NCBI RefSeq assembly: GCF_014217835.1
Contig: NZ_CP055263.1
Location: 2,855,501 to 2,919,500 of the forward strand
Direction of reading: 5' to 3'
Length of the DNA stretch: 64,000 bases
DNA from: Metabacillus sp. KUDC1714
GTDB taxonomy: Bacteria > Bacillota > Bacilli > Bacillales > Bacillaceae
Below the pieces are notes generated by a model. The model did no database searches. It was not told the origin of the DNA and worked only from the letters and a program-made list of their open reading frames with translations. The position numbers and the translations under genes were made by a program. This document shows positions 1 through 64,000 of the stretch, piece by piece. The first letter of the stretch is position 1, and the number at the start of each line of letters is the position of its first letter.

Positions 1-233
1 TAATTGGAAATGATTAACTCTAAGTGCTTATATGATGCACTTCGGATCTCTGCGAATCTTATGATGACGTACCCTCCCATGTCTCTTGGCGTCTAACGCG
101 TACATTCCTTCGTTCGGTCTATTCATAAGGCAGAGGCTGGCTATGCTCCTCGAGGGACTCTTAGTCTAATGGCTCATTTCGTGCCAACTTCTCCGTGTCA
201 TCCTATTGTCTAGATTACAAACTAGGAAGTTGC
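1..233 (-). other. IS110 downstream flank, possible guide (bridge/seek) RNA region
   Basis: This non-coding stretch lies 3' of the IS110-family transposase and is more GC-rich and structured than the surrounding chromosome. IS110/IS1111 elements are known to carry a non-coding RNA at one end that pairs with donor and target DNA; here the long non-coding side is downstream of the gene, as in the IS1111 group, while the upstream side is short. The RNA itself and the element boundary are inferred; the element may continue beyond base 1. Confidence 0.35.
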
Positions 234-1514
234 TTAGGCTGCCTCTTTGAGGCAATGGAGATCTGTTAACATATGATTTACATTAAAGTGCACTCGTTTT
301 GTACACAAAGCGTGTAGAATTTTTAGTAATTTCCCGCATAAAACAACCATGGCTTCTTTCTTCTTTAATGGATTGACAGTACGAGTCGTATAGTAATGGT
401 ACAAAGATTTAAACGCTATGTTGTGTTGAATTATAGGGAGGATGACTCTAAATAATATAGCCCGTAACTTCCTCCTACCTCTTTTGGAAATTTTCTTTTG
501 ACCTTTGTGTTGGCCAGAAGAGTTTTCTCTAAGCGTGAGCCCCGCTAATTTAATTAATTGGCGTGGGTGCTGATATTGCCTAAGAGAACCTATCTCAGAG
601 AGTAGTTCAACAACAGTATTTTCGCCTAAACCAGGAATAGATAAAATATACTCATAGTCTGTCAATTGTTGAGCGAGGTCATTTAACCTTGATGATAAGA
701 CCTCCAGTTGGTTTGAAAGAGCTTTGTACTGAGAAAGTAATGTATCCATTTCAAATCGGGCCATTTCTAGCCCCTCAGTTAAACCAATGGACTGACCGGC
801 TATTGATTTTAGCTTTTGTATTTTAGAAACGGAAAGACACTTTATTCCTTCAACCCTTTTGTAAAGTGAGATAAGTTCTTCATCATTTTTCCCATCAAAA
901 TCGATTGGCAAAGGTGTCACCTCGAGAACAGCGCATGCGTTTTTACCGAAGCTTTTGAATACATGATGGAACTCAGGGAAATAAAGATCTGTCCACCGAA
1001 TCATTCGATTCTTAAGTGATACGATGTCTTCCTGCATTTTAGTCCGAAAACTCGCCCCATTACGAAGTTCGGCTTCTGTCCCTTCTAAAATTCGTGTATA
1101 GTTGAACCGGCCATCGCGGATTAAAGAAGCGATAACGCGAGCGTCCTTTTGATCATTCTTAGTTTGAAGGTTATCATCTAATTCCTTCGTTCTATTCACA
1201 TGCATAGGGTTAACCATGACAAATTGAATATTATTTTCGACTAAATAAGCAGCTAAGTTCATCCAATAATGCCCTGTGGGCTCAAAGCCGACTAAGACAT
1301 CTGTCTTTTCATGTGATTCTAGTAGAGAATGAATCATATTGTGTAGTTGCTCAAACCCATCAAGGGATTGTATGAACGGAAACGGTTTTTGCAAAATTCG
1401 TCCACGATCATCGATAGCGCATGCGTAATGTTTTTTCTTCGCAATGTCTATTCCAATAACAAGTGTTTTTTCAGATACTTGATTAATTTTGGTATTCATA
1501 TTACTATTCATCAT
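234..1514 (-). CDS. IS110-family transposase (DEDD recombinase)
   Basis: A 426-residue recombinase of the IS110 family, which moves its element without classical inverted repeats. The N-terminal RuvC-like domain shows the four acidic residues of the DEDD set at about D23, E78, D121 and D124, and the C-terminal domain has the family block SIPGLGE (about 292-298) followed by NSSG near 331-334, where the catalytic serine is expected. A coiled segment lies between (about 245-285). Length is normal for the family and the frame is intact, so the element may be active. A strong AGGAGG lies five bases before the ATG. No other element gene is present. Confidence 0.93.
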   Translation of the reverse strand: MMNSNMNTKINQVSEKTLVIGIDIAKKKHYACAIDDRGRILQKPFPFIQSLDGFEQLHNMIHSLLESHEKTDVLVGFEPTGHYWMNLAAYLVENNIQFVMVNPMHVNRTKELDDNLQTKNDQKDARVIASLIRDGRFNYTRILEGTEAELRNGASFRTKMQEDIVSLKNRMIRWTDLYFPEFHHVFKSFGKNACAVLEVTPLPIDFDGKNDEELISLYKRVEGIKCLSVSKIQKLKSIAGQSIGLTEGLEMARFEMDTLLSQYKALSNQLEVLSSRLNDLAQQLTDYEYILSIPGLGENTVVELLSEIGSLRQYQHPRQLIKLAGLTLRENSSGQHKGQKKISKRGRRKLRAILFRVILPIIQHNIAFKSLYHYYTTRTVNPLKKKEAMVVLCGKLLKILHALCTKRVHFNVNHMLTDLHCLKEAA

Positions 1515-1620
1515 ATGGTCCTCCTGTATGGTGATGAGTCAATTTAGTCGTTGATACTCAAGCATCATACAAGAGGACTTTTTGTTTTGCAAGAAGCCTT
1601 AAGGATATTAAACAGGAATG

Positions 1621-1700
1621 CTCCTCAGCGCGAAGCGCCTGCGGGGTCTCATCTGTCCCGCTACTCCCACAGGAGTCTCGCATATCCGTTCCAATCAACC
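1621..1700. repeat. Dispersed GC-rich repeat A, partial copy
   Basis: This GC-rich segment is the reverse complement of the inner and right part of the element at 12008-12135, sharing blocks such as CTGCGGGGTCTC, TGTCCCGCTACTCCC and the end CCAATCAACC. The outer arm of the element is missing. It lies just beyond the probable upstream end of the IS110 copy. Confidence 0.8.
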
Positions 1701-1915
1701 TAATCAGTTTTGTTCAAAAACAACAATCTTTTAGAGAAGAGCCTAACTTAAAACCTAAAAGTTTTCTTTATCTTCATAGGACATGTTGCATATACTAAAT
1801 GACAAGCTTTTTTAAACCGTTACATTAATCCGTAATAGAAATCCTACTTACTAATCTATATAGGCTTGATTATTTTCTATATAATAAAAATAGAAATTAA
1901 AATGGGGGATTACTA

Positions 1916-3127
1916 ATGCGTTATTATATTAAGGTTCAAATGATCATCACAATTTTTTTCATATATATCGTCTTATTGCCAATAAATTCTCATGCAGAGA
2001 CTAACTTAGGGATTAAACAACATGTACAAAACAAATTACTTCTAGAAGTTAAGACTCTTCCAAAGCCTATCCCAAGGTTTGCTTTTGATTCTGGTTTTTC
2101 CTTTTCATATCCTGATGCGGTTCGTGGTGTTTATGTAACAGGGCATTCAGCAGGGGGGACAACGTTTGAAAAACTTACTTCCTTGGTGAAAAGTTCAGAT
2201 TTAAATGCAATGGTCATTGATATCAAGGATGACTATGGTAATTTAACCTACCTGCCAGAGAAGTCATCACCCTTTTATCCAATAAGTAAAAATTATATAA
2301 AAGATCCCAAAAAAGTTCTTAAAACGTTAGAAAAGGAACAAATCTATCCGATTGCTAGAGTTGTTGTTTTTAAGGATACTGTTTTAGCGACTAAAAATCC
2401 TGAATGGTCGTTTAAAGACGGGGAAAAGGTTTGGAAAAATGGCAGAGGTGAGTCATTTGTAAACCCGTTTCTACAAGAAGTTTGGGACTATAATGTAAAT
2501 ATAGCAATAGAGGCAGCGAAGCTTGGTTTTCAAGAAATCCAATTTGATTATGTTCGGTTTCCGGAAGGCTTTGAGCGAAGAGATGATGAATTAACGTTTA
2601 ATGAAGGAAAATACGCTAAATCCGATCAAGATAATGTTCAAAAACGAGTAACAGCTGTTACAGATTTTGTCTCATATGCTAAAGAAAAATTAAAACCATA
2701 TGGAATAAAAGTTTCTGTTGATATATTTGGCTATACAGCAACTCTCCCAGAAGCACCAGGAATAGGGCAAAACTTCTCTAAAATTTCTGAGCATGTAGAT
2801 GTTATATCCTCAATGATTTACCCTAGTCATTGGACATCTTATTTTGGAATAGCAAAGCCTGATCTGGAACCATATCGACTGATTACAGAATATGCAAAAT
2901 TAGAAAGTCAAAAACTTGCACTAATTAAAAATAAACCAATTTCCAGACCTTGGATTCAAGATTTTACTGCATCCTATTTAGGAAAAGGTAATTATCAACA
3001 ATACGGGAAAGAAGAGGTTGAAGCTCAAATTAAAGCTTTAAATGAGCAAGGAATTAACGAGTTTCTTTTATGGAATGCTGGTAATACATATACACAAGGT
3101 GTTGACTATACGCCTTTAACTAAATGA
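1916..3127 (+). CDS. Secreted putative glycoside hydrolase (DUF4015 family)
   Basis: A 403-residue exported protein. Residues 1-27 form a signal peptide with a hydrophobic core and an A-x-A-like end (SHA). The rest matches the DUF4015 putative glycosyl hydrolase family, a TIM-barrel fold related to alpha-amylase-like enzymes: the GVYVTGHSAGG segment, the MVIDIKDDYG segment and IQFDYVRFP, which carries acidic residues typical of the barrel strand ends. The substrate is unknown; a cell-wall or spore polysaccharide is a guess. A GGGGGA ribosome site precedes the ATG. It stands alone, upstream of the yjbC-spx pair. Confidence 0.8.
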   Translation: MRYYIKVQMIITIFFIYIVLLPINSHAETNLGIKQHVQNKLLLEVKTLPKPIPRFAFDSGFSFSYPDAVRGVYVTGHSAGGTTFEKLTSLVKSSDLNAMVIDIKDDYGNLTYLPEKSSPFYPISKNYIKDPKKVLKTLEKEQIYPIARVVVFKDTVLATKNPEWSFKDGEKVWKNGRGESFVNPFLQEVWDYNVNIAIEAAKLGFQEIQFDYVRFPEGFERRDDELTFNEGKYAKSDQDNVQKRVTAVTDFVSYAKEKLKPYGIKVSVDIFGYTATLPEAPGIGQNFSKISEHVDVISSMIYPSHWTSYFGIAKPDLEPYRLITEYAKLESQKLALIKNKPISRPWIQDFTASYLGKGNYQQYGKEEVEAQIKALNEQGINEFLLWNAGNTYTQGVDYTPLTK

Positions 3128-3421
3128 CCGATAGACTCTAGGTTAGATGAAATATCTAGCCTTTTTTCTATGTGAATTTGTACAAGATAAAGAGTAAAAA
3201 AGTGAGTCTTGTTTAAAAATAAGTGAGTGGGGCTCAATAAGTTTGGAGAGCAGTTCAATATATGCAAAAAGTGGAGCAATCACGACTTCATCTACTTGTT
3301 ACCACCATACTTACTTATTAACGCTACAAATGATAAATTTACCATGTTTATCCTGAAAAAAGAAGGGTATATCAAAACATGGGAGAATTTATTAAAGATG
3401 AAAACAAAAGGGAGTAGATCA

Positions 3422-4000
3422 ATGAACTGGTATGAGAAGTTGAATCAGTATTTTCCCATTGAAGAAATGAAATCGAAGGCACATATGGAAGCTTTACTTA
3501 AAGAAAGAGCTGACATTTATCATAAGGATGAAGGGAAACACCATGTGATGATGTATGCAGAGCTTAATGATTTTATTTTCATCGACTACATTTTTGTTTC
3601 TAAAGATGCTCGTGGTGAAGGGCTTGGCCATAAGCTTTTAGAAAAGTTAAAGAAAAAAGGGAAACCTATTATCCTGGAAGTAGAGCCTGTTAACTATGAA
3701 GACACAGATTCAGAGAAAAGATTAAAGTTTTATCAAAGAGAGGACTTTAAACATGCTGATACCATAGGCTATGAGCGGCGCTCTCTTGCTACTAATGAAG
3801 TAAACAAAATGGAAATCCTTTATTGGGCCCCAAATGATGAATCAGAAGAACATATTTATGAAGCAATGAAAGAGACGTACAACATGATCCATACCTTCAA
3901 AGATAAAGAGTTATATGGTGAGTCGTACCAGCCTGTTAGCGAAGTTTTGTCATTGGATATGGAAGGTAAAAACAAAAACATTTTCGATGAGTTAAGTTAA
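3422..4000 (+). CDS. yjbC: GNAT-family acetyltransferase YjbC
   Basis: A 192-residue N-acetyltransferase of the GNAT fold. The acetyl-CoA loop appears as VSKDARGEGLGHKLLEKL. I place the start at the ATG preceded by GGGAG (protein MNWYEKLNQY) rather than an upstream in-frame start that would add 65 unrelated residues; the shorter length agrees with B. subtilis YjbC. It sits directly before spx, as in B. subtilis, where the two genes can be cotranscribed. The substrate is unknown. Confidence 0.85.
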   Translation: MNWYEKLNQYFPIEEMKSKAHMEALLKERADIYHKDEGKHHVMMYAELNDFIFIDYIFVSKDARGEGLGHKLLEKLKKKGKPIILEVEPVNYEDTDSEKRLKFYQREDFKHADTIGYERRSLATNEVNKMEILYWAPNDESEEHIYEAMKETYNMIHTFKDKELYGESYQPVSEVLSLDMEGKNKNIFDELS

Positions 4001-4220
4001 TTGAGAATGAATACCTAAAGGATAATGGAATAAATGGCTACATAAATTTCATTGTTTAAAAAATATGTCTTTCAAGAACATCCTTAATATTTAAGGTTTC
4101 TTAATGTTTGTAATGGTTTTGTCACACTTTTAATTTAATTTCTATATGCATACTTACTTTTTTATAGTATAATCAAAATATGATTTCTTATTTAAAGTAA
4201 TTTTAATTTTAATATACGTT

Positions 4221-4249
4221 TTGGTTTGATTGTAAACTCATTCTATAAT
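4221..4249 (+). promoter_or_regulatory. Candidate sigma-A promoter of spx
   Basis: TTGGTT and TATAAT are separated by exactly 17 bases just upstream of spx. The implied leader would be only about ten bases, so an additional upstream promoter is likely; a second TATAAT at 4168-4173 has no good -35 partner. Confidence 0.4.
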
Positions 4250-4266
4250 AGAGGAGTGAAGGATGA

Positions 4267-4662
4267 ATGGTCACATTATATACATCACCAAGCTGTACTT
4301 CATGTAGAAAAGCGAAAGCATGGTTGGAAGAACATGATATATCATACACTGAGCGAAATATTTTTTCAGAGCCATTGACGAAACAAGAAATAAAAGAAAT
4401 ATTAAGAATGACTGAAGATGGCACAGATGAAATTATTTCAACTCGCTCAAAGACTTTCCAAAAATTAAATATCAACCTAGAGTCAATGCCATTGCAAGAT
4501 TTATATAATCTTATTCAAGATAATCCAGGTCTGCTTCGTCGACCAATTATTATTGATGAAAAAAGACTTCAGGTAGGTTATAACGAAGATGAAATTCGCC
4601 GTTTTCTTCCACGCCGTGTGCGTACTTATCAGCTTAAAGAAGCACAGCGTTTAGTTAACTAA
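4267..4662 (+). CDS. spx: Transcriptional regulator Spx
   Basis: Spx is an ArsC-like protein that binds the alpha subunit C-terminal domain of RNA polymerase and redirects transcription during thiol-oxidative stress. It is 131 residues, the standard length. The redox switch C10-T-S-C13 is present, as is G52, the residue whose change abolishes alpha binding in B. subtilis. The C-terminus ends in a non-polar asparagine tail (LVN), close to the LAN end that ClpXP recognises in B. subtilis. Its degradation adaptor SpxH and the related ClpC adaptor MecA are in the same window. Confidence 0.98.
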
Positions 4663-4676
4663 ACGGAAATATATAA

Positions 4677-4762
4677 GAGGCAGATTCTAAATATACACCT
4701 ATAATTAACATGATTATATCAATACATCATGTTAATTATAGGTATTCATTAGAGTCTGCCTC
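4677..4762. terminator. Long palindrome after spx
   Basis: An 86-base near-perfect inverted repeat with arms of about 40 bases (outer ends GAGGCAG and CTGCCTC, inner arms CTATAATTAACATGAT and ATCATGTTAATTATAG). The position suggests a terminator of spx, possibly bidirectional with the convergent TerC gene, but the stem is much longer than usual and could be a small non-autonomous element. Confidence 0.7.
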
Positions 4763-4807
4763 TGCTTATTTTAAAAGATAAGAAAGTATAAAATTTTGTA
4801 CTTAGTT

Positions 4808-4925
4808 TTGGTGTCTAGCTCCAGCGCCTAGACGCTCTTAGGTCTACAGCCACTCATGAATTGAAGACAAAGAACGCCTCTATTCATGAGCTTCACAAGG
4901 CAAGGCGCTTGTGCTACTCTTATAG
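4808..4925. repeat. Dispersed repeat B, copy 1
   Basis: It starts with TTTTGGTGTCTAGCTCCAGC and runs through GCCTAGACGCTC, GAATTGAAGACAAAGAACG and AAGGCGCTTG. The same element occurs inverted at about 35068-35190 and direct at 39383-39513. The copies are non-coding and contain internal inverted segments. Confidence 0.85.
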
Positions 4926-4957
4926 TCATCTATGTGAGCAAATAATGCGTTTAAGAT

Positions 4958-5632
4958 TCACTTGTCAACTTGTGAGCTTATTATTTGTTGATATAAGACA
5001 CCTGCAAAAAGAATGAACGCTGTTGTTAAGTAAGGTATACTTTGTGCTAGTAGGGGATGTGACATATAGATGGATTGAAGTTGGTGCTCCTGGGTAATCA
5101 TCTTTCCAGCAGTATATGCGAGCAGTCCTCCACCAACATAAATGAGCATTGGGTATTTTGTAAGTAAAGTAAGAATGATTTTACTTCCCCAAATTATAAT
5201 AGGTATTGAGATTAATAATCCTAAAGCAACTAAAACCATATGCCCCTGTGCTGCACCTGCAACTGCAATAACATTATCAAATCCCATTAATAGATCTGCA
5301 ATCACAATTGTCTTTATTGCTTTCCAAAGTGATCCATGACTTTTTATGTTATTTGTATCATCATCTTTGCCAGTAAGTAAATGATAAGCGATATACATGA
5401 GGAAGACTCCACCAACAAGCTGTAAAAAAGGTATTTCTAACAAATAAACAGCAATTAGTGTTATAAAGATGCGAAAGATAATTGCTAGCATAGTTCCGAA
5501 TATGATTGCCTTACTTCGCTGAATAACGGGTAAATTACGACATGCCATTGCGATAACTACTGCATTATCAGCCCCAAGTATTAGATCAATTCCGATGATC
5601 ACCAATAGTGATAATAGAAACTCTTGTTCCAT
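4958..5632 (-). CDS. yjbE: TerC-family membrane protein YjbE
   Basis: A 224-residue integral membrane protein of the TerC family, which includes metal (mainly manganese) exporters that supply secreted enzymes. Two symmetric family motifs place acidic and amide residues in the membrane: D16 with ADN at 21-23, and D113 with FDN at 118-120. About seven hydrophobic segments are visible. The gene lies between spx and mecA exactly as yjbE does in B. subtilis and converges on spx. I see no manganese riboswitch in its short leader. The transported ion is inferred from the family. Confidence 0.88.
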   Translation of the reverse strand: MEQEFLLSLLVIIGIDLILGADNAVVIAMACRNLPVIQRSKAIIFGTMLAIIFRIFITLIAVYLLEIPFLQLVGGVFLMYIAYHLLTGKDDDTNNIKSHGSLWKAIKTIVIADLLMGFDNVIAVAGAAQGHMVLVALGLLISIPIIIWGSKIILTLLTKYPMLIYVGGGLLAYTAGKMITQEHQLQSIYMSHPLLAQSIPYLTTAFILFAGVLYQQIISSQVDK

Positions 5633-5812
5633 TTATAAACCCTCTTTCAGCTTAATGACTGCTCGTACATGTATATGAAATCAATCATAAAATATGATTA
5701 AAGAAACATATAGGTAAATAACTGTTTTTGTAAAATCAGAGTTTTTTTATTTCCTTTAAGAACGTTTTATCATAAAATAGGAGTACAAGATTCTTTCATC
5801 ATTGAAGGTTTT

Positions 5813-5867
5813 AAAAAGGTGTTGAATCGCCTCATGTCTTATGAGGATGAATTCTAACACTTTCTCT
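5813..5867. other. Hairpin region between yjbE and mecA
   Basis: A long imperfect stem: AAAGGTGTT pairs with AACACTTT and the inner CCTCAT with ATGAGG, about 115 bases before mecA. A second, shorter hairpin (ACAACTACCC with GGGGGGTTGT) occupies about 5921-5943. They may be a leader attenuator of mecA or a relic terminator; no known riboswitch is recognised. Confidence 0.45.
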
Positions 5868-5979
5868 TTATCCACGATTAAATATAGAATATTTTGGGTA
5901 AAGTGTAGTAAAGTAAAGTACAACTACCCTAGAGGGGGGTTGTCCCTTCAACATCTTAAATAGAAGGGAAGGTTGAGTA

Positions 5980-6651
5980 ATGGAAATTGAACGTATTAAC
6001 GAAAATACCGTAAAGTTTTACATTTCGTATATGGATATAGAAGAGCGTGGTTTTGATCGTGATGAAATTTGGTATAATCGTGATCGCAGTGAGGAACTAT
6101 TCTGGGAAATGATGGATGAAGTTCATGAGGAAGAGGAATTTATGGTTGAAGGTCCTCTTTGGATTCAAGTGCAGGCGCTTGATAAAGGCTTGGAAGTCAT
6201 CGTAACAAAGGCTCAAGTATCTAAAGATGGACAAAAGCTGGAACTTTCAATCTCAGATGATAAATTAAAAGAACTACCGATCGATGAAAATATCGAAACA
6301 TTGATGGAACATCATTTTAATAAACCTGATGACTCAAAAGATGATCAAACGGAAGATTTTGAGCAACAGTTACAATTTGTCTTTAGGTTTAATGATTTAG
6401 AAAACCTAATTTCCTTGTCTAAATATCGGTTATCTGCTGAGATGACGAATCATTTATACTCACTTGACCAAAACTATTTTTTATATATCGAGTTTGATGA
6501 TGAGGTAATCGATGAAGAAATAGAGAATACATTGAGTATAATACTCGAGTATGGATTAGAATCAAAGGTGACGATACATCGTCTTGAAGAATATGGGAAT
6601 GTCATTGCGAAAGACTATGCATTGAACGTCATTAAAAAGCATTTTTCATAA
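5980..6651 (+). CDS. mecA: Adapter protein MecA
   Basis: MecA is the adaptor that brings ComK, unassembled targets and other proteins to the ClpC-ClpP protease and also promotes ClpC assembly. The 223-residue protein has the conserved N-terminal domain (MEIERINE start, EIWYNRDRSEELFWEMMDEV), a variable acidic linker around 108-128 and the C-terminal ClpC-binding domain ending in IKKHFS. Length is normal (218 in B. subtilis). In B. subtilis mecA lies next to yjbE and coiA; here a cardiolipin synthase gene intervenes before coiA. Confidence 0.97.
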   Translation: MEIERINENTVKFYISYMDIEERGFDRDEIWYNRDRSEELFWEMMDEVHEEEEFMVEGPLWIQVQALDKGLEVIVTKAQVSKDGQKLELSISDDKLKELPIDENIETLMEHHFNKPDDSKDDQTEDFEQQLQFVFRFNDLENLISLSKYRLSAEMTNHLYSLDQNYFLYIEFDDEVIDEEIENTLSIILEYGLESKVTIHRLEEYGNVIAKDYALNVIKKHFS

Positions 6652-6656
6652 CTAGG

Positions 6657-6687
6657 AAAGCCGATTTCATTTGGAATCGGCTTTTTT
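6657..6687 (+). terminator. Terminator after mecA
   Basis: Stem GCCGATTT / GGAATCGGC followed by a run of six T, directly after the mecA stop. Confidence 0.9.
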
Positions 6688-6862
6688 GATCTGGGATTAA
6701 AATATATATGGATTAATTTACGTACATAGTAATAAAATATGTGAAACCGCATTTAATATTTAAGAAAAATTAAAAACAACAGGATGATGTCGGAAGACGA
6801 CCTAAAGGTTTCGTTTCATCTGAAAAAGGGAAGTAAGAATAAGAAAAGTCAAGGTGAAACCA

Positions 6863-8374
6863 ATGAAGAATACATTTCGTTTTTTATTATTTATCGCAGT
6901 TATTGCTTCCGTTATTTTACTGACCAAGAACCTATGGGGGGATATGGTAGTTGGTACCGTAAGTGTCCTCTTTACATTATCAATTATTTCTATATGTATT
7001 GTCATATTTCTTGAAAATCGTCATCCGTCACATACCATTACATGGTTGGTTGTTTTAGGTGGCTTTCCGTTAGTTGGTTTCTTTATCTATTTACTTTTTG
7101 GAAGAAATATTAAAAAGAGACGTTTATTTGAGAAAAAAGCGTTAACAGATGAAAAGGCATTTTTAGAAATTGAGGGTAACCGATCTTCCTATCAAGATAA
7201 AATGGAGCATATGGGAGATCATCAGCAATTATTGTTTAAACTAGCCCATCGTTTAGGACATAGTCCAATCTCGTTTGGGACAAAAACAAAAGCCCTAACC
7301 GACGGAATTGAAACGTTTGACCATATCTTTAATGAATTAAAAAAGGCAAAACATCATATCCATCTTGAATACTATATTATCAGGCATGATGAGGTAGGCC
7401 GGAAATTAAGGGATGTATTAATTGAAAAGGCACGGGAAGGTATAGAGGTCCGTTTTCTTTATGATGCTGTTGGTTGCTGGAAGTTATCAAAAGATTATAT
7501 TAAGGAACTAAGTATGGCTGGTATAGAAATGGTTCCCTTCCTACCTGTCCGGATTCCTTTCTTAAATAACAAAATCAACTTTCGTAATCACAGAAAAATT
7601 ATTGTGATCGATGGATCTGTTGGGTTTGTTGGGGGATTAAATGTAGGTGATGAATATTTGGGGAAAAACAGCTATTTCGGTTATTGGCGTGATACCCATC
7701 TTTTAATTAAAGGTGAGGCTGTAAGAACACTACAAATTATCTTTTTACAGGATTGGTATTACATGACCGATGAAAAATTGTTATCACATACATATTTAAC
7801 TACCACAATTGAGCAGCCTGAGCATACTGGAGGTGTGCAACTTATAGCTGGAGGGCCTGATAATAAGTGGGATGTCATAAAAAATTTGTTTTTTTCAATG
7901 ATTATTTCTGCGAAAGAATCAATTTGGATTGCCTCACCTTATTTCGTACCAGATGAGGATATTCTTTCAGCACTTAAGGTTGCGGCACTTAGTGGAATTG
8001 ACGTAAGACTGTTAGTTCCTATGCGACCTGATAAAAAGATTGTTTATTATGCATCTCGTTCTTATTTTCCTGAACTGCTTGAGGCAGGTGCAAAAGTGTA
8101 TGAATATGAAAAAGGTTTTTTGCATAGTAAGATCATTATCGTTGATTATGAGCTCGCTTCTATAGGTACGGCTAATATGGATATGAGAAGCTTTCATTTA
8201 AACTTTGAGGTAAATGCATTCCTTTATCGGACAGGAAGCACCCAAAAGCTTGTAAATGAGTATGTGAAGGATATAGAGCTTTCTAGAGCAATAAACATAG
8301 AGGAGTTTTCAAAGCGACCATTTTATAAAAAGCTTTTTGAATCAACGGCTAGACTGTTGTCTCCATTGCTTTAA
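6863..8374 (+). CDS. cls: Cardiolipin synthase
   Basis: A phospholipase-D-type cardiolipin synthase that condenses two phosphatidylglycerols into cardiolipin at the membrane. Two N-terminal membrane segments (about 4-25 and 33-53, then a third at about 60-80) precede two HKD catalytic motifs: NHRKIIVID followed by GFVGGLN, and HSKIIIVD followed by GTANMD. Length (503 residues) fits bacterial Cls. I chose the ATG at 6863 because AAGGTGA lies six bases upstream; the in-frame GTG nine bases earlier overlaps that site. The gene is flanked by terminators, so it is probably monocistronic. Confidence 0.94.
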   Translation: MKNTFRFLLFIAVIASVILLTKNLWGDMVVGTVSVLFTLSIISICIVIFLENRHPSHTITWLVVLGGFPLVGFFIYLLFGRNIKKRRLFEKKALTDEKAFLEIEGNRSSYQDKMEHMGDHQQLLFKLAHRLGHSPISFGTKTKALTDGIETFDHIFNELKKAKHHIHLEYYIIRHDEVGRKLRDVLIEKAREGIEVRFLYDAVGCWKLSKDYIKELSMAGIEMVPFLPVRIPFLNNKINFRNHRKIIVIDGSVGFVGGLNVGDEYLGKNSYFGYWRDTHLLIKGEAVRTLQIIFLQDWYYMTDEKLLSHTYLTTTIEQPEHTGGVQLIAGGPDNKWDVIKNLFFSMIISAKESIWIASPYFVPDEDILSALKVAALSGIDVRLLVPMRPDKKIVYYASRSYFPELLEAGAKVYEYEKGFLHSKIIIVDYELASIGTANMDMRSFHLNFEVNAFLYRTGSTQKLVNEYVKDIELSRAINIEEFSKRPFYKKLFESTARLLSPLL

Positions 8375-8379
8375 TTGAA

Positions 8380-8414
8380 GGTTGGCTAATGTAAATTAGT
8401 CAGCCTATTTTTTA
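8380..8414 (+). terminator. Terminator after cls
   Basis: TTGGCTAAT and ATTAGTCAGCC form a short stem with a four-base loop followed by a T-rich tail. Confidence 0.8.
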
Positions 8415-8504
8415 TTTTTTAACTTCTAAAACACGATTTCTTAAATTTGAAAGAAGGAAAAAACTATGGATAATAAATTGTATAAAAGGGGGAGGTAATG
8501 ATGC

Positions 8505-9692
8505 TTGTTTGTAGCTTATGATGAGAAAGGAATCTTAGTAAATGTAGCAGAAAAAAAGTGGACTAAGCAAGGATTAGTAAAACTGAGAGAGCGTAATAAT
8601 TTTGTTTGTCCTACTTGTTCTAATGAAGTAGAGTTAAAAATCGGTACAATCATAACAGCACATTTTGCACATAAAAAGTTAACAGGTTGTACGATGAAAG
8701 GAGAGCCTGAAACGCAGTATCATATGAAGGGGAAAGTAGATTTATTCGAATGGCTGCAAAAGCAATCACTACTTACAGATGTGCAACTTGAACCGTATAT
8801 AAGTACAATTAAACAGCGTCCAGATATTTTGTTCTCGAATGGTGATCAAGTCGTTCCGATTGAATTTCAATGCTCTACAATTGATTCAAATTTATTGATA
8901 AAGAGATCTTTACAGTATCGAAAGCTTGATATGAATGTCTTGTGGATATTAGGAGCAAAATCACTAAAAAGAACAGGAACGATGTCATTTCAGCTTTCCT
9001 CTTTTCATTGGCTTTTCGCACGTTCGACAAATTTGCGAGATCCACTTTCCTTATATTCATACTGCCCAGATTTAAAATCATTTATCATCCTTCATTCGAT
9101 CATTCCTTTTTCTCCACGCTCTGTTATTACTAACCATTCAACATACCAAATTCAATCAATTTCCTATCATAGTTTGGTCAACCAACAACCAAATAAAAAA
9201 ACAATTATGGCAGCTTGGATTGATAAGATCAGAAGATTTCGACAAAAAGCGTTAAGATTTCAATCAAAAGACACGAGAGCTTTAAATCTCTTTCTTTATC
9301 AGGCTAAACAATTGCCTTTAACATATTTGCCATCTCTAGCTTTTTTTCCCTTAAATTCGAATTACTTAATAGAATCACCTGTTTATGTATGGCAAGGCTG
9401 GATCTTATTATATATTGAGGCATTATCATTGAATACCACATTTACTTTTCAGGATGTTTATCATTATATAGCAGAGAAAGTCAAAGAAGGAATTATTTCT
9501 ATTCGAAACTTACTAAGTGTGGAAGTGCATTATTCCTTTGTCATTAAAGAGTATTTAATTCAGCTCTGCCATTTTTCGATCCTAAAGCAAAAACAAAAAA
9601 ATCTATTTATTAAGCAAAGTACCATTGAATGGTCGAGAAGGATTGAAGAATTATATCGTTCGGATGCAAAACTTAGATATAAATATGACTAG
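8505..9692 (+). CDS. coiA: Competence protein CoiA
   Basis: CoiA is needed for genetic transformation and resembles a nuclease that acts on incoming DNA during recombination. The 395-residue protein has an N-terminal zinc-finger-like part (CPTC about residues 36-39, then HFAHKK and a later Cys) and the restriction-endonuclease-like core PDILFSNG followed by PIEFQCSTI, with D and E-x-Q as expected catalytic residues. The start appears to be TTG, nine bases after a strong GGAGG; two nearer ATGs are in another frame and open only eight codons. The position upstream of pepF matches B. subtilis. Confidence 0.9.
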   Translation: MFVAYDEKGILVNVAEKKWTKQGLVKLRERNNFVCPTCSNEVELKIGTIITAHFAHKKLTGCTMKGEPETQYHMKGKVDLFEWLQKQSLLTDVQLEPYISTIKQRPDILFSNGDQVVPIEFQCSTIDSNLLIKRSLQYRKLDMNVLWILGAKSLKRTGTMSFQLSSFHWLFARSTNLRDPLSLYSYCPDLKSFIILHSIIPFSPRSVITNHSTYQIQSISYHSLVNQQPNKKTIMAAWIDKIRRFRQKALRFQSKDTRALNLFLYQAKQLPLTYLPSLAFFPLNSNYLIESPVYVWQGWILLYIEALSLNTTFTFQDVYHYIAEKVKEGIISIRNLLSVEVHYSFVIKEYLIQLCHFSILKQKQKNLFIKQSTIEWSRRIEELYRSDAKLRYKYD

Positions 9693-9766
9693 CAAAAAAA
9701 CTCAGGTGAATAGCAATTAATTTTTTGAACAAATTAAAAGGGAGATATTAACAAAGAGGTGATCAT

Positions 9767-9940
9767 ATGTTTAATAAGAAAAGAAAAAGTAATTCTTTTA
9801 TGTTTACAGCTTCGTTGCTTGGAGCGGGTGCTGCAGCTTACTATTTGACAAAAGAAGCCATACAGGGTGAAGATAGTGATAGTACCATAAATTCATACTC
9901 TTCTAATAATCCGATAGATGATCGTCTGAATGATTTATAG
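9767..9940 (+). CDS. Small membrane-associated protein of unknown function
   Basis: A 57-residue open reading frame with AAAGAGGTGAT before the ATG, ending at the base before the next reading frame. It has a basic N-terminus (MFNKKRKSN), one hydrophobic Ala/Gly-rich segment at about 11-27 and an acidic, Ser/Asn-rich tail. The layout suggests a single-pass membrane protein or lipid-proximal peptide. I do not recognise the family. It is coupled to pepF by position. Confidence 0.6.
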   Translation: MFNKKRKSNSFMFTASLLGAGAAAYYLTKEAIQGEDSDSTINSYSSNNPIDDRLNDL

Positions 9941-9976
9941 ATGGCTAATGCGGAGAAAAACTATCGGAGGAAGAGT

Positions 9977-11905
9977 ATGAGGCGCAAAAGAAAACTACTT
10001 CTCATTACAGCATTTACACTTATAAGTTCGATCAGCACCAGCTCCGCATTTGCAATTCATTCTAAAGGGGGAAGCGCAATGGCAGAACAAACTGCAGTAA
10101 AAAAACTACCAACTAGAAGCGAAATTAAAACAGAGGATACGTGGAGATTAGAGGACATTTTTGAAAGCGACAAAGCATGGGAGAAAGAATATGAAGAAAT
10201 AAAAGCGGCTTTGCCAAAGCTAGCAGAATTTAAAGGTAAGCTTGGTGAAAGTGCGAACACGTTATTTGAAGCACTTACGTATCAAGATAAGGTAATGGAG
10301 CGTCTTGGCAAACTTTATACATATGCACACATGAGATATGATCAAGACACGACAAACTCAAGCTATCAAGCTTTAAATGATCGTGCAAGAAATTTATATA
10401 CACAAGCATCAAGCATAAGTTCATATATTGTCCCAGAGCTTTTAACAATTGATGAGGCAAAGATTAAACAATTTTTAGAGGAAAAAGAAGAATTAAAGCT
10501 TTATGAGCATTCTCTCGATGAAATTAACCGTCAACGCCCACATGTATTATCTGCTGAACAAGAGGAATTATTAGCACAAGCATCTGAGGTTCTTGGCTCC
10601 TCTAGTAATACATTTGGAATGTTAAATAATGCGGACCTAACTTTCCCAAGCATTAAGGATGAAAATGGTGAGGAAGTTGAAATAACTCATGGCCGCTACA
10701 TTCGTTTCTTAGAAAGTGAAGACCGCAGAGTACGTGAAGAAGCATTTAAAGCTGTATATAAAACATATGGTGGGTTTAAAAATACATTTGCAAGTACTTT
10801 AAGCGGTACTGTGAAAAAGGATAATTTCAGCGCGAAGGTTCGAAATTATGAATCAGCAAGACAAGCTGCATTAAGCAGTGATAATATTCCAGAGTCTGTT
10901 TACGAAAACCTAATTAGTACAGTTCATAAGCATCTAGATCTTCTGCAACGTTATGTAAAGCTGCGTAAAGAAGTATTAAAACTGGATGAAGTTCATATGT
11001 ACGATCTTTATACACCTCTCATTAAAGATGTAAAGATGGAAGTCAGCTATGATGAAGCACAGGATTATATATTAAAAGGTCTTGAACCATTAGGTAAAGA
11101 GTATACCTCTATTTTAAAAGAAGGTTTTGAAAATCGTTGGGTTGATATTCATGAGAACAAAGGGAAAAGAAGTGGTGCTTATTCATCAGGGACTTATGGG
11201 ACGAATCCGTATATCCTTATGAATTGGCAGGATAATGTAAATAATCTATTTACACTAGCACATGAATTTGGTCATTCTGTTCATAGCTACTATACTCGCA
11301 AAACTCAACCATATCCATATGGTAACTATTCAATTTTTGTGGCAGAGGTTGCATCAACATGTAATGAAGCTTTGTTAAATCATTATTTATTAAATACTAT
11401 CGAGGATGAAAAAGAACGTCTCTACTTATTAAATCATTTCCTTGAAGGCTTCAGAGGCACAGTATTCCGCCAAACAATGTTCGCAGAATTTGAACATATT
11501 ATTCACCAAAAAGCTCAAGATGGAGAACCATTAACACCTGAGTTATTGACACAAACATATTATGAGTTAAACAAAAAATATTTCGGTGATGACATTGTAG
11601 TTGATGAAGAAATAGGTCTTGAATGGTCTAGAATTCCTCATTTCTACTATAATTACTATGTATATCAGTACGCAACAGGCTATAGTGCTGCAACTGCCTT
11701 AAGCAATCAAATCCTAGAAGAAGGTCAACCAGCAGTTGATCGTTATCTTGAATTTTTGAAAGCAGGTAGCTCTGATTACCCAATAGAAGTACTTAAAAAA
11801 GCTGGCGTTGATATGACATCCTCTGCTCCAATTGAAGAAGCTTGTAAAGTATTCGAAGAGAAGCTAAATGAGATGGAAGAGCTTTTAACAAAAATGAATA
11901 ATTAA
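9977..11905 (+). CDS. pepF: Oligoendopeptidase F (M3 family), possibly exported form
   Basis: PepF is a zinc metallopeptidase of family M3 that cuts short peptides; in B. subtilis overproduction blocks sporulation by degrading the PhrA signal peptide. The zinc motif HEFGH is encoded at 11261-11275, with the third ligand in the downstream helix FVAEVAS. Two starts are credible. The ATG at 9977 has GGAGG six bases upstream and adds a sequence that looks like a signal peptide (basic MRRKRK, hydrophobic LLLITAFTLI, end SSAFA). The ATG at 10079 gives the cytoplasmic form typical of the family (MAEQTAVKKL). I annotate the longer one for its stronger ribosome site. Confidence 0.9.
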   Translation: MRRKRKLLLITAFTLISSISTSSAFAIHSKGGSAMAEQTAVKKLPTRSEIKTEDTWRLEDIFESDKAWEKEYEEIKAALPKLAEFKGKLGESANTLFEALTYQDKVMERLGKLYTYAHMRYDQDTTNSSYQALNDRARNLYTQASSISSYIVPELLTIDEAKIKQFLEEKEELKLYEHSLDEINRQRPHVLSAEQEELLAQASEVLGSSSNTFGMLNNADLTFPSIKDENGEEVEITHGRYIRFLESEDRRVREEAFKAVYKTYGGFKNTFASTLSGTVKKDNFSAKVRNYESARQAALSSDNIPESVYENLISTVHKHLDLLQRYVKLRKEVLKLDEVHMYDLYTPLIKDVKMEVSYDEAQDYILKGLEPLGKEYTSILKEGFENRWVDIHENKGKRSGAYSSGTYGTNPYILMNWQDNVNNLFTLAHEFGHSVHSYYTRKTQPYPYGNYSIFVAEVASTCNEALLNHYLLNTIEDEKERLYLLNHFLEGFRGTVFRQTMFAEFEHIIHQKAQDGEPLTPELLTQTYYELNKKYFGDDIVVDEEIGLEWSRIPHFYYNYYVYQYATGYSAATALSNQILEEGQPAVDRYLEFLKAGSSDYPIEVLKKAGVDMTSSAPIEEACKVFEEKLNEMEELLTKMNN

Positions 11906-11908
11906 TAA

Positions 11909-11945
11909 TAAAAAGGAATGCCAGATTATCTGCGCATTCCTTTTT
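11909..11945 (+). terminator. Terminator after pepF
   Basis: AAAAGGAATGC pairs with GCATTCCTTTTT around a short loop. Confidence 0.9.
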
Positions 11946-12007
11946 ATATATGGCTGTTTTCTAAGATATTATTGTTTTAAAATAGGTTCTTTGACGAAAA
12001 CTTTTTA

Positions 12008-12135
12008 GGTTGATTGGAGCGGATGTGCGAGACTCCTGCGGGAGTAGCGGGACAGGTGAGACCCCGCAGGCGTTTACGCCGAGGAGGCTCACCGCCCGCC
12101 CCGTGGAAAGCGAGCAACTGGAGAGGAAATCAACC
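12008..12135. repeat. Dispersed GC-rich repeat A, full copy
   Basis: A 128-base element bounded by GGTTGATT and AATCAACC. It is far richer in GC than the surroundings and contains GACTCCTGCGGGAGTAGC and GTGAGACCCCGCAGGCG, paired with later CCGAGGAGGCTCAC. A partial reverse copy lies at 1621-1700 and a diverged one at about 29798-29912. I have seen this repeat type in many Bacillus genomes; its role is unknown. Confidence 0.85.
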
Positions 12136-12203
12136 ACACCGTTCTCCTAGGTAATAGCAACAAAGTTTGGCGAGTCATCCTTATTTAAAGATATCCATTG
12201 ACT

Positions 12204-12371
12204 CTAAAACCCTTTAAACGTTTTCCGATGATTTATGAGATAAAGTGTGATGAAAAGAGTGATAAATAATAGGGGTGATGTAATATAAATTGGGAAAATA
12301 TCCATAAAGCTTAATAAATTAAGAAAAAACAATACTAAGGTAGCGGTACTTCCGATAATAATCCATTTCAA
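12204..12371 (-). CDS. Small two-helix membrane protein (position of yizD)
   Basis: A 55-residue frame starting at TTG with AGGAGG nine bases upstream. It encodes two hydrophobic stretches (about 3-21 and 25-46) and a basic C-terminal tail ending HRKTFKGF, a good two-pass membrane protein. In B. subtilis the small gene yizD lies between pepF and the RoxS sRNA, and this frame has that position, but I cannot confirm homology from memory. It is too short for routine gene calling. Confidence 0.6.
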   Translation of the reverse strand: MKWIIIGSTATLVLFFLNLLSFMDIFPIYITSPLLFITLFITLYLINHRKTFKGF

Positions 12372-12530
12372 TTTCGAGACACCCTCCTAAAGTATTCTAT
12401 ATTAATTGTATATGATGAAGGATGTCCTTTTATCCCACTTTAACGGGCAGTAAATAAAGAAAAAACTGCTCGTAAAAGTCCGATAAGTCTCTCTATTACT
12501 CTCAAGAGTGCGGGAATTGAGCGGAATCTA

Positions 12531-12550
12531 TTGTGACATTTTTGTGAAAA
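12531..12550 (+). promoter_or_regulatory. ResD-like site upstream of RoxS
   Basis: Two adjacent TTGTGA-type boxes (TTGTGACAT and TTTGTGAAA) resemble the ResD response-regulator site. In B. subtilis roxS transcription is activated by ResDE. Confidence 0.55.
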
Positions 12551-12563
12551 GCCTATCACCTAC

Positions 12564-12593
12564 TTGTCAATTGTCGACAAGATTTGATATAGT
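12564..12593 (+). promoter_or_regulatory. Promoter of RoxS
   Basis: TTGTCA and TATAGT with an 18-base spacer; initiation would fall near 12600, at the start of the conserved RNA. Confidence 0.65.
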
Positions 12594-12598
12594 AGAGA

Positions 12599-12614
12599 TG
12601 TGAAGTTAATCACA
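12599..12614 (+). promoter_or_regulatory. Rex-like operator at the RoxS start site
   Basis: TGTGA-N6-TCACA is a perfect inverted repeat matching the core of the Rex site. It overlaps the expected start point, so Rex bound at high NAD would block initiation. Rex control of RoxS is established in B. subtilis. Confidence 0.65.
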
Positions 12615-12720
12615 AACAAACATTTACCCCTTTGTTTGACCGTGAAAAATTTCTCCCATCCCCTTTGTTGTCGTTAAGACATAAAAAAGAAGACCCTTTA
12701 CATTGTATAGGGTCTTTTTT
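12600..12720 (+). ncRNA. roxS: Small regulatory RNA RoxS (RsaE)
   Basis: RoxS/RsaE is a conserved Firmicute small RNA that pairs through C-rich loops with mRNAs of central metabolism and redox genes when NADH or nitric oxide is high. The sequence contains the hallmark single-stranded motifs, two CCCCTTTGTT copies and CTCCCATCCCC, in the expected order, and ends in a Rho-independent terminator (AAGACCCT / AGGGTCTTTTTT). Its length of about 120 nt and its place upstream of spxH agree with B. subtilis. No protein is encoded. Confidence 0.92.
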
Positions 12721-12830
12721 ATTGTCGAAAATAATTTATATCGTATTCTTGATAGTCTAGTGTTATTTACATAAATTGGTGAACTAAAACAAAAGAAAAT
12801 GACCACTTTCCGAGTCATTTCCTGTTCTGT

Positions 12831-13718
12831 CTATTTATGATCACCAATATATCTCCAAAACGTACCGTGCTTAGCTTGGATTCTTTCAACAGTTTGAGAT
12901 AGGACGAGTTTTTTTAACTCTTTTTCTACTTCTGTCATTGTCATATTATAAACTGTAGCAATCTCGGCAGAAGCTACAAATTGATAATGCTTTAAAAAGA
13001 TCTCTAATGGAGGTGTATGGGACGGTTTAATAGCATCTCCGATCATTTCCTGTAATACTTGTACATACATATCATATGAATAAATGCCTGTTATTTTTAA
13101 GCCCTCTTCTTCAACATTTTCACTAAAAAATGCAAGTGTTGGGATTTCCTGCACGTCCATCTCTGAAGTGATTTTTAAATCACATTGTAATGCTTTGGCA
13201 GCACTTTGTGAATGTAAATCTTTTTGGAACTCTGCAACATCTAATCCGACTTTTTCTGCAATTTTCATTAACATTTCTTCATCTGAAACATTTTGATTCT
13301 CGATAAATAGCTGCTCTTGTAATTTTCTTAAAAAACGAAGACCTGCTTTTTTTCCTTGAAGTTCAGCTGATTTTATTGCTAGTGAAGCAGTGTAAGGGGT
13401 TGATAAAGGATTTTCCATCCAAATCTTACCGTCACAAGACATACCTGTTCGACTAGCGGTCTTTTCCCAGGCTTGAGCTAATCTATCAGGTCTTTTTCTC
13501 TTAGTGATATTTAAGGTTGCAAGACGGCCACTAATAATATGTTTTAGTGTAAAAAGACGTCCGTACTCAATTTGTAGTTTTTTAATCATGGGCTCAAGTG
13601 CCCAGCATTCAGGGCTAAGTGGATCAACAAACATATAGATTTCTAAAGGTTTATCTGGGTGCCCACTACAATGCGAGAAAAAGAGGGAGATGTCCTTTTT
13701 CTCATGACTGTTATTCAT
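12831..13718 (-). CDS. spxH: ClpXP adaptor SpxH (YjbH)
   Basis: SpxH is a DsbA-like thioredoxin-fold adaptor that delivers Spx to ClpXP. The fold is recognised by [19 protein letters not shown] near the N-terminus and by [12 protein letters not shown] (cis-proline) later, and the C-terminal helical region is conserved. B. subtilis YjbH, as I recall it, has DPLCPECW; here the first cysteine is serine, so the CxxC pair is broken while its second Cys remains. The start is the ATG preceded by AGAGG nine bases upstream (protein MNNSHEKK), overlapping the yjbI stop by eight bases, so the two genes are translationally coupled. Confidence 0.93.
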
Positions 13719-14136
13719 TGTCATTAACCTCTTTCTGAACATTGCCAATTTCAGCGTTCTCTGCAGTATTTACCATATGATGTGCAGTCAGCTGAAGTCG
13801 ATGGAGAAGAAAATCCCTAAGTTCACCCTCAAGCTCAACTTCCTTCATAGCTTCCTTCATACAGCTGATCCAAGCATTTGCCCTAGTAGGCGTAATCTCA
13901 AATGGAAGATGACGTGCTCTTAGCATAGGATGTCCGTGTTCTTCCGTATAAATTTGTGGCCCGCCTAGGTATTGTGTGAGAAATTGCTTTTGTTTACGAG
14001 CTGTTTCAGTTAAGTCATCAGGGAAGATTGGAGACAGTAATGGGTGTTTTTGTACCTTTCCATAAAAGGAATCAACAAGATGCGAAAGAGTTTCTTCTCC
14101 AATCGCCTCATATGGTGTTATGTTTTGTTCAGTCAT
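13711..14136 (-). CDS. yjbI: Truncated haemoglobin YjbI
   Basis: A group II (trHbO-like) truncated globin, 141 residues, binding haem and oxygen or nitric oxide. The two-over-two fold is recognised by [28 protein letters not shown] with the aromatic E-helix, and the proximal-histidine segment around [17 protein letters not shown] precedes the ATG. In B. subtilis yjbI is cotranscribed with spxH, as the overlap here implies; a link to thiol or nitrosative stress is therefore plausible. Confidence 0.92.
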
Positions 14137-14541
14137 GTTGATTACTCCTTTAACGTTTGCTTAATGTTGATTAAAGAACCAGATTCATCCTTAAAGCATA
14201 AAATTATTTTTTGAAACAAAATCTAACAATGTATTTATTTTAACAAGCGATAATAGATATCTCAAACAAACCGCTCTATCGAATTTGATAATTTAGTCCT
14301 ATTATATGTTTAAGACAGCTATGTATGAAGGAAAAGGGCATTGAATTCTGCTAAAAGTTACCTTAAGTCTCATGAAAAAGGGTCAGGCTCCCGATCACAA
14401 TATATAGCTTTGATTAATTGATATGCTCTAAATTGTGATGGTGGTACATAGACTACTTTTTCCATAACCTGCGGTAGTAGGGCTACAGGAAAGGGATAAA
14501 AAAATCCCGACACTAATTGAGTCTCACTTTAAGAGTGAGAC
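14137..14541. other. Intergenic region yjbI-yjbJ
   Basis: No gene is seen. It holds the yjbI promoter region, an inverted pair ATCACAAT / ATTGTGAT at about 14394-14450, and a short GGGATAAAAAAATCCC hairpin at 14494-14509. Confidence 0.6.
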
Positions 14542-14545
14542 TCAA
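14517..14545 (-). terminator. Terminator overlapping the yjbJ stop
   Basis: On the minus strand TTGAGTCTCAC pairs with GTGAGACTCAA; the stem includes the TGA stop codon of yjbJ and is followed by a T run a few bases on. Confidence 0.75.
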
Positions 14546-15186
14546 ACATTATAGGTAGATGTAATTTTACGTACATAATTTTGTGTTTCTTTAAACGGAG
14601 GGATTCCGCTGTATTTATCAACGTTACCTGGACCAGCATTGTAGGCTGCAAGCGCTAATGACACATCACCGTTATAACGTGTAAGCATTTGTTTTAAATA
14701 ATTTGTTCCACCCTCAATGTTTTGAGCAGGGTCATAAGGATCTTGTACACCTAATGATCGAGCTGTAGCTGGCATTAATTGCATAAGCCCCACAGCACCA
14801 ACATGGCTTTTTGCAGAAGGGTTAAATCCAGATTCTTGTTTGATCACTGCTCGAATAAGCTTTTCATCAACTCCATATTTCGCTGCAGCTTTCGTAATCA
14901 TCTCGTCCATGCTTCCAGATATTTTGACTGAATGTGTTGTTACATCTTTAATAGCAGATAATCCGACTAATTGAGAAGAATTACCCAACATATTAGATAA
15001 GGTATTCAAAGAAGTTGCTGAATGTTTTACTGGTGTCTCAACAGATGAAGAATTTAAAAATGATTGCAATAATTCTTGGAAATCTGTTTCAAACACCGAA
15101 GCTTGATTACCAGTTGTTTTGTCATTAAAGTTGCGCAATGCTTGTAGCTCTAATAACGTTTTATAGTAATTCAATTTTATATCCAA
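14542..15186 (-). CDS. yjbJ: Lytic transglycosylase YjbJ
   Basis: A 214-residue protein with a C-terminal SLT (goose-lysozyme-like) transglycosylase domain from about residue 90. The catalytic glutamate lies in [13 protein letters not shown], followed by [13 protein letters not shown] and the AYNAGPGNV block, all diagnostic. No classical signal peptide is visible at the N-terminus, so export is uncertain. The start seems to be TTG, six bases after the upstream yjbK stop, indicating one operon. It would cleave peptidoglycan with formation of 1,6-anhydro ends. Confidence 0.9.
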
Positions 15187-15192
15187 GCTACC

Positions 15193-15777
15193 TTACCCCA
15201 TCTCTTTATATTTTTGCTCATAAAAACGGCGAATTTTATTTTTTGTATGGCGAATTGGAATCTCGAGCTCATTTAAAATTTCTTGAAAAATCACTTTCCC
15301 TTTTGCTTCATCCTGTACTTCATATTCAATTTCAAAATCCTCTACAGTTAAATATCGGCTATGATCAAGGACGAGTAAACCATTTCGATGATTTTTTTCC
15401 GCTCGCATCGTTGTAAGGGTTCCAAAATAAGTTATCGATTTGTCATCAATACCTAATTTTCGAAGCTGATCAACAATTTGTCCAGCCAAAAGTTGACCTG
15501 TTTTAATCATTTCAGTAGCAGCTTCCTTTGTGATTGTTTGGTGTGTTTCTAACAAACCAATTTTTGCTGGTTCCTTTAATGTCATAACATAATGTTCTTG
15601 CTTTTTTCTAATTCTAAGGGCTGCTCCAAGCTCTTTTAGAGAGAACTGAGGAGTATCAAAGTAGTGGTTTTCTTGCTTGATAAATTCATGTTCCTCTATA
15701 TGAAAAGCAGTTTTTATTTTTCGGAATTCTATTTCGGTAAGTAAATTTTTGAATTCTATCTCTATTTCCTGTGACAT
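15193..15777 (-). CDS. yjbK: CYTH-domain phosphatase-like protein YjbK
   Basis: A 194-residue CYTH (triphosphate tunnel) protein. The family signature ExExK appears at the N-terminus as EIEIEFKNLL, and alternating charged strands follow (RIRKKQEHYVMTLKEP, LLVLDHSRY, FEIEYEVQ). Members hydrolyse triphosphate substrates such as thiamine triphosphate or inorganic tripolyphosphate; B. subtilis YjbK's substrate is not settled to my knowledge. It is divergent from the yjbL-relQ-nadF operon. Confidence 0.88.
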   Translation of the reverse strand: MSQEIEIEFKNLLTEIEFRKIKTAFHIEEHEFIKQENHYFDTPQFSLKELGAALRIRKKQEHYVMTLKEPAKIGLLETHQTITKEAATEMIKTGQLLAGQIVDQLRKLGIDDKSITYFGTLTTMRAEKNHRNGLLVLDHSRYLTVEDFEIEYEVQDEAKGKVIFQEILNELEIPIRHTKNKIRRFYEQKYKEMG

Positions 15778-15972
15778 ATCAAGTGAATCCTCTCATAGAT
15801 GAATTTTATAGTTTCGTGAATTTGTATCTCGTATCAGCTCAGAGAAGACTGATCTTTTGCACATTTACATTTCTTTTATTATCTCCTGAATCTAATCATC
15901 TCGCAATGTTATCATGTGAGTTTTTAATATGGTAAAATAATCATGGAACGTGTAATGGAAGGAGATTTTTTT

Positions 15973-16350
15973 ATGAATAAAAGAGTTGAACTAACGAAAG
16001 CAATGATAGACAATAATAGCCTAATTCTGCATCCTGAATCCAATTCAATCGAAATGCAAGGATTACAGGCAAAAGGACAGATGCTTGTTGATTCTGATCA
16101 ATTGGCATTTATCTATATTTTAGAAACTGCTGATGAGTTTGTCTATGCTGGATTACCACATACAATTTGGACAGAATTAAGAGAAGCAAAAGATAAAGGC
16201 CTTAAGGTAATCTTACAAATAAAAGAACAAAATTTAGAATTAGTCGAGTTATTTGATGAACTTGATTATCTGTTAGAAAATATCAAGGGAAATGCAAACT
16301 ATGGTGAAGAGATGGAGAAAAAGGTTGTTGAGTTATTTTCTTTAACATAA
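15973..16350 (+). CDS. yjbL: YjbL protein
   Basis: A 125-residue protein of unknown function found upstream of relQ in Bacillus. No catalytic motif, signal or membrane segment is visible; it is acidic, with an alternating alpha/beta pattern. The ATG at 15973 is chosen because AAGGAG lies eight bases upstream; the earlier in-frame ATG has no ribosome site. The position, divergent from yjbK and before relQ, is as in B. subtilis. Confidence 0.75.
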   Translation: MNKRVELTKAMIDNNSLILHPESNSIEMQGLQAKGQMLVDSDQLAFIYILETADEFVYAGLPHTIWTELREAKDKGLKVILQIKEQNLELVELFDELDYLLENIKGNANYGEEMEKKVVELFSLT

Positions 16351-16384
16351 TCCATAGACAATGAGTAACTACAAAGATTTTATA

Positions 16385-16440
16385 CTTTGTATTCTTGTCT
16401 AGCACCAGTGTCTGCATTTTTTAGGCTTTATTGTGTGGTG
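16385..16440. repeat. Degenerate remnant of repeat B
   Basis: TTGTCTAGCACCAGTGTCTGC resembles the left end of repeat B (GTGTCTAGCTCCAGCGCC), but the rest has decayed. Confidence 0.4.
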
Positions 16441-16458
16441 GCTTAAGGGGGATTTTAC

Positions 16459-17094
16459 ATGCAAAGCGAACAATGGAAATTATTTTTAGCTCCTTACAAC
16501 CAAGCTGTTGAGGAATTAAAGGTAAAATTAAGAGGAATTAGATCACAATATGAACTAGAGCATTCAAATTCTCCAATTGAGTTTGTAACTGGTCGTGTTA
16601 AACCAATTGCGAGTATACTTGATAAGTCCAAACGTAAAGGTATTCCAATTGAAAATTTGGAAGATGATATGCAGGATATAGCAGGAATTCGAATGATGTG
16701 TCAGTTTGTTGATGATATAAAAGTAGTGGTAAATATGCTAAAAAATAGAAATGATTTAGAGATTGTTGAAGAACGAGATTATATTACGAGTAAAAAGGAT
16801 AGTGGTTATCGTTCCTATCATGTAGTAGCAAGATACCCTGTTCAAACAGTAGCAGGAGAAAAGAAACTGCTCGTAGAAATCCAAATTCGAACATTATCAA
16901 TGAACTTTTGGGCAACTATTGAACATTCAATTAATTATAAATATAGTGGGAATATTCCTGAAGACATAAAGGTTCGTTTAAAACGAGCAGCAGAAGCGGC
17001 ATATTCTTTAGATGAAGAAATGTCCCAAATTAGAGGAGAGGTCCAAGAGGCTCAAGCTATCTTCTCAAGAAAAACCGAAAATGATCGTACATAA
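16459..17094 (+). CDS. relQ: Small alarmone synthetase RelQ
   Basis: RelQ (YjbM) makes (p)ppGpp from ATP and GTP or GDP without a hydrolase domain and acts as a tetramer. The 211 residues are exactly the usual length. Motifs of the synthetase fold are present: GRVKPIASILDKSKRKG, the DIAGIRMMCQF metal-binding strand, KDSGYRSYHVV and EIQIRTLSMNFWATIEH. AAGGGGG precedes the ATG. It is followed after 66 bases by nadF, forming the conserved relQ-nadF-yjbO operon. Confidence 0.97.
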   Translation: MQSEQWKLFLAPYNQAVEELKVKLRGIRSQYELEHSNSPIEFVTGRVKPIASILDKSKRKGIPIENLEDDMQDIAGIRMMCQFVDDIKVVVNMLKNRNDLEIVEERDYITSKKDSGYRSYHVVARYPVQTVAGEKKLLVEIQIRTLSMNFWATIEHSINYKYSGNIPEDIKVRLKRAAEAAYSLDEEMSQIRGEVQEAQAIFSRKTENDRT

Positions 17095-17160
17095 TGGTCG
17101 GCGTTATTTGAAAGTCTTGTTTGAAGGAAAAGAATCTAAAATATAAAGGGGTAGAATTGA

Positions 17161-17964
17161 ATGAAGTTTGCCATTTCATCAAAGGGAGATCCTGTTTCAA
17201 ACTCTATAATGCAAAAAATGAAAACCTATTTATTGGATTTTCAATTAGAATATGATGAAGATCGTCCAGACATTGTTATCTCTGTTGGTGGGGATGGTAC
17301 CCTTTTATATGCGTTTCATCGTTATCGTAGCAGATTGGATAAGACTGCTTTTATTGGTGTACATACAGGTCATCTTGGATTTTATGCCGATTGGGTACCT
17401 GATGAAATTGAAAAACTCGTTATCGCCATTGCGAAGACACCATACCAGGTTGTGGAATATCCAATATTAGAGGTTATTATTCGTCATAATGATGGTGGTC
17501 GTGAAGCGAGATATTTAGCGCTAAACGAATGTACAGTGAAAAGTATTGAAGGTACTCTTGTGATGGATGTTGAAATCAAGGGACAAACCTTTGAAACGTT
17601 CCGTGGTGATGGGCTATGTATGTCTACACCTTCTGGTAGTACTGCCTATAATAAAGCATTAGGTGGTGCGATTCTTCATCCTTCATTACGAGCAATTCAG
17701 CTGGCCGAAATGGCATCCATCAATAATCGAGTGTTCCGTACAATCGGATCACCGCTTATCTTACCTGAACATCACACTTGTATGTTGAAGCCAGTGAACG
17801 ATGTTGATTTTCAAATTACGATTGATCATTTAACTCTTTTACATAAGGATGTTAAATCGATTCAATGTCGAGTGGCAAATGAAAATGTAAGATTTGCTCG
17901 CTTTAAACCTTTCCCGTTTTGGAAAAGGGTACGCGATTCCTTTGTAGGGGATATAGGAAGATAA
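17161..17964 (+). CDS. nadF: NAD kinase
   Basis: NAD kinase (NadF, also PpnK) phosphorylates NAD to NADP and is essential. The 267-residue protein has the GGDGT motif at residues 43-47 with the catalytic D45, the [10 protein letters not shown] strand and the [16 protein letters not shown] substrate loop. The ribosome site is AAAGGGG. It lies between relQ and the pseudouridine synthase as in B. subtilis. Confidence 0.97.
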
Positions 17965-17984
17965 AAGTAGGAAGGTTTCATAAC

Positions 17985-18875
17985 ATGACATTTCAACTAA
18001 ATTGGAAGATTTTAAGTGAAGATGTTGGCAAAACTGTTTTGGATTTTGTGAAAGAAAAGAAAATCTCAAAGCGTGCTTTAACGGATATTAAATTTAACGG
18101 AGGAGATTTATTAGTTAATTCTCATCATGTGACGGTACGTTACAATCTTAAAGAGAACGATATCCTCACTGTTATTTTTCCTAAGGAAGAAAGAGGGGCA
18201 GGTCTTATTGCTGATGATGTCCCATTTAAAATTGTTTATGAAGACGATCATTGCTTAGTAATTGATAAACCTGCCTTTGTACCATCCATTCCATCCCGCG
18301 ACCATGTAAAGGGAACATTAGCAAATGGATTAATAAATTATTATCAACAGCAGCAAATTCCTTCAACGATTCATATAGTGAATCGCTTAGATAAAGATAC
18401 CTCCGGATTAATGCTTGTAGCAAAGCACCGTTTTGCTCACTCATTATTTTCAGATCAGCAAAAGAAAAAGGAAATTCATCGTACATATGAAGCGATTGTT
18501 CATGGAGTGATCGAACAGCAAGCGGGAACAATTACAAGCCCAATTGGCCGTAAGAAAGACAGCATTATAGAGAGGGAAATTCGTGAGGATGGCCAGGAAG
18601 CGGTAACTCATTTTCAAGTTCTTCAGACTCTTAAAAACAAAACACATATCAAGCTAGTGCTTGAAACTGGAAGAACACATCAAATTCGTGTACATCTTTC
18701 GTCAATGGGTCATCCGCTCTGTGGTGATACTTTATACGGCGGGGATGTTATAGAAATTAACCGGCAAGCACTCCACAGTGCCCAATTATCATTTTGGCAC
18801 CCTTTGTTAGAAAAGGAAGTACAGTTTGCATCTGAATTGCCTGAGGATATGGAAAGATTGGCTAGAACCCACTAA
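17985..18875 (+). CDS. yjbO: RluD-family pseudouridine synthase YjbO
   Basis: A 296-residue RNA pseudouridine synthase. An S4-like RNA-binding N-terminus (about 20-80) precedes the catalytic domain with the RluA/RluD signature NRLDKDTSGLMLVAK, whose aspartate is the nucleophile, and the later RTHQIRVHLSSMGHPLCGD block. AGGAAGG is placed correctly for the ATG at 17985; an upstream start would run into nadF. The precise rRNA target is not known from sequence. Confidence 0.93.
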   Translation: MTFQLNWKILSEDVGKTVLDFVKEKKISKRALTDIKFNGGDLLVNSHHVTVRYNLKENDILTVIFPKEERGAGLIADDVPFKIVYEDDHCLVIDKPAFVPSIPSRDHVKGTLANGLINYYQQQQIPSTIHIVNRLDKDTSGLMLVAKHRFAHSLFSDQQKKKEIHRTYEAIVHGVIEQQAGTITSPIGRKKDSIIEREIREDGQEAVTHFQVLQTLKNKTHIKLVLETGRTHQIRVHLSSMGHPLCGDTLYGGDVIEINRQALHSAQLSFWHPLLEKEVQFASELPEDMERLARTH

Positions 18876-18890
18876 TTGAGTTAGTGGGTT
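18866..18890 (+). terminator. Stem-loop at the yjbO stop
   Basis: AACCCACTAA / TTAGTGGGTT with a five-base loop; the stop codon lies in the stem. The T tract is weak. Confidence 0.6.
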
Positions 18891-18962
18891 CATTTGTGTT
18901 TTAGAGAAGACTATAGCTTAAAGGAAAGCAAAAATGAAGAGAGGCATTAACTAAAGAATGAT

Positions 18963-19700
18963 CTACCCTCTATCTCGGAATCTTGATTCATCATATGGAA
19001 GCGTGGAGTCGACTGAAATTAGTTGATCCTCTGGATAACGATAAGCGGTAAGCTTGTTGCCAAATACAGCACCAGTGTCAATGTTAATCGTGCGTTTTAA
19101 TCGCTTCGGTTCTTTTATTGGAGTATGACCATAAATGATTAGAGCTTTTCCATCATAATGCTGAGCCCAATCTCGACGTTCAGGCGTCCCATCTGGATTC
19201 TTTTTACCAGTAATATCACCATATAAGACAAAGGTCTTTACAGCATTACTTTCCTTTCCAATATAGTCCTCTCGAATTCCTGCATGTGCAACAATTAAGT
19301 TTCCCTTGTCAAGAACTTGATATAATGGTGATGATTCATAAAGCCAAATAAACTGCTTTTTAACCTCATTTTGTTGGCTATGGGAAAGTGCCTCATATTC
19401 ATCAACAGTTGTTTCAAGACCATGTGTAATTTGAACTTTATTACCAAGAAAAAACCTATATAGCTTATTGCAGTGGTTTCCAGGTGAATAAAAGGCATGT
19501 TTCTCTTTGACTAAGCGATAAATTACATCAACTACTCTTAAAGAAGCTGGACCACGATCAGTTAAATCTCCAACAAATGAAAGCTTACGACCATCCGGAT
19601 GTACAGGAATTCCTGAAGCCCAATTATACCCAAGCTTTTTCGTTAAAGCTTCAAATTCATTAAAACAACCATGGATATCTCCAACAACATCAATTTGCAC
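18963..19700 (-). CDS. prpE: Bis(5'-nucleosyl)-tetraphosphatase PrpE
   Basis: PrpE is a PPP-type metallophosphatase that hydrolyses diadenosine tetraphosphate and can dephosphorylate proteins; in B. subtilis it affects spore germination. The metal-binding motifs are complete: [14 protein letters not shown] and GNHCNK, then AHAG and YGHTP. The start is GTG with AGAGGTGA upstream, giving 245 residues, one more than the B. subtilis protein; a further upstream start would include the neighbouring repeat. Confidence 0.94.
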
Positions 19701-19734
19701 TTTATCACCTCTGATATTTTTTTGAACTTTTTTT

Positions 19735-19925
19735 GGGGACATTTTTTTGGGGACAGTCCCCTAATGAAGTCCCAAATGTATAAGAACCAGTTTACAATGA
19801 TTAAATTTCAAGACTTACAAAGGTTTCAACAATTGAAGGGACTGTCCCCAATGGTCGTTATTTTTGATGGATGATATGTAAGGTGTCCAAATGGGGACTG
19901 TCCCCATCTCAAATGTCCCCATCTC
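19735..19925. repeat. Cluster of GGGGACAGTCCCC-type palindromes
   Basis: Copies or half-copies of the palindrome GGGGACAGTCCCC (or its complement GGGGACTGTCCCC) occur at about 19738, 19751, 19838 and 19891, with further TGTCCCC halves at 19883 and 19913. They border a short AT-rich interior without a gene. Such palindromes mark REP-like non-autonomous elements mobilised by Y1 (IS200-like) transposases; none is encoded here. Confidence 0.75.
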
Positions 19926-19954
19926 AAAAAAAATAGTACCCACTAATTAGGGTA
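19926..19954 (-). terminator. Terminator of the SEDS gene
   Basis: Read on the minus strand, GGTACCC and GGGTACT form a stem followed by eight T. Confidence 0.8.
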
Positions 19955-19962
19955 CCATCTTT

Positions 19963-21132
19963 TCAATCAAACATGTATTTTCGTGTGCGGGATCTTACGT
20001 TTAGGACAATGCCGATTGCGACCATGTAGGTTGCGAGTGAGCTTCCTCCGTAGCTTACGAATGGTAATGGGAGGCCTGTGATTGGTAGAAGGCCAATTGT
20101 CATTCCGACGTTTTGGAATACTTGGAATGTGATCATACCGATGATCCCTGTACATAGATAGCTACCAAATGGATCGTTGCTTTCTAATGAAATATGAATC
20201 ATTCTGTAAATTAATAAGAAGAAGAGTGAAACGACAATACTTCCTCCGATAAAACCAAATTGTTCAGAAATGATAGCAAAAATAAAGTCTGTATGGGCTT
20301 CAGGTAAATAGACCTCAAGGTTTGCATAACCTTTTCCTCTAAGCTCCCCAGAACCGATTGCAAGTAAGGATTTTACGAGCTGGAAGCCTTGTTCACCAGA
20401 ATATTCGTAAGGGTTTAACCAGCCGTAAAATCTGTCGAGTTGATATTCTTTTAAAATATACTTGTGGAAAAAGTCAGGAAACTTAAAAAAGATAATCAAG
20501 ACTGTTCCGATTGCAAGGAGTGCAGAAGTAACTGCTGTTAAAATGATTCTCCATTTAATTCCAGATACTAAAACAAGTGATGCAATTATTGCACAGAATA
20601 CCATTGTCATACCCATATCTGGTTGTCTAACTAGCAGAAGAACAGGTGGTGCTGCAGTAGCTGCAAGCTTTCCTATTAAAAGAAAATCATCTGTTAGGGT
20701 ATTATTAGGGTATTTTTCTCTGTGATCAGCAATAATCTTACTCAGTACGATGATCATAAAAATCTTCATTAATTCTGAAGGTTGAAAGTTTCCTAAAGGC
20801 CCAAGCTTATACCAGCTTGTAGCACCTTTAATTGTTTGAACAATTCCTGAAGGCAAAACCTCTAAACCGAGTAGTAGCAGCATTCCAAATCCGTATAAAT
20901 ACCATGAAAGCTGTTTAAAGCGATCGTAATCTATAAGCATTGTTACGAAAACAGCTACTGTACCTATCACATACCATTGAAGTTGTTTCATTGAAAAATT
21001 AATACCTTGAAGTACTGAAGGGAGTGTTTCTTCTGCACTGTTAATAGCGAATGTACTAATAATCGCTAATAAAAACATAATAAAAATTAACGTATAATCT
21101 ATTTGCTGTTGAGGGAATTTTTCAGTTGTCAT
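19963..21132 (-). CDS. SEDS-family peptidoglycan glycosyltransferase (RodA/FtsW type)
   Basis: A 389-residue polytopic membrane protein with about ten transmembrane helices. Family blocks include GATSWYKLGPLGNFQPSELMK, LLAIGSGELRGKG, LPEAHTDFIFAIISEQFGFIGG and the C-terminal PITGLPLPFVSYGGSS. SEDS proteins polymerise lipid II with a class-B penicillin-binding protein. It looks closer to RodA than FtsW, but it is an extra copy in a place where B. subtilis has none, so the partner and stage (growth or sporulation) cannot be told. I leave the symbol blank. Confidence 0.88.
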   Translation of the reverse strand: MTTEKFPQQQIDYTLIFIMFLLAIISTFAINSAEETLPSVLQGINFSMKQLQWYVIGTVAVFVTMLIDYDRFKQLSWYLYGFGMLLLLGLEVLPSGIVQTIKGATSWYKLGPLGNFQPSELMKIFMIIVLSKIIADHREKYPNNTLTDDFLLIGKLAATAAPPVLLLVRQPDMGMTMVFCAIIASLVLVSGIKWRIILTAVTSALLAIGTVLIIFFKFPDFFHKYILKEYQLDRFYGWLNPYEYSGEQGFQLVKSLLAIGSGELRGKGYANLEVYLPEAHTDFIFAIISEQFGFIGGSIVVSLFFLLIYRMIHISLESNDPFGSYLCTGIIGMITFQVFQNVGMTIGLLPITGLPLPFVSYGGSSLATYMVAIGIVLNVRSRTRKYMFD

Positions 21133-21503
21133 AGTTGATCCCTTTCTAATCTTTAAACTTGAAAATTTCTACATTGTCATTGTATCATTAACCATCTTAA
21201 TCGATTGTGAACGATTTGCAAAGAACCCTTTGTCACAGAATATGAAAATGTAAATTTTTTATGAATGTTTCGTTGTTCATTGTAATGCGCCACTTATTTC
21301 ATATAGAATATTATAGTATTTATTAGATGTAGCGCAATATGTAGAATGGATGAAGAATGTGTCGAATAAATGGTATATCTCTATTTTACACTACTTTTTC
21401 ATTTTATTTATCCCATATTATATGGAAGTAATTATGACTCAAGCCTCAGGTAATTTATGAAATAGTCTAAGCGGGAGAGACTAAATGGAGAGGAGGACCT
21501 ATA
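21133..21503. other. Intergenic region before mgtE
   Basis: AT-rich, with divergent promoter space for the SEDS gene and mgtE. I looked for the M-box magnesium riboswitch and did not find its conserved blocks. Nothing else is recognised. Confidence 0.5.
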
Positions 21504-22871
21504 GTGTCAGATGAAAGAGAAAAAGTAGAATTGGAAGAAGAATCATTACTAGCTGCGTTATCAAGTCAGAATATGGATGAATTCCGTGAGATTTTTTTAG
21601 AGCAGCATCCATATGATCAAGCAAAGCTTTTTGTGAAGTTAGAAGAGGAAGACCGTAATACTGTTTATAAATATCTGTCTCCAGAGGAAATGGCGGCTGT
21701 TTTTGAAAATATTGAAGATGATGATGACCAGTATGAAATGTTTTTGTCTGAGATGGATCCTACATTTGCAGCACATATGCTTGGACAAATGTATGCTGAT
21801 GATGCTGTAGATGTATTAAATGAGCTAGACAAGGATCAAGTTGCAAGCTATTTAACGATTATGGATGATGAAGCTGCTGAAGAAATCCGCGAGCTTCTCC
21901 ATTATGAGGAATATACTGCAGGAAGTATTATGACGACGGAGTATATTTCCATTCATGCAAATCAGACATTACACTCTGCCATGCAGATCTTGAAAAATGA
22001 GGCACCTAATGCAGAGACCATTTATTACATTTATGTCATTGATGAGGATAAAAAACTAGCAGGGGTCATTTCTCTTAGGGATTTAATCATTAATGAACCA
22101 GATACAATGATATCTGAGGTAATGAATGAACGTGTTTATACCGTTAGTGTTGCAGAAGACCAAGAAGAGGTAGCCCGAAAAATGAAGGATTATAACTTCT
22201 TAGCACTTCCTGTTATAGACTTTAGAGGTCACTTACTTGGAATCATTACAGTAGATGATATTGTTGACGTAATCGATGAAGAAGCCAGTGATGATTACTC
22301 AAAGCTAGCAGCTATCTCAGATGTTGATTCAAATGATCGTGGTCCATTTTCAGCAGCAAAAAAAAGACTTCCTTGGCTAATTATCCTTCTGTTTTTAGGA
22401 ATGTTTACTGCTAGTCTTATTGGCAGATTTGAAGAGACTTTAGATAAGGTAGCCATTTTAGCTGTTTTTATTCCATTAATAGCAGGGATGGCAGGAAATA
22501 CTGGTACACAAGCTCTAGCTGTTGCAGTAAGAAGAATAGCAGTTGGAGATGCCCAGGAGCAAAGTACATTTAAAATGGTTTTAAGAGAAGCTGGAACAGG
22601 TCTGATAACAGGAACGATATGTGGAATTGTTGTTACACTCGTCGTTTTTGTTTGGCAAGGGGATATCTTTTTAGGAATTTTAGTGGGGATTTCAATTTTA
22701 GCTACTTTAACAGTTGCGACGATTGCAGGGGCCTTTATCCCGCTCATCATGCACAGATTAAAGGTAGATCCAGCGGTGGCGTCAGGTCCTTTTATTACAA
22801 CAATTAATGATATCATTAGTATTTTAATTTACTTTGGCATGGCTACTTTGTTTATGCAATATTTAATTTAG
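21504..22871 (+). CDS. mgtE: Magnesium transporter MgtE
   Basis: A 455-residue magnesium channel. The three family parts are visible: an acidic N-domain of helical repeats (about 1-130), a CBS pair (about 135-265, with GSIMTTEYISI and the second CBS near ISEVMNERVYTVS) and five C-terminal membrane helices from about 288, including the pore region AGMAGNTGTQALAVAVR. Magnesium bound at the cytoplasmic interface closes the channel. The start is GTG after AGAGGAGGACC. Confidence 0.95.
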   Translation: MSDEREKVELEEESLLAALSSQNMDEFREIFLEQHPYDQAKLFVKLEEEDRNTVYKYLSPEEMAAVFENIEDDDDQYEMFLSEMDPTFAAHMLGQMYADDAVDVLNELDKDQVASYLTIMDDEAAEEIRELLHYEEYTAGSIMTTEYISIHANQTLHSAMQILKNEAPNAETIYYIYVIDEDKKLAGVISLRDLIINEPDTMISEVMNERVYTVSVAEDQEEVARKMKDYNFLALPVIDFRGHLLGIITVDDIVDVIDEEASDDYSKLAAISDVDSNDRGPFSAAKKRLPWLIILLFLGMFTASLIGRFEETLDKVAILAVFIPLIAGMAGNTGTQALAVAVRRIAVGDAQEQSTFKMVLREAGTGLITGTICGIVVTLVVFVWQGDIFLGILVGISILATLTVATIAGAFIPLIMHRLKVDPAVASGPFITTINDIISILIYFGMATLFMQYLI

Positions 22872-22967
22872 TGGTTATAGAAGAGTTAACATTTTACATG
22901 AAGCTTTTACTTTGTTTTAATAAAGAAACACTTTTGGTGAACGATATCAAATAGATAAGGGAGGGAT

Positions 22968-24818
22968 ATGATGCATGGTGCATCCGTAACTTCATTAGTA
23001 ATAGTTATCCTTGCGGCATTTCTAACACCTATTTTGTTACACCGCTTAAAAATGAACTTTATGCCAGTTGTTGTTGCTGAAATCATTGTCGGATTAATAA
23101 TTGGTAAAAGTGGCTTCAATGCCGTATCAGAGGATATGTGGCTTGAAACACTGTCAATGCTTGGTTTTATTTTCTTAATGTTTTTAAGTGGTCTTGAAAT
23201 TGACTTTTCAGCATTCGCTGGAGGTAAGAAGAAGGAAAAGCTTCCTTCAGGAAAAAATGCTCCAAATACATTTTTAGTATCGAGTGTCATTTTTGCAGGG
23301 ATTTTTGTTTTATCATTACTGCTTTCCTATTTCTTTGTCTTGATCGGCCTAATGGATAATGCCTTCTTAATGACGCTGATTATTTCGACGATTTCACTAG
23401 GAGTTGTTGTACCGACCTTAAAGGACGCCCAAATTATGAAATCAAATATCGGGCAAATTATCCTTCTAATCGCTGTTATTGCCGATTTAGTAACGATGGT
23501 TTTACTCGCTGTCTTTGCGTCAGTTTATGGTGGAGGAGACAGTAACACGTGGTTATTGTTAATTCTGTTTGGAGCGGGTGTTTTACTATATTTCTTAGGG
23601 AAATCCTTCAAGAATCGTTCATTTATTGAAACGATGTCAAAAGGAACAATTCAAATTGGCACGAGAGCTGTATTCACACTTATTATTGTGTTAGTAGCTA
23701 TCTCTGAAACAATTGGTGCTGAAAATATCCTAGGAGCTTTCTTAGCCGGTGTATTAGTTTCACTTTTATCACCTAATAAGGAAATGGTTCAAAAGCTTGA
23801 TTCCTTTGGTTATGGATTTTTAATTCCAATATTTTTTGTAATGGTTGGAGTAGACTTAGACATCTGGGCATTATTTAAGGATCCGAAGATCTTTTTATTA
23901 ATTCCTTTACTTATTATTGCCCTGCTAATTTCGAAGATTGTTCCAGTGCTTTACTTAAAACGTTGGTATGATATGAAAACAACTCTTGCATCAGGTTTTC
24001 TATTAACCTCAACACTTTCATTAGTGATCGCTGCAGCAACAATTGGGGAAAGGATGGAGATTATTACTTCTGAGATGTCAGGTGCTCTCATATTAGTTGC
24101 CGTTATCACGAGTATAGTCACACCGATATTCTTTAAAAAGCTCTTTCCAGTGCACAAAAATGAAAATCCAAAAATTAAAGTTGCTTTTATCGGTGCGAAT
24201 CAAATGTCATTACCTGTAACAAGAGAGCTAAACCCAGATTTATATGAAACAACGATTTATCATATTCAGCAAGATAAACTTGATAAACAAATTTCTGAAT
24301 CATTATTTGAAATAAAAGAATTAAAAGATTTTCAGGTTGAGACGTTAAAGGAACAAAATGCGTTTGAGGTTGATCTGATAGTCGTTGCAACAGGTGATGA
24401 AGAAAGAAATGCTGAAATCGCTATGTTTGCAAAAGATGAACAAGTGAATCGTATCATTGCCAGTGTGGCTTCACCTGAATTAGATGGAAAAATGAAGGAA
24501 CATGGTATTGATGTTTTCTCTACATTTCTATCTACAAAAACAATGTTACGAGCGCTTATTGAAGCACCAAGTGTAATGCGGATTATTACAAACCAAGAAA
24601 CAATGCTTTATCAAATAAACTTAAACAATGCAAAATATGATAATATCTTGTTACGTAACTTCCCGTTCACAGGAGATATCATTTTCGTTCGAATCTTTAG
24701 AGGAAAGGATTCGATTGTTCCTCACGGGGATACTGATTTAAAGCTTGGTGATCGTCTAATTGTTACAGGCTCAAGAGAGTATGTGAAGGAATTAAAACGA
24801 GAGCTTGAGCTTATCTGA
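22968..24818 (+). CDS. yjbQ: CPA2-family monovalent cation/proton antiporter YjbQ
   Basis: A 616-residue Kef/CPA2 antiporter. About twelve membrane helices fill residues 5-395, with the paired-acid region NILGAFLAGVLVSLL and conserved helices such as MLGFIFLMFLSGLEIDF. A cytoplasmic TrkA-N (RCK) nucleotide-binding domain follows (about 402-515, beginning IKVAFIGANQM) and a TrkA-C domain closes the protein. AGGGAGG precedes paired ATGs. B. subtilis yjbQ also sits immediately upstream of the thiamine operon. Confidence 0.93.
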   Translation: MMHGASVTSLVIVILAAFLTPILLHRLKMNFMPVVVAEIIVGLIIGKSGFNAVSEDMWLETLSMLGFIFLMFLSGLEIDFSAFAGGKKKEKLPSGKNAPNTFLVSSVIFAGIFVLSLLLSYFFVLIGLMDNAFLMTLIISTISLGVVVPTLKDAQIMKSNIGQIILLIAVIADLVTMVLLAVFASVYGGGDSNTWLLLILFGAGVLLYFLGKSFKNRSFIETMSKGTIQIGTRAVFTLIIVLVAISETIGAENILGAFLAGVLVSLLSPNKEMVQKLDSFGYGFLIPIFFVMVGVDLDIWALFKDPKIFLLIPLLIIALLISKIVPVLYLKRWYDMKTTLASGFLLTSTLSLVIAAATIGERMEIITSEMSGALILVAVITSIVTPIFFKKLFPVHKNENPKIKVAFIGANQMSLPVTRELNPDLYETTIYHIQQDKLDKQISESLFEIKELKDFQVETLKEQNAFEVDLIVVATGDEERNAEIAMFAKDEQVNRIIASVASPELDGKMKEHGIDVFSTFLSTKTMLRALIEAPSVMRIITNQETMLYQINLNNAKYDNILLRNFPFTGDIIFVRIFRGKDSIVPHGDTDLKLGDRLIVTGSREYVKELKRELELI

Positions 24819-24902
24819 TTTTCAAATGTATTATCTGAATGTTTAAGAAGTTTTCCTTGAAAGTTAAAAAACATTTGGTATGATAGATGTAAGTCAATAA
24901 TA

Positions 24903-25004
24903 AGACCGCTAGGGGATCCCCAATAAAGGGGCTGAGATGAAAGTGTTTCTTTTTAAACCCTTATAACCTGATCTGGTTTGTACCAGCGTAGGGAAGTGGA
25001 TTAC
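24903..25004 (+). promoter_or_regulatory. TPP riboswitch (THI element)
   Basis: The thi-box core is present in order: CTAGGGG, GGGGCTGAGATG, ACCCTTATAACCTGATCTGG, and ACCAGCGTAGGGAAG. The RNA binds thiamine pyrophosphate and would favour the following terminator, shutting off the thiamine operon when TPP is abundant. Confidence 0.97.
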
Positions 25005-25026
25005 GGCATAAAACAACTATGTATGT

Positions 25027-25060
25027 AAACCACTTTCTTACCCGGAAAGTGGTTTTTTTA
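25027..25060 (+). terminator. Riboswitch-controlled terminator
   Basis: AACCACTTTC / GAAAGTGGTT with a seven-base loop and a T run; this is the expression platform of the TPP riboswitch. Confidence 0.92.
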
Positions 25061-25103
25061 TATTTTAAGGAATTGCATAAGAAAATGAATTAAGGTGAAA
25101 AAG

Positions 25104-25724
25104 TTGGAGATTCATGTCATATCTGACGGGAAACAGACAGTTTGTGAATTAACAAAACGAATAGTAATGATTCACGATGAAGTAGATTATATCCATATAC
25201 GTGAAAAAACGAAATCAGTATCGGAAATACTGGAGATTGTCTCGATCTTACTAAATAACGGAGTACCAAAGAGTAAGCTAGTTATTAATGATCGACTTGA
25301 TGTAGCACTTTTGCACGAAATTCCTAATGTTCACTTACCAGGACATAGCTTTCCTATCGAAAAGGTAAGACGAATGAACCCTGATTTAAGGATCGGTCGA
25401 TCTGTGCATTCTCTGCAAGAAGCAATTGAATGTGAAAAAGCAGGTGCGGATTATCTATTATTTGGGCATGTTTTTCCAACAAATTCAAAACCAAACCTAG
25501 CTCCTCGAGGGGTACAACAAGTAGCTGGAATATGTCAAAGTGTAAGAATTCCTGTTATTGCAATCGGTGGAATTATTCCTAATAACATACCAAAGCTATC
25601 AGGGATGAATTTAAGTGGCATAGCGGTTATGTCCTATGTAATAGCAAGTGACAATCCAAAGAATGCATTACAAGAATTAAGATTGAGTTTAGTAGAGGTG
25701 AGAAACCGTGAAAACACAGTTTGA
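25104..25724 (+). CDS. tenI: Thiazole tautomerase TenI
   Basis: TenI isomerises the thiazole phosphate carboxylate made by ThiG. The 206-residue ThiE-like barrel shows INDRLDVALLHEIPNVHLP, RIGRSVHSLQEA, the GHVFPTNSKPN phosphate/catalytic loop and VIAIGGI. The start is TTG five bases after AAGGTGA, giving MEIHVISDG, which lines up with B. subtilis TenI; the GTG nine bases earlier overlaps the ribosome site. The tenA gene that precedes tenI in B. subtilis is absent here. It is the first gene of the riboswitch operon and overlaps thiO. Confidence 0.9.
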   Translation: MEIHVISDGKQTVCELTKRIVMIHDEVDYIHIREKTKSVSEILEIVSILLNNGVPKSKLVINDRLDVALLHEIPNVHLPGHSFPIEKVRRMNPDLRIGRSVHSLQEAIECEKAGADYLLFGHVFPTNSKPNLAPRGVQQVAGICQSVRIPVIAIGGIIPNNIPKLSGMNLSGIAVMSYVIASDNPKNALQELRLSLVEVRNRENTV

Positions 25725-26826
25725 GGTAGGAATCATTGGTGGTGGTATCATTGGTCAATCGATCGCCTATCAATTAGCAAAAGAAGGCGTATCTGTCCTT
25801 ATTTTAGAAAGTAATAAGATAGGGAATGGTGCGACAAGTGCTGCAGCTGGTATGCTTGGTGCAAATTCTGAGTTAGAAAATAATGATGCATTTTTTCAAT
25901 TTGCTAAAGAGAGTCAACAACACTACCATGTATTACGTGATGAACTTTCACAAATATCACAGATTAATATTCAGTTTGTAGATAAAGGGATGTATAAGCT
26001 AGCGATGACAGATGCTGAGGCTTCTGCTTTAAAAGATGTTGTGAAGTATCATGAATCAGTGGAATGGCACTCAAAAGAGGTAGTACTAGAGAGTGAACCA
26101 ACTCTATCAGCAACAATTAAAGGTGCACTTTACATACCAGAGGACGGGCATGTGTCACCATACCATGTTTGTGCAGCATTTTCCAAGTCTGCTAGATTAC
26201 TAGGAGCAACGATTTTAGAGAATACACCAGTACATGAAATAAAGAAAACAGTAACGAATGAGTACACTCTATCTACTCCGGTAACTGATTTTGTATGTAA
26301 AAACATTGTCATCGCAAATGGAGTTTGGAGTGGACATTTCTTTAAGAAATTAGGTTTAGATGCTGGAATAAATCCTGTAAAAGGGGAATGTCTGTCTATT
26401 AAAAGCAATGATATAGGCTTGGAAAAAACAATTTTTTATGATCATTGCTATATTGTACCAAAAGGTGATGGGAGATTTGTCATTGGTGCGACGATGGTTG
26501 AGGATGATTGGAGTACAGTGCCAACAATTGGTGGAATCCAATCTCTCATAGAAAAAGTAACACCGATTATACCTAGCATTTCTTCAGCACAACTTATTGA
26601 TACATGGGCAGGCTTAAGGCCACAACCAATTGATGGAAAACCTTACATTGGTCAACATCCTGAAGGTGAAAATATTTATTTTGCAACTGGCCATTATCGA
26701 AATGGTATCCTATTAGCACCGAAAACAGGGTTGATGATTAGAGATCTTATTTTAAATAGGAAACAAAATGAAGACTATGTGAAGGCATTTTCAGTTAATA
26801 GACTTCAAGTGCAAACAATGAGGTGA
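25708..26826 (+). CDS. thiO: Glycine oxidase ThiO
   Basis: An FAD-dependent oxidase that turns glycine into the imine needed for the thiazole ring. The 372-residue protein begins with the Rossmann motif GIIGGGIIGQSIA and continues with ATSAAAGMLGA; near the C-terminus WAGLRPQPIDGKPYIG and GHYRNGILLAP form the second FAD contact. The start is GTG inside the end of tenI, indicating coupling. Length equals that of the B. subtilis enzyme to within a few residues. Confidence 0.95.
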   Translation: MKTQFEVGIIGGGIIGQSIAYQLAKEGVSVLILESNKIGNGATSAAAGMLGANSELENNDAFFQFAKESQQHYHVLRDELSQISQINIQFVDKGMYKLAMTDAEASALKDVVKYHESVEWHSKEVVLESEPTLSATIKGALYIPEDGHVSPYHVCAAFSKSARLLGATILENTPVHEIKKTVTNEYTLSTPVTDFVCKNIVIANGVWSGHFFKKLGLDAGINPVKGECLSIKSNDIGLEKTIFYDHCYIVPKGDGRFVIGATMVEDDWSTVPTIGGIQSLIEKVTPIIPSISSAQLIDTWAGLRPQPIDGKPYIGQHPEGENIYFATGHYRNGILLAPKTGLMIRDLILNRKQNEDYVKAFSVNRLQVQTMR

Positions 26827-26831
26827 AAAAG

Positions 26832-27035
26832 ATGAGCATTAAATTGAATGGTGAAATCGTAGAATTAAGTGGTGACATTCAGACGATTCAACAGCTATTA
26901 GCTTTTTATAAGCTAGAGGATCGACTTGTCATTGTCGAGCATAATCGAGAAATTATTTTAAAAGACCAATATGAATCAACTGATATACAGAACGGTGATG
27001 AAGTTGAACTTGTTCATTTTGTAGGAGGAGGATGA
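26832..27035 (+). CDS. thiS: Sulfur carrier protein ThiS
   Basis: A 67-residue ubiquitin-like carrier. It ends in HFVGGG; the terminal glycine is adenylated by ThiF and then converted to a thiocarboxylate that donates sulfur to ThiG. AGGTGA lies correctly before the ATG at 26832, while the earlier GTG is within that site. The thiO stop at 26826 is five bases upstream. Confidence 0.95.
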
Positions 27036-27039
27036 TAAC

Positions 27040-27807
27040 ATGTTAAAAATTGCTGATAAAACATTCCAATCAAGATTATTATTAGGTACAGGTAAATATC
27101 CATCATTTGAGGTTCAAAAGGAAGCTGTAGCACAATCTGAGTCTGAAATCTTAACCTTTGCTGTTCGTCGAATGAATATTTTTGAAGAATCACAACCAAA
27201 CTTTTTAGAACAGCTTGATGTTTCAAAGTATACTTTACTACCTAATACTGCTGGGGCTAAAACAGCTGAAGAAGCAGTAAGAATTGCTAGACTTGCAAAA
27301 GCATCAGGCTTATGTGACATGATAAAAGTAGAGGTAATTGGCTGCTGGCGTTCATTACTTCCTGATCCAGTAGAAACATTAAAAGCAAGTGAAATGTTAT
27401 TAGATGAAGGGTTTATCGTATTACCTTACACATCAGATGATGTTGTGTTGGCAAGAAAATTAGAGGAATTAGGTGTACACGCGATTATGCCTGGTGCTTC
27501 ACCAATTGGATCTGGTCAAGGAATACTCAATCCGTTGAATCTTCAATTTATTATTGAACAATCAAAGGTCCCTGTTATCGTGGATGCTGGTATTGGTTCA
27601 CCTTCTGATGCATCATTAGCTATGGAGCTTGGTGCAGATGGAGTTTTATTAAATACAGCTGTTTCTGCTGCACAGGACCCAATAAAAATGGCGGTTGCGA
27701 TGAAGCTTGCAATTGAAGCCGGCAGACTTGGCTTTGAAGCTGGTAGAATTCCTAAAAAGGAGTATGCAACAGCTAGTAGTCCAACAGAAGGAATGATGAC
27801 AACTTAA
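27040..27807 (+). CDS. thiG: Thiazole synthase ThiG
   Basis: ThiG joins 1-deoxyxylulose 5-phosphate, the glycine imine and ThiS-bound sulfur into the thiazole. The 255-residue TIM barrel has [13 protein letters not shown], the Schiff-base lysine in [22 protein letters not shown] and [13 protein letters not shown]. It starts four bases after thiS and its TAA stop shares a base with the thiF ATG. Confidence 0.97.
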
Positions 27808-28823
27808 TGGAACGCTACTCAAGACAACAATTATTTGCTCCAATTGGAGAAAGTGGTCAAGAAAAGATCAAGAATAAGCATGTGCTAATTGTTGGTGCAG
27901 GTGCGCTAGGCACGGCTAATGCTGAGATGATTGCACGAGCTGGGATCGGAAAATTAACGATTATTGACCGTGATTATGTGGAGTGGAGCAATTTACAAAG
28001 ACAACAGCTATACGTTGAAAAAGATGCAAGCAATCGTATTCCGAAGGCGATTGCTACTAAAAACCATCTACATGAAATCAATTCAGAGGTTGAAGTTCAA
28101 GCATTTGTTGAAGATGTAACCTCCGCTAACATTGAAGGGTGGTTGGATGAAGTCGATGTCATCGTTGATTCAACTGATAATTTCGAAACAAGGCTATTGA
28201 TCAATGATGTTTCATTAAAACATGACATCCCGTGGATTTACGGTGGATGTGTTGGGAGCTATGGTCTATCCTTTACCGTGATCCCGAAGAAAACACCGTG
28301 TCTTCATTGTTTATTAAAGCATATCCCATTTGATGGGATGACTTGTGATACTGTTGGTGTCATCTCACCTATTGTTAGCATGGTTACGTCACATCAAACT
28401 GCAGAGGTGTTAAAGCTACTTGTCGGAGATGAAGAAAATCTTCGCAGTAAGCTAGTATCATTTGACCTTTGGAAAAATCAATATTCTTCGATTAATATGG
28501 ATCGTTTAAAAAATGATGCATGTCCTACTTGTGGGACAAATCCAGTATACCCATATTTAACAGCTGAGAAAGAAACGAAAGCTGCGGTTTTATGTGGAAG
28601 AGATACTGTTCAGATTAGGCCAACAAATGGAAAGCAGATCTCATTTGAGAATATTTCTGAACGTATTAAACCAATAGCAGATGCATTTTTAGAAAATCCA
28701 TTTTTAATGTCGTTTACATTTGGAGAGCATCGAGTTGTCCTTTTTAAGGATGGACGCGCACTTATCCATGGGACAAAGGATATTGCCGAGGCCAAAACGA
28801 TCTATCATCGCTACATCGGTTAA
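27807..28823 (+). CDS. thiF: ThiS adenylyltransferase ThiF
   Basis: A 338-residue E1-like enzyme that adenylates ThiS. It contains the nucleotide motif GAGALGTANAE, the RxxLQRQ-type arginine region WSNLQRQQL, DSTDNFETR, the catalytic-cysteine segment GMTCDTVGVISP and two CxxC zinc pairs (CLHC and CPTC). The C-terminal 90 residues form a small extra domain typical of Bacillus ThiF. TAATG overlap with thiG. Confidence 0.95.
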   Translation: MERYSRQQLFAPIGESGQEKIKNKHVLIVGAGALGTANAEMIARAGIGKLTIIDRDYVEWSNLQRQQLYVEKDASNRIPKAIATKNHLHEINSEVEVQAFVEDVTSANIEGWLDEVDVIVDSTDNFETRLLINDVSLKHDIPWIYGGCVGSYGLSFTVIPKKTPCLHCLLKHIPFDGMTCDTVGVISPIVSMVTSHQTAEVLKLLVGDEENLRSKLVSFDLWKNQYSSINMDRLKNDACPTCGTNPVYPYLTAEKETKAAVLCGRDTVQIRPTNGKQISFENISERIKPIADAFLENPFLMSFTFGEHRVVLFKDGRALIHGTKDIAEAKTIYHRYIG

Positions 28824-28843
28824 GTTGCAAGGAGGAAATTAAG

Positions 28844-29653
28844 ATGACTGTATCTCGTGCATTGACAATTGCAGGCTCTGATTCTGGTGGAGGAGCAGGG
28901 ATTCAAGCTGATTTAAAAACATTTCAAGAGCTAGGTGTTTTTGGAATGACTGCTATTACTGCTGTTACTGCTCAAAATACACTAGGTGTTCAAGGTGTAT
29001 ACCCGCTGACTTTAGAGGCATTAAAAACGCAAATTGATTCGGTGGCAGAGGACTTATCACCACATGCTATAAAAACAGGAATGCTTTTTAACGCTGACAT
29101 GATTCGTCTAGTATCACAGCAAATCGTTCATTACGGCTGGGAAAATATAATTGTCGATCCAGTAATGGTAGCAAAAGGTGGACAATCGCTTTTACAAGAA
29201 GAAGCGGTCGAGGCATTAATTACAAGTTTATTACCTTTAGCAAAAGTGATTACTCCTAATATTCCTGAAGCTGAGGTGTTAACAGGAATGGAGATTCGCA
29301 CGCTGGATCACAGAAAAGATGCGGCTAAAAGATTAGTTGATCTTGGCGCAAAGAATGTCATGGTAAAAGGTGGTCATGATTCAACAAATGATGTGGTTAC
29401 TGATCTCCTATATGATGGTCATACATTTCACCTTTTTGAGGGAGAACGAAAAGAGACGAAGCACACACATGGAACAGGATGTACATTTGCTGCTGCAATC
29501 ACTGCTGAAATCAGCAAGGGAAACAACGTACTTGACGCGATCCAAACAGCAAAGGCCTTTATTCAATCCGCAATAGAGGATCAATTAGGATTTGGTAGTG
29601 GTCATGGTCCAACGAATCATTGGGCTTTTAATAAAAGGAACGTTTATAGGTAA
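28844..29653 (+). CDS. thiD: HMP/HMP-phosphate kinase ThiD
   Basis: The kinase phosphorylates hydroxymethylpyrimidine and its monophosphate. The 269-residue ribokinase-fold protein shows GSDSGGGAGIQADLKTF at the start, the KTGML and VDPVMVAKGG substrate segments, MVKGGH and the anion-hole GTGCTFAAAITAE. GGAGGAAAT precedes the ATG. It corresponds to YjbV, the last gene of the operon in B. subtilis. Confidence 0.95.
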   Translation: MTVSRALTIAGSDSGGGAGIQADLKTFQELGVFGMTAITAVTAQNTLGVQGVYPLTLEALKTQIDSVAEDLSPHAIKTGMLFNADMIRLVSQQIVHYGWENIIVDPVMVAKGGQSLLQEEAVEALITSLLPLAKVITPNIPEAEVLTGMEIRTLDHRKDAAKRLVDLGAKNVMVKGGHDSTNDVVTDLLYDGHTFHLFEGERKETKHTHGTGCTFAAAITAEISKGNNVLDAIQTAKAFIQSAIEDQLGFGSGHGPTNHWAFNKRNVYR

Positions 29654-29659
29654 TGAAAA

Positions 29660-29748
29660 AGACTGGCTTTTGCGTTTTCTACACAAATTGGACTTGTTTT
29701 TGTCAGTTTGTGTAAAGTTTATGCGTACTAGAGCCAGTTTTTCTTATT
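29660..29748 (+). terminator. Stem-loop after thiD
   Basis: AAGACTGGCT pairs with AGCCAGTTTTTCTT over a long interior that itself holds ACACAAATTG and CAGTTTGTGT arms. A terminator is likely, leaving thiE partly separate. Confidence 0.7.
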
Positions 29749-29797
29749 TAAAGGCTATGTAAAAAGCTGATTGTTGCTTTTTGCATAATGTGGATGA

Positions 29798-29912
29798 GTG
29801 AGACTTCTGCATTGAAATGCCAGTCAAAAGGGAGACCCTACAATCGCAAGACGCAGCGGACGCTCCCAGACCGCTCGCAGAAAGCGAACGCCTCTCGCTG
29901 CAACAACAGTCA
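29798..29912. repeat. Diverged copy of GC-rich repeat A
   Basis: GTGAGACTTCTGC, GGGAGACCCTAC, CCAGACCGCTCGC and GAAAGCGAACGCC occur in the order seen in repeat A relatives, but many positions differ. It separates thiD from thiE. Confidence 0.5.
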
Positions 29913-29949
29913 AATTTAAAAGAGCCTATTTAAAAAGGAGTTAATCGAT

Positions 29950-30603
29950 ATGAACATTGTGGAGGCATTAAAGGTATACTTTGTTATGGGTTCAACAAAT
30001 TGCCGTGATCTTGATCCTGAGAAAACGTTATATGAGGCATTAGAGGGCGGGGTCACGCTTTTTCAGTTTAGAGAAAAGGGTGTAGGATGTTTAGTTGGCC
30101 AGGAGTGTATTTATTTAGGAAACAGCTTAAGAAAGCTCTGTAAAGAGTATAAAGTTCCTTTTATAGTGAATGATGATATTGAGCTTGCGATAGAGCTAGG
30201 GGCAGACGGGGTTCATATTGGGCAAGATGACCGTGATCCATTACTTACGAGAAAGCAAATTGGACAAGATAAGTGGTTAGGAATATCTACACATTCAGTT
30301 GAAGAGGCTAAACTAGCTGTGAAGGATGGGGCTAACTATATCGGGGTAGGTCCAATGTATTCAACAAAAACGAAAACTGATGCACATGCTGTCGTAGGAC
30401 CTGAACTTATCACACAAATTAGAACATCAGGAATTAGGGATTTACCGATTGTAGGAATTGGTGGGATTACATTAGATAATGCAACGAATGTTTACAAGGC
30501 TGGTGCAAATGGAATTGCTATTATAAGTGGTATTAGTCAAGCAGAATCACCAAAGCAAGCAGCTGCTGCTTTTCGTAAAATAGGTGAGTTTGCAAGATTT
30601 TAG
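29950..30603 (+). CDS. thiE: Thiamine phosphate synthase ThiE
   Basis: ThiE couples HMP pyrophosphate with thiazole phosphate to give thiamine phosphate. The 217-residue barrel has LFQFREKG, FIVNDDIELAIELGADGVHIGQDD (pyrophosphate-magnesium site), GISTHS, GPMYSTKTKTDA and PIVGIGGI. AAAAGGAG precedes the ATG. In B. subtilis thiE is not in this operon; here it lies 300 bases after thiD, beyond a stem-loop and a repeat, so it may be transcribed by read-through or from its own promoter. Confidence 0.95.
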   Translation: MNIVEALKVYFVMGSTNCRDLDPEKTLYEALEGGVTLFQFREKGVGCLVGQECIYLGNSLRKLCKEYKVPFIVNDDIELAIELGADGVHIGQDDRDPLLTRKQIGQDKWLGISTHSVEEAKLAVKDGANYIGVGPMYSTKTKTDAHAVVGPELITQIRTSGIRDLPIVGIGGITLDNATNVYKAGANGIAIISGISQAESPKQAAAAFRKIGEFARF

Positions 30604-30608
30604 TGGGA

Positions 30609-30713
30609 AGTTGCAAAATTCCATCAAATAGTTGCAAGATTATCCTTTAGATTTGCAAAATTCCACTTAAAAGTTTCAAAATTCTACTTCAAAGTTGCAA
30701 AATCATCGTCTCA
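30609..30713. repeat. Five tandem 21-base repeats before fabI
   Basis: Five units of exactly 21 bases start with AGTTGCAAAATTCCA or a variant (AGTTGCAAGATT, ATTTGCAAAATT, AGTTTCAAAATT, AGTTGCAAAATC). They are non-coding and lie between the thiE stop and the fabI promoter. The 21-base period equals two helical turns. Confidence 0.85.
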
Positions 30714-30771
30714 TTTAATAATAGGTGCCATTACTTTTCATTCCTAGCACTTCGAGTAATTTAATGCTATA

Positions 30772-30790
30772 ATTATAACCAGGTACTAAT
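30772..30790 (+). promoter_or_regulatory. FapR operator of fabI
   Basis: ATTATAACCAGGTACTAAT matches the FapR palindrome (ATTAGTACCTGGTACTAAT) at 16 of 19 positions and overlaps a TATAAT (30769-30774). FapR represses fatty-acid synthesis genes, including fabI, and malonyl-CoA releases it. Confidence 0.8.
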
Positions 30791-30818
30791 AACATGTATT
30801 AATATTAGGAGGATGTAC

Positions 30819-31592
30819 ATGAGCTTATCACTTAATGGACGCAATATTGTGGTTATGGGAGTAGCGAACAAACGTAGCATCGCATGGGGGATTGCACGTT
30901 CTTTACATAATGCTGGTGCTAGACTAATCTTTACATATGCAGGGGAACGTTTAGAGAAATCTGTACGTGACTTAGCTGAATCGTTAGAGCGTAATGATTC
31001 AATTGTTTTACCTTGTGATGTAACAAATGATGAAGAAGTAAAAACATGCTTTACTGCAATTAAAGAAGAAGTAGGTGTGATCCATGGTGTTGCACACTGT
31101 ATCGCATTTGCCCACAAAGAAGAATTGCAAGGCGAATATTTAAATACTACTCGCGATGGTTTCTTACTAGCGCAAAATATTAGTTCTTATTCTTTAACAG
31201 CTGTTGCAAAAGAAGCAAGAGGTCTTATGACTGAAGGCGGAAGCATAGTTACATTAACATACCTTGGTGGAGAGCGTGTTCTACCTAACTACAACGTAAT
31301 GGGTGTAGCAAAAGCCTCATTAGAAGCAAGTGTAAGATATTTAGCTAGTGACCTTGGTAAAGATGGAATTCGCGTTAACTCGATTTCTGCTGGTCCAATT
31401 CGCACACTTTCAGCAAAAGGAATTAGTGATTTCAATTCAATCCTAAAAGAAATTGAAGAACGTTCACCATTACGTAGAACAACAACGCCAGAAGAAGTTG
31501 GCGATACAGCTTTATTCTTATTTAGTGATTTATCAAGAGGTATGACAGGCGAAAATTTACATGTTGATTCAGGCTATCATATTTTAGGATAA
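30819..31592 (+). CDS. fabI: Enoyl-ACP reductase FabI
   Basis: FabI reduces enoyl-ACP in the last step of each fatty-acid elongation cycle. The 257-residue short-chain-dehydrogenase has GVANKRSIAWGIA, the CIAFAHKEEL region and the catalytic Tyr/Lys pair in NYNVMGVAKASL, followed by SAGPIRTLSAKGI. It is nearly identical in layout to B. subtilis FabI. The ATG at 30819 has AGGAGG six bases upstream; an earlier ATG directly abuts that site. Confidence 0.97.
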   Translation: MSLSLNGRNIVVMGVANKRSIAWGIARSLHNAGARLIFTYAGERLEKSVRDLAESLERNDSIVLPCDVTNDEEVKTCFTAIKEEVGVIHGVAHCIAFAHKEELQGEYLNTTRDGFLLAQNISSYSLTAVAKEARGLMTEGGSIVTLTYLGGERVLPNYNVMGVAKASLEASVRYLASDLGKDGIRVNSISAGPIRTLSAKGISDFNSILKEIEERSPLRRTTTPEEVGDTALFLFSDLSRGMTGENLHVDSGYHILG

Positions 31593-31611
31593 ATGAATCT
31601 AATTTAACGTT

Positions 31612-31652
31612 AAAACAAAAACCTAATCCATTATGGCTTAGGTTTTTGTTTT
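31612..31652. terminator. Terminator after fabI
   Basis: AAAACAAAAACCTAA pairs perfectly with TTAGGTTTTTGTTTT. A near copy of this hairpin lies at 37841-37872 beside the truncated EAL gene. Confidence 0.92.
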
Positions 31653-31727
31653 ATATAAGAAGAGGAATGTTTTGATTAAAGCGGTATTATTTTTGATGGC
31701 TGTATTGCTACCTAGTTCATGCGTTTG

Positions 31728-32675
31728 TTAAAATGCCTCAACAACCTTTGCAAGTTTTATCTTACTTTCATCCATAAGCTCTCTTGCGGGCTGACGCTTA
31801 ATTACGATCCCGTTTTGTATAAGAATGATTTCATCAGAAATATCAACAGTTACAGACCTACTTCTACTTTTACGTTCCAACAAGTCAAAACATTTTTGGG
31901 CTGAATTTGTAATAGAAGGAATTGGATTATTGGGTTTAGCGATAAAAAAGCCTTGACCATAATCAATTCCTAGTTGAATTACATGTTGAAGTTCAGCTTC
32001 AGTTTCAATACCTTCAGCGATAATTTCACTATTCATTTTCTTGGCAAACATAACAAATGCTTCTAAAATATTAGACTTTACCTCATTTGGATCGCTTCCA
32101 CTTACTAACGAACGATCAACCTTAATATAGTCTGGCATCAATTCAGATATCGATTGTAAAGAAGAATAACCAGCCCCAGCATCATCAATTGCAATTTGAA
32201 AGCCTTGTTCTCGATAATGATTTAATACACTCCTAAATGCAGCAAAGTCATGAATCGCATTTCTTTCTGTAATTTCAAAAACAACATTATTAGGGTTGAT
32301 TCCATAATTTTGTAGTAAAGAAATGGTATGACCAGGATTAAACTTGCTATCATAAATCACTCGTGAATTTAGGTTAATAAACAGTTTTTTACCTTGTAAA
32401 ATACCTTTGCTCTCCTCAAATGCACGTTCTCTTGCGATTTTTTCCAGTGTATATAACAATCCTTCTTTTTCTGCATAAGGAAATAAACGTGAAGGACTAT
32501 AAAAAGAACTTTTTAGTGGCCCTCTTGATAAAGCCTCAAACCCATATGTCTGATGGCTATGAAAATGAACAATTGGCTGAAAATGAATGCTGAGTTGTTT
32601 CTTCCTAAGGATATCCATAAATTCATCCTTTAAAGAAACCTTTTCACTGATAAAGTCTGTATGTACATTGTTCAT
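31728..32675 (-). CDS. EAL-domain protein (c-di-GMP phosphodiesterase type)
   Basis: A 315-residue cytoplasmic protein consisting of one EAL domain (about 15-265) and a short C-terminal tail. The signature residues are in place: FEALSRG, LFINLNS, FEITERN, the loop IAIDDAGAGYSSL, IKVDRSLV, AEGIETEAEL and GYGQGFF-like (DYGQGFFIAKP). It should hydrolyse cyclic di-GMP. The start with AAAGGAG is at 32675. No sensor or GGDEF domain is attached. It is inserted between fabI and cotO, which are adjacent in B. subtilis. Confidence 0.9.
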   Translation of the reverse strand: MNNVHTDFISEKVSLKDEFMDILRKKQLSIHFQPIVHFHSHQTYGFEALSRGPLKSSFYSPSRLFPYAEKEGLLYTLEKIARERAFEESKGILQGKKLFINLNSRVIYDSKFNPGHTISLLQNYGINPNNVVFEITERNAIHDFAAFRSVLNHYREQGFQIAIDDAGAGYSSLQSISELMPDYIKVDRSLVSGSDPNEVKSNILEAFVMFAKKMNSEIIAEGIETEAELQHVIQLGIDYGQGFFIAKPNNPIPSITNSAQKCFDLLERKSRSRSVTVDISDEIILIQNGIVIKRQPARELMDESKIKLAKVVEAF

Positions 32676-32699
32676 GATTTTTCTCCTTTGATCCATCAC

Positions 32700-33148
32700 T
32701 ACTGAAGGTTATTGTATATTTAGTCATGACGTAGGAAATGGGAAAGAACTAACAAAATTTATTAAGATAACCATCCATATATCGATATTCGACGAATGTA
32801 AAAATAGCAAAGCATAAGTCGCTCTCTAAAAGTTTGGTTTGTAAGGAATCATACATTTTCTTTTGATTGGAAAGTAATATGTATTTGTTATGTTATTTTT
32901 ATAGATGAAAAAATGTAGGGAAGTTCTTAAAAGCAGTAACGGCTTCTCCTCTTAAATTTCTACGTAATACGACAATAACAAGAAATTGTTAAGTGAGAGT
33001 AAATTTAATGTAAATATTAAATGTTTTTAGTGGGGCGGTTATTTTAATACACTTTTCACTCAAAAAATGTCATTAGTTGCAGTGAATATGATTTTGGATA
33101 TTGAAATCAGGTTTGATGATTTATCACTAATCATTAATGGAATTAGGC
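32700..33148. other. Intergenic region before cotO
   Basis: AT-rich region of about 450 bases holding the divergent promoter space of the EAL gene and cotO. No RNA element or convincing small gene is seen. Confidence 0.5.
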
Positions 33149-33176
33149 ACATTACCTACTTTTTGTGCATAACATA
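33149..33176 (+). promoter_or_regulatory. Sigma-K-like promoter of cotO
   Basis: AC, a 17-base spacer and CATAACATA fit the late mother-cell sigma-K consensus (AC and CATA-N3-TA). It starts 66 bases before the cotO ATG. Confidence 0.65.
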
Positions 33177-33214
33177 TTGAGTGTGCACATTCTTTAATAA
33201 TTGGAGGTAAAGAA

Positions 33215-33739
33215 ATGAGCAATAAGCAAAAACAAAAATACCGTATGCAACCTCTTATGTATATTGTCCAGCCAGACAATCAAGACATTAATGTCAATAT
33301 GCAATCCTTTGTTGTGAAGAAAGCAAAACCAAAGTCAAAGCCACGAGTTGATAGTGTAGATACTAAAGCGAAAACTTTGGTAAGGGAGGCAATTCCTGAA
33401 GAGAATGAAATTTTAGAAATTCCTGAAGAGATCTCGTCAACTGTTCAAGAAAATCCGGTTCAAGAAAATCCAGTCGAAAAAGAGCAATCAGCGAAACAAT
33501 ATCGAAAACAAAGAAAACCAATAACACAAATGAGTATTGAAGAGAAGATTGAATTTTTCACAAATTTACCTAAGAATATGCCACGGACACTCTGTCAAAT
33601 AGAATCAACAGAGGAAAAATATCGCGGTGTCATTATTTCGGAGGTAAATGGGATTGTTACAATTCGTTCGCTAACACATGCCAAACCTATTGAATTACCT
33701 TTAGAAAACATTAAAGCAATAAATTTATTAGGGTTTTAA
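33215..33739 (+). CDS. cotO: Spore coat morphogenetic protein CotO
   Basis: CotO (YjbX) is an outer-coat morphogenetic protein that helps assemble the coat and, in exosporium-bearing species, the exosporium. The 174-residue protein has a basic, low-complexity first half (about 1-100) with two QENPV repeats and a conserved C-terminal part: SIEEKIEFFTNLPKNMPR, then KYRGVIIS and ending NLLGF. Identity rests on the C-terminal pattern and the place after fabI (with the EAL gene between) and before cotZ. GGAGG precedes the ATG. Confidence 0.85.
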   Translation: MSNKQKQKYRMQPLMYIVQPDNQDINVNMQSFVVKKAKPKSKPRVDSVDTKAKTLVREAIPEENEILEIPEEISSTVQENPVQENPVEKEQSAKQYRKQRKPITQMSIEEKIEFFTNLPKNMPRTLCQIESTEEKYRGVIISEVNGIVTIRSLTHAKPIELPLENIKAINLLGF

Positions 33740-33755
33740 ATAATACTTAAAACAT

Positions 33756-33807
33756 AAAAAAGAGGATGACTTAGGGGAGGCCTTTGCTATGGGTTATCCT
33801 CTTTGTT
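33756..33807. terminator. Terminator between cotO and cotZ
   Basis: AAAAAGAGGAT pairs with ATCCTCTTT across a roughly 30-base loop; it serves the convergent genes. Confidence 0.7.
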
Positions 33808-33856
33808 AAGGAGAGAATGTGAGGTAATAGACCAACTAATTCGCTCCACAAATGCT

Positions 33857-34255
33857 TTAGTTAACAAGTCTAGGTGATAAGCATTGAATTGCGCAAAAAC
33901 ATGTTAGATCAACTTCAACACAGTTTTTTGTTTTTACTAGTTTCTTAACATCACATACATCATGTGCAAGGTGACCGTGACAATCTAGAGGCAGTAAGAG
34001 TCGCAGTGTTGCACAACAATTTCTTATGTTTTCAACTCTAAAAAAAGTAGTTTCAAAGCAGTCGCCACCGACGTTGCCAAAGGCTTTAAATAGAGATCCT
34101 TTTTCATTGAATAAGATAAATGGAATTGTATCTCCAAGACTTTTAACAGGGTTAAGGAGGTTGCTATAACAGCTAGTAGAGCACTTTTCGTTAACGGCTT
34201 CTTGCTGGTCTAAAATGTTTTCAACTGCATCACATACACAATTATTATTTCGCAT
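33857..34255 (-). CDS. cotZ: Spore crust protein CotZ (CotY/CotZ/ExsY family)
   Basis: A 132-residue cysteine-rich protein of the outermost spore layer, which self-assembles into hexagonal sheets in this family. About a dozen cysteines are present, with [46 protein letters not shown] and the terminal block [19 protein letters not shown]. Position next to cotO suggests CotZ. It is slightly shorter than the B. subtilis protein. Transcription is on the minus strand, with cotY upstream. Confidence 0.9.
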
Positions 34256-34391
34256 CTTTTTCCCTCCCTTTTAACATTCTTACTATTAATATAAGTAGCA
34301 AGGTCAAAAAAGGTGTTAGGTCATTAGCCTATCTTCTAACATTGGGGCAGAAAGTAAATTACGTTACGGTTTTAATTTAATTCTTCCATAT

Positions 34392-34422
34392 AAAAAAAGA
34401 CTGCTGTATGGCAGCAGTCTTT
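34392..34422 (-). terminator. Terminator after cotY
   Basis: AAAGACTGCTG / CAGCAGTCTTT with a four-base loop; minus-strand T tract of seven. Confidence 0.9.
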
Positions 34423-34432
34423 ACATGTTGGA

Positions 34433-34915
34433 TTATTTGTGATGGTGATGTTTTCTGTCAGCGATGCGGTCAACTAATTCTGGTGATAGGCATTGAATAG
34501 CGCAGAAGCAATCAAGGTCTACTTCGATACAGAAGTCTGTTTTTTCTAGACCGAAGAATCCTTCATCACAAGGATCACATACGCTTTCTGTGTTACCATC
34601 CATATCAACCGGACGTAGTAATGACAATGTTGCACAGCAATCTTCTACAGCTTCCACACGGAAGAAGATTGTTTTGAAGCAAGTCATGTCACCTGTAAAT
34701 CCACCAACATTACCGAACGCCTTGAAAAGCTCACCTTTTTTGTTCGTTAAGATGAAAGGAATTGTATCTCTAGTTGGTCCAGCTACAGGACTTAATAAGT
34801 TGCTGTAGCAGCTAGTCGGACAGCTGATTTCTTCTACAGCTTCTTGTTCCGCTAAAATTTGTTCTACAGCATCACATACACAATTATTGTCGCGGTTTTT
34901 ATCTTTGCAACCCAT
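34433..34915 (-). CDS. cotY: Spore crust protein CotY (CotY/CotZ/ExsY family)
   Basis: A 160-residue paralogue of the downstream protein with the same cysteine framework ([68 protein letters not shown]). It differs by an insertion with CDPCDEG and a histidine-rich C-terminus (RKHHHHK) that could bind metal. Disulfide- and self-assembly-driven crust formation is known for the family. Its own terminator separates it from cotZ. A sigma-K-like AC-N17-CATAGTCTG lies upstream on the minus strand. Confidence 0.9.
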
Positions 34916-35067
34916 TGATAAGTCATCTCCTTAAAGAATAGTTATTTGACTTTAGTCCTTAACAGACTATGTGTGTAATGACTAGTTGGTGTGGGTTATA
35001 GTCTATTGTTTATGAATCATTAAGAAAAGAATTTAGGTGAATGGTATGTAATGATAAGAAAAGCTAA

Positions 35068-35190
35068 AGGCGCCTTGATCAGACTAAGGCAGGCATAAGA
35101 CGCTCAGGAATAGAAGACGTTCTTTGTCTTCAATTCCTGAGTGGCTTAGACCTAAGAGGGTCTAGGCGTTGGAGCTAGACACCAAAACTG
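35068..35190. repeat. Dispersed repeat B, inverted copy
   Basis: Reads AGGCGCCTTG, AAGACGTTCTTTGTCTTCAA, CCTAAGAGGGTCTAGGCG and GGAGCTAGACACCAAAACT; the reverse complement of the copies at 4808 and 39383. It is inserted between cotY and cotX. Confidence 0.88.
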
Positions 35191-35225
35191 AGTAAGAAAA
35201 GTTATAAATTCTGATACTACAAAAA

Positions 35226-35246
35226 AAGCAGGGGGCTTCCCCTGCC
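35226..35246 (-). terminator. Terminator after cotX
   Basis: GCAGGGG / CCCCTGC stem with a minus-strand run of seven T. Confidence 0.88.
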
Positions 35247-35258
35247 TCTATCTGGTCA

Positions 35259-35729
35259 TTAGAAAATGTCAATGTTTACTACTAATGCGATAAGGATTTG
35301 TAAAAGAACTTGTAGAGAGATCGCTACATCAGTATCAGTAGTTGTAACATTTACATCGCGTGAGTTTTCAATGACAAGTTTTTGTTTGTTTACTTGCTTC
35401 ATATCAGCTTGTTGTAATAATTGTTGTGTAACTTGCTCAGCTTGATTGCTATCAGCGATTGTTAAGTTGATAACAAGAGCAATAGCAACTTGTAGTGCAA
35501 CTTGTAAAGAAACAGCTACTTGTGTGTCAGTAGTATGAACGTTAATGTCACAAGAATCTTTAATAATAATTGTTTCTGATGAAATTTGTTCAGTTTCACT
35601 CACTTGTGCTGCATTTTGTTGTACTGTTGCATCGTTGTTAAAGAAATTTATTCCAGCCACCTCGTCAGATTCAGTTGGATGACAAGAATTACGATCTAAT
35701 GCTACCCATTCATATGGTCTTGCTTCCAT
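35259..35729 (-). CDS. cotX: Spore coat protein CotX
   Basis: A crust protein of 156 residues made of two CotX-family modules, each a beta-rich, Val/Ile-rich segment (SETIIIKDSCDINVHTTDTQ then VAVSLQVALQVAIALVIN; and KQKLVIENSRDVNVTTTDTD then VAISLQVLLQILIALVVN). The internal duplication is obvious. In B. subtilis CotX with CotV, CotW, CotY and CotZ forms the crust and anchors its glycans. The order cotZ-cotY-cotX-cotW-cotV is kept here. Confidence 0.92.
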   Translation of the reverse strand: MEARPYEWVALDRNSCHPTESDEVAGINFFNNDATVQQNAAQVSETEQISSETIIIKDSCDINVHTTDTQVAVSLQVALQVAIALVINLTIADSNQAEQVTQQLLQQADMKQVNKQKLVIENSRDVNVTTTDTDVAISLQVLLQILIALVVNIDIF

Positions 35730-35822
35730 AGTTTTTTTCCTCCTTTCAATGTACTACTATTAAATGCTGAAAATCTATTATTGTATAAGACAAACATCTT
35801 GGTACTAAAACCCATTTTTAGT

Positions 35823-36104
35823 TTATTTGTCTTTTCTATTTTTTAACATTTCACGTAATGTCATATTTTTAGGTGCTTCCACTTTTTCAACTGTATTTTC
35901 CACTTTCTTTTCTTTAGAACCTTTCACAAACTCGTCTACTTGTGCTTGAAGGTCTTCTACTACTTTTTTTAGTTGCGCTTTTTGCTCATCTGATAGCGTT
36001 TTTTTGTTTTCGTTTGAGATATTATTTTTACTTAAAACGTCTTGAACAAAGAGCTGCATCATAGTGGATGAAATTTCTTGTAGATTTAGTTTTTCGTTAG
36101 CCAT
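35823..36104 (-). CDS. cotW: Spore coat protein CotW
   Basis: A 93-residue, highly charged, helical protein with SDEQKAQLKKVVEDLQAQVDEF as a coiled-coil-like centre and a basic end (LREMLKNRKDK). The assignment as CotW depends mainly on charge pattern, length and position between cotX and cotV; CotW works with CotX and CotV in crust assembly. AGGTGA precedes the ATG. Confidence 0.75.
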   Translation of the reverse strand: MANEKLNLQEISSTMMQLFVQDVLSKNNISNENKKTLSDEQKAQLKKVVEDLQAQVDEFVKGSKEKKVENTVEKVEAPKNMTLREMLKNRKDK

Positions 36105-36264
36105 TTCTTTTCACCTCACTTTATTAATGGTAATGGGGCAAGTAGATCTGTTAGGTCGTACCCCAATTCCATAAACAATCTCGGTTATCATGCATGTCTT
36201 GATGAATACAAAGTGATCGCTCTAGTTGAACTAGAACGGATTTTCTAAAACAAAAGTATGAATA

Positions 36265-36675
36265 TTATAAAATGTCAATTTGAACTAATAGTGCAAGTAA
36301 GATTTGGATAAGAACCTGAAGAGAGATTGCAACATCTGTGTCAGTAGTTGTTACTTTAACGTCGCGAGAGTTTTCGATAATAAGTTTTTGTTTGTTTGCT
36401 TGTTTAATAACAGAGTTTTGCAATAGTTGTTGGGTAACCTTTTCAGCTTGATTACTATCAGCGATTGTTAAATTAATAACTAAGGCGATTGCAACTTGAA
36501 TTGCTGCTTGTAAGGAAACAGCGACTTGAGTTTCAGTTGTTTTCACTTCGATATTGCAAGAGTCTTTAATAACAATAAGCTCCTCTGAAGCTTGAAGTGT
36601 TTCAGTTACTTGAACAGCATCTTGTGTTGTATTTTCATTTTTGCAGTCATCTAAAGCAGACCATCTAGTAGACAT
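36265..36675 (-). CDS. cotV: Spore coat protein CotV (CotX family)
   Basis: A 136-residue protein with the same two-module architecture as CotX (EELIVIKDSCNIEVKTTETQ and KQKLIIENSRDVKVTTTDTD, each followed by a hydrophobic VAxSLQ segment). It is closer to CotX here than B. subtilis CotV is, as far as I can judge, so the gene name follows position: the end of the cluster, before yjcA. GAAAGGAGTGAG precedes the ATG. Confidence 0.82.
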   Translation of the reverse strand: MSTRWSALDDCKNENTTQDAVQVTETLQASEELIVIKDSCNIEVKTTETQVAVSLQAAIQVAIALVINLTIADSNQAEKVTQQLLQNSVIKQANKQKLIIENSRDVKVTTTDTDVAISLQVLIQILLALLVQIDIL

Positions 36676-36943
36676 AAAAACTCACTCCTTTCGTTAATTA
36701 AGAGGTTAGAAGAGAAACACGCTTTTGCCATTTCATTCTATTAAGGACGCGAAGGATCAAGTGAAGGAGATATATAAAAGCCGTGTTTCCCTTTACTTGT
36801 ATATAATGCAGATTCACTATCTTTTGAATGAGTAAAACATACAGATGTACACCCATTTTTCAGCAAATGCTCCAAGACGAACATAATCTAAAGACATACA
36901 CACAGCTAGGTGAAATATTTTGCTAAAGGTGACCTGTACCTAC
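36676..36943. other. Intergenic region cotV-yjcA
   Basis: Divergent promoter region. It includes an inverted repeat, GAAACACGC-TTTT at 36714-36726 against AAAAGCCGTGTTTC at 36776-36789, upstream of cotV. Confidence 0.5.
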
Positions 36944-36972
36944 TCATATTTAAGGAATCTTTTCCATACTGT
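36944..36972 (+). promoter_or_regulatory. Sigma-E-like promoter of yjcA
   Basis: TCATATTT, 13 bases, CATACTGT resembles the early mother-cell sigma-E consensus (-35 ATATT, -10 CATACANT). It starts 29 bases before the start codon ends. Confidence 0.6.
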
Positions 36973-37000
36973 ATAAGGATCATGGTTTAGAGGGGGGAGA

Positions 37001-37354
37001 TTGTTGGCAACTTGGCTACAACTTATCATCTTTGCATTCGCGTCCTTTCGATTAACAAGACTACTTGTCTTTGATAAGATAACTGAATTTATTCGTCGCC
37101 CTTTCCATAAGGAAATAGAAGAAATTGGTGATGATGGTGCTGTTGAAGTCTTTATCGAAATGAAAGGATCGGGCTTGAGGGCGTGGATTGGTGAATTATT
37201 GAGCTGCTATTGGTGTACCGGTGTGTGGTGTTCTTCATTTTTGTATGGAATATGGATTTTTTGGCCTCAAGGAGGGGAACCACTACTCGTTATTTTAGCA
37301 ATTGCAGGTGTTGCTGGTTTGATTGAGACCCTAGTGATGAAGCTTATAGATTAG
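37001..37354 (+). CDS. yjcA: Sporulation membrane protein YjcA (DUF1360)
   Basis: A 117-residue membrane protein. An N-terminal helix (LQLIIFAFASFRLTRLL) and two C-terminal helices surround a soluble stretch; the DUF1360 signature LLSCYWCTGVWCS is present. In B. subtilis yjcA lies after cotV and is expressed in the mother cell; its function is unknown. The start is a TTG; two TTGs three bases apart follow AGGGGGGAGA, and either could serve. Confidence 0.85.
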   Translation: MLATWLQLIIFAFASFRLTRLLVFDKITEFIRRPFHKEIEEIGDDGAVEVFIEMKGSGLRAWIGELLSCYWCTGVWCSSFLYGIWIFWPQGGEPLLVILAIAGVAGLIETLVMKLID

Positions 37355-37493
37355 GCAATTCACTTAGAAACAATTACTATTGTTCACATAAAATATGATA
37401 TAGGGCTACAGCTTTACTAAGATAGTGCAGAGGCAAAAGAATTAGCGCACATTTTCTTACTTATAAAAACTGCGCAGGAAGGTGGGAAAAGGA

Positions 37494-37625
37494 ATGAGTA
37501 AACTTAACTTGAATTCATCCCTAAGACCAAGTAACTCAAATCAATCCGTCTATTCGACTTCAACTTCTCAATCCAAAAAAGTTAAAAAAAGTGGCTGTGG
37601 TTGCGGAAAGAACAAGAAGCGTTAA
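37494..37625 (+). CDS. Small cysteine-rich basic peptide
   Basis: A 43-residue frame preceded by GGTGGGAAAAGG. The first 30 residues are Ser/Asn/Thr-rich and the end is KKSGCGCGKNKKR. Position after yjcA and the small, Cys/Lys-ended composition suggest a spore-layer peptide, but I recognise no family. Confidence 0.55.
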   Translation: MSKLNLNSSLRPSNSNQSVYSTSTSQSKKVKKSGCGCGKNKKR

Positions 37626-37840
37626 TAATCAATAGCTTGTTCAGCATTTACTAAGGATAAAACGTTTCAAGCTTATATACTGGAAGAAGTGACTCTTACT
37701 TTGAGTGGAAGTCACTTATTTTTTATAAACATTTGAACTGAGTTTTCGGGTCAGAGCAAATTCAGGTATTAAAAAATATATTGAACAATTAGGAATCTGA
37801 TTTAGGGTGTGCAAGCGAATTCCGAGAACTATAACTTTTA

Positions 37841-37872
37841 AAAAACCTAATCCTTTATGGACTAGGTTTTTT
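37841..37872. terminator. Hairpin related to the fabI terminator
   Basis: AAAACCTAATCCTTTATGGACTAG-like hairpin: AAACCTA and CTAGGTTTTTT, matching the fabI terminator at most positions. Confidence 0.75.
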
Positions 37873-37886
37873 ATACTTACTTGTTT

Positions 37887-38180
37887 TTAGTTCCCAATAA
37901 TGATTTTATCAGAAATATCAAATGTTACAGACCTACTTTTACTTTTTAGTTCCAAGAAGTCGATATATTGTTTCGCGGTTTCAGTAATTGAAGGAATTGG
38001 ATTACTTTGTTTTACAATAAAAAATCCTTCACCATAATCAATTCCTAAATCAATAACCCTTTGAAGTTCAGCCTCTGTTTCAATACCTTCAGCAATGAAT
38101 TCACAGTTCATTTTCTTAGCAAACGTTACAAATGCTTATAAAATATTGGACTTTACTTCATTATAATCAATTCCAGTTAT
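37887..38180 (-). pseudogene. Truncated EAL-domain gene
   Basis: The protein remnant contains AEGIETEAEL, LGIDYGEGFFIVKQSNPIPS and SKSRSVTFDISD, clearly a relative of the EAL protein at 31728-32675. Upstream of codon ATG at 38111 the homology continues for about 70 bases (AFVTFAKKMN region) but is interrupted by a TAA where the intact copy has GAA, and the N-terminal two thirds of the domain is missing. It cannot encode a working phosphodiesterase. Confidence 0.85.
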
Positions 38181-38185
38181 TGACC

Positions 38186-38546
38186 ATATTAAACTAGTAC
38201 ACATTTTATTCTTAACTAATATATCAACCCAATCATTTAATAGATTCTAGAATATCTTAATATTAGGTTAGTGAAATTAAATGCGCATTTTAATTCATCC
38301 TGGCTGACTAAAAATTAAGGTTCAGACCCCTCAACCGAATATATTTATGGTTTGATTAAACCAAAAGCTTTATATAGGTATTGTTAGAGGAATTAGAACT
38401 TATGAGTCACATTCTTTAGCCCCTTCCGTTCAACTACAAACTACTGGAAGTTTTTCTCTTCACCTAGGCAGAATTCTCAGTCAAAAAAAGTCTTACTTCG
38501 TATACTGTTTTCGAAGAATCAATTTAAAGGGAGTGAAAATACGGTT
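38186..38546. other. Intergenic region before the His-rich CotY-like gene
   Basis: AT-rich; no gene or RNA element recognised. The promoter of the next gene should lie here. Confidence 0.45.
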
Positions 38547-39113
38547 ATGTGTAATAAATGCGACCATAAAGATCACCATAAAGATCACCATAAATGCGAC
38601 CACAAAGATCACCACAAAGATCACGATAAATGTCATGAAAGTTGTGTTGAAGAAATTTTGGAGGCAATACTGAAGGCACAAAGGAAAGCAGATGGAGATG
38701 ATGGATGCAGAACTTCATGTAAAGAATCAATTAAAGAACTATTAGGAGAGTCAAAAAAATGGACGAAAAACACGATTCCTTTTATTCTTTACTGCGGTGA
38801 TTGTGCACCATTCAAAGCATCTGGAGCAACAACAATTTTAACCCATCATAAAAAGAAAAAGTTTGTTTGTATCACTTCTTTCATCTTTAGAATTAAGGAC
38901 ATCAAAGATAGTTGTGCTGTTCTTGAACTATTAACATTTAAATCTGATAAGAAATGCGAAAAAGATTCATATAAGAGATGTGACGAAACATGTTCACCAT
39001 GTTGTCAAATTGATCATAAAGATGTAGATGATTTAGTTAAAACTGGAATTTGTATAAATGTTGACCTTTCCTGCTTCTGTGCCGTAACATGCTTACCGGC
39101 AGTACATTTATAG
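38547..39113 (+). CDS. CotY/CotZ-family protein with His/Asp/Cys-rich N-terminus
   Basis: A 188-residue member of the CotY/CotZ/ExsY family. The family core spans about 55-188: CRTSCKESIKELL, NTIPFILYCGD, APFKASGAT, FIFRIKDIKDSCAVLELL and the end VDLSCFCAVTCLP. The first 30 residues are a tandem of DHK/DHHK units flanked by Cys, encoded by repeated AAAGATCACCA triplets, a likely metal-binding tail not seen in the standard family members. The core is more diverged than cotY and cotZ are from each other. AAAGGGAG lies before the start. Confidence 0.85.
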   Translation: MCNKCDHKDHHKDHHKCDHKDHHKDHDKCHESCVEEILEAILKAQRKADGDDGCRTSCKESIKELLGESKKWTKNTIPFILYCGDCAPFKASGATTILTHHKKKKFVCITSFIFRIKDIKDSCAVLELLTFKSDKKCEKDSYKRCDETCSPCCQIDHKDVDDLVKTGICINVDLSCFCAVTCLPAVHL

Positions 39114-39126
39114 ATCAGGTTAAAAT

Positions 39127-39157
39127 ATAGAGCCTAGTAAGAAAGCTAGGCTCTATA
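39127..39157 (+). terminator. Terminator after the His-rich CotY-like gene
   Basis: AGAGCCTAG / CTAGGCTCT stem directly after the stop. Confidence 0.8.
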
Positions 39158-39315
39158 TTAGGTGTAATCTATAAATAGAAAAATGACTTTATATGGGACA
39201 GCCTTCACTGTTGCATTTTAAATTCAATTTCATGCCTTTAGTTATTAAAAAAAACGTGGGCTAGAATCATAGCTAAATGGAAGTAGTAACTAACACCATT
39301 ATGGGTGTTTTTCAT

Positions 39316-39355
39316 AAAAAAAGGTGAACCGTAGTTTTTGAGTTCACCTTTTTAA
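39316..39355. terminator. Bidirectional terminator
   Basis: AAAAAGGTGAAC and GTTCACCTTTTT; a smaller hairpin AACACC / GGTGTTTTT precedes it at 39292-39312. It would end transcripts from both sides, including the ParM operon. Confidence 0.8.
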
Positions 39356-39382
39356 ATAGCTAAGATAGTATAAAATTTTGTA

Positions 39383-39513
39383 CTTAGTTTTGGTGTCTAG
39401 CTCCAGCGCCTAGACCCTCTTAGGTCTAAGCCACTCAGGAATTGAAGACAAAGAACGTCTTCTATTCCTGAGCGTCTTATGCCTGCCTTAGTCTGAACAA
39501 GGCGCTTGCGCTT
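39383..39513. repeat. Dispersed repeat B, copy 3
   Basis: Begins TTTTGGTGTCTAGCTCCAGC and closely matches the inverse of the copy at 35068, including GAACGTCTTCTATTCCTGAGC. Its end abuts the stop of the ParM partner gene. Confidence 0.88.
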
Positions 39514-39522
39514 TTCTTAAAG

Positions 39523-39894
39523 CTATCCTCCAAAAGCTTCAAGAACATCCTTTATGTCACTCATCTCTAAGTCTATTGGTGCATGATGTCGATGGTTAGT
39601 AGGGTTTGATACTTGGAAATTATTTTTTTGAGTATACCCCTGTTGCATCATTTTTTTTATTTCTGATAACTCAAACAAAATTTCCTCGTTACCCCCATGT
39701 ATTAGTTTAGGATGAAGGTAACTATTAAGGGCTGATAACAGAAGGTGAATAAGTGTATTGTTATTAGTATGGTATTCGATTTGTTCCTGCATTTTTTGGG
39801 ATACAATATGTGACTCTCCTGTTTTGACATCGATGAATTTGTCAGGAAGAGTTAAAATAGTTTTGTTTATATAATCGGTGAAAATTTCAGCCAT
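39523..39894 (-). CDS. Putative partner protein of the ParM-like actin
   Basis: A 123-residue soluble protein starting five bases after the ParM stop, with GGGTGA placed for the ATG. It is helical in character, with a histidine-rich stretch (HRHHAP) and an acidic end (DLEMSDIKDVLEAFGG). In plasmid segregation operons the gene after the actin encodes the DNA-binding adaptor (ParR-like); the size and coupling agree, but I see no clear ribbon-helix-helix sequence, so the role is inferred from position. Confidence 0.6.
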   Translation of the reverse strand: MAEIFTDYINKTILTLPDKFIDVKTGESHIVSQKMQEQIEYHTNNNTLIHLLLSALNSYLHPKLIHGGNEEILFELSEIKKMMQQGYTQKNNFQVSNPTNHRHHAPIDLEMSDIKDVLEAFGG

Positions 39895-39899
39895 CTTGA

Positions 39900-41096
39900 T
39901 CACCCTTTAACCTTTGCGGCAACATGAGCAACATTAATCCCATTTTCTTTCTTGAATTGATTCATTTTCGCCAGGACCATCAGTCCAAGAACATTAAGCT
40001 TTTCCATATCTTCTGGAAATAATAAATCTATCGGGCGCCCTCTTTCAGACCATTTCACTGCAGCTTCTTGAATTTCTCTTTGGGCCAATTTTGCAGCCCC
40101 ACCAACTGCAATATACCGGGCTGCACCTTTGACTTCATTTGAACTGCTACGGACTCGATCGAAATGTTCAAGGTATTTCATTGCCATTGATTTTAACTGT
40201 GGAATAATATATTTACTAATATCTTTTCTTACGCCTGCAAACGGTTCAACAAACCATTCCGACTGTCCTGCTGATAATTTTTCTTCAAGCTCAGACCTCG
40301 AATCGAATTTATACAGTTCATTTTTACTGATTTTTTGAATGATATTATCTAGAAATTGATTTATTCCGAACTGTTCTCCTTCGACAGAAGCTACAGGTTT
40401 ATTATTCTTAATGCCTACAAAATCGACTGAATCTCCCCCAAGGTCCCCAATAATGATTCCTTTACGTGATTCACTAATAAGAGATTCATCTTTAATTCCT
40501 AACGTTGCTTGGTCACGTGTAAGACCTAAATATGCGCATGCTCCTTCTGCACCAACAATTACATCTTTTACATGTAGTTTGACAACTAACTCCTTTGGCT
40601 CTGCAGTGCCTGGTACCTTATGAAAAATAACGGAATGAGTACCAATTAAACGCTGCTTAAAGCTGTCTTTCTTTTCTTTGTATTGAGTGGTAGGTAAAGA
40701 AACAGCTAATTGGTCAATCGTATAGGATAGCACAGTTTCTTCGGGGTTTAGTAGCACTGCATGATAAGCTGCAAGGGCAAAGAGCAGAATGTAAGTACGA
40801 TCCTCATCTACTTTCTGATTATTAATAGTCGTTAAACTTACATCTCGTTGCTTAGCAGCCGCCTTACCAATATAAAATATTTCCCTTTTATCTACTATTG
40901 CCGGACTTTTCACCTCTACAATAAGGTTTTCTTCAAAGACTACATCCTCATCATCATAAGGTTTTTCATAAAACTCTCCATCATATTGTGCAATGGCATT
41001 TGGAATTTGATATTCGCACACCATTCCCTGATCAGAAGCCAAAGCCTTATACCAACTGTTTCCTAAATCAACGGCAAGAAAGTTTAGTCTTTCCAT
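39900..41096 (-). CDS. ParM/StbA-like actin ATPase
   Basis: A 398-residue actin-like ATPase. Actin-fold motifs are visible: phosphate-1 loop LAVDLGNSWYKAL at residues 7-19, phosphate-2 GDLGGDSVDFVGI at mid-protein and the adenosine motif YIAVGGAAKLAQ near 330. It belongs to the ParM/StbA group that moves plasmids by filament growth; some phage and chromosomal members exist. AAGGAGTGAG precedes the ATG. It is unexpected between crust genes and CsxC-like genes, and no plasmid replication gene is nearby. Confidence 0.85.
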   Translation of the reverse strand: MERLNFLAVDLGNSWYKALASDQGMVCEYQIPNAIAQYDGEFYEKPYDDEDVVFEENLIVEVKSPAIVDKREIFYIGKAAAKQRDVSLTTINNQKVDEDRTYILLFALAAYHAVLLNPEETVLSYTIDQLAVSLPTTQYKEKKDSFKQRLIGTHSVIFHKVPGTAEPKELVVKLHVKDVIVGAEGACAYLGLTRDQATLGIKDESLISESRKGIIIGDLGGDSVDFVGIKNNKPVASVEGEQFGINQFLDNIIQKISKNELYKFDSRSELEEKLSAGQSEWFVEPFAGVRKDISKYIIPQLKSMAMKYLEHFDRVRSSSNEVKGAARYIAVGGAAKLAQREIQEAAVKWSERGRPIDLLFPEDMEKLNVLGLMVLAKMNQFKKENGINVAHVAAKVKG

Positions 41097-41299
41097 TTTC
41101 TCACTCCTTCCTCTTGAATCCTATGCAGATTGGGCGTTACATTGTGCAAGTACTTATAAATATATTTGGGCTTTTTTTTATTCCCAAAATTCCACATTTG
41201 TACTACTGCATTTATCCATAGGTTCGCATAGGATAACTTGAACCTAAAACAATAGGAGGTTCGGTTAAATTAAACCTAATTAATAGGAGGAAAAAACAA

Positions 41300-42061
41300 A
41301 TGAATAAAGATAAAAATTGTGTAGATGTTAATCAATCTGCTTCTGTAAGCCATTGTGATAATGTTGCTGTTCCACCGGCTACTGCACCAGCTGGAACAAC
41401 AATAATAAAAGTTCCTGTTACCCTTGCGGAAAGAGAAATTAGTTCTAGTCTTGTTGCAAATATTCATTTTCCAGACCCTGTACTTGAAATCAAAGATATT
41501 AAAAAGAGGGTGAAAATTGTTCAGTGTCGTCTTTTGACACCACCAGCTCCAACTGCAGAGCCTACATTCTCTGCCGGGCCTTTTCAATTATTTTTAAAAG
41601 GATTTGTTCGTAAAAATATCCAATACGCGACACCTTGCCCGAATTCTTCAGGATCGTGTGTGTCTTCCGAAATCAAGTCTCTTACGGTTGATGTTCCGTT
41701 TGAATGTGTGACTACTGTTACATTAGATGAACCAGTTCAATTGCCGCAAGTAGGTACTCGAACAGAATTTGATTTCTTTAGAGAACAAAAGTTAGGGCAC
41801 GGTTTCCCTGAAAAAGATCATCTTCTTTCGAGCGATCTTTCCCAGTTCCATCAGGAAAGCACTCAGTTCTATAATGAACTTCCATTCTGCGAGTTATTAT
41901 CAAGCAGTATAACTGAATGGGATGAAGCAATAGATCGTAAACCACTTCCTGGCAATGCTCCGTTCGAAGAAGGAACATTCCAGGAAATAGTAGAAAAAAT
42001 GTTCTTACGCTTTACAATTAAAATCTTGCAAAAACAGCAAGTAAGGATTACAGCTTTATAG
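41300..42061 (+). CDS. SPOCS/CsxC-like spore surface protein 1
   Basis: A 253-residue protein with a SPOCS-type (DUF3794-like) domain as in the exosporium protein CsxC. The core runs KVPVTLAEREI, LEIKDIKKRVKIVQCRLL, LFLKGFVRKNIQYAT and VDVPFECVTTV; a second conserved block follows (EFDFFREQ, GFPEKD-LLSSDLSQFHQEST, ELPFCEL, EWDEAIDR). The N-terminus carries two Cys among low-complexity residues. It is a paralogue of the next gene. Spore surface location is inferred from the family and neighbours. AGGAGGAAA precedes the ATG. Confidence 0.75.
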   Translation: MNKDKNCVDVNQSASVSHCDNVAVPPATAPAGTTIIKVPVTLAEREISSSLVANIHFPDPVLEIKDIKKRVKIVQCRLLTPPAPTAEPTFSAGPFQLFLKGFVRKNIQYATPCPNSSGSCVSSEIKSLTVDVPFECVTTVTLDEPVQLPQVGTRTEFDFFREQKLGHGFPEKDHLLSSDLSQFHQESTQFYNELPFCELLSSSITEWDEAIDRKPLPGNAPFEEGTFQEIVEKMFLRFTIKILQKQQVRITAL

Positions 42062-42401
42062 ACTGAAAACAACTGAATCCTTCTTACTTTGGCGAGTGGT
42101 GATAGGATTCGGGCGGAAGGCAATATCATGGCAATTCCTCTAGGAAGGAAGCATGGCATTGTCCTTTCTTGTTTATAAAGCAAGTAATCCTCTACTAATA
42201 TACATATTCCAAGTTCATAAAAATTGATTGTGTAATTAAACATAGTCTTAAAAGTTTTTTAATTTTTTTTACTTAATGTATTTTTCTGACTTATATGCGC
42301 TCAAAAATTCAAGTTTATATATTTTTTTTTTTCACCTGAACCTTAAGTTTATAGGCATTTATCACTTGTTCAGAGTGATGCCTATAGGCAAGTGCCCAGT
42401 A
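42062..42401. other. Intergenic region between CsxC-like genes 1 and 2
   Basis: About 340 bases with T-rich tracts and no recognisable gene; the sigma-K-like promoter of the next gene follows. Confidence 0.5.
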
Positions 42402-42428
42402 ACATAGTCATTTATCACGCATATGATG
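42402..42428 (+). promoter_or_regulatory. Sigma-K-like promoter of CsxC-like gene 2
   Basis: AC, 16 bases, CATATGATG; it deviates from CATA-N3-TA only in the last base. Confidence 0.5.
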
Positions 42429-42456
42429 CCCTATCTTGAATTTAGGAGGAGACCAA

Positions 42457-43239
42457 ATGTCTGATACAAATAAAAAAATGCATGACTGCTGTAAGGTTTC
42501 AACAAATCAATGTGAATGTGATAATAAGCCTCATCGACCACATGTTAGTATTGGAAAAATCATTGCAAAGGTACCTGTCGTTTTAGCAGAGCTTACTCTA
42601 CAGGTGAATGTAGATGCACTTATTGATTTTCCAGAGCCAGTATTAGAGATAAAAGATATTAAAAAACAGGTGAAAATAACTCAATGTAGATTGCTTCTGC
42701 CTACAAACAAACTATTTGTAAAAGGATTTGTCCGCAAAAATATTCAATATGCTAGTCCAAGCAAAGACATTGAACAAAGTACGTCAAAAACTGTAGCATC
42801 AGATCTACATTCTTATACTGTCGATATTCCGTTCCAATGTGTGACAGAAATCAAGAAATTTTTATCTAAGCCAGTGATGCCAGAATTAAACAAACGTCAG
42901 GAGTTTGATTTCTTTGTTTCAAAATCATTGCCTTCAGGTTTTCCGGAAAAAGATGAATTATTATCAAGTGATTTATCTCAGTTTCACCAGGAAAGTACCC
43001 AATTTTTTAATGAGCTCCCATTCTGTGAATTAATTTCCAGCAAAATAATTGAATGGGATGAAGCAATAGATAGAGTTCATCTTCCAAACTCTGCACCTAT
43101 TGGCGAAGGGTACTTTACTAAAGTAGAAGAAAAAATGGTTGTTGATATTACCTTAAAGGTACTGCAAAATCAACAGGTTCGTGTTTCTTCTACAACAAAT
43201 GATGATTGCTACCATGACCATGACTGTGATTGTGATTAA
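42457..43239 (+). CDS. SPOCS/CsxC-like spore surface protein 2
   Basis: A 260-residue paralogue of the preceding protein: KVPVVLAELTL, LEIKDIKKQVKITQCRLLL, LFVKGFVRKNIQYAS and the block FPEKDELLSSDLSQFHQEST, ELPFCEL and EWDEAIDR are nearly the same. It adds a Cys/His/Asp-rich N-terminus (CCKVSTNQCECD) and a terminal metal-binding-like tail (CYHDHDCDCD). TTAGGAGG lies eight bases before the ATG at 42457; an upstream in-frame start has no site. It is probably cotranscribed with the large repeat protein. Confidence 0.75.
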   Translation: MSDTNKKMHDCCKVSTNQCECDNKPHRPHVSIGKIIAKVPVVLAELTLQVNVDALIDFPEPVLEIKDIKKQVKITQCRLLLPTNKLFVKGFVRKNIQYASPSKDIEQSTSKTVASDLHSYTVDIPFQCVTEIKKFLSKPVMPELNKRQEFDFFVSKSLPSGFPEKDELLSSDLSQFHQESTQFFNELPFCELISSKIIEWDEAIDRVHLPNSAPIGEGYFTKVEEKMVVDITLKVLQNQQVRVSSTTNDDCYHDHDCDCD

Positions 43240-43318
43240 AACTAGATGTTAGTTTCTACGAGAATTGAGTAGCAGGGAGGGGATTGGAGAGGATGCTTAG
43301 CAGCACCTTTCAGAGAAA

Positions 43319-46078
43319 ATGGATAATAAAAGATATGCATATGAAGGATCCTACCCATTTCGTCGGAAAAGAGATAGAAATTCAAGCGATCTTACAAACA
43401 GCATAATGGATCGTGGAGAAGATCGACAAAAGAACAGTAACAAACAAATTTTGAATGTAGATGACAAACAGTATAAGAATACAGGAGCAACTAATAACCA
43501 GGTATCCTCAACTAGCAATATAGATAAACAAATTAATTCAGTTCCTTTAATTTTGCCTCGACCAAAGTTGGAGGAACAAAAGATTAAACTAAAGAAAAAT
43601 ATACAAGAAGAATTTGAAAATGAGCATGTGAATGAATTCATGCACCCAAAAACATCATCTAATTTAAATTTAAGTAAAGCAGGTAACAAAATTAAGCAAG
43701 AGTTGAATGAAGATGAACTTATTCAAAGGAAGGAAAGAATCTCTTCGATGATGAATCAATTTTCCTCAATGCTCGAAGAATCCTTTTCCTTCCAGGATAA
43801 GTTCTCTGTTAAGCGCGAGGAATCTTCATCCTTTAGTGAAAAGTCTTCATCTGACAGTGAGGAATCCTCTATGCTGGAGGAAGAGTTTTCAAGCAAGCTT
43901 GAAAAAGGAACTTCTTTACTAGATGAGCCTGAATCAAGCAATAAAGAAAATACTTTACTACAAAAAGAGTTTTCAGCGATGCTTGTAGAAGGATCTCCCG
44001 AATGGGATGAGTCTGAATCAATAAACGAGGAAGTCACATCTCTAGAAAAAGAATTTTCAGCGATTCTTAAAGGAAGATCTCCCGAATGGGATGAGTCTGA
44101 ATCAATAAACGAGGAAGTCACATCACTAGAAAAAGAGTTTTCAGCGATTCTTAAAGGAAGATCTCCTGAATGGGATGAGTCTGAATCAATGAACGAGGAA
44201 GTCACATCACTAGAAAAAGAGTTTTCAGCGATGCTTGAAGGAAGATCTACCAAATGGGATGAGTCCGAATCAATAAACGAGAAAGTCACATCACTAGAAG
44301 AAGAGTTTTTAGCTATGCTTGAAGAAAGATCTCCCGAGGATGAGTCTGAATCAATGAACAAGGAAGTCACAACCCTAGAAGAAGAGTTTTTAGTGATGCT
44401 TGAAGAAAGATCTCCTGAATGGGATGATTGTGAATTAATCAAAGAAGAAGATACTTCATTAGAAGAAGAGTTTTCAGAGATGCTTGAAGAAAGATCTCCC
44501 GAATGGGATGATTGTGAATTAATCAAAGAAGAAGATACTTCATTAGAAGAAGAGTTTTCAGAGATGCTTGAAGAAAGATCTCCCGAATGTGAAGAGTCTG
44601 AATTAATCAAAGAAGAAGATTCTTTATTAGAAGAAGAGTTTTCCGAGATGCTTGAAGAAAGATCTCCCGAACGGGATGAGTCTGAATCAATCAAAGAAGA
44701 GGATTCTTCATTAGAAGAAGAATTTTCCGAGATGCTTGAAGAAGGATCTTCCGAATGTGAAGAGTCTGAATCAATCAAAGAAGAGGATCCTTTATTAGAA
44801 GAAGAGTTCTCAGAGAAACTTGAAGAAGGATCTCCCGAATGTGAAGAGTCTGAATTAATCAAAGAAGAAGATTCTTCATTAGAAGAAGAGTTTTCAGGGA
44901 TGCTTGAAGAAGGATCTCCCGAATGTGAAGAGTCTGAATCAATCAAAGAAGAGGATTCTTCATTAGAAGAAGAGTTTTCAGGGATGCTTGAAGAAAGATC
45001 TCCCGAATGTGAAGAGTCTGAATCAATCAAAGAAGAGGATACTTCATTAGAAGAAGAGTTTTCAGCCAAGCTTGAAGAAAGATCTCCTGAATGTGAAGAG
45101 TCTGAATTAATCAAAGAAGAAGATTCTTCATTAGAAAAAGAGTTTTCAGAAATGCTTGAAGAAGGATCTCCCGAGTGGGATGAGTCTGAATCAACCAAAG
45201 AAGCAGATAACTCACTAGAAGAAGAGTTTTCAATGAAGCTTGAAGAAACCTCTTCCGTACTTGATGAGTTTGCTCCTACCGCTGAAGAAGTCTCATCACT
45301 ACAGAATGAATCTTCTTCAGTTCAGGATGAGTTTATTGAAGATGCTACTTCAAGTCTAAATAGATTTGACTCTTTACTAGATAAATTTTCTTTAATGCTT
45401 GAAGATGAGCATGAGCATGCTTCTAGTCAGGATGGTTTTGAAAGAGAGCTTTTAAAGGAGGAAAATAGGGAGGACGAATCTTGCAAAACTCCTTTAAAGC
45501 AAAATCTTTCTGAAAATTGTTCACAAAAATCGCACCTCCCAATAGTAAAACTTCCTGTTTTACTTGCTAAAACGAACATTGATATCGATATTTTTAATTC
45601 GTTAGAATTTTCATTGCCAATAGCAAATATAACTAAAATTGAGTGGGCGATTGATTCTTTAGAATGCCGTGTGCTATTACCTTCAACTACTGTTTTCTTG
45701 AAAGGGATACTGATAGCAGATATCCAATATGTAAACGAGAACCTTACACACACACTTCATACAGTAAAAGTTCCAGTTCCATGGGAGAAAATTATTACTA
45801 TTAATTGGCTTTACCCTCCTGTCTTATCAAGCAGCAGTCAAAGAGAGTTTATGTTTGGATCACATGATGCTGGAGAGGTTAGTTCACATTACGAGTATTG
45901 TCAGAAAATTACAGATCAAATTGAATATTCTTTACGAAGTATCAACTTTGTATGGCATGATGAAGTAGGATCTCAGGCAGAGACGCCAAAGGTCTCTATT
46001 CAAGGAAGAGCCAAACTTGCTATCGATCTATTGCAGCAGCAGTATATTGATCTTAATTCAGCAGGGAGCTTTCTTTGA
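43319..46078 (+). CDS. Large acidic repeat protein with C-terminal SPOCS/CsxC-like domain
   Basis: A 919-residue protein in three parts. Residues 1 to about 130 are basic and low-complexity. About 200-660 are acidic (Glu/Ser) repeats; fifteen clear 28-residue units (226-644) follow SPEC/WxESExIxEExxSLEEEF then SxMLEEx. The final 180 residues (about 738-919) resemble the neighbouring proteins: KLPVLLAKTNIDIDI, ITKIEWAIDSLECRVLLP, VFLKGILIADIQYV, VKVPVPWEKI. The 28-residue period equals four heptads, with Leu/Phe/Met at hydrophobic spacing, so a long coiled coil is likely. No signal peptide. Ribosome site is weak; coupling to the gene 80 bases upstream is plausible. Role as a spore surface fibre is inference. 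Confidence 0.8.
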   Translation: MDNKRYAYEGSYPFRRKRDRNSSDLTNSIMDRGEDRQKNSNKQILNVDDKQYKNTGATNNQVSSTSNIDKQINSVPLILPRPKLEEQKIKLKKNIQEEFENEHVNEFMHPKTSSNLNLSKAGNKIKQELNEDELIQRKERISSMMNQFSSMLEESFSFQDKFSVKREESSSFSEKSSSDSEESSMLEEEFSSKLEKGTSLLDEPESSNKENTLLQKEFSAMLVEGSPEWDESESINEEVTSLEKEFSAILKGRSPEWDESESINEEVTSLEKEFSAILKGRSPEWDESESMNEEVTSLEKEFSAMLEGRSTKWDESESINEKVTSLEEEFLAMLEERSPEDESESMNKEVTTLEEEFLVMLEERSPEWDDCELIKEEDTSLEEEFSEMLEERSPEWDDCELIKEEDTSLEEEFSEMLEERSPECEESELIKEEDSLLEEEFSEMLEERSPERDESESIKEEDSSLEEEFSEMLEEGSSECEESESIKEEDPLLEEEFSEKLEEGSPECEESELIKEEDSSLEEEFSGMLEEGSPECEESESIKEEDSSLEEEFSGMLEERSPECEESESIKEEDTSLEEEFSAKLEERSPECEESELIKEEDSSLEKEFSEMLEEGSPEWDESESTKEADNSLEEEFSMKLEETSSVLDEFAPTAEEVSSLQNESSSVQDEFIEDATSSLNRFDSLLDKFSLMLEDEHEHASSQDGFERELLKEENREDESCKTPLKQNLSENCSQKSHLPIVKLPVLLAKTNIDIDIFNSLEFSLPIANITKIEWAIDSLECRVLLPSTTVFLKGILIADIQYVNENLTHTLHTVKVPVPWEKIITINWLYPPVLSSSSQREFMFGSHDAGEVSSHYEYCQKITDQIEYSLRSINFVWHDEVGSQAETPKVSIQGRAKLAIDLLQQQYIDLNSAGSFL
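43994..45250 (+). repeat. 84-base coding tandem repeat array (15 units)
   Basis: Fifteen in-frame units of 84 bases (one of 81, lacking a codon at unit 5) encode the 28-residue repeats. Early units carry WDESES and KGR ends, late units CEESES and EEG/EER ends, and neighbouring units are most alike, as expected from unequal recombination. A degenerate unit lies on either side. Confidence 0.92.
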
Positions 46079-46094
46079 ACACATAAATAATAAG

Positions 46095-46125
46095 AAAGGG
46101 TGTCTTGTTTATGAGACACCCTTTC
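46095..46125. terminator. Terminator between convergent genes
   Basis: AAAGGGTGTCT / AGACACCCTTT with an eight-base loop. Confidence 0.9.
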
Positions 46126-46135
46126 AAAATTTTTA

Positions 46136-46930
46136 TTAGCGACGCATTACATTTCTGATACTGTCGTAAATAGTAGATCCTGCGAAAGTAGCTCCTCCAG
46201 TAATAGGTGGTGTAGTTGGTGCAATTGTTGGAGGTGTGAAATTCTGTTGTTTTTGGAATAATTTAAGTGCAAGTAAGACTTCCATTTTCTCAGTAACTCT
46301 GTCAAATCTACCCCAGTTGTCAAAATTGCTTAATTCGTCTAGTTCGTTGACAGCAGCAAAAAGCAATTTACATCCAATTGGTTCATTAAATACCTCGAAT
46401 GTTACTGTTCCAAATGAACAACGGTCTGCTCCGTGACCATCCTTAGAAAGTTCTCTAACTTCATCAACAGAACTTTTTCGACTAAACTGACCAAACGGGA
46501 AGAAAATAGGGTTTTCAAGTGGAACTTCTATAAAACAGTCAAATGGAACATCTACGCTATAATCTTTAATCCATCCATTGCAATCCTCTACATATTGAAT
46601 ATTTTTGTGTACAATACCTTCCACCCATAATTTAACAGTTAATGAAGGGTCTAGGAAAGAAGGGACAGCTCTACACTGTGTTAATGAAACATTCTTCCTA
46701 ATAGATTTAATTTCCCTTGCAAACGTTGGAAGCTTTATATCCGCTTTGACAATAGTTTGTAATGTAATATCTGTAAGAACAACCGTTCTTTCTTCATCAG
46801 CTACTACCGGAAACTCTGTAACTGTACACTCCCCTGATGTTGAATGTGCTACGTCACAAGATGGACCAGGAGGACAGCCGTGTTGTTTTGAGTGGTTATC
46901 ATTACAACCACAACCTGTATTTCTCTTCAT
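46136..46930 (-). CDS. SPOCS/CsxC-like spore surface protein 4
   Basis: A 264-residue protein. The N-terminus is Cys/His-rich (GCGCNDNHSKQHGC, then CDVAHSTSGEC); the domain follows with ERTVVLTDITLQ, AREIKSIRKNVSLTQCRAV, LWVEGIVHKNIQYVEDC and YSVDVPFDCFIEVPL, and a helical part ends LLALKLFQKQQ. The C-terminal tail is Thr/Pro-rich (FTPPTIAPTTPPITGG). It is more distant than the first two. The start at 46930 has TAGGAGTGA upstream. Confidence 0.75.
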   Translation of the reverse strand: MKRNTGCGCNDNHSKQHGCPPGPSCDVAHSTSGECTVTEFPVVADEERTVVLTDITLQTIVKADIKLPTFAREIKSIRKNVSLTQCRAVPSFLDPSLTVKLWVEGIVHKNIQYVEDCNGWIKDYSVDVPFDCFIEVPLENPIFFPFGQFSRKSSVDEVRELSKDGHGADRCSFGTVTFEVFNEPIGCKLLFAAVNELDELSNFDNWGRFDRVTEKMEVLLALKLFQKQQNFTPPTIAPTTPPITGGATFAGSTIYDSIRNVMRR

Positions 46931-47177
46931 TCTTTTCACTCCTAAAGTTATTTTTGTCAAAAGAAACGATATGTTCCAAATCGTTCTAGAGTTTTTATAA
47001 CTGATTTCTTTTTGACATACTATTGTATATGTCTGAACGTACAAATAGGAATGGACTCATGTCGATATACATTTACTAATTTTAATAATTTTTGAAGTTT
47101 TTAGTGATTAACCCCATAAATTTTCTATTTCAGTCTAATTCACGCCCTTTACATATATACAAAACAAATTCATCCTC

Positions 47178-47204
47178 ACAATGTTTCATAATAATCATAA
47201 ATTA
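47178..47204 (+). promoter_or_regulatory. Sigma-K-like promoter of the first glycosyltransferase gene
   Basis: AC, exactly 16 bases, CATAAATTA fits the sigma-K consensus; 34 bases before the ATG. Confidence 0.6.
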
Positions 47205-47238
47205 ATAATGGAAATCTTTTAAAGGAGCGACAAAAAGA

Positions 47239-48117
47239 ATGAAATCACAACCCTCAATATCTATAATTTTCCCCGTTAAAAATGAGGGAGAAAATGTTAG
47301 ATCAACACTTGAATCGTTATTTTCAATAGAAACAAACTATGCGTTTGAAACAATTGTTGTTGACGATGGATCAACGGATGGCTGCTGTAATTTTCTTGAA
47401 ACTTATCAAAATAAAGCTCGTGTAAAGTTGGTTCAAACCAAGGGGATCGGTGCTGCTAACGCAAGAAACTTAGGAGCAGCAAAAGCATCAGGAGAATATC
47501 TTATCTTTTGTGATGCTCATTTGCAGTTTGAGAATTGGTGGATCGACCGATTATTAGAACCACTAGTTAGCGGGAAATCTGATGCTGTTACACCAGGCAT
47601 AGCGGATATGGAAAATCCACAAGCTATTGGATACGGGCAAACTCTATCTCCTAAGCTTGAAACAGGATGGAATCTTAAACAAAACAATTTATTTGAAACA
47701 GCTGTATTGCCTGGAGGTTGCTTCGTCATCTCAAGAAAAGTATTTAATGATGTCGGCGGCTTTGAGATTGGCTTTAAAACGTGGGGCCATGAAGATGTGG
47801 AACTGTCGATAAAGCTATGGCTTTTTGGTTATCGCTGTCATGTATTACCTGACGTAACAATTTTACACTTATTTAGAAGAATCCATCCATATAAAGTTAG
47901 AAGCGATGATGTTTATTACAATTTAATAAGAATGGCGTTTTCTCATTTTAATGATGTACGTATACAAAAATGCAAGATGTTCATTACTAATAGTAAAGCA
48001 AAAATTATTGAGTCACAAGTACTGCAAGACGGTGTTATTAAGCAACGTGAAAGCTATTTTCAAAAACGAAAATATAATGATGACTGGTATTTTAAGAAAT
48101 TTCATATAGATTTTTAG
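47239..48117 (+). CDS. Family 2 glycosyltransferase
   Basis: A 292-residue GT-A glycosyltransferase. The UDP/GDP-sugar motif DDGSTDG is at about 45-51, the metal motif appears as DAH (FCDAHLQ), and GGCFVISRKVF and the WGHEDVELSIKLW acceptor/ED motif follow. It has no membrane segment. It resembles polypeptide- or polysaccharide-modifying GT2 enzymes (GalNAc-transferase-like layout). Sugar and acceptor are unknown; with the sigma-K-like promoter a spore-surface role is likely. AAAGGAG precedes the ATG. Confidence 0.88.
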   Translation: MKSQPSISIIFPVKNEGENVRSTLESLFSIETNYAFETIVVDDGSTDGCCNFLETYQNKARVKLVQTKGIGAANARNLGAAKASGEYLIFCDAHLQFENWWIDRLLEPLVSGKSDAVTPGIADMENPQAIGYGQTLSPKLETGWNLKQNNLFETAVLPGGCFVISRKVFNDVGGFEIGFKTWGHEDVELSIKLWLFGYRCHVLPDVTILHLFRRIHPYKVRSDDVYYNLIRMAFSHFNDVRIQKCKMFITNSKAKIIESQVLQDGVIKQRESYFQKRKYNDDWYFKKFHIDF

Positions 48118-48704
48118 ACTATGTCCACTATGATAAAAGTAATTTTAAAATCATTTTATTAATTTAAGCTTCTCTATAATATTTCCTAAAATAAATTTTG
48201 TTAATCAGTAACTATTCTTTATCGTGTTTAGAGTCTTTTCTCTTTATTACTTTACTCTTTAGAAGAAATTAATAGGAAATCATCAACTAAAGATTCTAGT
48301 GGACAATAGAAAAATGATATCCCCCTTAATTTAGGCCGGAATAAAAACTTAATAATAACGATAAAAAAATTGTAAACAATTGCAATGAATTTGCGGAGTT
48401 TCTTACTTTTTTAGTACCATAAAGAAAGGTTTTCCCAGTTACTTTAAGTCCCTCGACTTTTAAGTTTCAGAAGCCAAACAGGGGAGATTAGGAAAAGATG
48501 TTAACATGTCCAATATTGACTTTATCAACACTTTAGAAATTCAAAAAAGATGGGAATCAAAGTTAGACTCCCCATCTAAAAGAGAATAGGGATAATACTA
48601 AAAAAATTACCTATAATTTCTTGGGATAGGCTTTTTGAGGAAATCTCAAGGCGTTAGAGAAGAAATTAAATCAGTTATTCGTTGAACTACGATTATGGAT
48701 TGTT
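48118..48704. other. Intergenic region, possible small relic
   Basis: Almost 590 bases without a real gene. A 27-codon frame at 48509-48589 (MSNIDFINTLEIQ start) ends early and has only a poor ribosome site; it may be a gene remnant. Nothing else is recognised. Confidence 0.4.
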
Positions 48705-49379
48705 CTAAATAACACCAGAACCGAAACGATAATCGAATAACTCAATTTCCTTTTTATAATATCTTTCTACTATTTGTTTTTGTTCTAATGTGTAAAATTT
48801 AGTATAATGGTCTCGGTTCTTTCTATAATTTCCTTTAGCTTTTGGGAGCCACCCATCGTATGGTAATCCAATTTCTTTACAAATCTTCATTATATCTTCT
48901 TCTAAGTTTTCATATTTACCGACAAAATCAACAACTACACGATCATCTATCGTATATAAGGGATAGTTATAAGGGAATGTTACGTAAGTATCCAGAAATT
49001 GTTCAAAAGTTATTTTCTCATTTGATTTTTTTGTAGCTATAAAGTAGTAGGCGGAAATAACTTTATCCCAGGGATCCCTCTCAAAACAGAATTTATAATA
49101 AGAGTTCCATATATTTTCTCCTATCAACTTTTTAATTTCATCAGCAGGAATATGATTATAAAATTCTTTTTTCTCTATTTGGTTATTCTCGTGAATTTCG
49201 ATTACGTAGTTTTGTGGAAATTTCCCGAATTCAGCTCTTATATTTTCATCCTCTGTTGGGTAGATTGGCGTTATGATATCTTCCTCACTACAAAATCGTG
49301 ATAAACTAATCTCTATACTAGTTCCTGCCGTTTTTTTAGTCTTTATAAAGATAAATTTATGTTTATGAGATATAATCAT
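48705..49379 (-). CDS. Sulfotransferase-family protein
   Basis: A 224-residue protein of the PAPS-dependent carbohydrate sulfotransferase group. The 5'-phosphosulfate loop is IKTKKTAGTSIE (12-23), and the 3'-phosphate motif is FERDPWDKVISAYYF, with the conserved Arg and Ser. The enzyme would transfer sulfate from PAPS to a sugar hydroxyl. The fold has no signal peptide, so it would act in the mother-cell cytoplasm. The acceptor is unknown. GGAGG lies just upstream of the ATG. Confidence 0.85.
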   Translation of the reverse strand: MIISHKHKFIFIKTKKTAGTSIEISLSRFCSEEDIITPIYPTEDENIRAEFGKFPQNYVIEIHENNQIEKKEFYNHIPADEIKKLIGENIWNSYYKFCFERDPWDKVISAYYFIATKKSNEKITFEQFLDTYVTFPYNYPLYTIDDRVVVDFVGKYENLEEDIMKICKEIGLPYDGWLPKAKGNYRKNRDHYTKFYTLEQKQIVERYYKKEIELFDYRFGSGVI

Positions 49380-49542
49380 AATTTCCTCCTATTTTAAGTG
49401 TAATACTCGTCATATAGTTATATAAATGTAAATTAAGTGATATGGAAGCTATACATATAATTAAAAGAAACAGACTTACCAAAGAGTAAAGTCTGTTCAA
49501 AATCAAAAAGTATTCGTATATAAACTGTTTAGATTAGTTACT

Positions 49543-49917
49543 TTAATTTCCCAATCCAATAGTACCTGGAATTTCATATACAAATAAGTCCCCATACTTA
49601 AATGTTACACTAGGATTGAGATTTAGCCCAAGGGCATCTATCCCAGTAATATAAGGGATTACTCTTTGATTATTTGTTCGTACTACGATTTCGTAGTTAT
49701 TCGGAAAGATTGGAGGAGTAAAGGTTCGGGATGCACCACTACTTGGAGGAATTGAAAAAGTATCCTGACTTACAAGAGTTTTAGGTGAGGTTGCAGTATT
49801 AAAAAACAAAATACTCACTATTTGCGTGGTCTCTTCAACCTTATTCATAACATCAACGCGAACAGAGCCAAGATTTAATAGTGGTGAACCTATTTGTCCT
49901 GTGGAATGGATAAACAT
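49543..49917 (-). CDS. Hypothetical beta-rich protein
   Basis: A 124-residue protein that I do not recognise. It begins MFIHSTGQIGSPLLNLGS, is rich in Ser/Thr/Pro/Asn and alternates short hydrophobic strands (VSILFFN, YEIVVRTN, VTFKYGDLFVYEI), as in small beta-sandwich surface proteins. It has no signal peptide. AAAGGAG lies ten bases before the ATG at 49917; the earlier TTG is too close. Location among coat and glycan genes hints at a spore surface role. Confidence 0.6.
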   Translation of the reverse strand: MFIHSTGQIGSPLLNLGSVRVDVMNKVEETTQIVSILFFNTATSPKTLVSQDTFSIPPSSGASRTFTPPIFPNNYEIVVRTNNQRVIPYITGIDALGLNLNPSVTFKYGDLFVYEIPGTIGLGN

Positions 49918-50524
49918 AGAAAACAATCTCCTTTCTTAACATTACCATAGTAGTATACGAAAATAATCTCCCTACTTAACAATTATTTTCATACCTAATG
50001 TAATATATTGATAGAATTGGTAAATGAAACGGTAAATGACTCTATCGAATCATTTTTTTTTTTTCACTCCAATTCACATAACATATGATGCTCTCGGAAA
50101 TTGAACACTTCACATTTCATTGAGGTATTTTTCTATATAGGTCTTTGATACACATTTCAATGTATAAGGGAGATTTTGTACACATTTATTCATAGTGACT
50201 TCTATTATTTGTACATAAAGTAACTCTTCAATTGCGGCTACGGTTATTTAAAGGGTAAAGTTACCGAGTGGATTTTAACCACCTAGATTGTGTGACTGCA
50301 GAGCACACATGAAAATAAGTTTGAACCTTCCATTATTTAAATCGTTCTTCTATCTTTAACTGTCCCTTATAAAAGCGATGCTTTTCTCTTTTTTTAGTTT
50401 AGTCATTAGGACAAGAACACAATTTCGCCAACATAGTCATCACTCCACGCGATATTCTATCAAAACACATATTGTAAAGTATGTTGTGTCGGATATGTAA
50501 ATAAGAATGTCGAGGTGTTGAATA
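49918..50524. other. Intergenic region before manC
   Basis: About 600 bases, AT-rich, without a gene. CATATTGTA at 50468-50476 has the sigma-K -10 form, but no AC at the right distance was found. The segment AACATAGTCAT at 50430 recurs before CsxC-like gene 2 (42401). Confidence 0.45.
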
Positions 50525-51556
50525 ATGAAAGTTGTAATTATGGCAGGAGGGCAGGGAACCCGATTTTGGCCTTGGAGCGTAAAAGATAAACCAAAACAGT
50601 TTTTGTCTTTAATGTCGAATGAAACAATGCTGCAACAAACGTATAATCGATTTAGAAAGTGGCTTCCGTCTGAAAAAATATACATTTTAACAACTGAGGA
50701 ATATTTTTCTTTAGTTAAAGAGCAGATACCTTCGATTAACAACAATCAGATTATAATGGAACCCTTACCAAGGGATACTGCGCCATGTCTTGCATTAACT
50801 GCTTTACACTTTTTAAAAGATAATGACAATGAGGCTTTTGCTGCTGTACCTGCAGACCATTATATTCCTGACGATCATGTCTTTCCAGAAATATTTTCGC
50901 TCGCAGAAGAGATAGCTGAGAATAAATGTGCAATTGTGACATTAGGTATAAAACCAACACGTCCAGAAACAGGATACGGTTATATTCAAGCTGAGAGGAA
51001 TGAAGTAAGCAACAATGAAGTAAGCAAAAATGAAGTACTTAGGGTTAAAGCTTTTATTGAAAAACCATCCATGAAAAAGGCAGTAGAATTATTGAAAACA
51101 GATAATATCTATTGGAACAGCGGCATATTTATTTGGAAACCTTCAACAATTGGTTATTATATGGAAAAATTCCGACCTGATATATGGGAGAAACTTAAAA
51201 ACTGTGAACAAGTTTCTAAAACTCAATATTCTCTTGTTCCTAAAATCTCCATTGATTTTGCCATATTAGAAAAAGCGGATACCATCTATACGATTCCGGT
51301 AAATCTGCAATGGTATGATGTAGGGAACTGGAGTGCATGGGACCGCCTCAACAATAAAAAAAATGGTGAGAACCTCGTTCAAGGTGATGATATCCATCTG
51401 TTAACTACAAAAAATTGCGTTATTAAATCAGAGGACAAAAAAGCAATAGTAATTGGAGTGGAAGATTTAATCATTGCCTCAACAGAAGATGGGTTGTTAG
51501 TCTGTCATAAATCACTGGAGCATAAAATAAAAGACATACTAAATGATAAACAGTAA
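50525..51556 (+). CDS. manC: Mannose-1-phosphate guanylyltransferase
   Basis: A 343-residue GDP-mannose pyrophosphorylase. The nucleotidyltransferase loop MAGGQGTRFWPWSVKDKPKQF, the EPLPRDTAPC block, AVPADHYI, the FIEKP motif, NSGIFIWKP and the end region TIYTIPVNLQWYDVGNW are all present. It is monofunctional, lacking the phosphomannose isomerase domain. Residues near 160-173 hold a small tandem NEVSN/NEVSK/NEVL insertion. It makes GDP-mannose, the substrate of the Gmd encoded downstream. Confidence 0.93.
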   Translation: MKVVIMAGGQGTRFWPWSVKDKPKQFLSLMSNETMLQQTYNRFRKWLPSEKIYILTTEEYFSLVKEQIPSINNNQIIMEPLPRDTAPCLALTALHFLKDNDNEAFAAVPADHYIPDDHVFPEIFSLAEEIAENKCAIVTLGIKPTRPETGYGYIQAERNEVSNNEVSKNEVLRVKAFIEKPSMKKAVELLKTDNIYWNSGIFIWKPSTIGYYMEKFRPDIWEKLKNCEQVSKTQYSLVPKISIDFAILEKADTIYTIPVNLQWYDVGNWSAWDRLNNKKNGENLVQGDDIHLLTTKNCVIKSEDKKAIVIGVEDLIIASTEDGLLVCHKSLEHKIKDILNDKQ

Positions 51557-51600
51557 AATAAACGTATCTTAATGGTTATTTTAAGATAGAGGTGAACAAA

Positions 51601-51990
51601 TGGCATTTAAAGACAGTATTATACTTTTCTTCACATACCTAAAACAGTAGGAACTACTCAAAACAGGATTTTGGATAATAACTGTACTATTAGAGAAAAA
51701 ATAAATTATTCCAGGAAGTTAATAATCAATTTGTAAATTATTTAATATAGAAAAATTAAGCAAAATCCTCAACTTAAATGTATAGCGGGCATTTTATGTT
51801 TGGTATTCACGACAAATACAAAAGCCATCTTCTTATATAACGATACTTCGTAACCCGATTAATTATGAATTATCCATATATTATTTTATTAAAAGATCAC
51901 ACACAAAATAGTATAGTAAAATTCAGGACTTTGTTACTTCAAAAAAACGGCATAACTAACACAATTATTTGTTAAGCTATTTTTTCCCAA
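51601..51990 (+). pseudogene. Decayed sulfotransferase gene
   Basis: The ATG at 51601 opens MAFKDSIILF, then a frameshift leads to HIPKTVGTTQNRIL, the 5'-phosphosulfate loop of a sulfotransferase. Later fragments in shifting frames read LKCIAGHFMFGIH and ITILRNPINYELSIYYFIKR, the 3'-phosphate motif, then IQDFVTSKK. Stops and at least two frameshifts break it. It is of a different subgroup from the intact sulfotransferase at 48705. Ends are approximate. Confidence 0.75.
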
Positions 51991-52089
51991 TTCTTTAAGG
52001 AAATGATCATGATCCCGTTTAAATTGAAATCGTTTAATATTTACTCGTTTGGTTCGCCCTACTTTTCCATTTCATTCTTGTAATTACCG

Positions 52090-52560
52090 TAAGAAACTGA
52101 TGTTAACCGAGATATGGTAGTGGGATTATCTATGGCATTCTCGGCAAATAAAAGATACTCACCATGGCACATAATGTAGCGATTCGGTGATCATAGTCAA
52201 GTTATCCGGCGATGTCTTCGTTTTACTTAAAGGAGAGTTCGTGGTCATTATTGTTCCTTTGCAAAATGGGGTGATCATAACAGGCAAATAACCCTTTCCC
52301 AAAACATTTGAAGTTATCCACGAATTCCAGATCTTCTTCCTTGGTCAATTTTTTCTCGATTTCTTTTATTTAATTTGAGAGCCTATTTTCAACTTTTTAC
52401 TTATTTTCCGATTCGAGGGTTTAATGATATGTAATTCTTCCTAAACTTGTGGACAACCTTACTACCTGACGATAATCCCTTTTATAGTTATCAACAATCC
52501 TGACTATTCTGAACAGTTTTTCAAGTAAAGGAGTCCCTTTTTTATCCATGCATTTCTCAA
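52090..52560 (-). pseudogene. Decayed transposase-like sequence
   Basis: On the minus strand short fragments in different frames resemble a transposase C-terminus: VKRRHRRIT, then RYIMCHGEYLLFAEN, and nearer its N-terminal side MDKKGTPLLEKLFRIVR with NYKRDYRQVVR. Many stops separate them. The family is not certain. Confidence 0.4.
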
Positions 52561-52846
52561 GGGTTTTTTGGATCATTTGAAAAAGATCGCAATTTAAAAA
52601 CAAATATTAAAAAGGAACTTCGTGGCATCCGTGAAGTTAAGAAAAAGGCATTCACAGAATCAAAATTAGAAACTGAAACCGCTCATGCCTATACTGCACG
52701 ACCTTACGTTGGCTAAAAAACTTGGAACAATTTTTGATATTATGGAATAAATGAAATGTTTGAACAATCATTATTTTTAATGCAGAAAGCTTTTGGGGAG
52801 AATGTCTTTAATAAGAAAGTGAATGTAATGTAAGAACGTTATATTG
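52561..52846. other. Region with unrecognised coding-like fragments
   Basis: An open stretch at about 52568-52717 (plus strand; KDRNLKTNIKKELRG, then KAFTESKLETETAHAYT) has no start codon, and a 27-codon frame follows it. They look like gene debris of unknown origin. Confidence 0.35.
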
Positions 52847-52847
52847 C

Positions 52848-52891
52848 AAAAAGCGCAGAGCTAAATACCATTATTATCTCTGCACTTTTTA
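52848..52891. terminator. Terminator-like hairpin
   Basis: AAAAAGCGCAGAG and CTCTGCACTTTTT form an imperfect stem. Confidence 0.65.
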
Positions 52892-52999
52892 AATAATAGT
52901 ATTCAACTTCAATTGTAATGAATAGTGATAAAAAAGTAGTGAAGTCTTATGAAATGATAGCTAGAAAAATTATTAAATTCCTGTTCACTCCAATAGATG

Positions 53000-54211
53000 C
53001 TAGTAAATAAAATATCGTTTTATCCAGCGTTTAACATATAACTCTCCTTTTTCAAATTCCTCCATAAATTCGTTCTCTTCTTTAGAAAGAGGTAGAATTT
53101 CGGAAATTTTATAAATTTTATGCTCCATTCCCACATTTATACTTTTATCGCAGATAATTGAAAATCTATTTGTAGTGTTTTTTGAAGTAAGGGGAATTTG
53201 AAATTCAAAAGGTCCTTTATTTATTTTTATTTTTTGAATCAAAAGATCATTTATTAGAAAACTGCATGATATGTTGTCAAACTTTTCTTGAATTCCTTTA
53301 ATAATTATGGAATGCAACGGTTTACTTGGAATATTTTGTATATTGATTTGAAGGTTTTGCGGTGCCCATGATTTCTCTATTAAATTTGTTTCTTTTATGT
53401 TGGGACTATTATCAAAGATTGAGAATGATTTAAATAATTTTATAAACCAAAATACTCCTTTATTTCGATAATGTTTTAAAAATAAATTAAGCCAAGTAGC
53501 TGAGACAACACCGAAATGTTTCTTACTTGTCCTGATTATTTCTGGAAAGCCGACATCAGCATATTTTGATCCAGACTTGCTTTCAGGATAGTATCTTGAA
53601 TTAGCTAAAAAAACATTTAGATTTCCCATCTCATATCCTCTTATTGCAATTCGAATCCATAAATCGTAATCCATACAAAAGTCTAAGCTTTCGTCAATGC
53701 CTCCTAATTCATTTAATGTTTTTTTACGAAGGAATACTGCTGGCTGACATATAGGGCAGCTTGTGAATAAATCATTTAACCTGACCCGTCTTGCAACGAA
53801 TTTTGATAAAATTTCATTATTTACATTCGTAATATTTGCACTTCCGTATACCATTGACCAATTAGGATTCTGTAAAAAACCATTTACAACATGATTTACA
53901 GCTCCAGGTAGATAAGTATCATCAGAATTAAGCCAACCAATAACTTCCCCTTTTGCCAACTTTATTCCTTTGTTAATGGCATGGGATTGCCCATTATCAG
54001 GTTCAGACACAAATCGAAATCTTGAATCTAAATTGCTGTATTCCTTTAATATTTGTAAGGTTTCATCAGATGATCCCCCATCGATTACAATATGTTCTAA
54101 CTTCATATAATCCTGCTTTAATACACTTTCAATCGTTTCTCGAATAAATTTCCCCTGATTATAGGATGGGGTAATAATGGAAACTAATGGAAGGTTATTA
54201 TTCATCATCAT
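53000..54211 (-). CDS. Family 2 glycosyltransferase with C-terminal extension (copy 1)
   Basis: A 403-residue GT2 enzyme. The catalytic domain (8-250) shows SIITPSYNQGKFIRETIESV, VIDGGSSDETLQIL, NDGQSHAINKG-type DNGQSHAINKGIKLAKGEV and the metal motif GWLNSDDTYLPGA, then CMDYDLWIRIA. The last 150 residues are a beta-rich extension of unknown role. It shares length, plan and the ILP-SKEE end with the enzyme at 60217-61428. GAGGAGG precedes a run of three ATGs; the second fits spacing best. It is transcribed opposite to its neighbours. Confidence 0.88.
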   Translation of the reverse strand: MMMNNNLPLVSIITPSYNQGKFIRETIESVLKQDYMKLEHIVIDGGSSDETLQILKEYSNLDSRFRFVSEPDNGQSHAINKGIKLAKGEVIGWLNSDDTYLPGAVNHVVNGFLQNPNWSMVYGSANITNVNNEILSKFVARRVRLNDLFTSCPICQPAVFLRKKTLNELGGIDESLDFCMDYDLWIRIAIRGYEMGNLNVFLANSRYYPESKSGSKYADVGFPEIIRTSKKHFGVVSATWLNLFLKHYRNKGVFWFIKLFKSFSIFDNSPNIKETNLIEKSWAPQNLQINIQNIPSKPLHSIIIKGIQEKFDNISCSFLINDLLIQKIKINKGPFEFQIPLTSKNTTNRFSIICDKSINVGMEHKIYKISEILPLSKEENEFMEEFEKGELYVKRWIKRYFIY

Positions 54212-54441
54212 TCAACCTCCTCTAGTGCTAAAATCAACAAAGTAAATGTACGATTCAAATTATGACAAATAAAGATAATGTTCTTTTATCTTCATCATGT
54301 TTAAAGGGGTGATTTAATTTTTCCGGTTAGACACCAATAAAACGAATTGTACCGTTATTTACTTATATGTATTAATTGAACTAATCGTGAAAAAAACAGA
54401 TAAAACGAAACTAGTAAAGTAAAGACTGGTCAATCATACAG

Positions 54442-54468
54442 ACAATGTATTAGTAAATGCATACTTTA
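54442..54468 (+). promoter_or_regulatory. Sigma-K-like promoter of gmd
   Basis: AC, exactly 16 bases, CATACTTTA; 45 bases before the gmd start codon. Confidence 0.6.
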
Positions 54469-54471
54469 TAA

Positions 54472-55479
<1,008 letters not shown>

Positions 55480-55707
55480 AGTTAAATACTGATGTTAATT
55501 TATTCTATCATCTATCAAGTTATCTTAGGAGAGACAGTAAATTTATAAACTTTTGAACTTTTAATTCATCCATATGGAAGTGGTAGAGGATTGGGGGAAT
55601 GACTGCGTTCCTATATTATTCATAAAGCATACTATGAAAATGAATTAATAAAACAAGAGAATTATTGGAGTGAAAACAGTGCTTGATATTAGCATATAAA
55701 AGGAGAA

Positions 55708-56280
55708 GTGCACAAAGATATGATAATTCAAGATACGAGTATTCCCGGTTGCTATGAAATTGTGCCGGATAAATTTAAAGATAAAAGGGGAGCATTTGTT
55801 AAAATCTACTCTTCTAATCTTTTTGAGTCATATAATTTAGAAACCAATTTTATCGAACAGTATTATTCAATTTCTCATCAGGGAGTATTACGTGGATTGC
55901 ATTTTCAAATTCCTCCATCAGATCATGAAAAATTGGTATATGTGATTACGGGTAATATATTGGATGCTGTAGTCGATTTACGTAAAGGTTCACCAACTTA
56001 TGGAAAATACGAAACTTTTAATCTAAACGCTGACACAGGAAACATGCTATATATTCCTCGCGGTTTGGCACATGGTTTTTATGTTTTAAGTAAGACAGCA
56101 ATTCTTGTATACAATGTCACTAGCAGTCACTCACCAGAACATGACACTGGAATTCATTGGGACTCTGCAGGTATCCCATGGCCAACTAGTCAGCCAATAC
56201 TTTCAAATAGAGACATGGGATTTGTCTCGTTATCAAAATTTTCTTCCCCATTCGTATATAATGGAGAATTAAACTCTTGA
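55708..56280 (+). CDS. RmlC-like sugar epimerase (copy 1)
   Basis: A 190-residue cupin of the dTDP-4-dehydrorhamnose 3,5-epimerase family. IPGCYEIVPDKFKDKRGAFVK, the catalytic His in LRGLHFQ, EKLVYVITGNILDAVVDLRKGSPTYG and PRGLAHGFYV are present. The usual Tyr-rich TDYY segment is SSHSPEHD here. Its neighbours make a CDP-sugar, so the substrate is probably CDP-4-keto-6-deoxyglucose rather than a dTDP-sugar; that is inference. The start is uncertain: GTG at 55708 is very near AAGGAG, and ATG at 55720 is 14 bases away. Overlaps the next gene by four bases. Confidence 0.85.
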   Translation: MHKDMIIQDTSIPGCYEIVPDKFKDKRGAFVKIYSSNLFESYNLETNFIEQYYSISHQGVLRGLHFQIPPSDHEKLVYVITGNILDAVVDLRKGSPTYGKYETFNLNADTGNMLYIPRGLAHGFYVLSKTAILVYNVTSSHSPEHDTGIHWDSAGIPWPTSQPILSNRDMGFVSLSKFSSPFVYNGELNS

Positions 56281-57194
56281 GCAGAAGTAAAATTAATAAA
56301 ACTGCACTGGTGACTGGAGCGACTGGATTTGTAGGATCAAATGTTACAAAGCGTTTGGTTGAGAATGGATGGCGTGTCCATGTTATTTTACGGCCTCAAT
56401 CAAAGCTCACATTATTGGATAATCTTAAAAACAATGTTACATTTCATTATCACGATGGTTCAGCAGAAAATATGTTGGGAATTTTAAAATCAATAAAGCC
56501 TGATATTGTCTTTCATCTGGCTTCGCTGTTCTTGGCCCATCATCAAACTAAGCATATTGAGGAAATGATAAAGAGCAATATAACTTTTGGGACACAATTG
56601 GTAGATGCTATGACAGCTATCGGATCAAGCTGCATGATTAATACAGGAACATCTTGGCAGCATTTTCAAAATAAGAAATATAACCCTGTTTGTTTATACG
56701 CAGCAACGAAACAAGCATTTGAATCAATTTTAACTTTTTATACACAGACCACTTTATTAAAGGTCATTACTTTGAAATTATTTGATACTTTTGGTCCGAA
56801 TGATCCGAGACCGAAATTATTTACACTGTTGCGAAAGACAGCAAATGAAAATAATACTCTAGCTATGTCACCTGGAGAACAATTAATTGATCTAGTTTAT
56901 ATTGATGATGTAGTAGATGCTTTTATGAAGGCTGCCGAGCGTTTTCAAAAAGGTAAATCAAATCAGTGGGAAGAATACGCTGTTTCGTCTGGCAACCCGA
57001 TTCCCTTGAAAGAAATTGTTAGTATTTATGGGAGTGTGACTGGAAAGCGTCTATCAATAAATTGGGGAGAACGTCTCTATAGACACAATGAGGTGATGAT
57101 ACCTTGGAATAAGGGGAAGTGCCTTCCAGGCTGGGAGACAAAGATTTCCCTAGAAGAAGGAATTAAAAGAATGGAACTAGGTTCTGAAGATTAA
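56277..57194 (+). CDS. NAD-dependent sugar-nucleotide epimerase/reductase
   Basis: A 305-residue extended SDR protein with the Rossmann motif TGATGFVGSNVTKRL, a Thr/Ser catalytic position in INTGTSWQHF, and the Tyr/Lys pair LYAATKQAFE. Members near rfbF/rfbG reduce the 4-keto group of CDP-6-deoxysugars (abequose/paratose-synthase-like). The start is TTG in the TTGA overlap with the epimerase, which indicates coupling. The actual product sugar cannot be determined. Confidence 0.85.
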   Translation: MSRSKINKTALVTGATGFVGSNVTKRLVENGWRVHVILRPQSKLTLLDNLKNNVTFHYHDGSAENMLGILKSIKPDIVFHLASLFLAHHQTKHIEEMIKSNITFGTQLVDAMTAIGSSCMINTGTSWQHFQNKKYNPVCLYAATKQAFESILTFYTQTTLLKVITLKLFDTFGPNDPRPKLFTLLRKTANENNTLAMSPGEQLIDLVYIDDVVDAFMKAAERFQKGKSNQWEEYAVSSGNPIPLKEIVSIYGSVTGKRLSINWGERLYRHNEVMIPWNKGKCLPGWETKISLEEGIKRMELGSED

Positions 57195-57244
57195 TAACCT
57201 TATAGACCGATATAAAAAATTCTTTATTGGAAAGAGGATGTTAA

Positions 57245-58018
57245 ATGAAAGTTGTTATTCTGGCTGGGGGATATGGAACAAGAATAAGTGAAGAATCAAT
57301 TCTAAAGCCAAAACCCATGATCGAGATTGGAGATAAGCCGATTCTTTGGCATATTATGCAAATTTATTCACGTTACGGTTTCAATGACTTTATCATTTGT
57401 CTGGGTTATAAAGGATACAGCATTAAAGATTATTTTGCTAATTATTTTTTACATCAATCGGACGTGACTTTTGATTTTGGAAATTTGAATCAGAGAATTA
57501 TTCATAATTACAAAGTTGAGGCATGGAAAGTGACTCTTGTAGATACAGGAATTGATACGCAAACGGGTGGTAGGGTTAAACGAATACAAGATTATATAGG
57601 GAATGAACCTTTTTTATTAACATATGGTGATGGTGTTACTGATGCTAATATACAAAAGGTTGTAGAATTTCACAAGTCGAATGGAAAGTTGGCTACAGTA
57701 TTGTCGACACAGCCAGCTGGACGCTTTGGGGCGTTACAAATAAATGATAATAGTCAAGTAGAAGGATTTCAAGAAAAGCCGCAAGGGGATGGCGGATGGA
57801 TAAACGCAGGATTCTTTGTTATGAATCCGGAAGTGTTTGAATATATTCAAGGAGATGACTCAGTACTAGAAAAGGATCCATTAGAAAATTTATCAAAAGA
57901 TGGACAATTAATGGCCTATAAACATTCAGGATTTTGGTATTCTATGGATACAGTAAGAGATAAGAAATATTTGGAATCTCTTTGGCAATCGGGGAATGCA
58001 CCATGGCTGCAAAGTTAA
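57245..58018 (+). CDS. rfbF: Glucose-1-phosphate cytidylyltransferase RfbF
   Basis: The enzyme makes CDP-glucose from CTP and glucose 1-phosphate. The 257-residue protein starts with LAGGYGTRISEES, followed by LKPKPMIEIGDKPILWHIM, LTYGDGVTD, STQPAGRFGAL, WINAGFFVMNPEVF and HSGFWYSMDT, a full family match. It overlaps rfbG by 16 bases. Confidence 0.95.
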   Translation: MKVVILAGGYGTRISEESILKPKPMIEIGDKPILWHIMQIYSRYGFNDFIICLGYKGYSIKDYFANYFLHQSDVTFDFGNLNQRIIHNYKVEAWKVTLVDTGIDTQTGGRVKRIQDYIGNEPFLLTYGDGVTDANIQKVVEFHKSNGKLATVLSTQPAGRFGALQINDNSQVEGFQEKPQGDGGWINAGFFVMNPEVFEYIQGDDSVLEKDPLENLSKDGQLMAYKHSGFWYSMDTVRDKKYLESLWQSGNAPWLQS

Positions 58019-59088
58019 TTGATAATTTTTGGAGGGGGAAAAAAGTATTTATAACGGGGCATACGGGATTCAAAGGATCTTGGTTATCTCTCTGGTTACT
58101 TTCCTTAGGAGCTGATGTGACCGGCTATGCTTTGCATCCGCCAACTAAACCTAGCTTGTTTGAACTTTGCGGGCTCAGCAAATCGATACATTCTGTCATT
58201 GGAGATGTAAGAGATGAGGAGAAGTTGCGGAAAGTACTAATCCAAGCAGATCCAGATATAATTTTTCACTTGGCTGCGCAACCACTTGTCAATCAATCGT
58301 ACCAAACACCAGTAGAAACTTATGCCGTCAATGTAATGGGAACAATTCATCTTTTAGAAGCAGTGAAAAGTTTGGCGGTTAATACTAATCGGATCAGAGC
58401 AGTGATTAATATAACCTCTGATAAATGTTATGAAAATAAAGAATGGAACTGGGGCTATCGAGAAATTGACCGGTTGGGTGGTTATGATCCTTATTCAAAC
58501 AGCAAGGCTTGTTCGGAGTTGGTGACTTGTTCTTATCGCAACTCTTTTTTTAACCCTGACAATTATGAATCTCATGGTATTGGGTTAGCAACAGCCAGAG
58601 CTGGAAATGTAATCGGCGGTGGAGATTTTGCAAAAGATAGATTAATACCGGACTGTATTAGATCTTTTCTGATAGGGGAAAAGTTGAAGATTCGGAATCC
58701 TGGAGCTGTTAGACCATGGCAGCATGTTTTGGAACCTTTAGGTGGTTATTTGATGTTAGCGGAAAAATTGTATTCGGAAGGACGAACATACGGAGAAGCA
58801 TGGAACTTTGGACCATTTGATGATGACACAAAGTCTGTGGAATGGATCATTAAAAAAATGATTAAAAAATGGGATAATGATATTTCTTATGATTTGCAAC
58901 AAGCAAGTGGCCTTCATGAAGCAAAAAATTTAAAATTAGATTGCTCAAAAGCAATTGAAGAATTAGGTTGGCATCCTAGATGGAATATTGATCAGGCGAT
59001 TGACAAAGTGATTGAGTGGGCTATTGCCTATAGAGATGGTCAAGAAATAAAAAAAATCTGTTTGAATCAAATTTCTGAATATATTTAA
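58003..59088 (+). CDS. rfbG: CDP-glucose 4,6-dehydratase RfbG
   Basis: RfbG converts CDP-glucose to CDP-4-keto-6-deoxyglucose. The 361-residue SDR protein has the NAD motif TGHTGFKGSWLSLWLL, the NITSDKCYENKEW loop with the catalytic Thr/Ser-Asp-Lys set, YDPYSNSKACSELV, ARAGNVIGGGDFA and VRPWQHVLEPLGGYL. GGGGA precedes the ATG at 58003 inside the rfbF end. The RfbH dehydrase for 3,6-dideoxy sugars is absent, so the end product should keep its 3-hydroxyl. Confidence 0.95.
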   Translation: MAAKLIDNFWRGKKVFITGHTGFKGSWLSLWLLSLGADVTGYALHPPTKPSLFELCGLSKSIHSVIGDVRDEEKLRKVLIQADPDIIFHLAAQPLVNQSYQTPVETYAVNVMGTIHLLEAVKSLAVNTNRIRAVINITSDKCYENKEWNWGYREIDRLGGYDPYSNSKACSELVTCSYRNSFFNPDNYESHGIGLATARAGNVIGGGDFAKDRLIPDCIRSFLIGEKLKIRNPGAVRPWQHVLEPLGGYLMLAEKLYSEGRTYGEAWNFGPFDDDTKSVEWIIKKMIKKWDNDISYDLQQASGLHEAKNLKLDCSKAIEELGWHPRWNIDQAIDKVIEWAIAYRDGQEIKKICLNQISEYI

Positions 59089-59265
59089 ATTTCAAAAAGT
59101 GTGAAAACAAAGATAAAAAAGGGTGGATTCTCATACAAGTAGAAAAGAAAAAGCCCAACGTGTTAATAGGATCATTACAGCAGTATATCTATGATCTTTG
59201 CATGACCCATAAAAGATTGCTTTGTAAATAAAAATAAATTTATCATTATATGGAGGTATTTTTAA

Positions 59266-60126
59266 ATGACTTTACCAATTATATTTATACATCGAACAGA
59301 TGATGCTTATCTATATTATATTTTACGACAGGCCAAATTGTCTAATCCAGATTCTGATGTAATTTTACTTGGAAGTGAATCAAATGCTAAATATATCTCA
59401 AACGATACTAAGCACTTTATGATAGATGATTATAGCGAAGGAGCATCGAATTTTGCCAAAGCTTATAAACATTTAAGTTCTAATGAGTATTATTATAACT
59501 TATTTTGCTTCCAAAGATGGTTTGTTTTAAGAGATTTTATGAGGAAACATAAAATTCCTGAATGCTGGGTGTTTGATTCAGACGTTATGTTATATACAAA
59601 TATAAACAAGCAAGAATATAGAAATTTTTCATATGAATTTACATGGACTACTATAACCACATTAAAAGATATTGAAGATCTTTGTAAATTACAGCAAGAA
59701 TATTTTAGTGATCCCAAGTTGTACGAAGATCTCAAGATTTATACTAAAGAAACAGGACATCATCTTAGTAACGGAGATCTATTAGTATCAGATATGGTAA
59801 CTCAAAGGCTATTTTTTGAAAGGCATCTTAAAGGAAATAGAGTACATGGAATTTATTCAAATTCTTTTTTTGATAATAATTTACACCTTTCGTTTCCAGG
59901 AGTTGAAATGTTAGATGACAAGAAAAAAATCTATTTAATTGATGGGACTCTTTGTTGTAAAAAAACAGGTTCCAATCAATATTATAAACTTAATTCGGTA
60001 CATTTTACTACAACCGCTAATAAAAAGTTTATTGAGCGTTGTTACTCACCAAATACAGCATCAAAAAATAAGGGAGCTTATTTTTTGGATTACAAAACAA
60101 ACCAGTGGAAGCAGACAACGGTGTAA
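59266..60126 (+). CDS. Putative glycosyltransferase with DxD motif
   Basis: A 286-residue protein resembling nucleotide-sugar transferases: a beta-strand start (LPIIFIHRTDDAYLYYIL), CFQRWFVLRDFM and a likely metal motif in CWVFDSDVMLY. A C-terminal His-containing block (NSVHFTTT) may complete the site. I cannot place it in a named family. It begins with GGAGG and stands between rfbG and a GT2 gene, so transfer of the CDP- or GDP-sugar made nearby is plausible. Confidence 0.65.
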   Translation: MTLPIIFIHRTDDAYLYYILRQAKLSNPDSDVILLGSESNAKYISNDTKHFMIDDYSEGASNFAKAYKHLSSNEYYYNLFCFQRWFVLRDFMRKHKIPECWVFDSDVMLYTNINKQEYRNFSYEFTWTTITTLKDIEDLCKLQQEYFSDPKLYEDLKIYTKETGHHLSNGDLLVSDMVTQRLFFERHLKGNRVHGIYSNSFFDNNLHLSFPGVEMLDDKKKIYLIDGTLCCKKTGSNQYYKLNSVHFTTTANKKFIERCYSPNTASKNKGAYFLDYKTNQWKQTTV

Positions 60127-60216
60127 TAATTCCCAAATTATTAATAACTACTAACTATTTATTCATTGATACGACAGTTTCATATTTTCAAAGAAATATA
60201 AAAGGATGTGTAGCTA

Positions 60217-61452
<1,236 letters not shown>

Positions 61453-61804
61453 TTTTGCGCATTTTTAACGAAAAAGATGCTCTTTTTGACAGCTTCCGAT
61501 TATAGAATTACATCCTTCCATTTAAAAAGAAATTTATCCTTGAAAGCATTACATTTACCTTCTAAATTTTATTTATAGATTAGCAAAAAGTTAAATTGAT
61601 AGTGTTCATTTCTTTAACTCAAACTTTGAATGAAATAAAAAGAGTTTTTATATTTATTAATATAGTGCTATGTTTCAAAAGCTGAAGATTTCTTCACTGA
61701 AAAGGATTTGTATGAAAAGCAAGCATCCATCGCTTAACCGTCCTTTTTGGTTGGATTAAAAATATGCCTAAACCCAATTAATCAGATGAGAATCAAATAG
61801 AAGA
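61453..61804. other. Intergenic region before the second RmlC-like gene
   Basis: About 350 AT-rich bases. No gene, RNA element or clear promoter is recognised. Confidence 0.45.
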
Positions 61805-62380
61805 GTGGTGAACGACTTGAACTTTAATATTAAGAAAACTAAGTTGCCGGGTTGTTTTGAAATTATTCCGGATAAATTTGAAGATAAGAGAGGGACACTT
61901 ATTAAAGTATTCCATAAAGATATCTTTCTTGAAAAACACCTAGAAGTTGAATTTGCTGAGGAATATTATTCAATCTCGGATAAGGATGTATTAAGAGGGT
62001 TACATTTTCAACTACCGCCAAAAGATCAAGTGAAATTAGTAAGTTGTATTTCAGGTGAGGTGTTTGATGTTGTAGTAGATTTAAGGTTGGGTTCTCCTAC
62101 TTATGGAGTATTTGAGACGTTTCATTTGTCAGCAAAAAAAGCAAGTATGGTATATATCCCCAAAGGATTAGCACATGGTTTTTATGTTTGCAAGGAACCT
62201 GCAATCATGCTCTGCAAAACCTCCACAGTTTTCAGTCCTGAATATGACCATGGAATTCATTGGTCATCGTTGGATATTCCTTGGCCTAATAAAACACCAA
62301 AAATATCAGAAAAAGACAGTAAGCTTCCTATATTTAACCAATTTAATAGTCCATTTCATTTTACAGAAGAAGTATTGTAG
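61805..62380 (+). CDS. RmlC-like sugar epimerase (copy 2)
   Basis: A 191-residue paralogue of the protein at 55708: LPGCFEIIPDKFEDKRGTLIK, VLRGLHFQLPP with the catalytic His, VSCISGEVFDVVVDLRLGSPTYG and PKGLAHGFYVC. The segment corresponding to TDYY reads STVFSPEYD. The start is GTG or a TTG at 61817 (after GTGGTGA), undecided. It probably acts on the same or a related 4-keto-6-deoxy sugar nucleotide. Confidence 0.83.
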   Translation: MVNDLNFNIKKTKLPGCFEIIPDKFEDKRGTLIKVFHKDIFLEKHLEVEFAEEYYSISDKDVLRGLHFQLPPKDQVKLVSCISGEVFDVVVDLRLGSPTYGVFETFHLSAKKASMVYIPKGLAHGFYVCKEPAIMLCKTSTVFSPEYDHGIHWSSLDIPWPNKTPKISEKDSKLPIFNQFNSPFHFTEEVL

Positions 62381-62735
62381 TAACTAATGTTTAGGGAGGT
62401 TCCTTAATAAATGTTTTGCAGAGTGAGTATTGATAAATGAATGTAACTTAAAGATTGCAGCATCTAAATGGTTTGATCCTATCACCACTTTTTTAACCAA
62501 TCAGGTTGACAACCTAGGTATTAAGGATTCTGCTTTAAAAAATAGAGTAGGAATTAACGAGGACAAGAAAACGAAATAGCTTAATATTGAATATAAATAG
62601 ATTTGAACTGGTAATAACTCTTTTCCTAAAGTTAGTTAGAACCTTTTATGTGGTTAAGTTTTTGATCCAGATTAGAGCTATGCTTGAAACTTTCTTCCTT
62701 GCTGAAATGATTTGAAAAATATAGGAGGTTATTTC
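62381..62735. other. Region with small gene remnants
   Basis: Contains an early GGGAGG at 62393 and a roughly 47-codon frame at about 62439-62579 (KIAASKWFDPITTFL, then DNLGIKDSALKNRVG) with only a TTG start. It may be the end of a lost gene. No known family. Confidence 0.35.
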
Positions 62736-63683
62736 ATGGGACTCGATATATCAGAAAAAAGAATTGTAGTTACTGGTGGGGCAGGGTTTTTAGGCCAGCA
62801 TGTAGTTGATTTGTTAAAGAAGCAAGGGTGTAAAAAGATTTTTATTCCAAGAAGCAAAGAGTTTGATTTAAGAAAAGAAAAAGATATTGATATGATGTTG
62901 CAAACCTTCAAACCAGAAATAATTATTCACTTAGCGGCCTCTGTAGGAGGAATTGGAGCAAATCAAAAGAACCCAGGAAAATACTTTTATGATAATCTCA
63001 TAATGGGAATTCAATTAATGGAACAATCCCGATTATACCAAATTGAGAAATTTATTGCGATTGGAACAATTTGCTCCTATCCTAAATTCACACCTGTTCC
63101 TTTTAAAGAACAGGATTTATGGAATGGATATCCCGAAGAAACGAATGCCCCATATGGTTTAGCAAAAAAAATGATGCTTGTACAATCTAAAGCTTATCGT
63201 GAACAATATGGTTATAATTCTATCTTTTTATTACCTGTAAATCTTTATGGGCCTGGTGATAATTTTGATCTTGAATCCTCTCATGTTATTCCTGCAATAA
63301 TTAGGAAATGCATTGAAGCGAAAGTTAAAGGTGAATCAAGTGTTTCTCTTTGGGGAACAGGAAATATAACCAGAGAATTCCTTTATGTAGAGGATGCGGC
63401 TGAAGGTATTATTTTAGCTACAAAGAATTACGATCAATCCGAACCTGTAAATATAGGGTCTGGTAAGGAGATCTCCATAAGGAATCTAGCGGAAAAAATT
63501 AAATTAATGACAGGCTACCAAGGGGAACTTGTTTGGGATGACAGCAAGCCAGACGGGCAACCTCGTAGACAGCTGGATGTTGAATTGGCGAAAAATTATT
63601 TTGGGTTTGAAGCAAAAACTAATTTAAATACTGGACTTCAAAAAACTATAGAATGGTATCTTGAGTCTCGGAATAAATATTAA
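62736..63683 (+). CDS. fcl: GDP-L-fucose synthase-like epimerase/reductase
   Basis: A 315-residue SDR enzyme matching GDP-4-keto-6-deoxymannose 3,5-epimerase/4-reductase (Fcl/WcaG). Key segments: [66 protein letters not shown] with the Tyr/Lys pair and [20 protein letters not shown]. With ManC and Gmd in the window it completes a route to GDP-L-fucose. AGGAGG lies seven bases before the ATG at 62736. The exact product isomer is inferred. Confidence 0.88.
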
Positions 63684-63711
63684 ACGTATGTATTTTATTA
63701 TGTTGGTACCA

Positions 63712-63738
63712 AACTCTTACAACCAAGTTGTAAGAGTT
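63712..63738 (+). terminator. Terminator after fcl
   Basis: AACTCTTACAAC and GTTGTAAGAGTT form a perfect 12-base stem with a three-base loop, followed by GTTTGT. Confidence 0.75.
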
Positions 63739-64000
63739 GTTTGTATTAACCAATTGTGATTAATAAAATGAAATGATAACTTCTATTAGATAAACACCCT
63801 CATAAGACGTTAATTAGGTATATAAAGATTTCAATTGAAACAAAGAAAGATAAGCAAACAGAGCATGAAATGGAAAAAGTAAGTAAGACAATGCGAGATG
63901 TAACAAGAGATAACAACATGCTCTTGTAAGCAAAAAGCAAATATCCTAGTAGAGGATTTATCATGCTATTTAATAAGAAAGAAATGTAAGTGTATTCAAC
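63739..64000. other. Terminal region without a clear gene
   Basis: A roughly 50-codon open stretch (about 63780-63929; DKHPHKTLIRY, then EKVSKTMRDVTRDNN) lacks a start codon and looks like a fragment. Nothing else is seen before the window ends. Confidence 0.35.

What the first reader, a model, noticed from the sequence alone, without database searches (positions are those of the whole stretch)
43319..46078. Giant 28-residue-repeat protein fused to a SPOCS/CsxC-like domain
Fifteen in-frame 84-base units encode acidic 28-residue repeats (four heptads each) ahead of a C-terminal domain shared with three neighbours. The likely picture is a long coiled-coil stalk anchored by a spore-surface domain, with repeat number free to vary between strains. 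I know no described protein of this build.
Basis: partly seen in the sequence, partly recalled or inferred. Interest (0 to 1): 0.82.

Follow-up and report, generated by a model that had tools for sequence, protein, structure and literature searches.

The report
Acidic-linker spore protein with hairpin-split start
A bacterium's spore-surface gene cluster encodes a long, strongly acidic protein whose middle varies in length (in some relatives in seven-residue steps) between two conserved ends, and its messenger can form a hairpin between the ribosome-binding site and the start codon; the family looks real, widespread and undescribed, but its function is untested.

Summary
The 919-residue ORF (43319-46078, +) and its 84-bp repeats are real. 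It belongs to a family, unnamed in Pfam and NCBIfam, found in 36 of 397 sampled genomes of its order, and follows a csxC-type gene in 35 of 35 loci. Members share a short N-terminal motif (33 of 34, 3.7 expected), a hypervariable acidic middle and a C-terminal all-beta domain distantly related to CsxC (hhalign 98.9%). SPOCS membership is not supported. A continuous coiled-coil stalk is disfavoured: Pro in nearly every unit, low-confidence short helices in AlphaFold2, net charge -138. Repeat length does vary: two relatives with identical C-domains differ by 28, 21 and 1 residues. I read the protein as an extended polyanionic tether between two coat components, a mirror image of SpoVID's layout. 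Unexpectedly, in 32 of 41 leaders the Shine-Dalgarno lies 38-46 nt from the ATG with a possible hairpin between, as in phage T4 genes 25/38; six have ordinary spacing. A model of the element matches once in this genome. Covariation support is weak, and in 8 of 32, the window included, the Shine-Dalgarno itself is mostly paired.

The parts
41300..42061 (+). CsxC-family gene 1 (253 aa)
   Evidence: NCBIfam NF045794 272 bits, cut-off 135
42401..42427 (+). sigma-K-like promoter in front of CsxC gene 2
   Evidence: mAC-N14-17-CATAnnnT match (consensus recalled); such sites lie within 300 nt of 20 of 51 csxC-type genes (4.2 expected) but only 2 of 35 repeat-type genes (2.3 expected); consensus match only, and CsxC gene 1 of the window has none
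42454..43239 (+). CsxC-family gene 2 (261 aa), upstream partner
   Evidence: NF045794 275 bits; a csxC-type gene lies upstream on the same strand in 35 of 35 family loci
43276..43280 (+). Shine-Dalgarno core, 38 nt before the ATG
   Evidence: sequence; spacer table
43287..43311 (+). possible hairpin between Shine-Dalgarno and start codon (split ribosome-binding site), 10 pairs with one bulged A; SD-side gap 6 nt, ATG-side gap 7 nt
   Evidence: spacer fold -11.6 kcal/mol, z -2.4; covariance model matches once in the genome at E <= 1, E 8.6e-9 (150 of 2973 first-look candidates scored); a fold that pairs the SD with the 3' arm is 0.8 kcal/mol better here
43319..46078 (+). acidic-linker spore protein, 919 aa
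43544..43567 (+). conserved N-terminal motif PLILPRPK (residues 76-83; family type PLILPPPK)
   Evidence: 33 of 34 readable N-termini, 3.7 expected in shuffles; pattern chosen after seeing the sequences
43757..43780 (+). single copy of the short motif QFSSMLEE outside the array (residues 147-154), the type repeated in the array
   Evidence: motif counts: 31 in 50 other sequences against 0.7 expected, present in 14 of 50
43874..45298 (+). array of 17 units of 28 (one of 27) residues, acidic, heptad-periodic
45536..46075 (+). C-terminal CsxC-like all-beta domain (residues 740-919)
   Evidence: AlphaFold2 pLDDT 89.8 with 35 sequences
46094..46125 (.). bidirectional terminator-like hairpin between the convergent genes
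   Evidence: 4 such sites in the region, 3.8 expected in shuffles; this one has the longest stem
46136..46933 (-). CsxC-family gene 3 (265 aa), convergent
   Evidence: NF045794 173 bits

Best explanation
This is the longest seen member of an undescribed family of outer-spore-layer tether proteins. Shown: a short conserved N-terminal motif, a fast-evolving polyanionic Ser/Glu linker whose length varies (in one closely related group in multiples of seven residues), and a predicted folded C-terminal domain related to the CsxC protein encoded upstream. Inferred: both genes are transcribed together late in the mother cell; the C-domain packs with CsxC paralogues in the spore surface, the N-terminal motif docks on another coat component, and the extended acidic linker spans or hydrates the gap. 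Also inferred: the gene is translated from a split ribosome-binding site, in which a hairpin between Shine-Dalgarno and ATG folds a 38-46 nt gap down to a workable distance.
For: Conserved motif, variable middle and conserved C-domain. csxC-type neighbour in 35 of 35 loci. C-domain homologous to CsxC. Coat-gene neighbourhood. sigma-K-like sites before csxC genes but not before this gene. Linker charge and predicted disorder. Length steps of 28, 21 and 7 residues between P0005, P0006 and P0007. Leader: 32 of 41 loci have the SD 38-46 nt away, six have 7-16 nt, leaving no room for a hairpin. One leader per lineage gives mean z -1.82, Stouffer -6.8 over 14 (two of them of unknown genus); 45 nt before csxC-type starts give mean z -0.39 over 39. 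Model R1 hits 24 of 397 genomes, 22 of them 0.5-2.2 kb upstream of this gene's C-domain. T4 genes 38 and 25 work this way (passages of PMC3014915).
Against: No expression, proteomic or binding data. The docking role of the N-terminal motif is a guess. Covariation of the hairpin is not above shuffles on the main group; on all 32 leaders only the covariation score stood out (1 of 500 shuffles), the other four measures did not (46, 398, 82 and 429 of 500), and sliding the 3' partners by one column gives as high a covariation score in both sets. In 8 of 32 leaders, the window included, the SD is more paired than free, because the 3' arm can also pair with it; in six others or the same ones the AUG is more paired than free (L032, L034, L059, L066, L068, L069). 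R1 misses 14 of 36 gene-carrying genomes. Heptad periodicity is absent in many members (acid z above 3 in 15 of 46), and only P0005-P0007 among the pairs compared change in heptad steps, so these may reflect repeat slippage. The promoter sites are consensus matches.
Confidence: 0.5

Rival explanations
1. Long parallel coiled-coil stalk: the 28-residue units form one continuous oligomeric helix that projects from the spore surface, anchored by the C-domain.
For: Period 28 = 4 x 7; hydrophobic autocorrelation at heptad lags z 5.8; length changes in heptad steps among P0005-P0007; three helices of the array above pLDDT 50.
Against: Best-phase a/d positions only 46-62% hydrophobic, Pro in nearly every unit, longest Pro/Gly-free run 30 residues; net charge -138 over 443 residues; AlphaFold2 gives short separate helices, mostly at low confidence.
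Confidence: 0.15
2. Cation- or polycation-binding brush: the acidic linker's main role is to bind calcium or basic coat proteins and set surface charge, with no interlayer tethering.
For: 34% Glu, pI about 4; acidity kept although sequence is not: 18-34% D+E before the C-domain in 33 of 35 listed members, lower in L042 (cut short) and L044.
Against: Does not explain why a specific N-terminal motif is kept at the far end.
Confidence: 0.2
3. The leader is not a split ribosome-binding site: the SD serves a short upstream ORF starting in the hairpin, and the gene is translated by termination-reinitiation coupling.
For: 26 of 32 leaders have ATG/GTG/TTG 4-17 nt after the SD, and in 14 of 32 a resulting stop ends within -3 to +4 nt of the gene's ATG.
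Against: 6 of 32 have no such start codon yet keep the hairpin; several others give ORFs of 1-3 codons ending about 20 nt early; in the window the ORF runs out of frame 88 nt past the gene's ATG.
Confidence: 0.2
4. The leader hairpin is a switch or repressor site: the 3' arm pairs either with the 5' arm (SD open) or with the SD (closed).
For: SD mostly paired in 8 of 32 leaders, window included; the two folds differ by at most 2.8 kcal/mol.
Against: SD mostly free in 24 of 32, among them the L050/L052/L053-type leaders, whose stem has another sequence.
Confidence: 0.15

Closest known systems
CsxC family (NCBIfam NF045794; CsxC is an exosporium protein of Clostridium sporogenes, passages of PMC4942563)
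   Same: C-terminal domain is a distant homologue; three full CsxC-family genes lie beside it
   Different: 36.5 bits against a cut-off of 135; carries a 739-residue N-terminal part in front of the domain; C-domain not cysteine-rich (2 Cys)
SpoVID (TIGR02907), hub between inner and outer coat
   Same: Same kind of layout: folded domain, acidic middle (25-43% D+E in the 13 of 20 fetched loci that could be read; the window genome's own copy not among them), short targeting region at the far end; PMC6282716 (start of abstract and passages) calls the middle 'possibly extended'
   Different: Order reversed, no LysM, no detectable homology of the folded domains (hhalign 0.3%); the genome has its own SpoVID at G000:C1:349493-350611
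CotB/CotG serine-rich repeat coat proteins of B. subtilis
   Same: Low-complexity Ser-rich repeats in coat proteins (abstract of PMC7821199)
   Different: This linker is acidic; no CotH kinase found in this genome (0 at E 1e-3, control finds B. subtilis)
Split ribosome-binding sites of phage T4 genes 38 and 25
   Same: Structure between SD and AUG shortens a too-long spacing (22 to 5 and 27 to 11 nt; passages of PMC3014915)
   Different: Here chromosomal, 38-46 nt, in front of one gene family in 9 genera by model R1; function untested

Membership tests
CsxC family (NF045794) | Score over curated cut-off of 135 bits | tested here: not met
   36.5 bits, residues 744-850; 7 of 12 members of the new family match at E 0.1
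CsxC family (NF045794) | Homologous domain over most of the CsxC length | tested here: met
   hhalign A3 vs A4, probability 98.9%, 175 columns
CsxC family (NF045794) | Protein found in spore surface layer | not testable with these tools
   no proteomics available
SPOCS / SipL (PF12673) | Profile match | tested here: not met
   no match up to E 10; in the whole genome no match over cut-off, best 20.5 bits on the convergent neighbour
SPOCS / SipL (PF12673) | Fold shared with SpoVID N-domain | tested here: inconclusive
SpoVID (TIGR02907) | N-terminal morphogenetic domain and C-terminal region A plus LysM | tested here: not met
   no LysM or spore_VI_D match up to E 10 in Pfam and NCBIfam scans
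CotB/CotG phosphorylated repeat proteins | CotH kinase in the genome | tested here: not met
   PF08757, 0 matches at E 1e-3
Canonical long coiled coil | Hydrophobic a/d core without helix breakers | tested here: not met
T4-type split ribosome-binding site | SD too far from AUG with a hairpin possible between | tested here: met
   32 of 41 leaders; z
T4-type split ribosome-binding site | SD and AUG left free by the fold | tested here: inconclusive
   SD mostly free in 24 of 32, window not among them; AUG mostly free in 26 of 32
T4-type split ribosome-binding site | Stem kept by compensatory changes | tested here: inconclusive
   main group not above shuffles; all 32: covariation score reached by 1 of 500 shuffles but equalled by a one-column slide, other measures not above shuffles; six leaders have another stem sequence at the same place
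T4-type split ribosome-binding site | Destabilising the stem lowers translation | not testable with these tools
   needs reporter assays
Known RNA family (Rfam 15) | Match over gathering score | tested here: not met
   38000-50000 searched to E 5; 5 matches, none on the leader, none over cut-off

The most novel reading that the evidence does not exclude
A conserved bacterial chromosomal split ribosome-binding site, matched once in the genome, controls a family of spore-layer tethers whose acidic linkers act as adjustable rulers: linker length changes in heptad quanta and tunes the distance between two coat layers, with translation of the tether set relative to its partner CsxC by the intercistronic hairpin.
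Probability: 0.25. Interest if true: 0.8.

Novelty: new variant of a known kind. Interest (0 to 1): 0.58.

Why it matters
Few rules are known for how outer spore layers are spaced and joined. A family with two fixed ends and a length-variable acidic linker, tied to csxC genes in many Bacillales genera, gives a direct test: change linker length and measure layer spacing. The leader hairpin, if it works as in T4 genes 25 and 38, would be a conserved chromosomal example of a split ribosome-binding site and a clean model for structured spacing in translation initiation.

Tried and rejected
TetR_C_15 (PF17918, 40.7 bits, over its cut-off) matches only the repeats (best stretch 412-454), in 1 of 12 family members; rejected as a repeat artefact. 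The antisense ORF 43756-45198 (480 aa) is taken as a shadow of the repeats. CotH phosphorylation rejected for this genome.

RNAalifold on the sequence alignment predicted no pairs, because sequence alignment puts the two stem types out of register (my reading); a structure given by hand was then counted. Literature: no paper with BC_2427; 'CsxC family' and DUF7852 had 0 occurrences in the 6 papers shown of 505; titles and abstracts listed showed no bacterial chromosomal split site (listings only). The plasmid collection holds one match, to a CsxC protein. PHROGs and PADLOC were not searched. Absence in the sister genome G004 is not firm: its csxC gene lies 243 bases from a contig end (locus L067).

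Rows dropped before counts: for leaders, 41 loci were looked at (35 family loci and 6 extra; L024 and L028, printed, repeat L051 and L066). 32 were used; 6 have a near SD (L001, L007, L044, L047, L048, L060); L058 (SD 27-30 nt, weak stem), L042 (start not found by ORF; frame to the C-domain looks broken) and L027 (start uncertain) were left out. Spacing was measured from the first SD-like match; L006, L054 and L061 have another 22-28 nt from the ATG, and several have a second one a few nt nearer. Start codons of 13 family loci were set by hand, and those of 3 extra loci moved to the next in-frame ATG. Model R1 was built from 21 of the 32 leaders, so its hits in those genomes are not independent; the 14 of 36 gene-carrying genomes that it misses include the near-SD ones and the six-leader group with another stem.

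Full report
THE OBSERVATION. The window is one stretch of a 5.76-Mb single-contig genome. The 919-residue ORF and the 84-bp array are real. Units are 28 residues (one 27), 17 in register. Seven positions never vary in 14 units and dN/dS between units is 0.40. Residues 203-645 are 34% Glu with net charge -138 and 8 Cys; position 16 of the unit is Trp in 7 and Cys in 6 of 14 units, so cross-linking is conceivable. A DNA pattern for its core, EF[ST]xMLE[ED], matches 7 times in the genome, all in this gene; the reversed control matches 0 times.

A FAMILY. A search with the C-terminal 195 residues found 16 proteins of 553-791 aa, named hypothetical or not at all (one 'DUF3794 domain-containing'), from Bacillus methanolicus, Priestia abyssalis, Cytobacillus, Sporosarcina globispora and others (7 named loci). 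The window's own protein was not among them. Whole-genome searches at E 1e-20 found the domain in 36 of 397 genomes of the order (15 of 136 genera) and 2 of 80 of the family, the window's genome counted in both. In the genus, 2 of 21 genomes match at E 1e-3, but one of them only through plain CsxC proteins. The distribution is patchy. In 35 of 35 loci examined, a csxC-type gene lies upstream on the same strand; it ends within about 200 nt of the gene, except in L042, where the gene's start was not found.

ANATOMY. (a) N-terminal motif: PLILPPPK-like, 33 of 34 readable N-termini against 3.7 expected; the pattern was drawn after seeing the sequences. (b) Acidic middle: repeat periods differ between members - 28 here, 27 in P0001, 35 in P0002, 40 in P0009, 67 in P0015 - and many members show no clear repeat. 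A seven-residue period of acidic residues is the best lag of 5-12 in 22 of 46 proteins, and z exceeds 3 in 15 of 46. A short motif [FY][STL]x[MLI]L[ED] occurs 12 times here and 31 times in the 50 other sequences (0.7 expected; present in 14 of 50; these rows include some duplicates of the same protein), so the array looks like amplification of an older motif. (c) C-domain: all-beta model, pLDDT 89.8, related to CsxC at 98.9% probability, not detectably to SpoVID's N-domain (0.3%), with no clear solved counterpart.

LENGTH VARIATION. P0006 and P0007 have identical C-domains and differ by gaps of 28, 21 and 1 residues in the linker; P0005 and P0007 differ by 7, 7 and 1. The other four pairs compared do not follow heptad steps: P0010/P0011 15, 14 and 3; P0008/P0015 94 and 40 among smaller gaps; P0012/P0013 48 and 40 among smaller gaps; P0013/P0014 gaps of 1-11. 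Heptad steps are therefore shown for one close group only.

COILED COIL? Pro stands at position 14 in 12 of 14 units, best-phase core positions are 46-62% hydrophobic, and the longest Pro/Gly-free run is 30 residues. AlphaFold2 on 12 sequences shows helices of 9-20 residues in the repeats, mostly below pLDDT 50, three of them above. A stalk is disfavoured, not excluded.

OPERON AND LEADER. sigma-K-like sites lie before 20 of 51 csxC-type genes (4.2 expected) but before 2 of 35 repeat-type genes (2.3 expected), suggesting co-transcription. A terminator-like hairpin lies at 46094-46125. Reading the upstream regions showed a repeated layout: strong SD, inverted repeat, a few nt, ATG. In 32 of 41 leaders the SD core ends 38-46 nt before the ATG; in six others it is 7-16 nt away, which leaves no room for a hairpin. 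Folding of the 32 spacers: mean z -1.91, single values from -4.4 to -0.1. One per lineage: mean -1.82, Stouffer -6.8, n=14, two of them named loci whose genus rank I do not know; control, 45 nt before csxC-type starts: mean -0.39, n=39, with an SD pattern in 19 of 39, spaced 4-11 nt plus extra matches at 19-20 nt (the control stretch includes the SD, the spacers do not). A covariance model finds one site in this genome and 24 in 397 genomes, of which 22 lie 0.5-2.2 kb upstream of this gene's C-domain on the same strand, in 9 genera; the other two are a site inside polA and one before a transporter gene (names by eye). It misses 14 of the 36 gene-carrying genomes. No Rfam match on the leader.

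AGAINST THE LEADER READING. Covariation is weak, and a one-column slide does as well. The SD can pair with the 3' arm and is mostly paired in 8 of 32 including the window; the AUG is mostly paired in 6 of 32. Upstream-ORF coupling is possible: in 14 of 32 a stop falls at the gene's ATG. Phage T4 genes 38 and 25 are the tested precedent (PMC3014915, passages).

READING. The best account is a tether: CsxC-like domain at one end, docking motif at the other, polyanionic extended linker between, made from a csxC operon through a split ribosome-binding site. SpoVID is the nearest studied analogue in layout: its acidic middle was checked here in 13 of the 20 loci fetched, and its hub role is from PMC6282716 (start of abstract and passages). 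SPOCS naming follows PMC10867305 (two passages). CsxC as a C. sporogenes exosporium protein follows PMC4942563 (passages). Function, location and binding partners are inferred.

NOVELTY. Pfam and NCBIfam name the family only through weak CsxC matches, in 7 of 12 members. The protein is a new variant of the known kind 'modular coat protein with a low-complexity linker'; the leader is a new variant of the T4-type split site.

Noticed in passing
window 33215-39113: Outer-coat/crust gene cluster: CotO (33215), two CotY/Z-type genes (33857, 34433, -), two CotX (35259, 36265, -) and CotZ (38547) by Pfam.
   Followed up: partly
window 39523-41096 (-): Actin-like ATPase gene (Pfam ALP_N, Alp7A-like C) with a small downstream ORF, like a plasmid segregation pair, lying in the chromosome next to the csxC cluster.
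   Followed up: no
window 48705-49379 (-): Sulfotransferase-family protein (PF03567) near a glycosyltransferase and a sugar-nucleotide gene; a sulfated spore glycan would be unusual.
   Followed up: no
window 49543-49926 (-): 127-aa protein with no Pfam match at E 0.01 that resembles, from memory only, endospore-appendage subunits.
   Followed up: no
L077 27-80: A transporter gene (by eye) in genome G402 also has SD, hairpin, ATG spacing picked up by the covariance model; split sites may be commoner than known, or this is chance.
   Followed up: no
L042 4810-6528: Leader element is matched by the model, but the reading frame from it to the C-domain looks broken, so the gene seems decayed or misassembled there.
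   Followed up: partly
window 61421-61452: Eight perfect copies of the tetranucleotide CTAA starting in the last bases of a glycosyltransferase-like ORF (by eye) and running past its stop.
   Followed up: no
window 30608-30703: 42-bp imperfect tandem repeat (2.3 copies) right after a thiamine-phosphate-synthase-like ORF (by eye).
   Followed up: no
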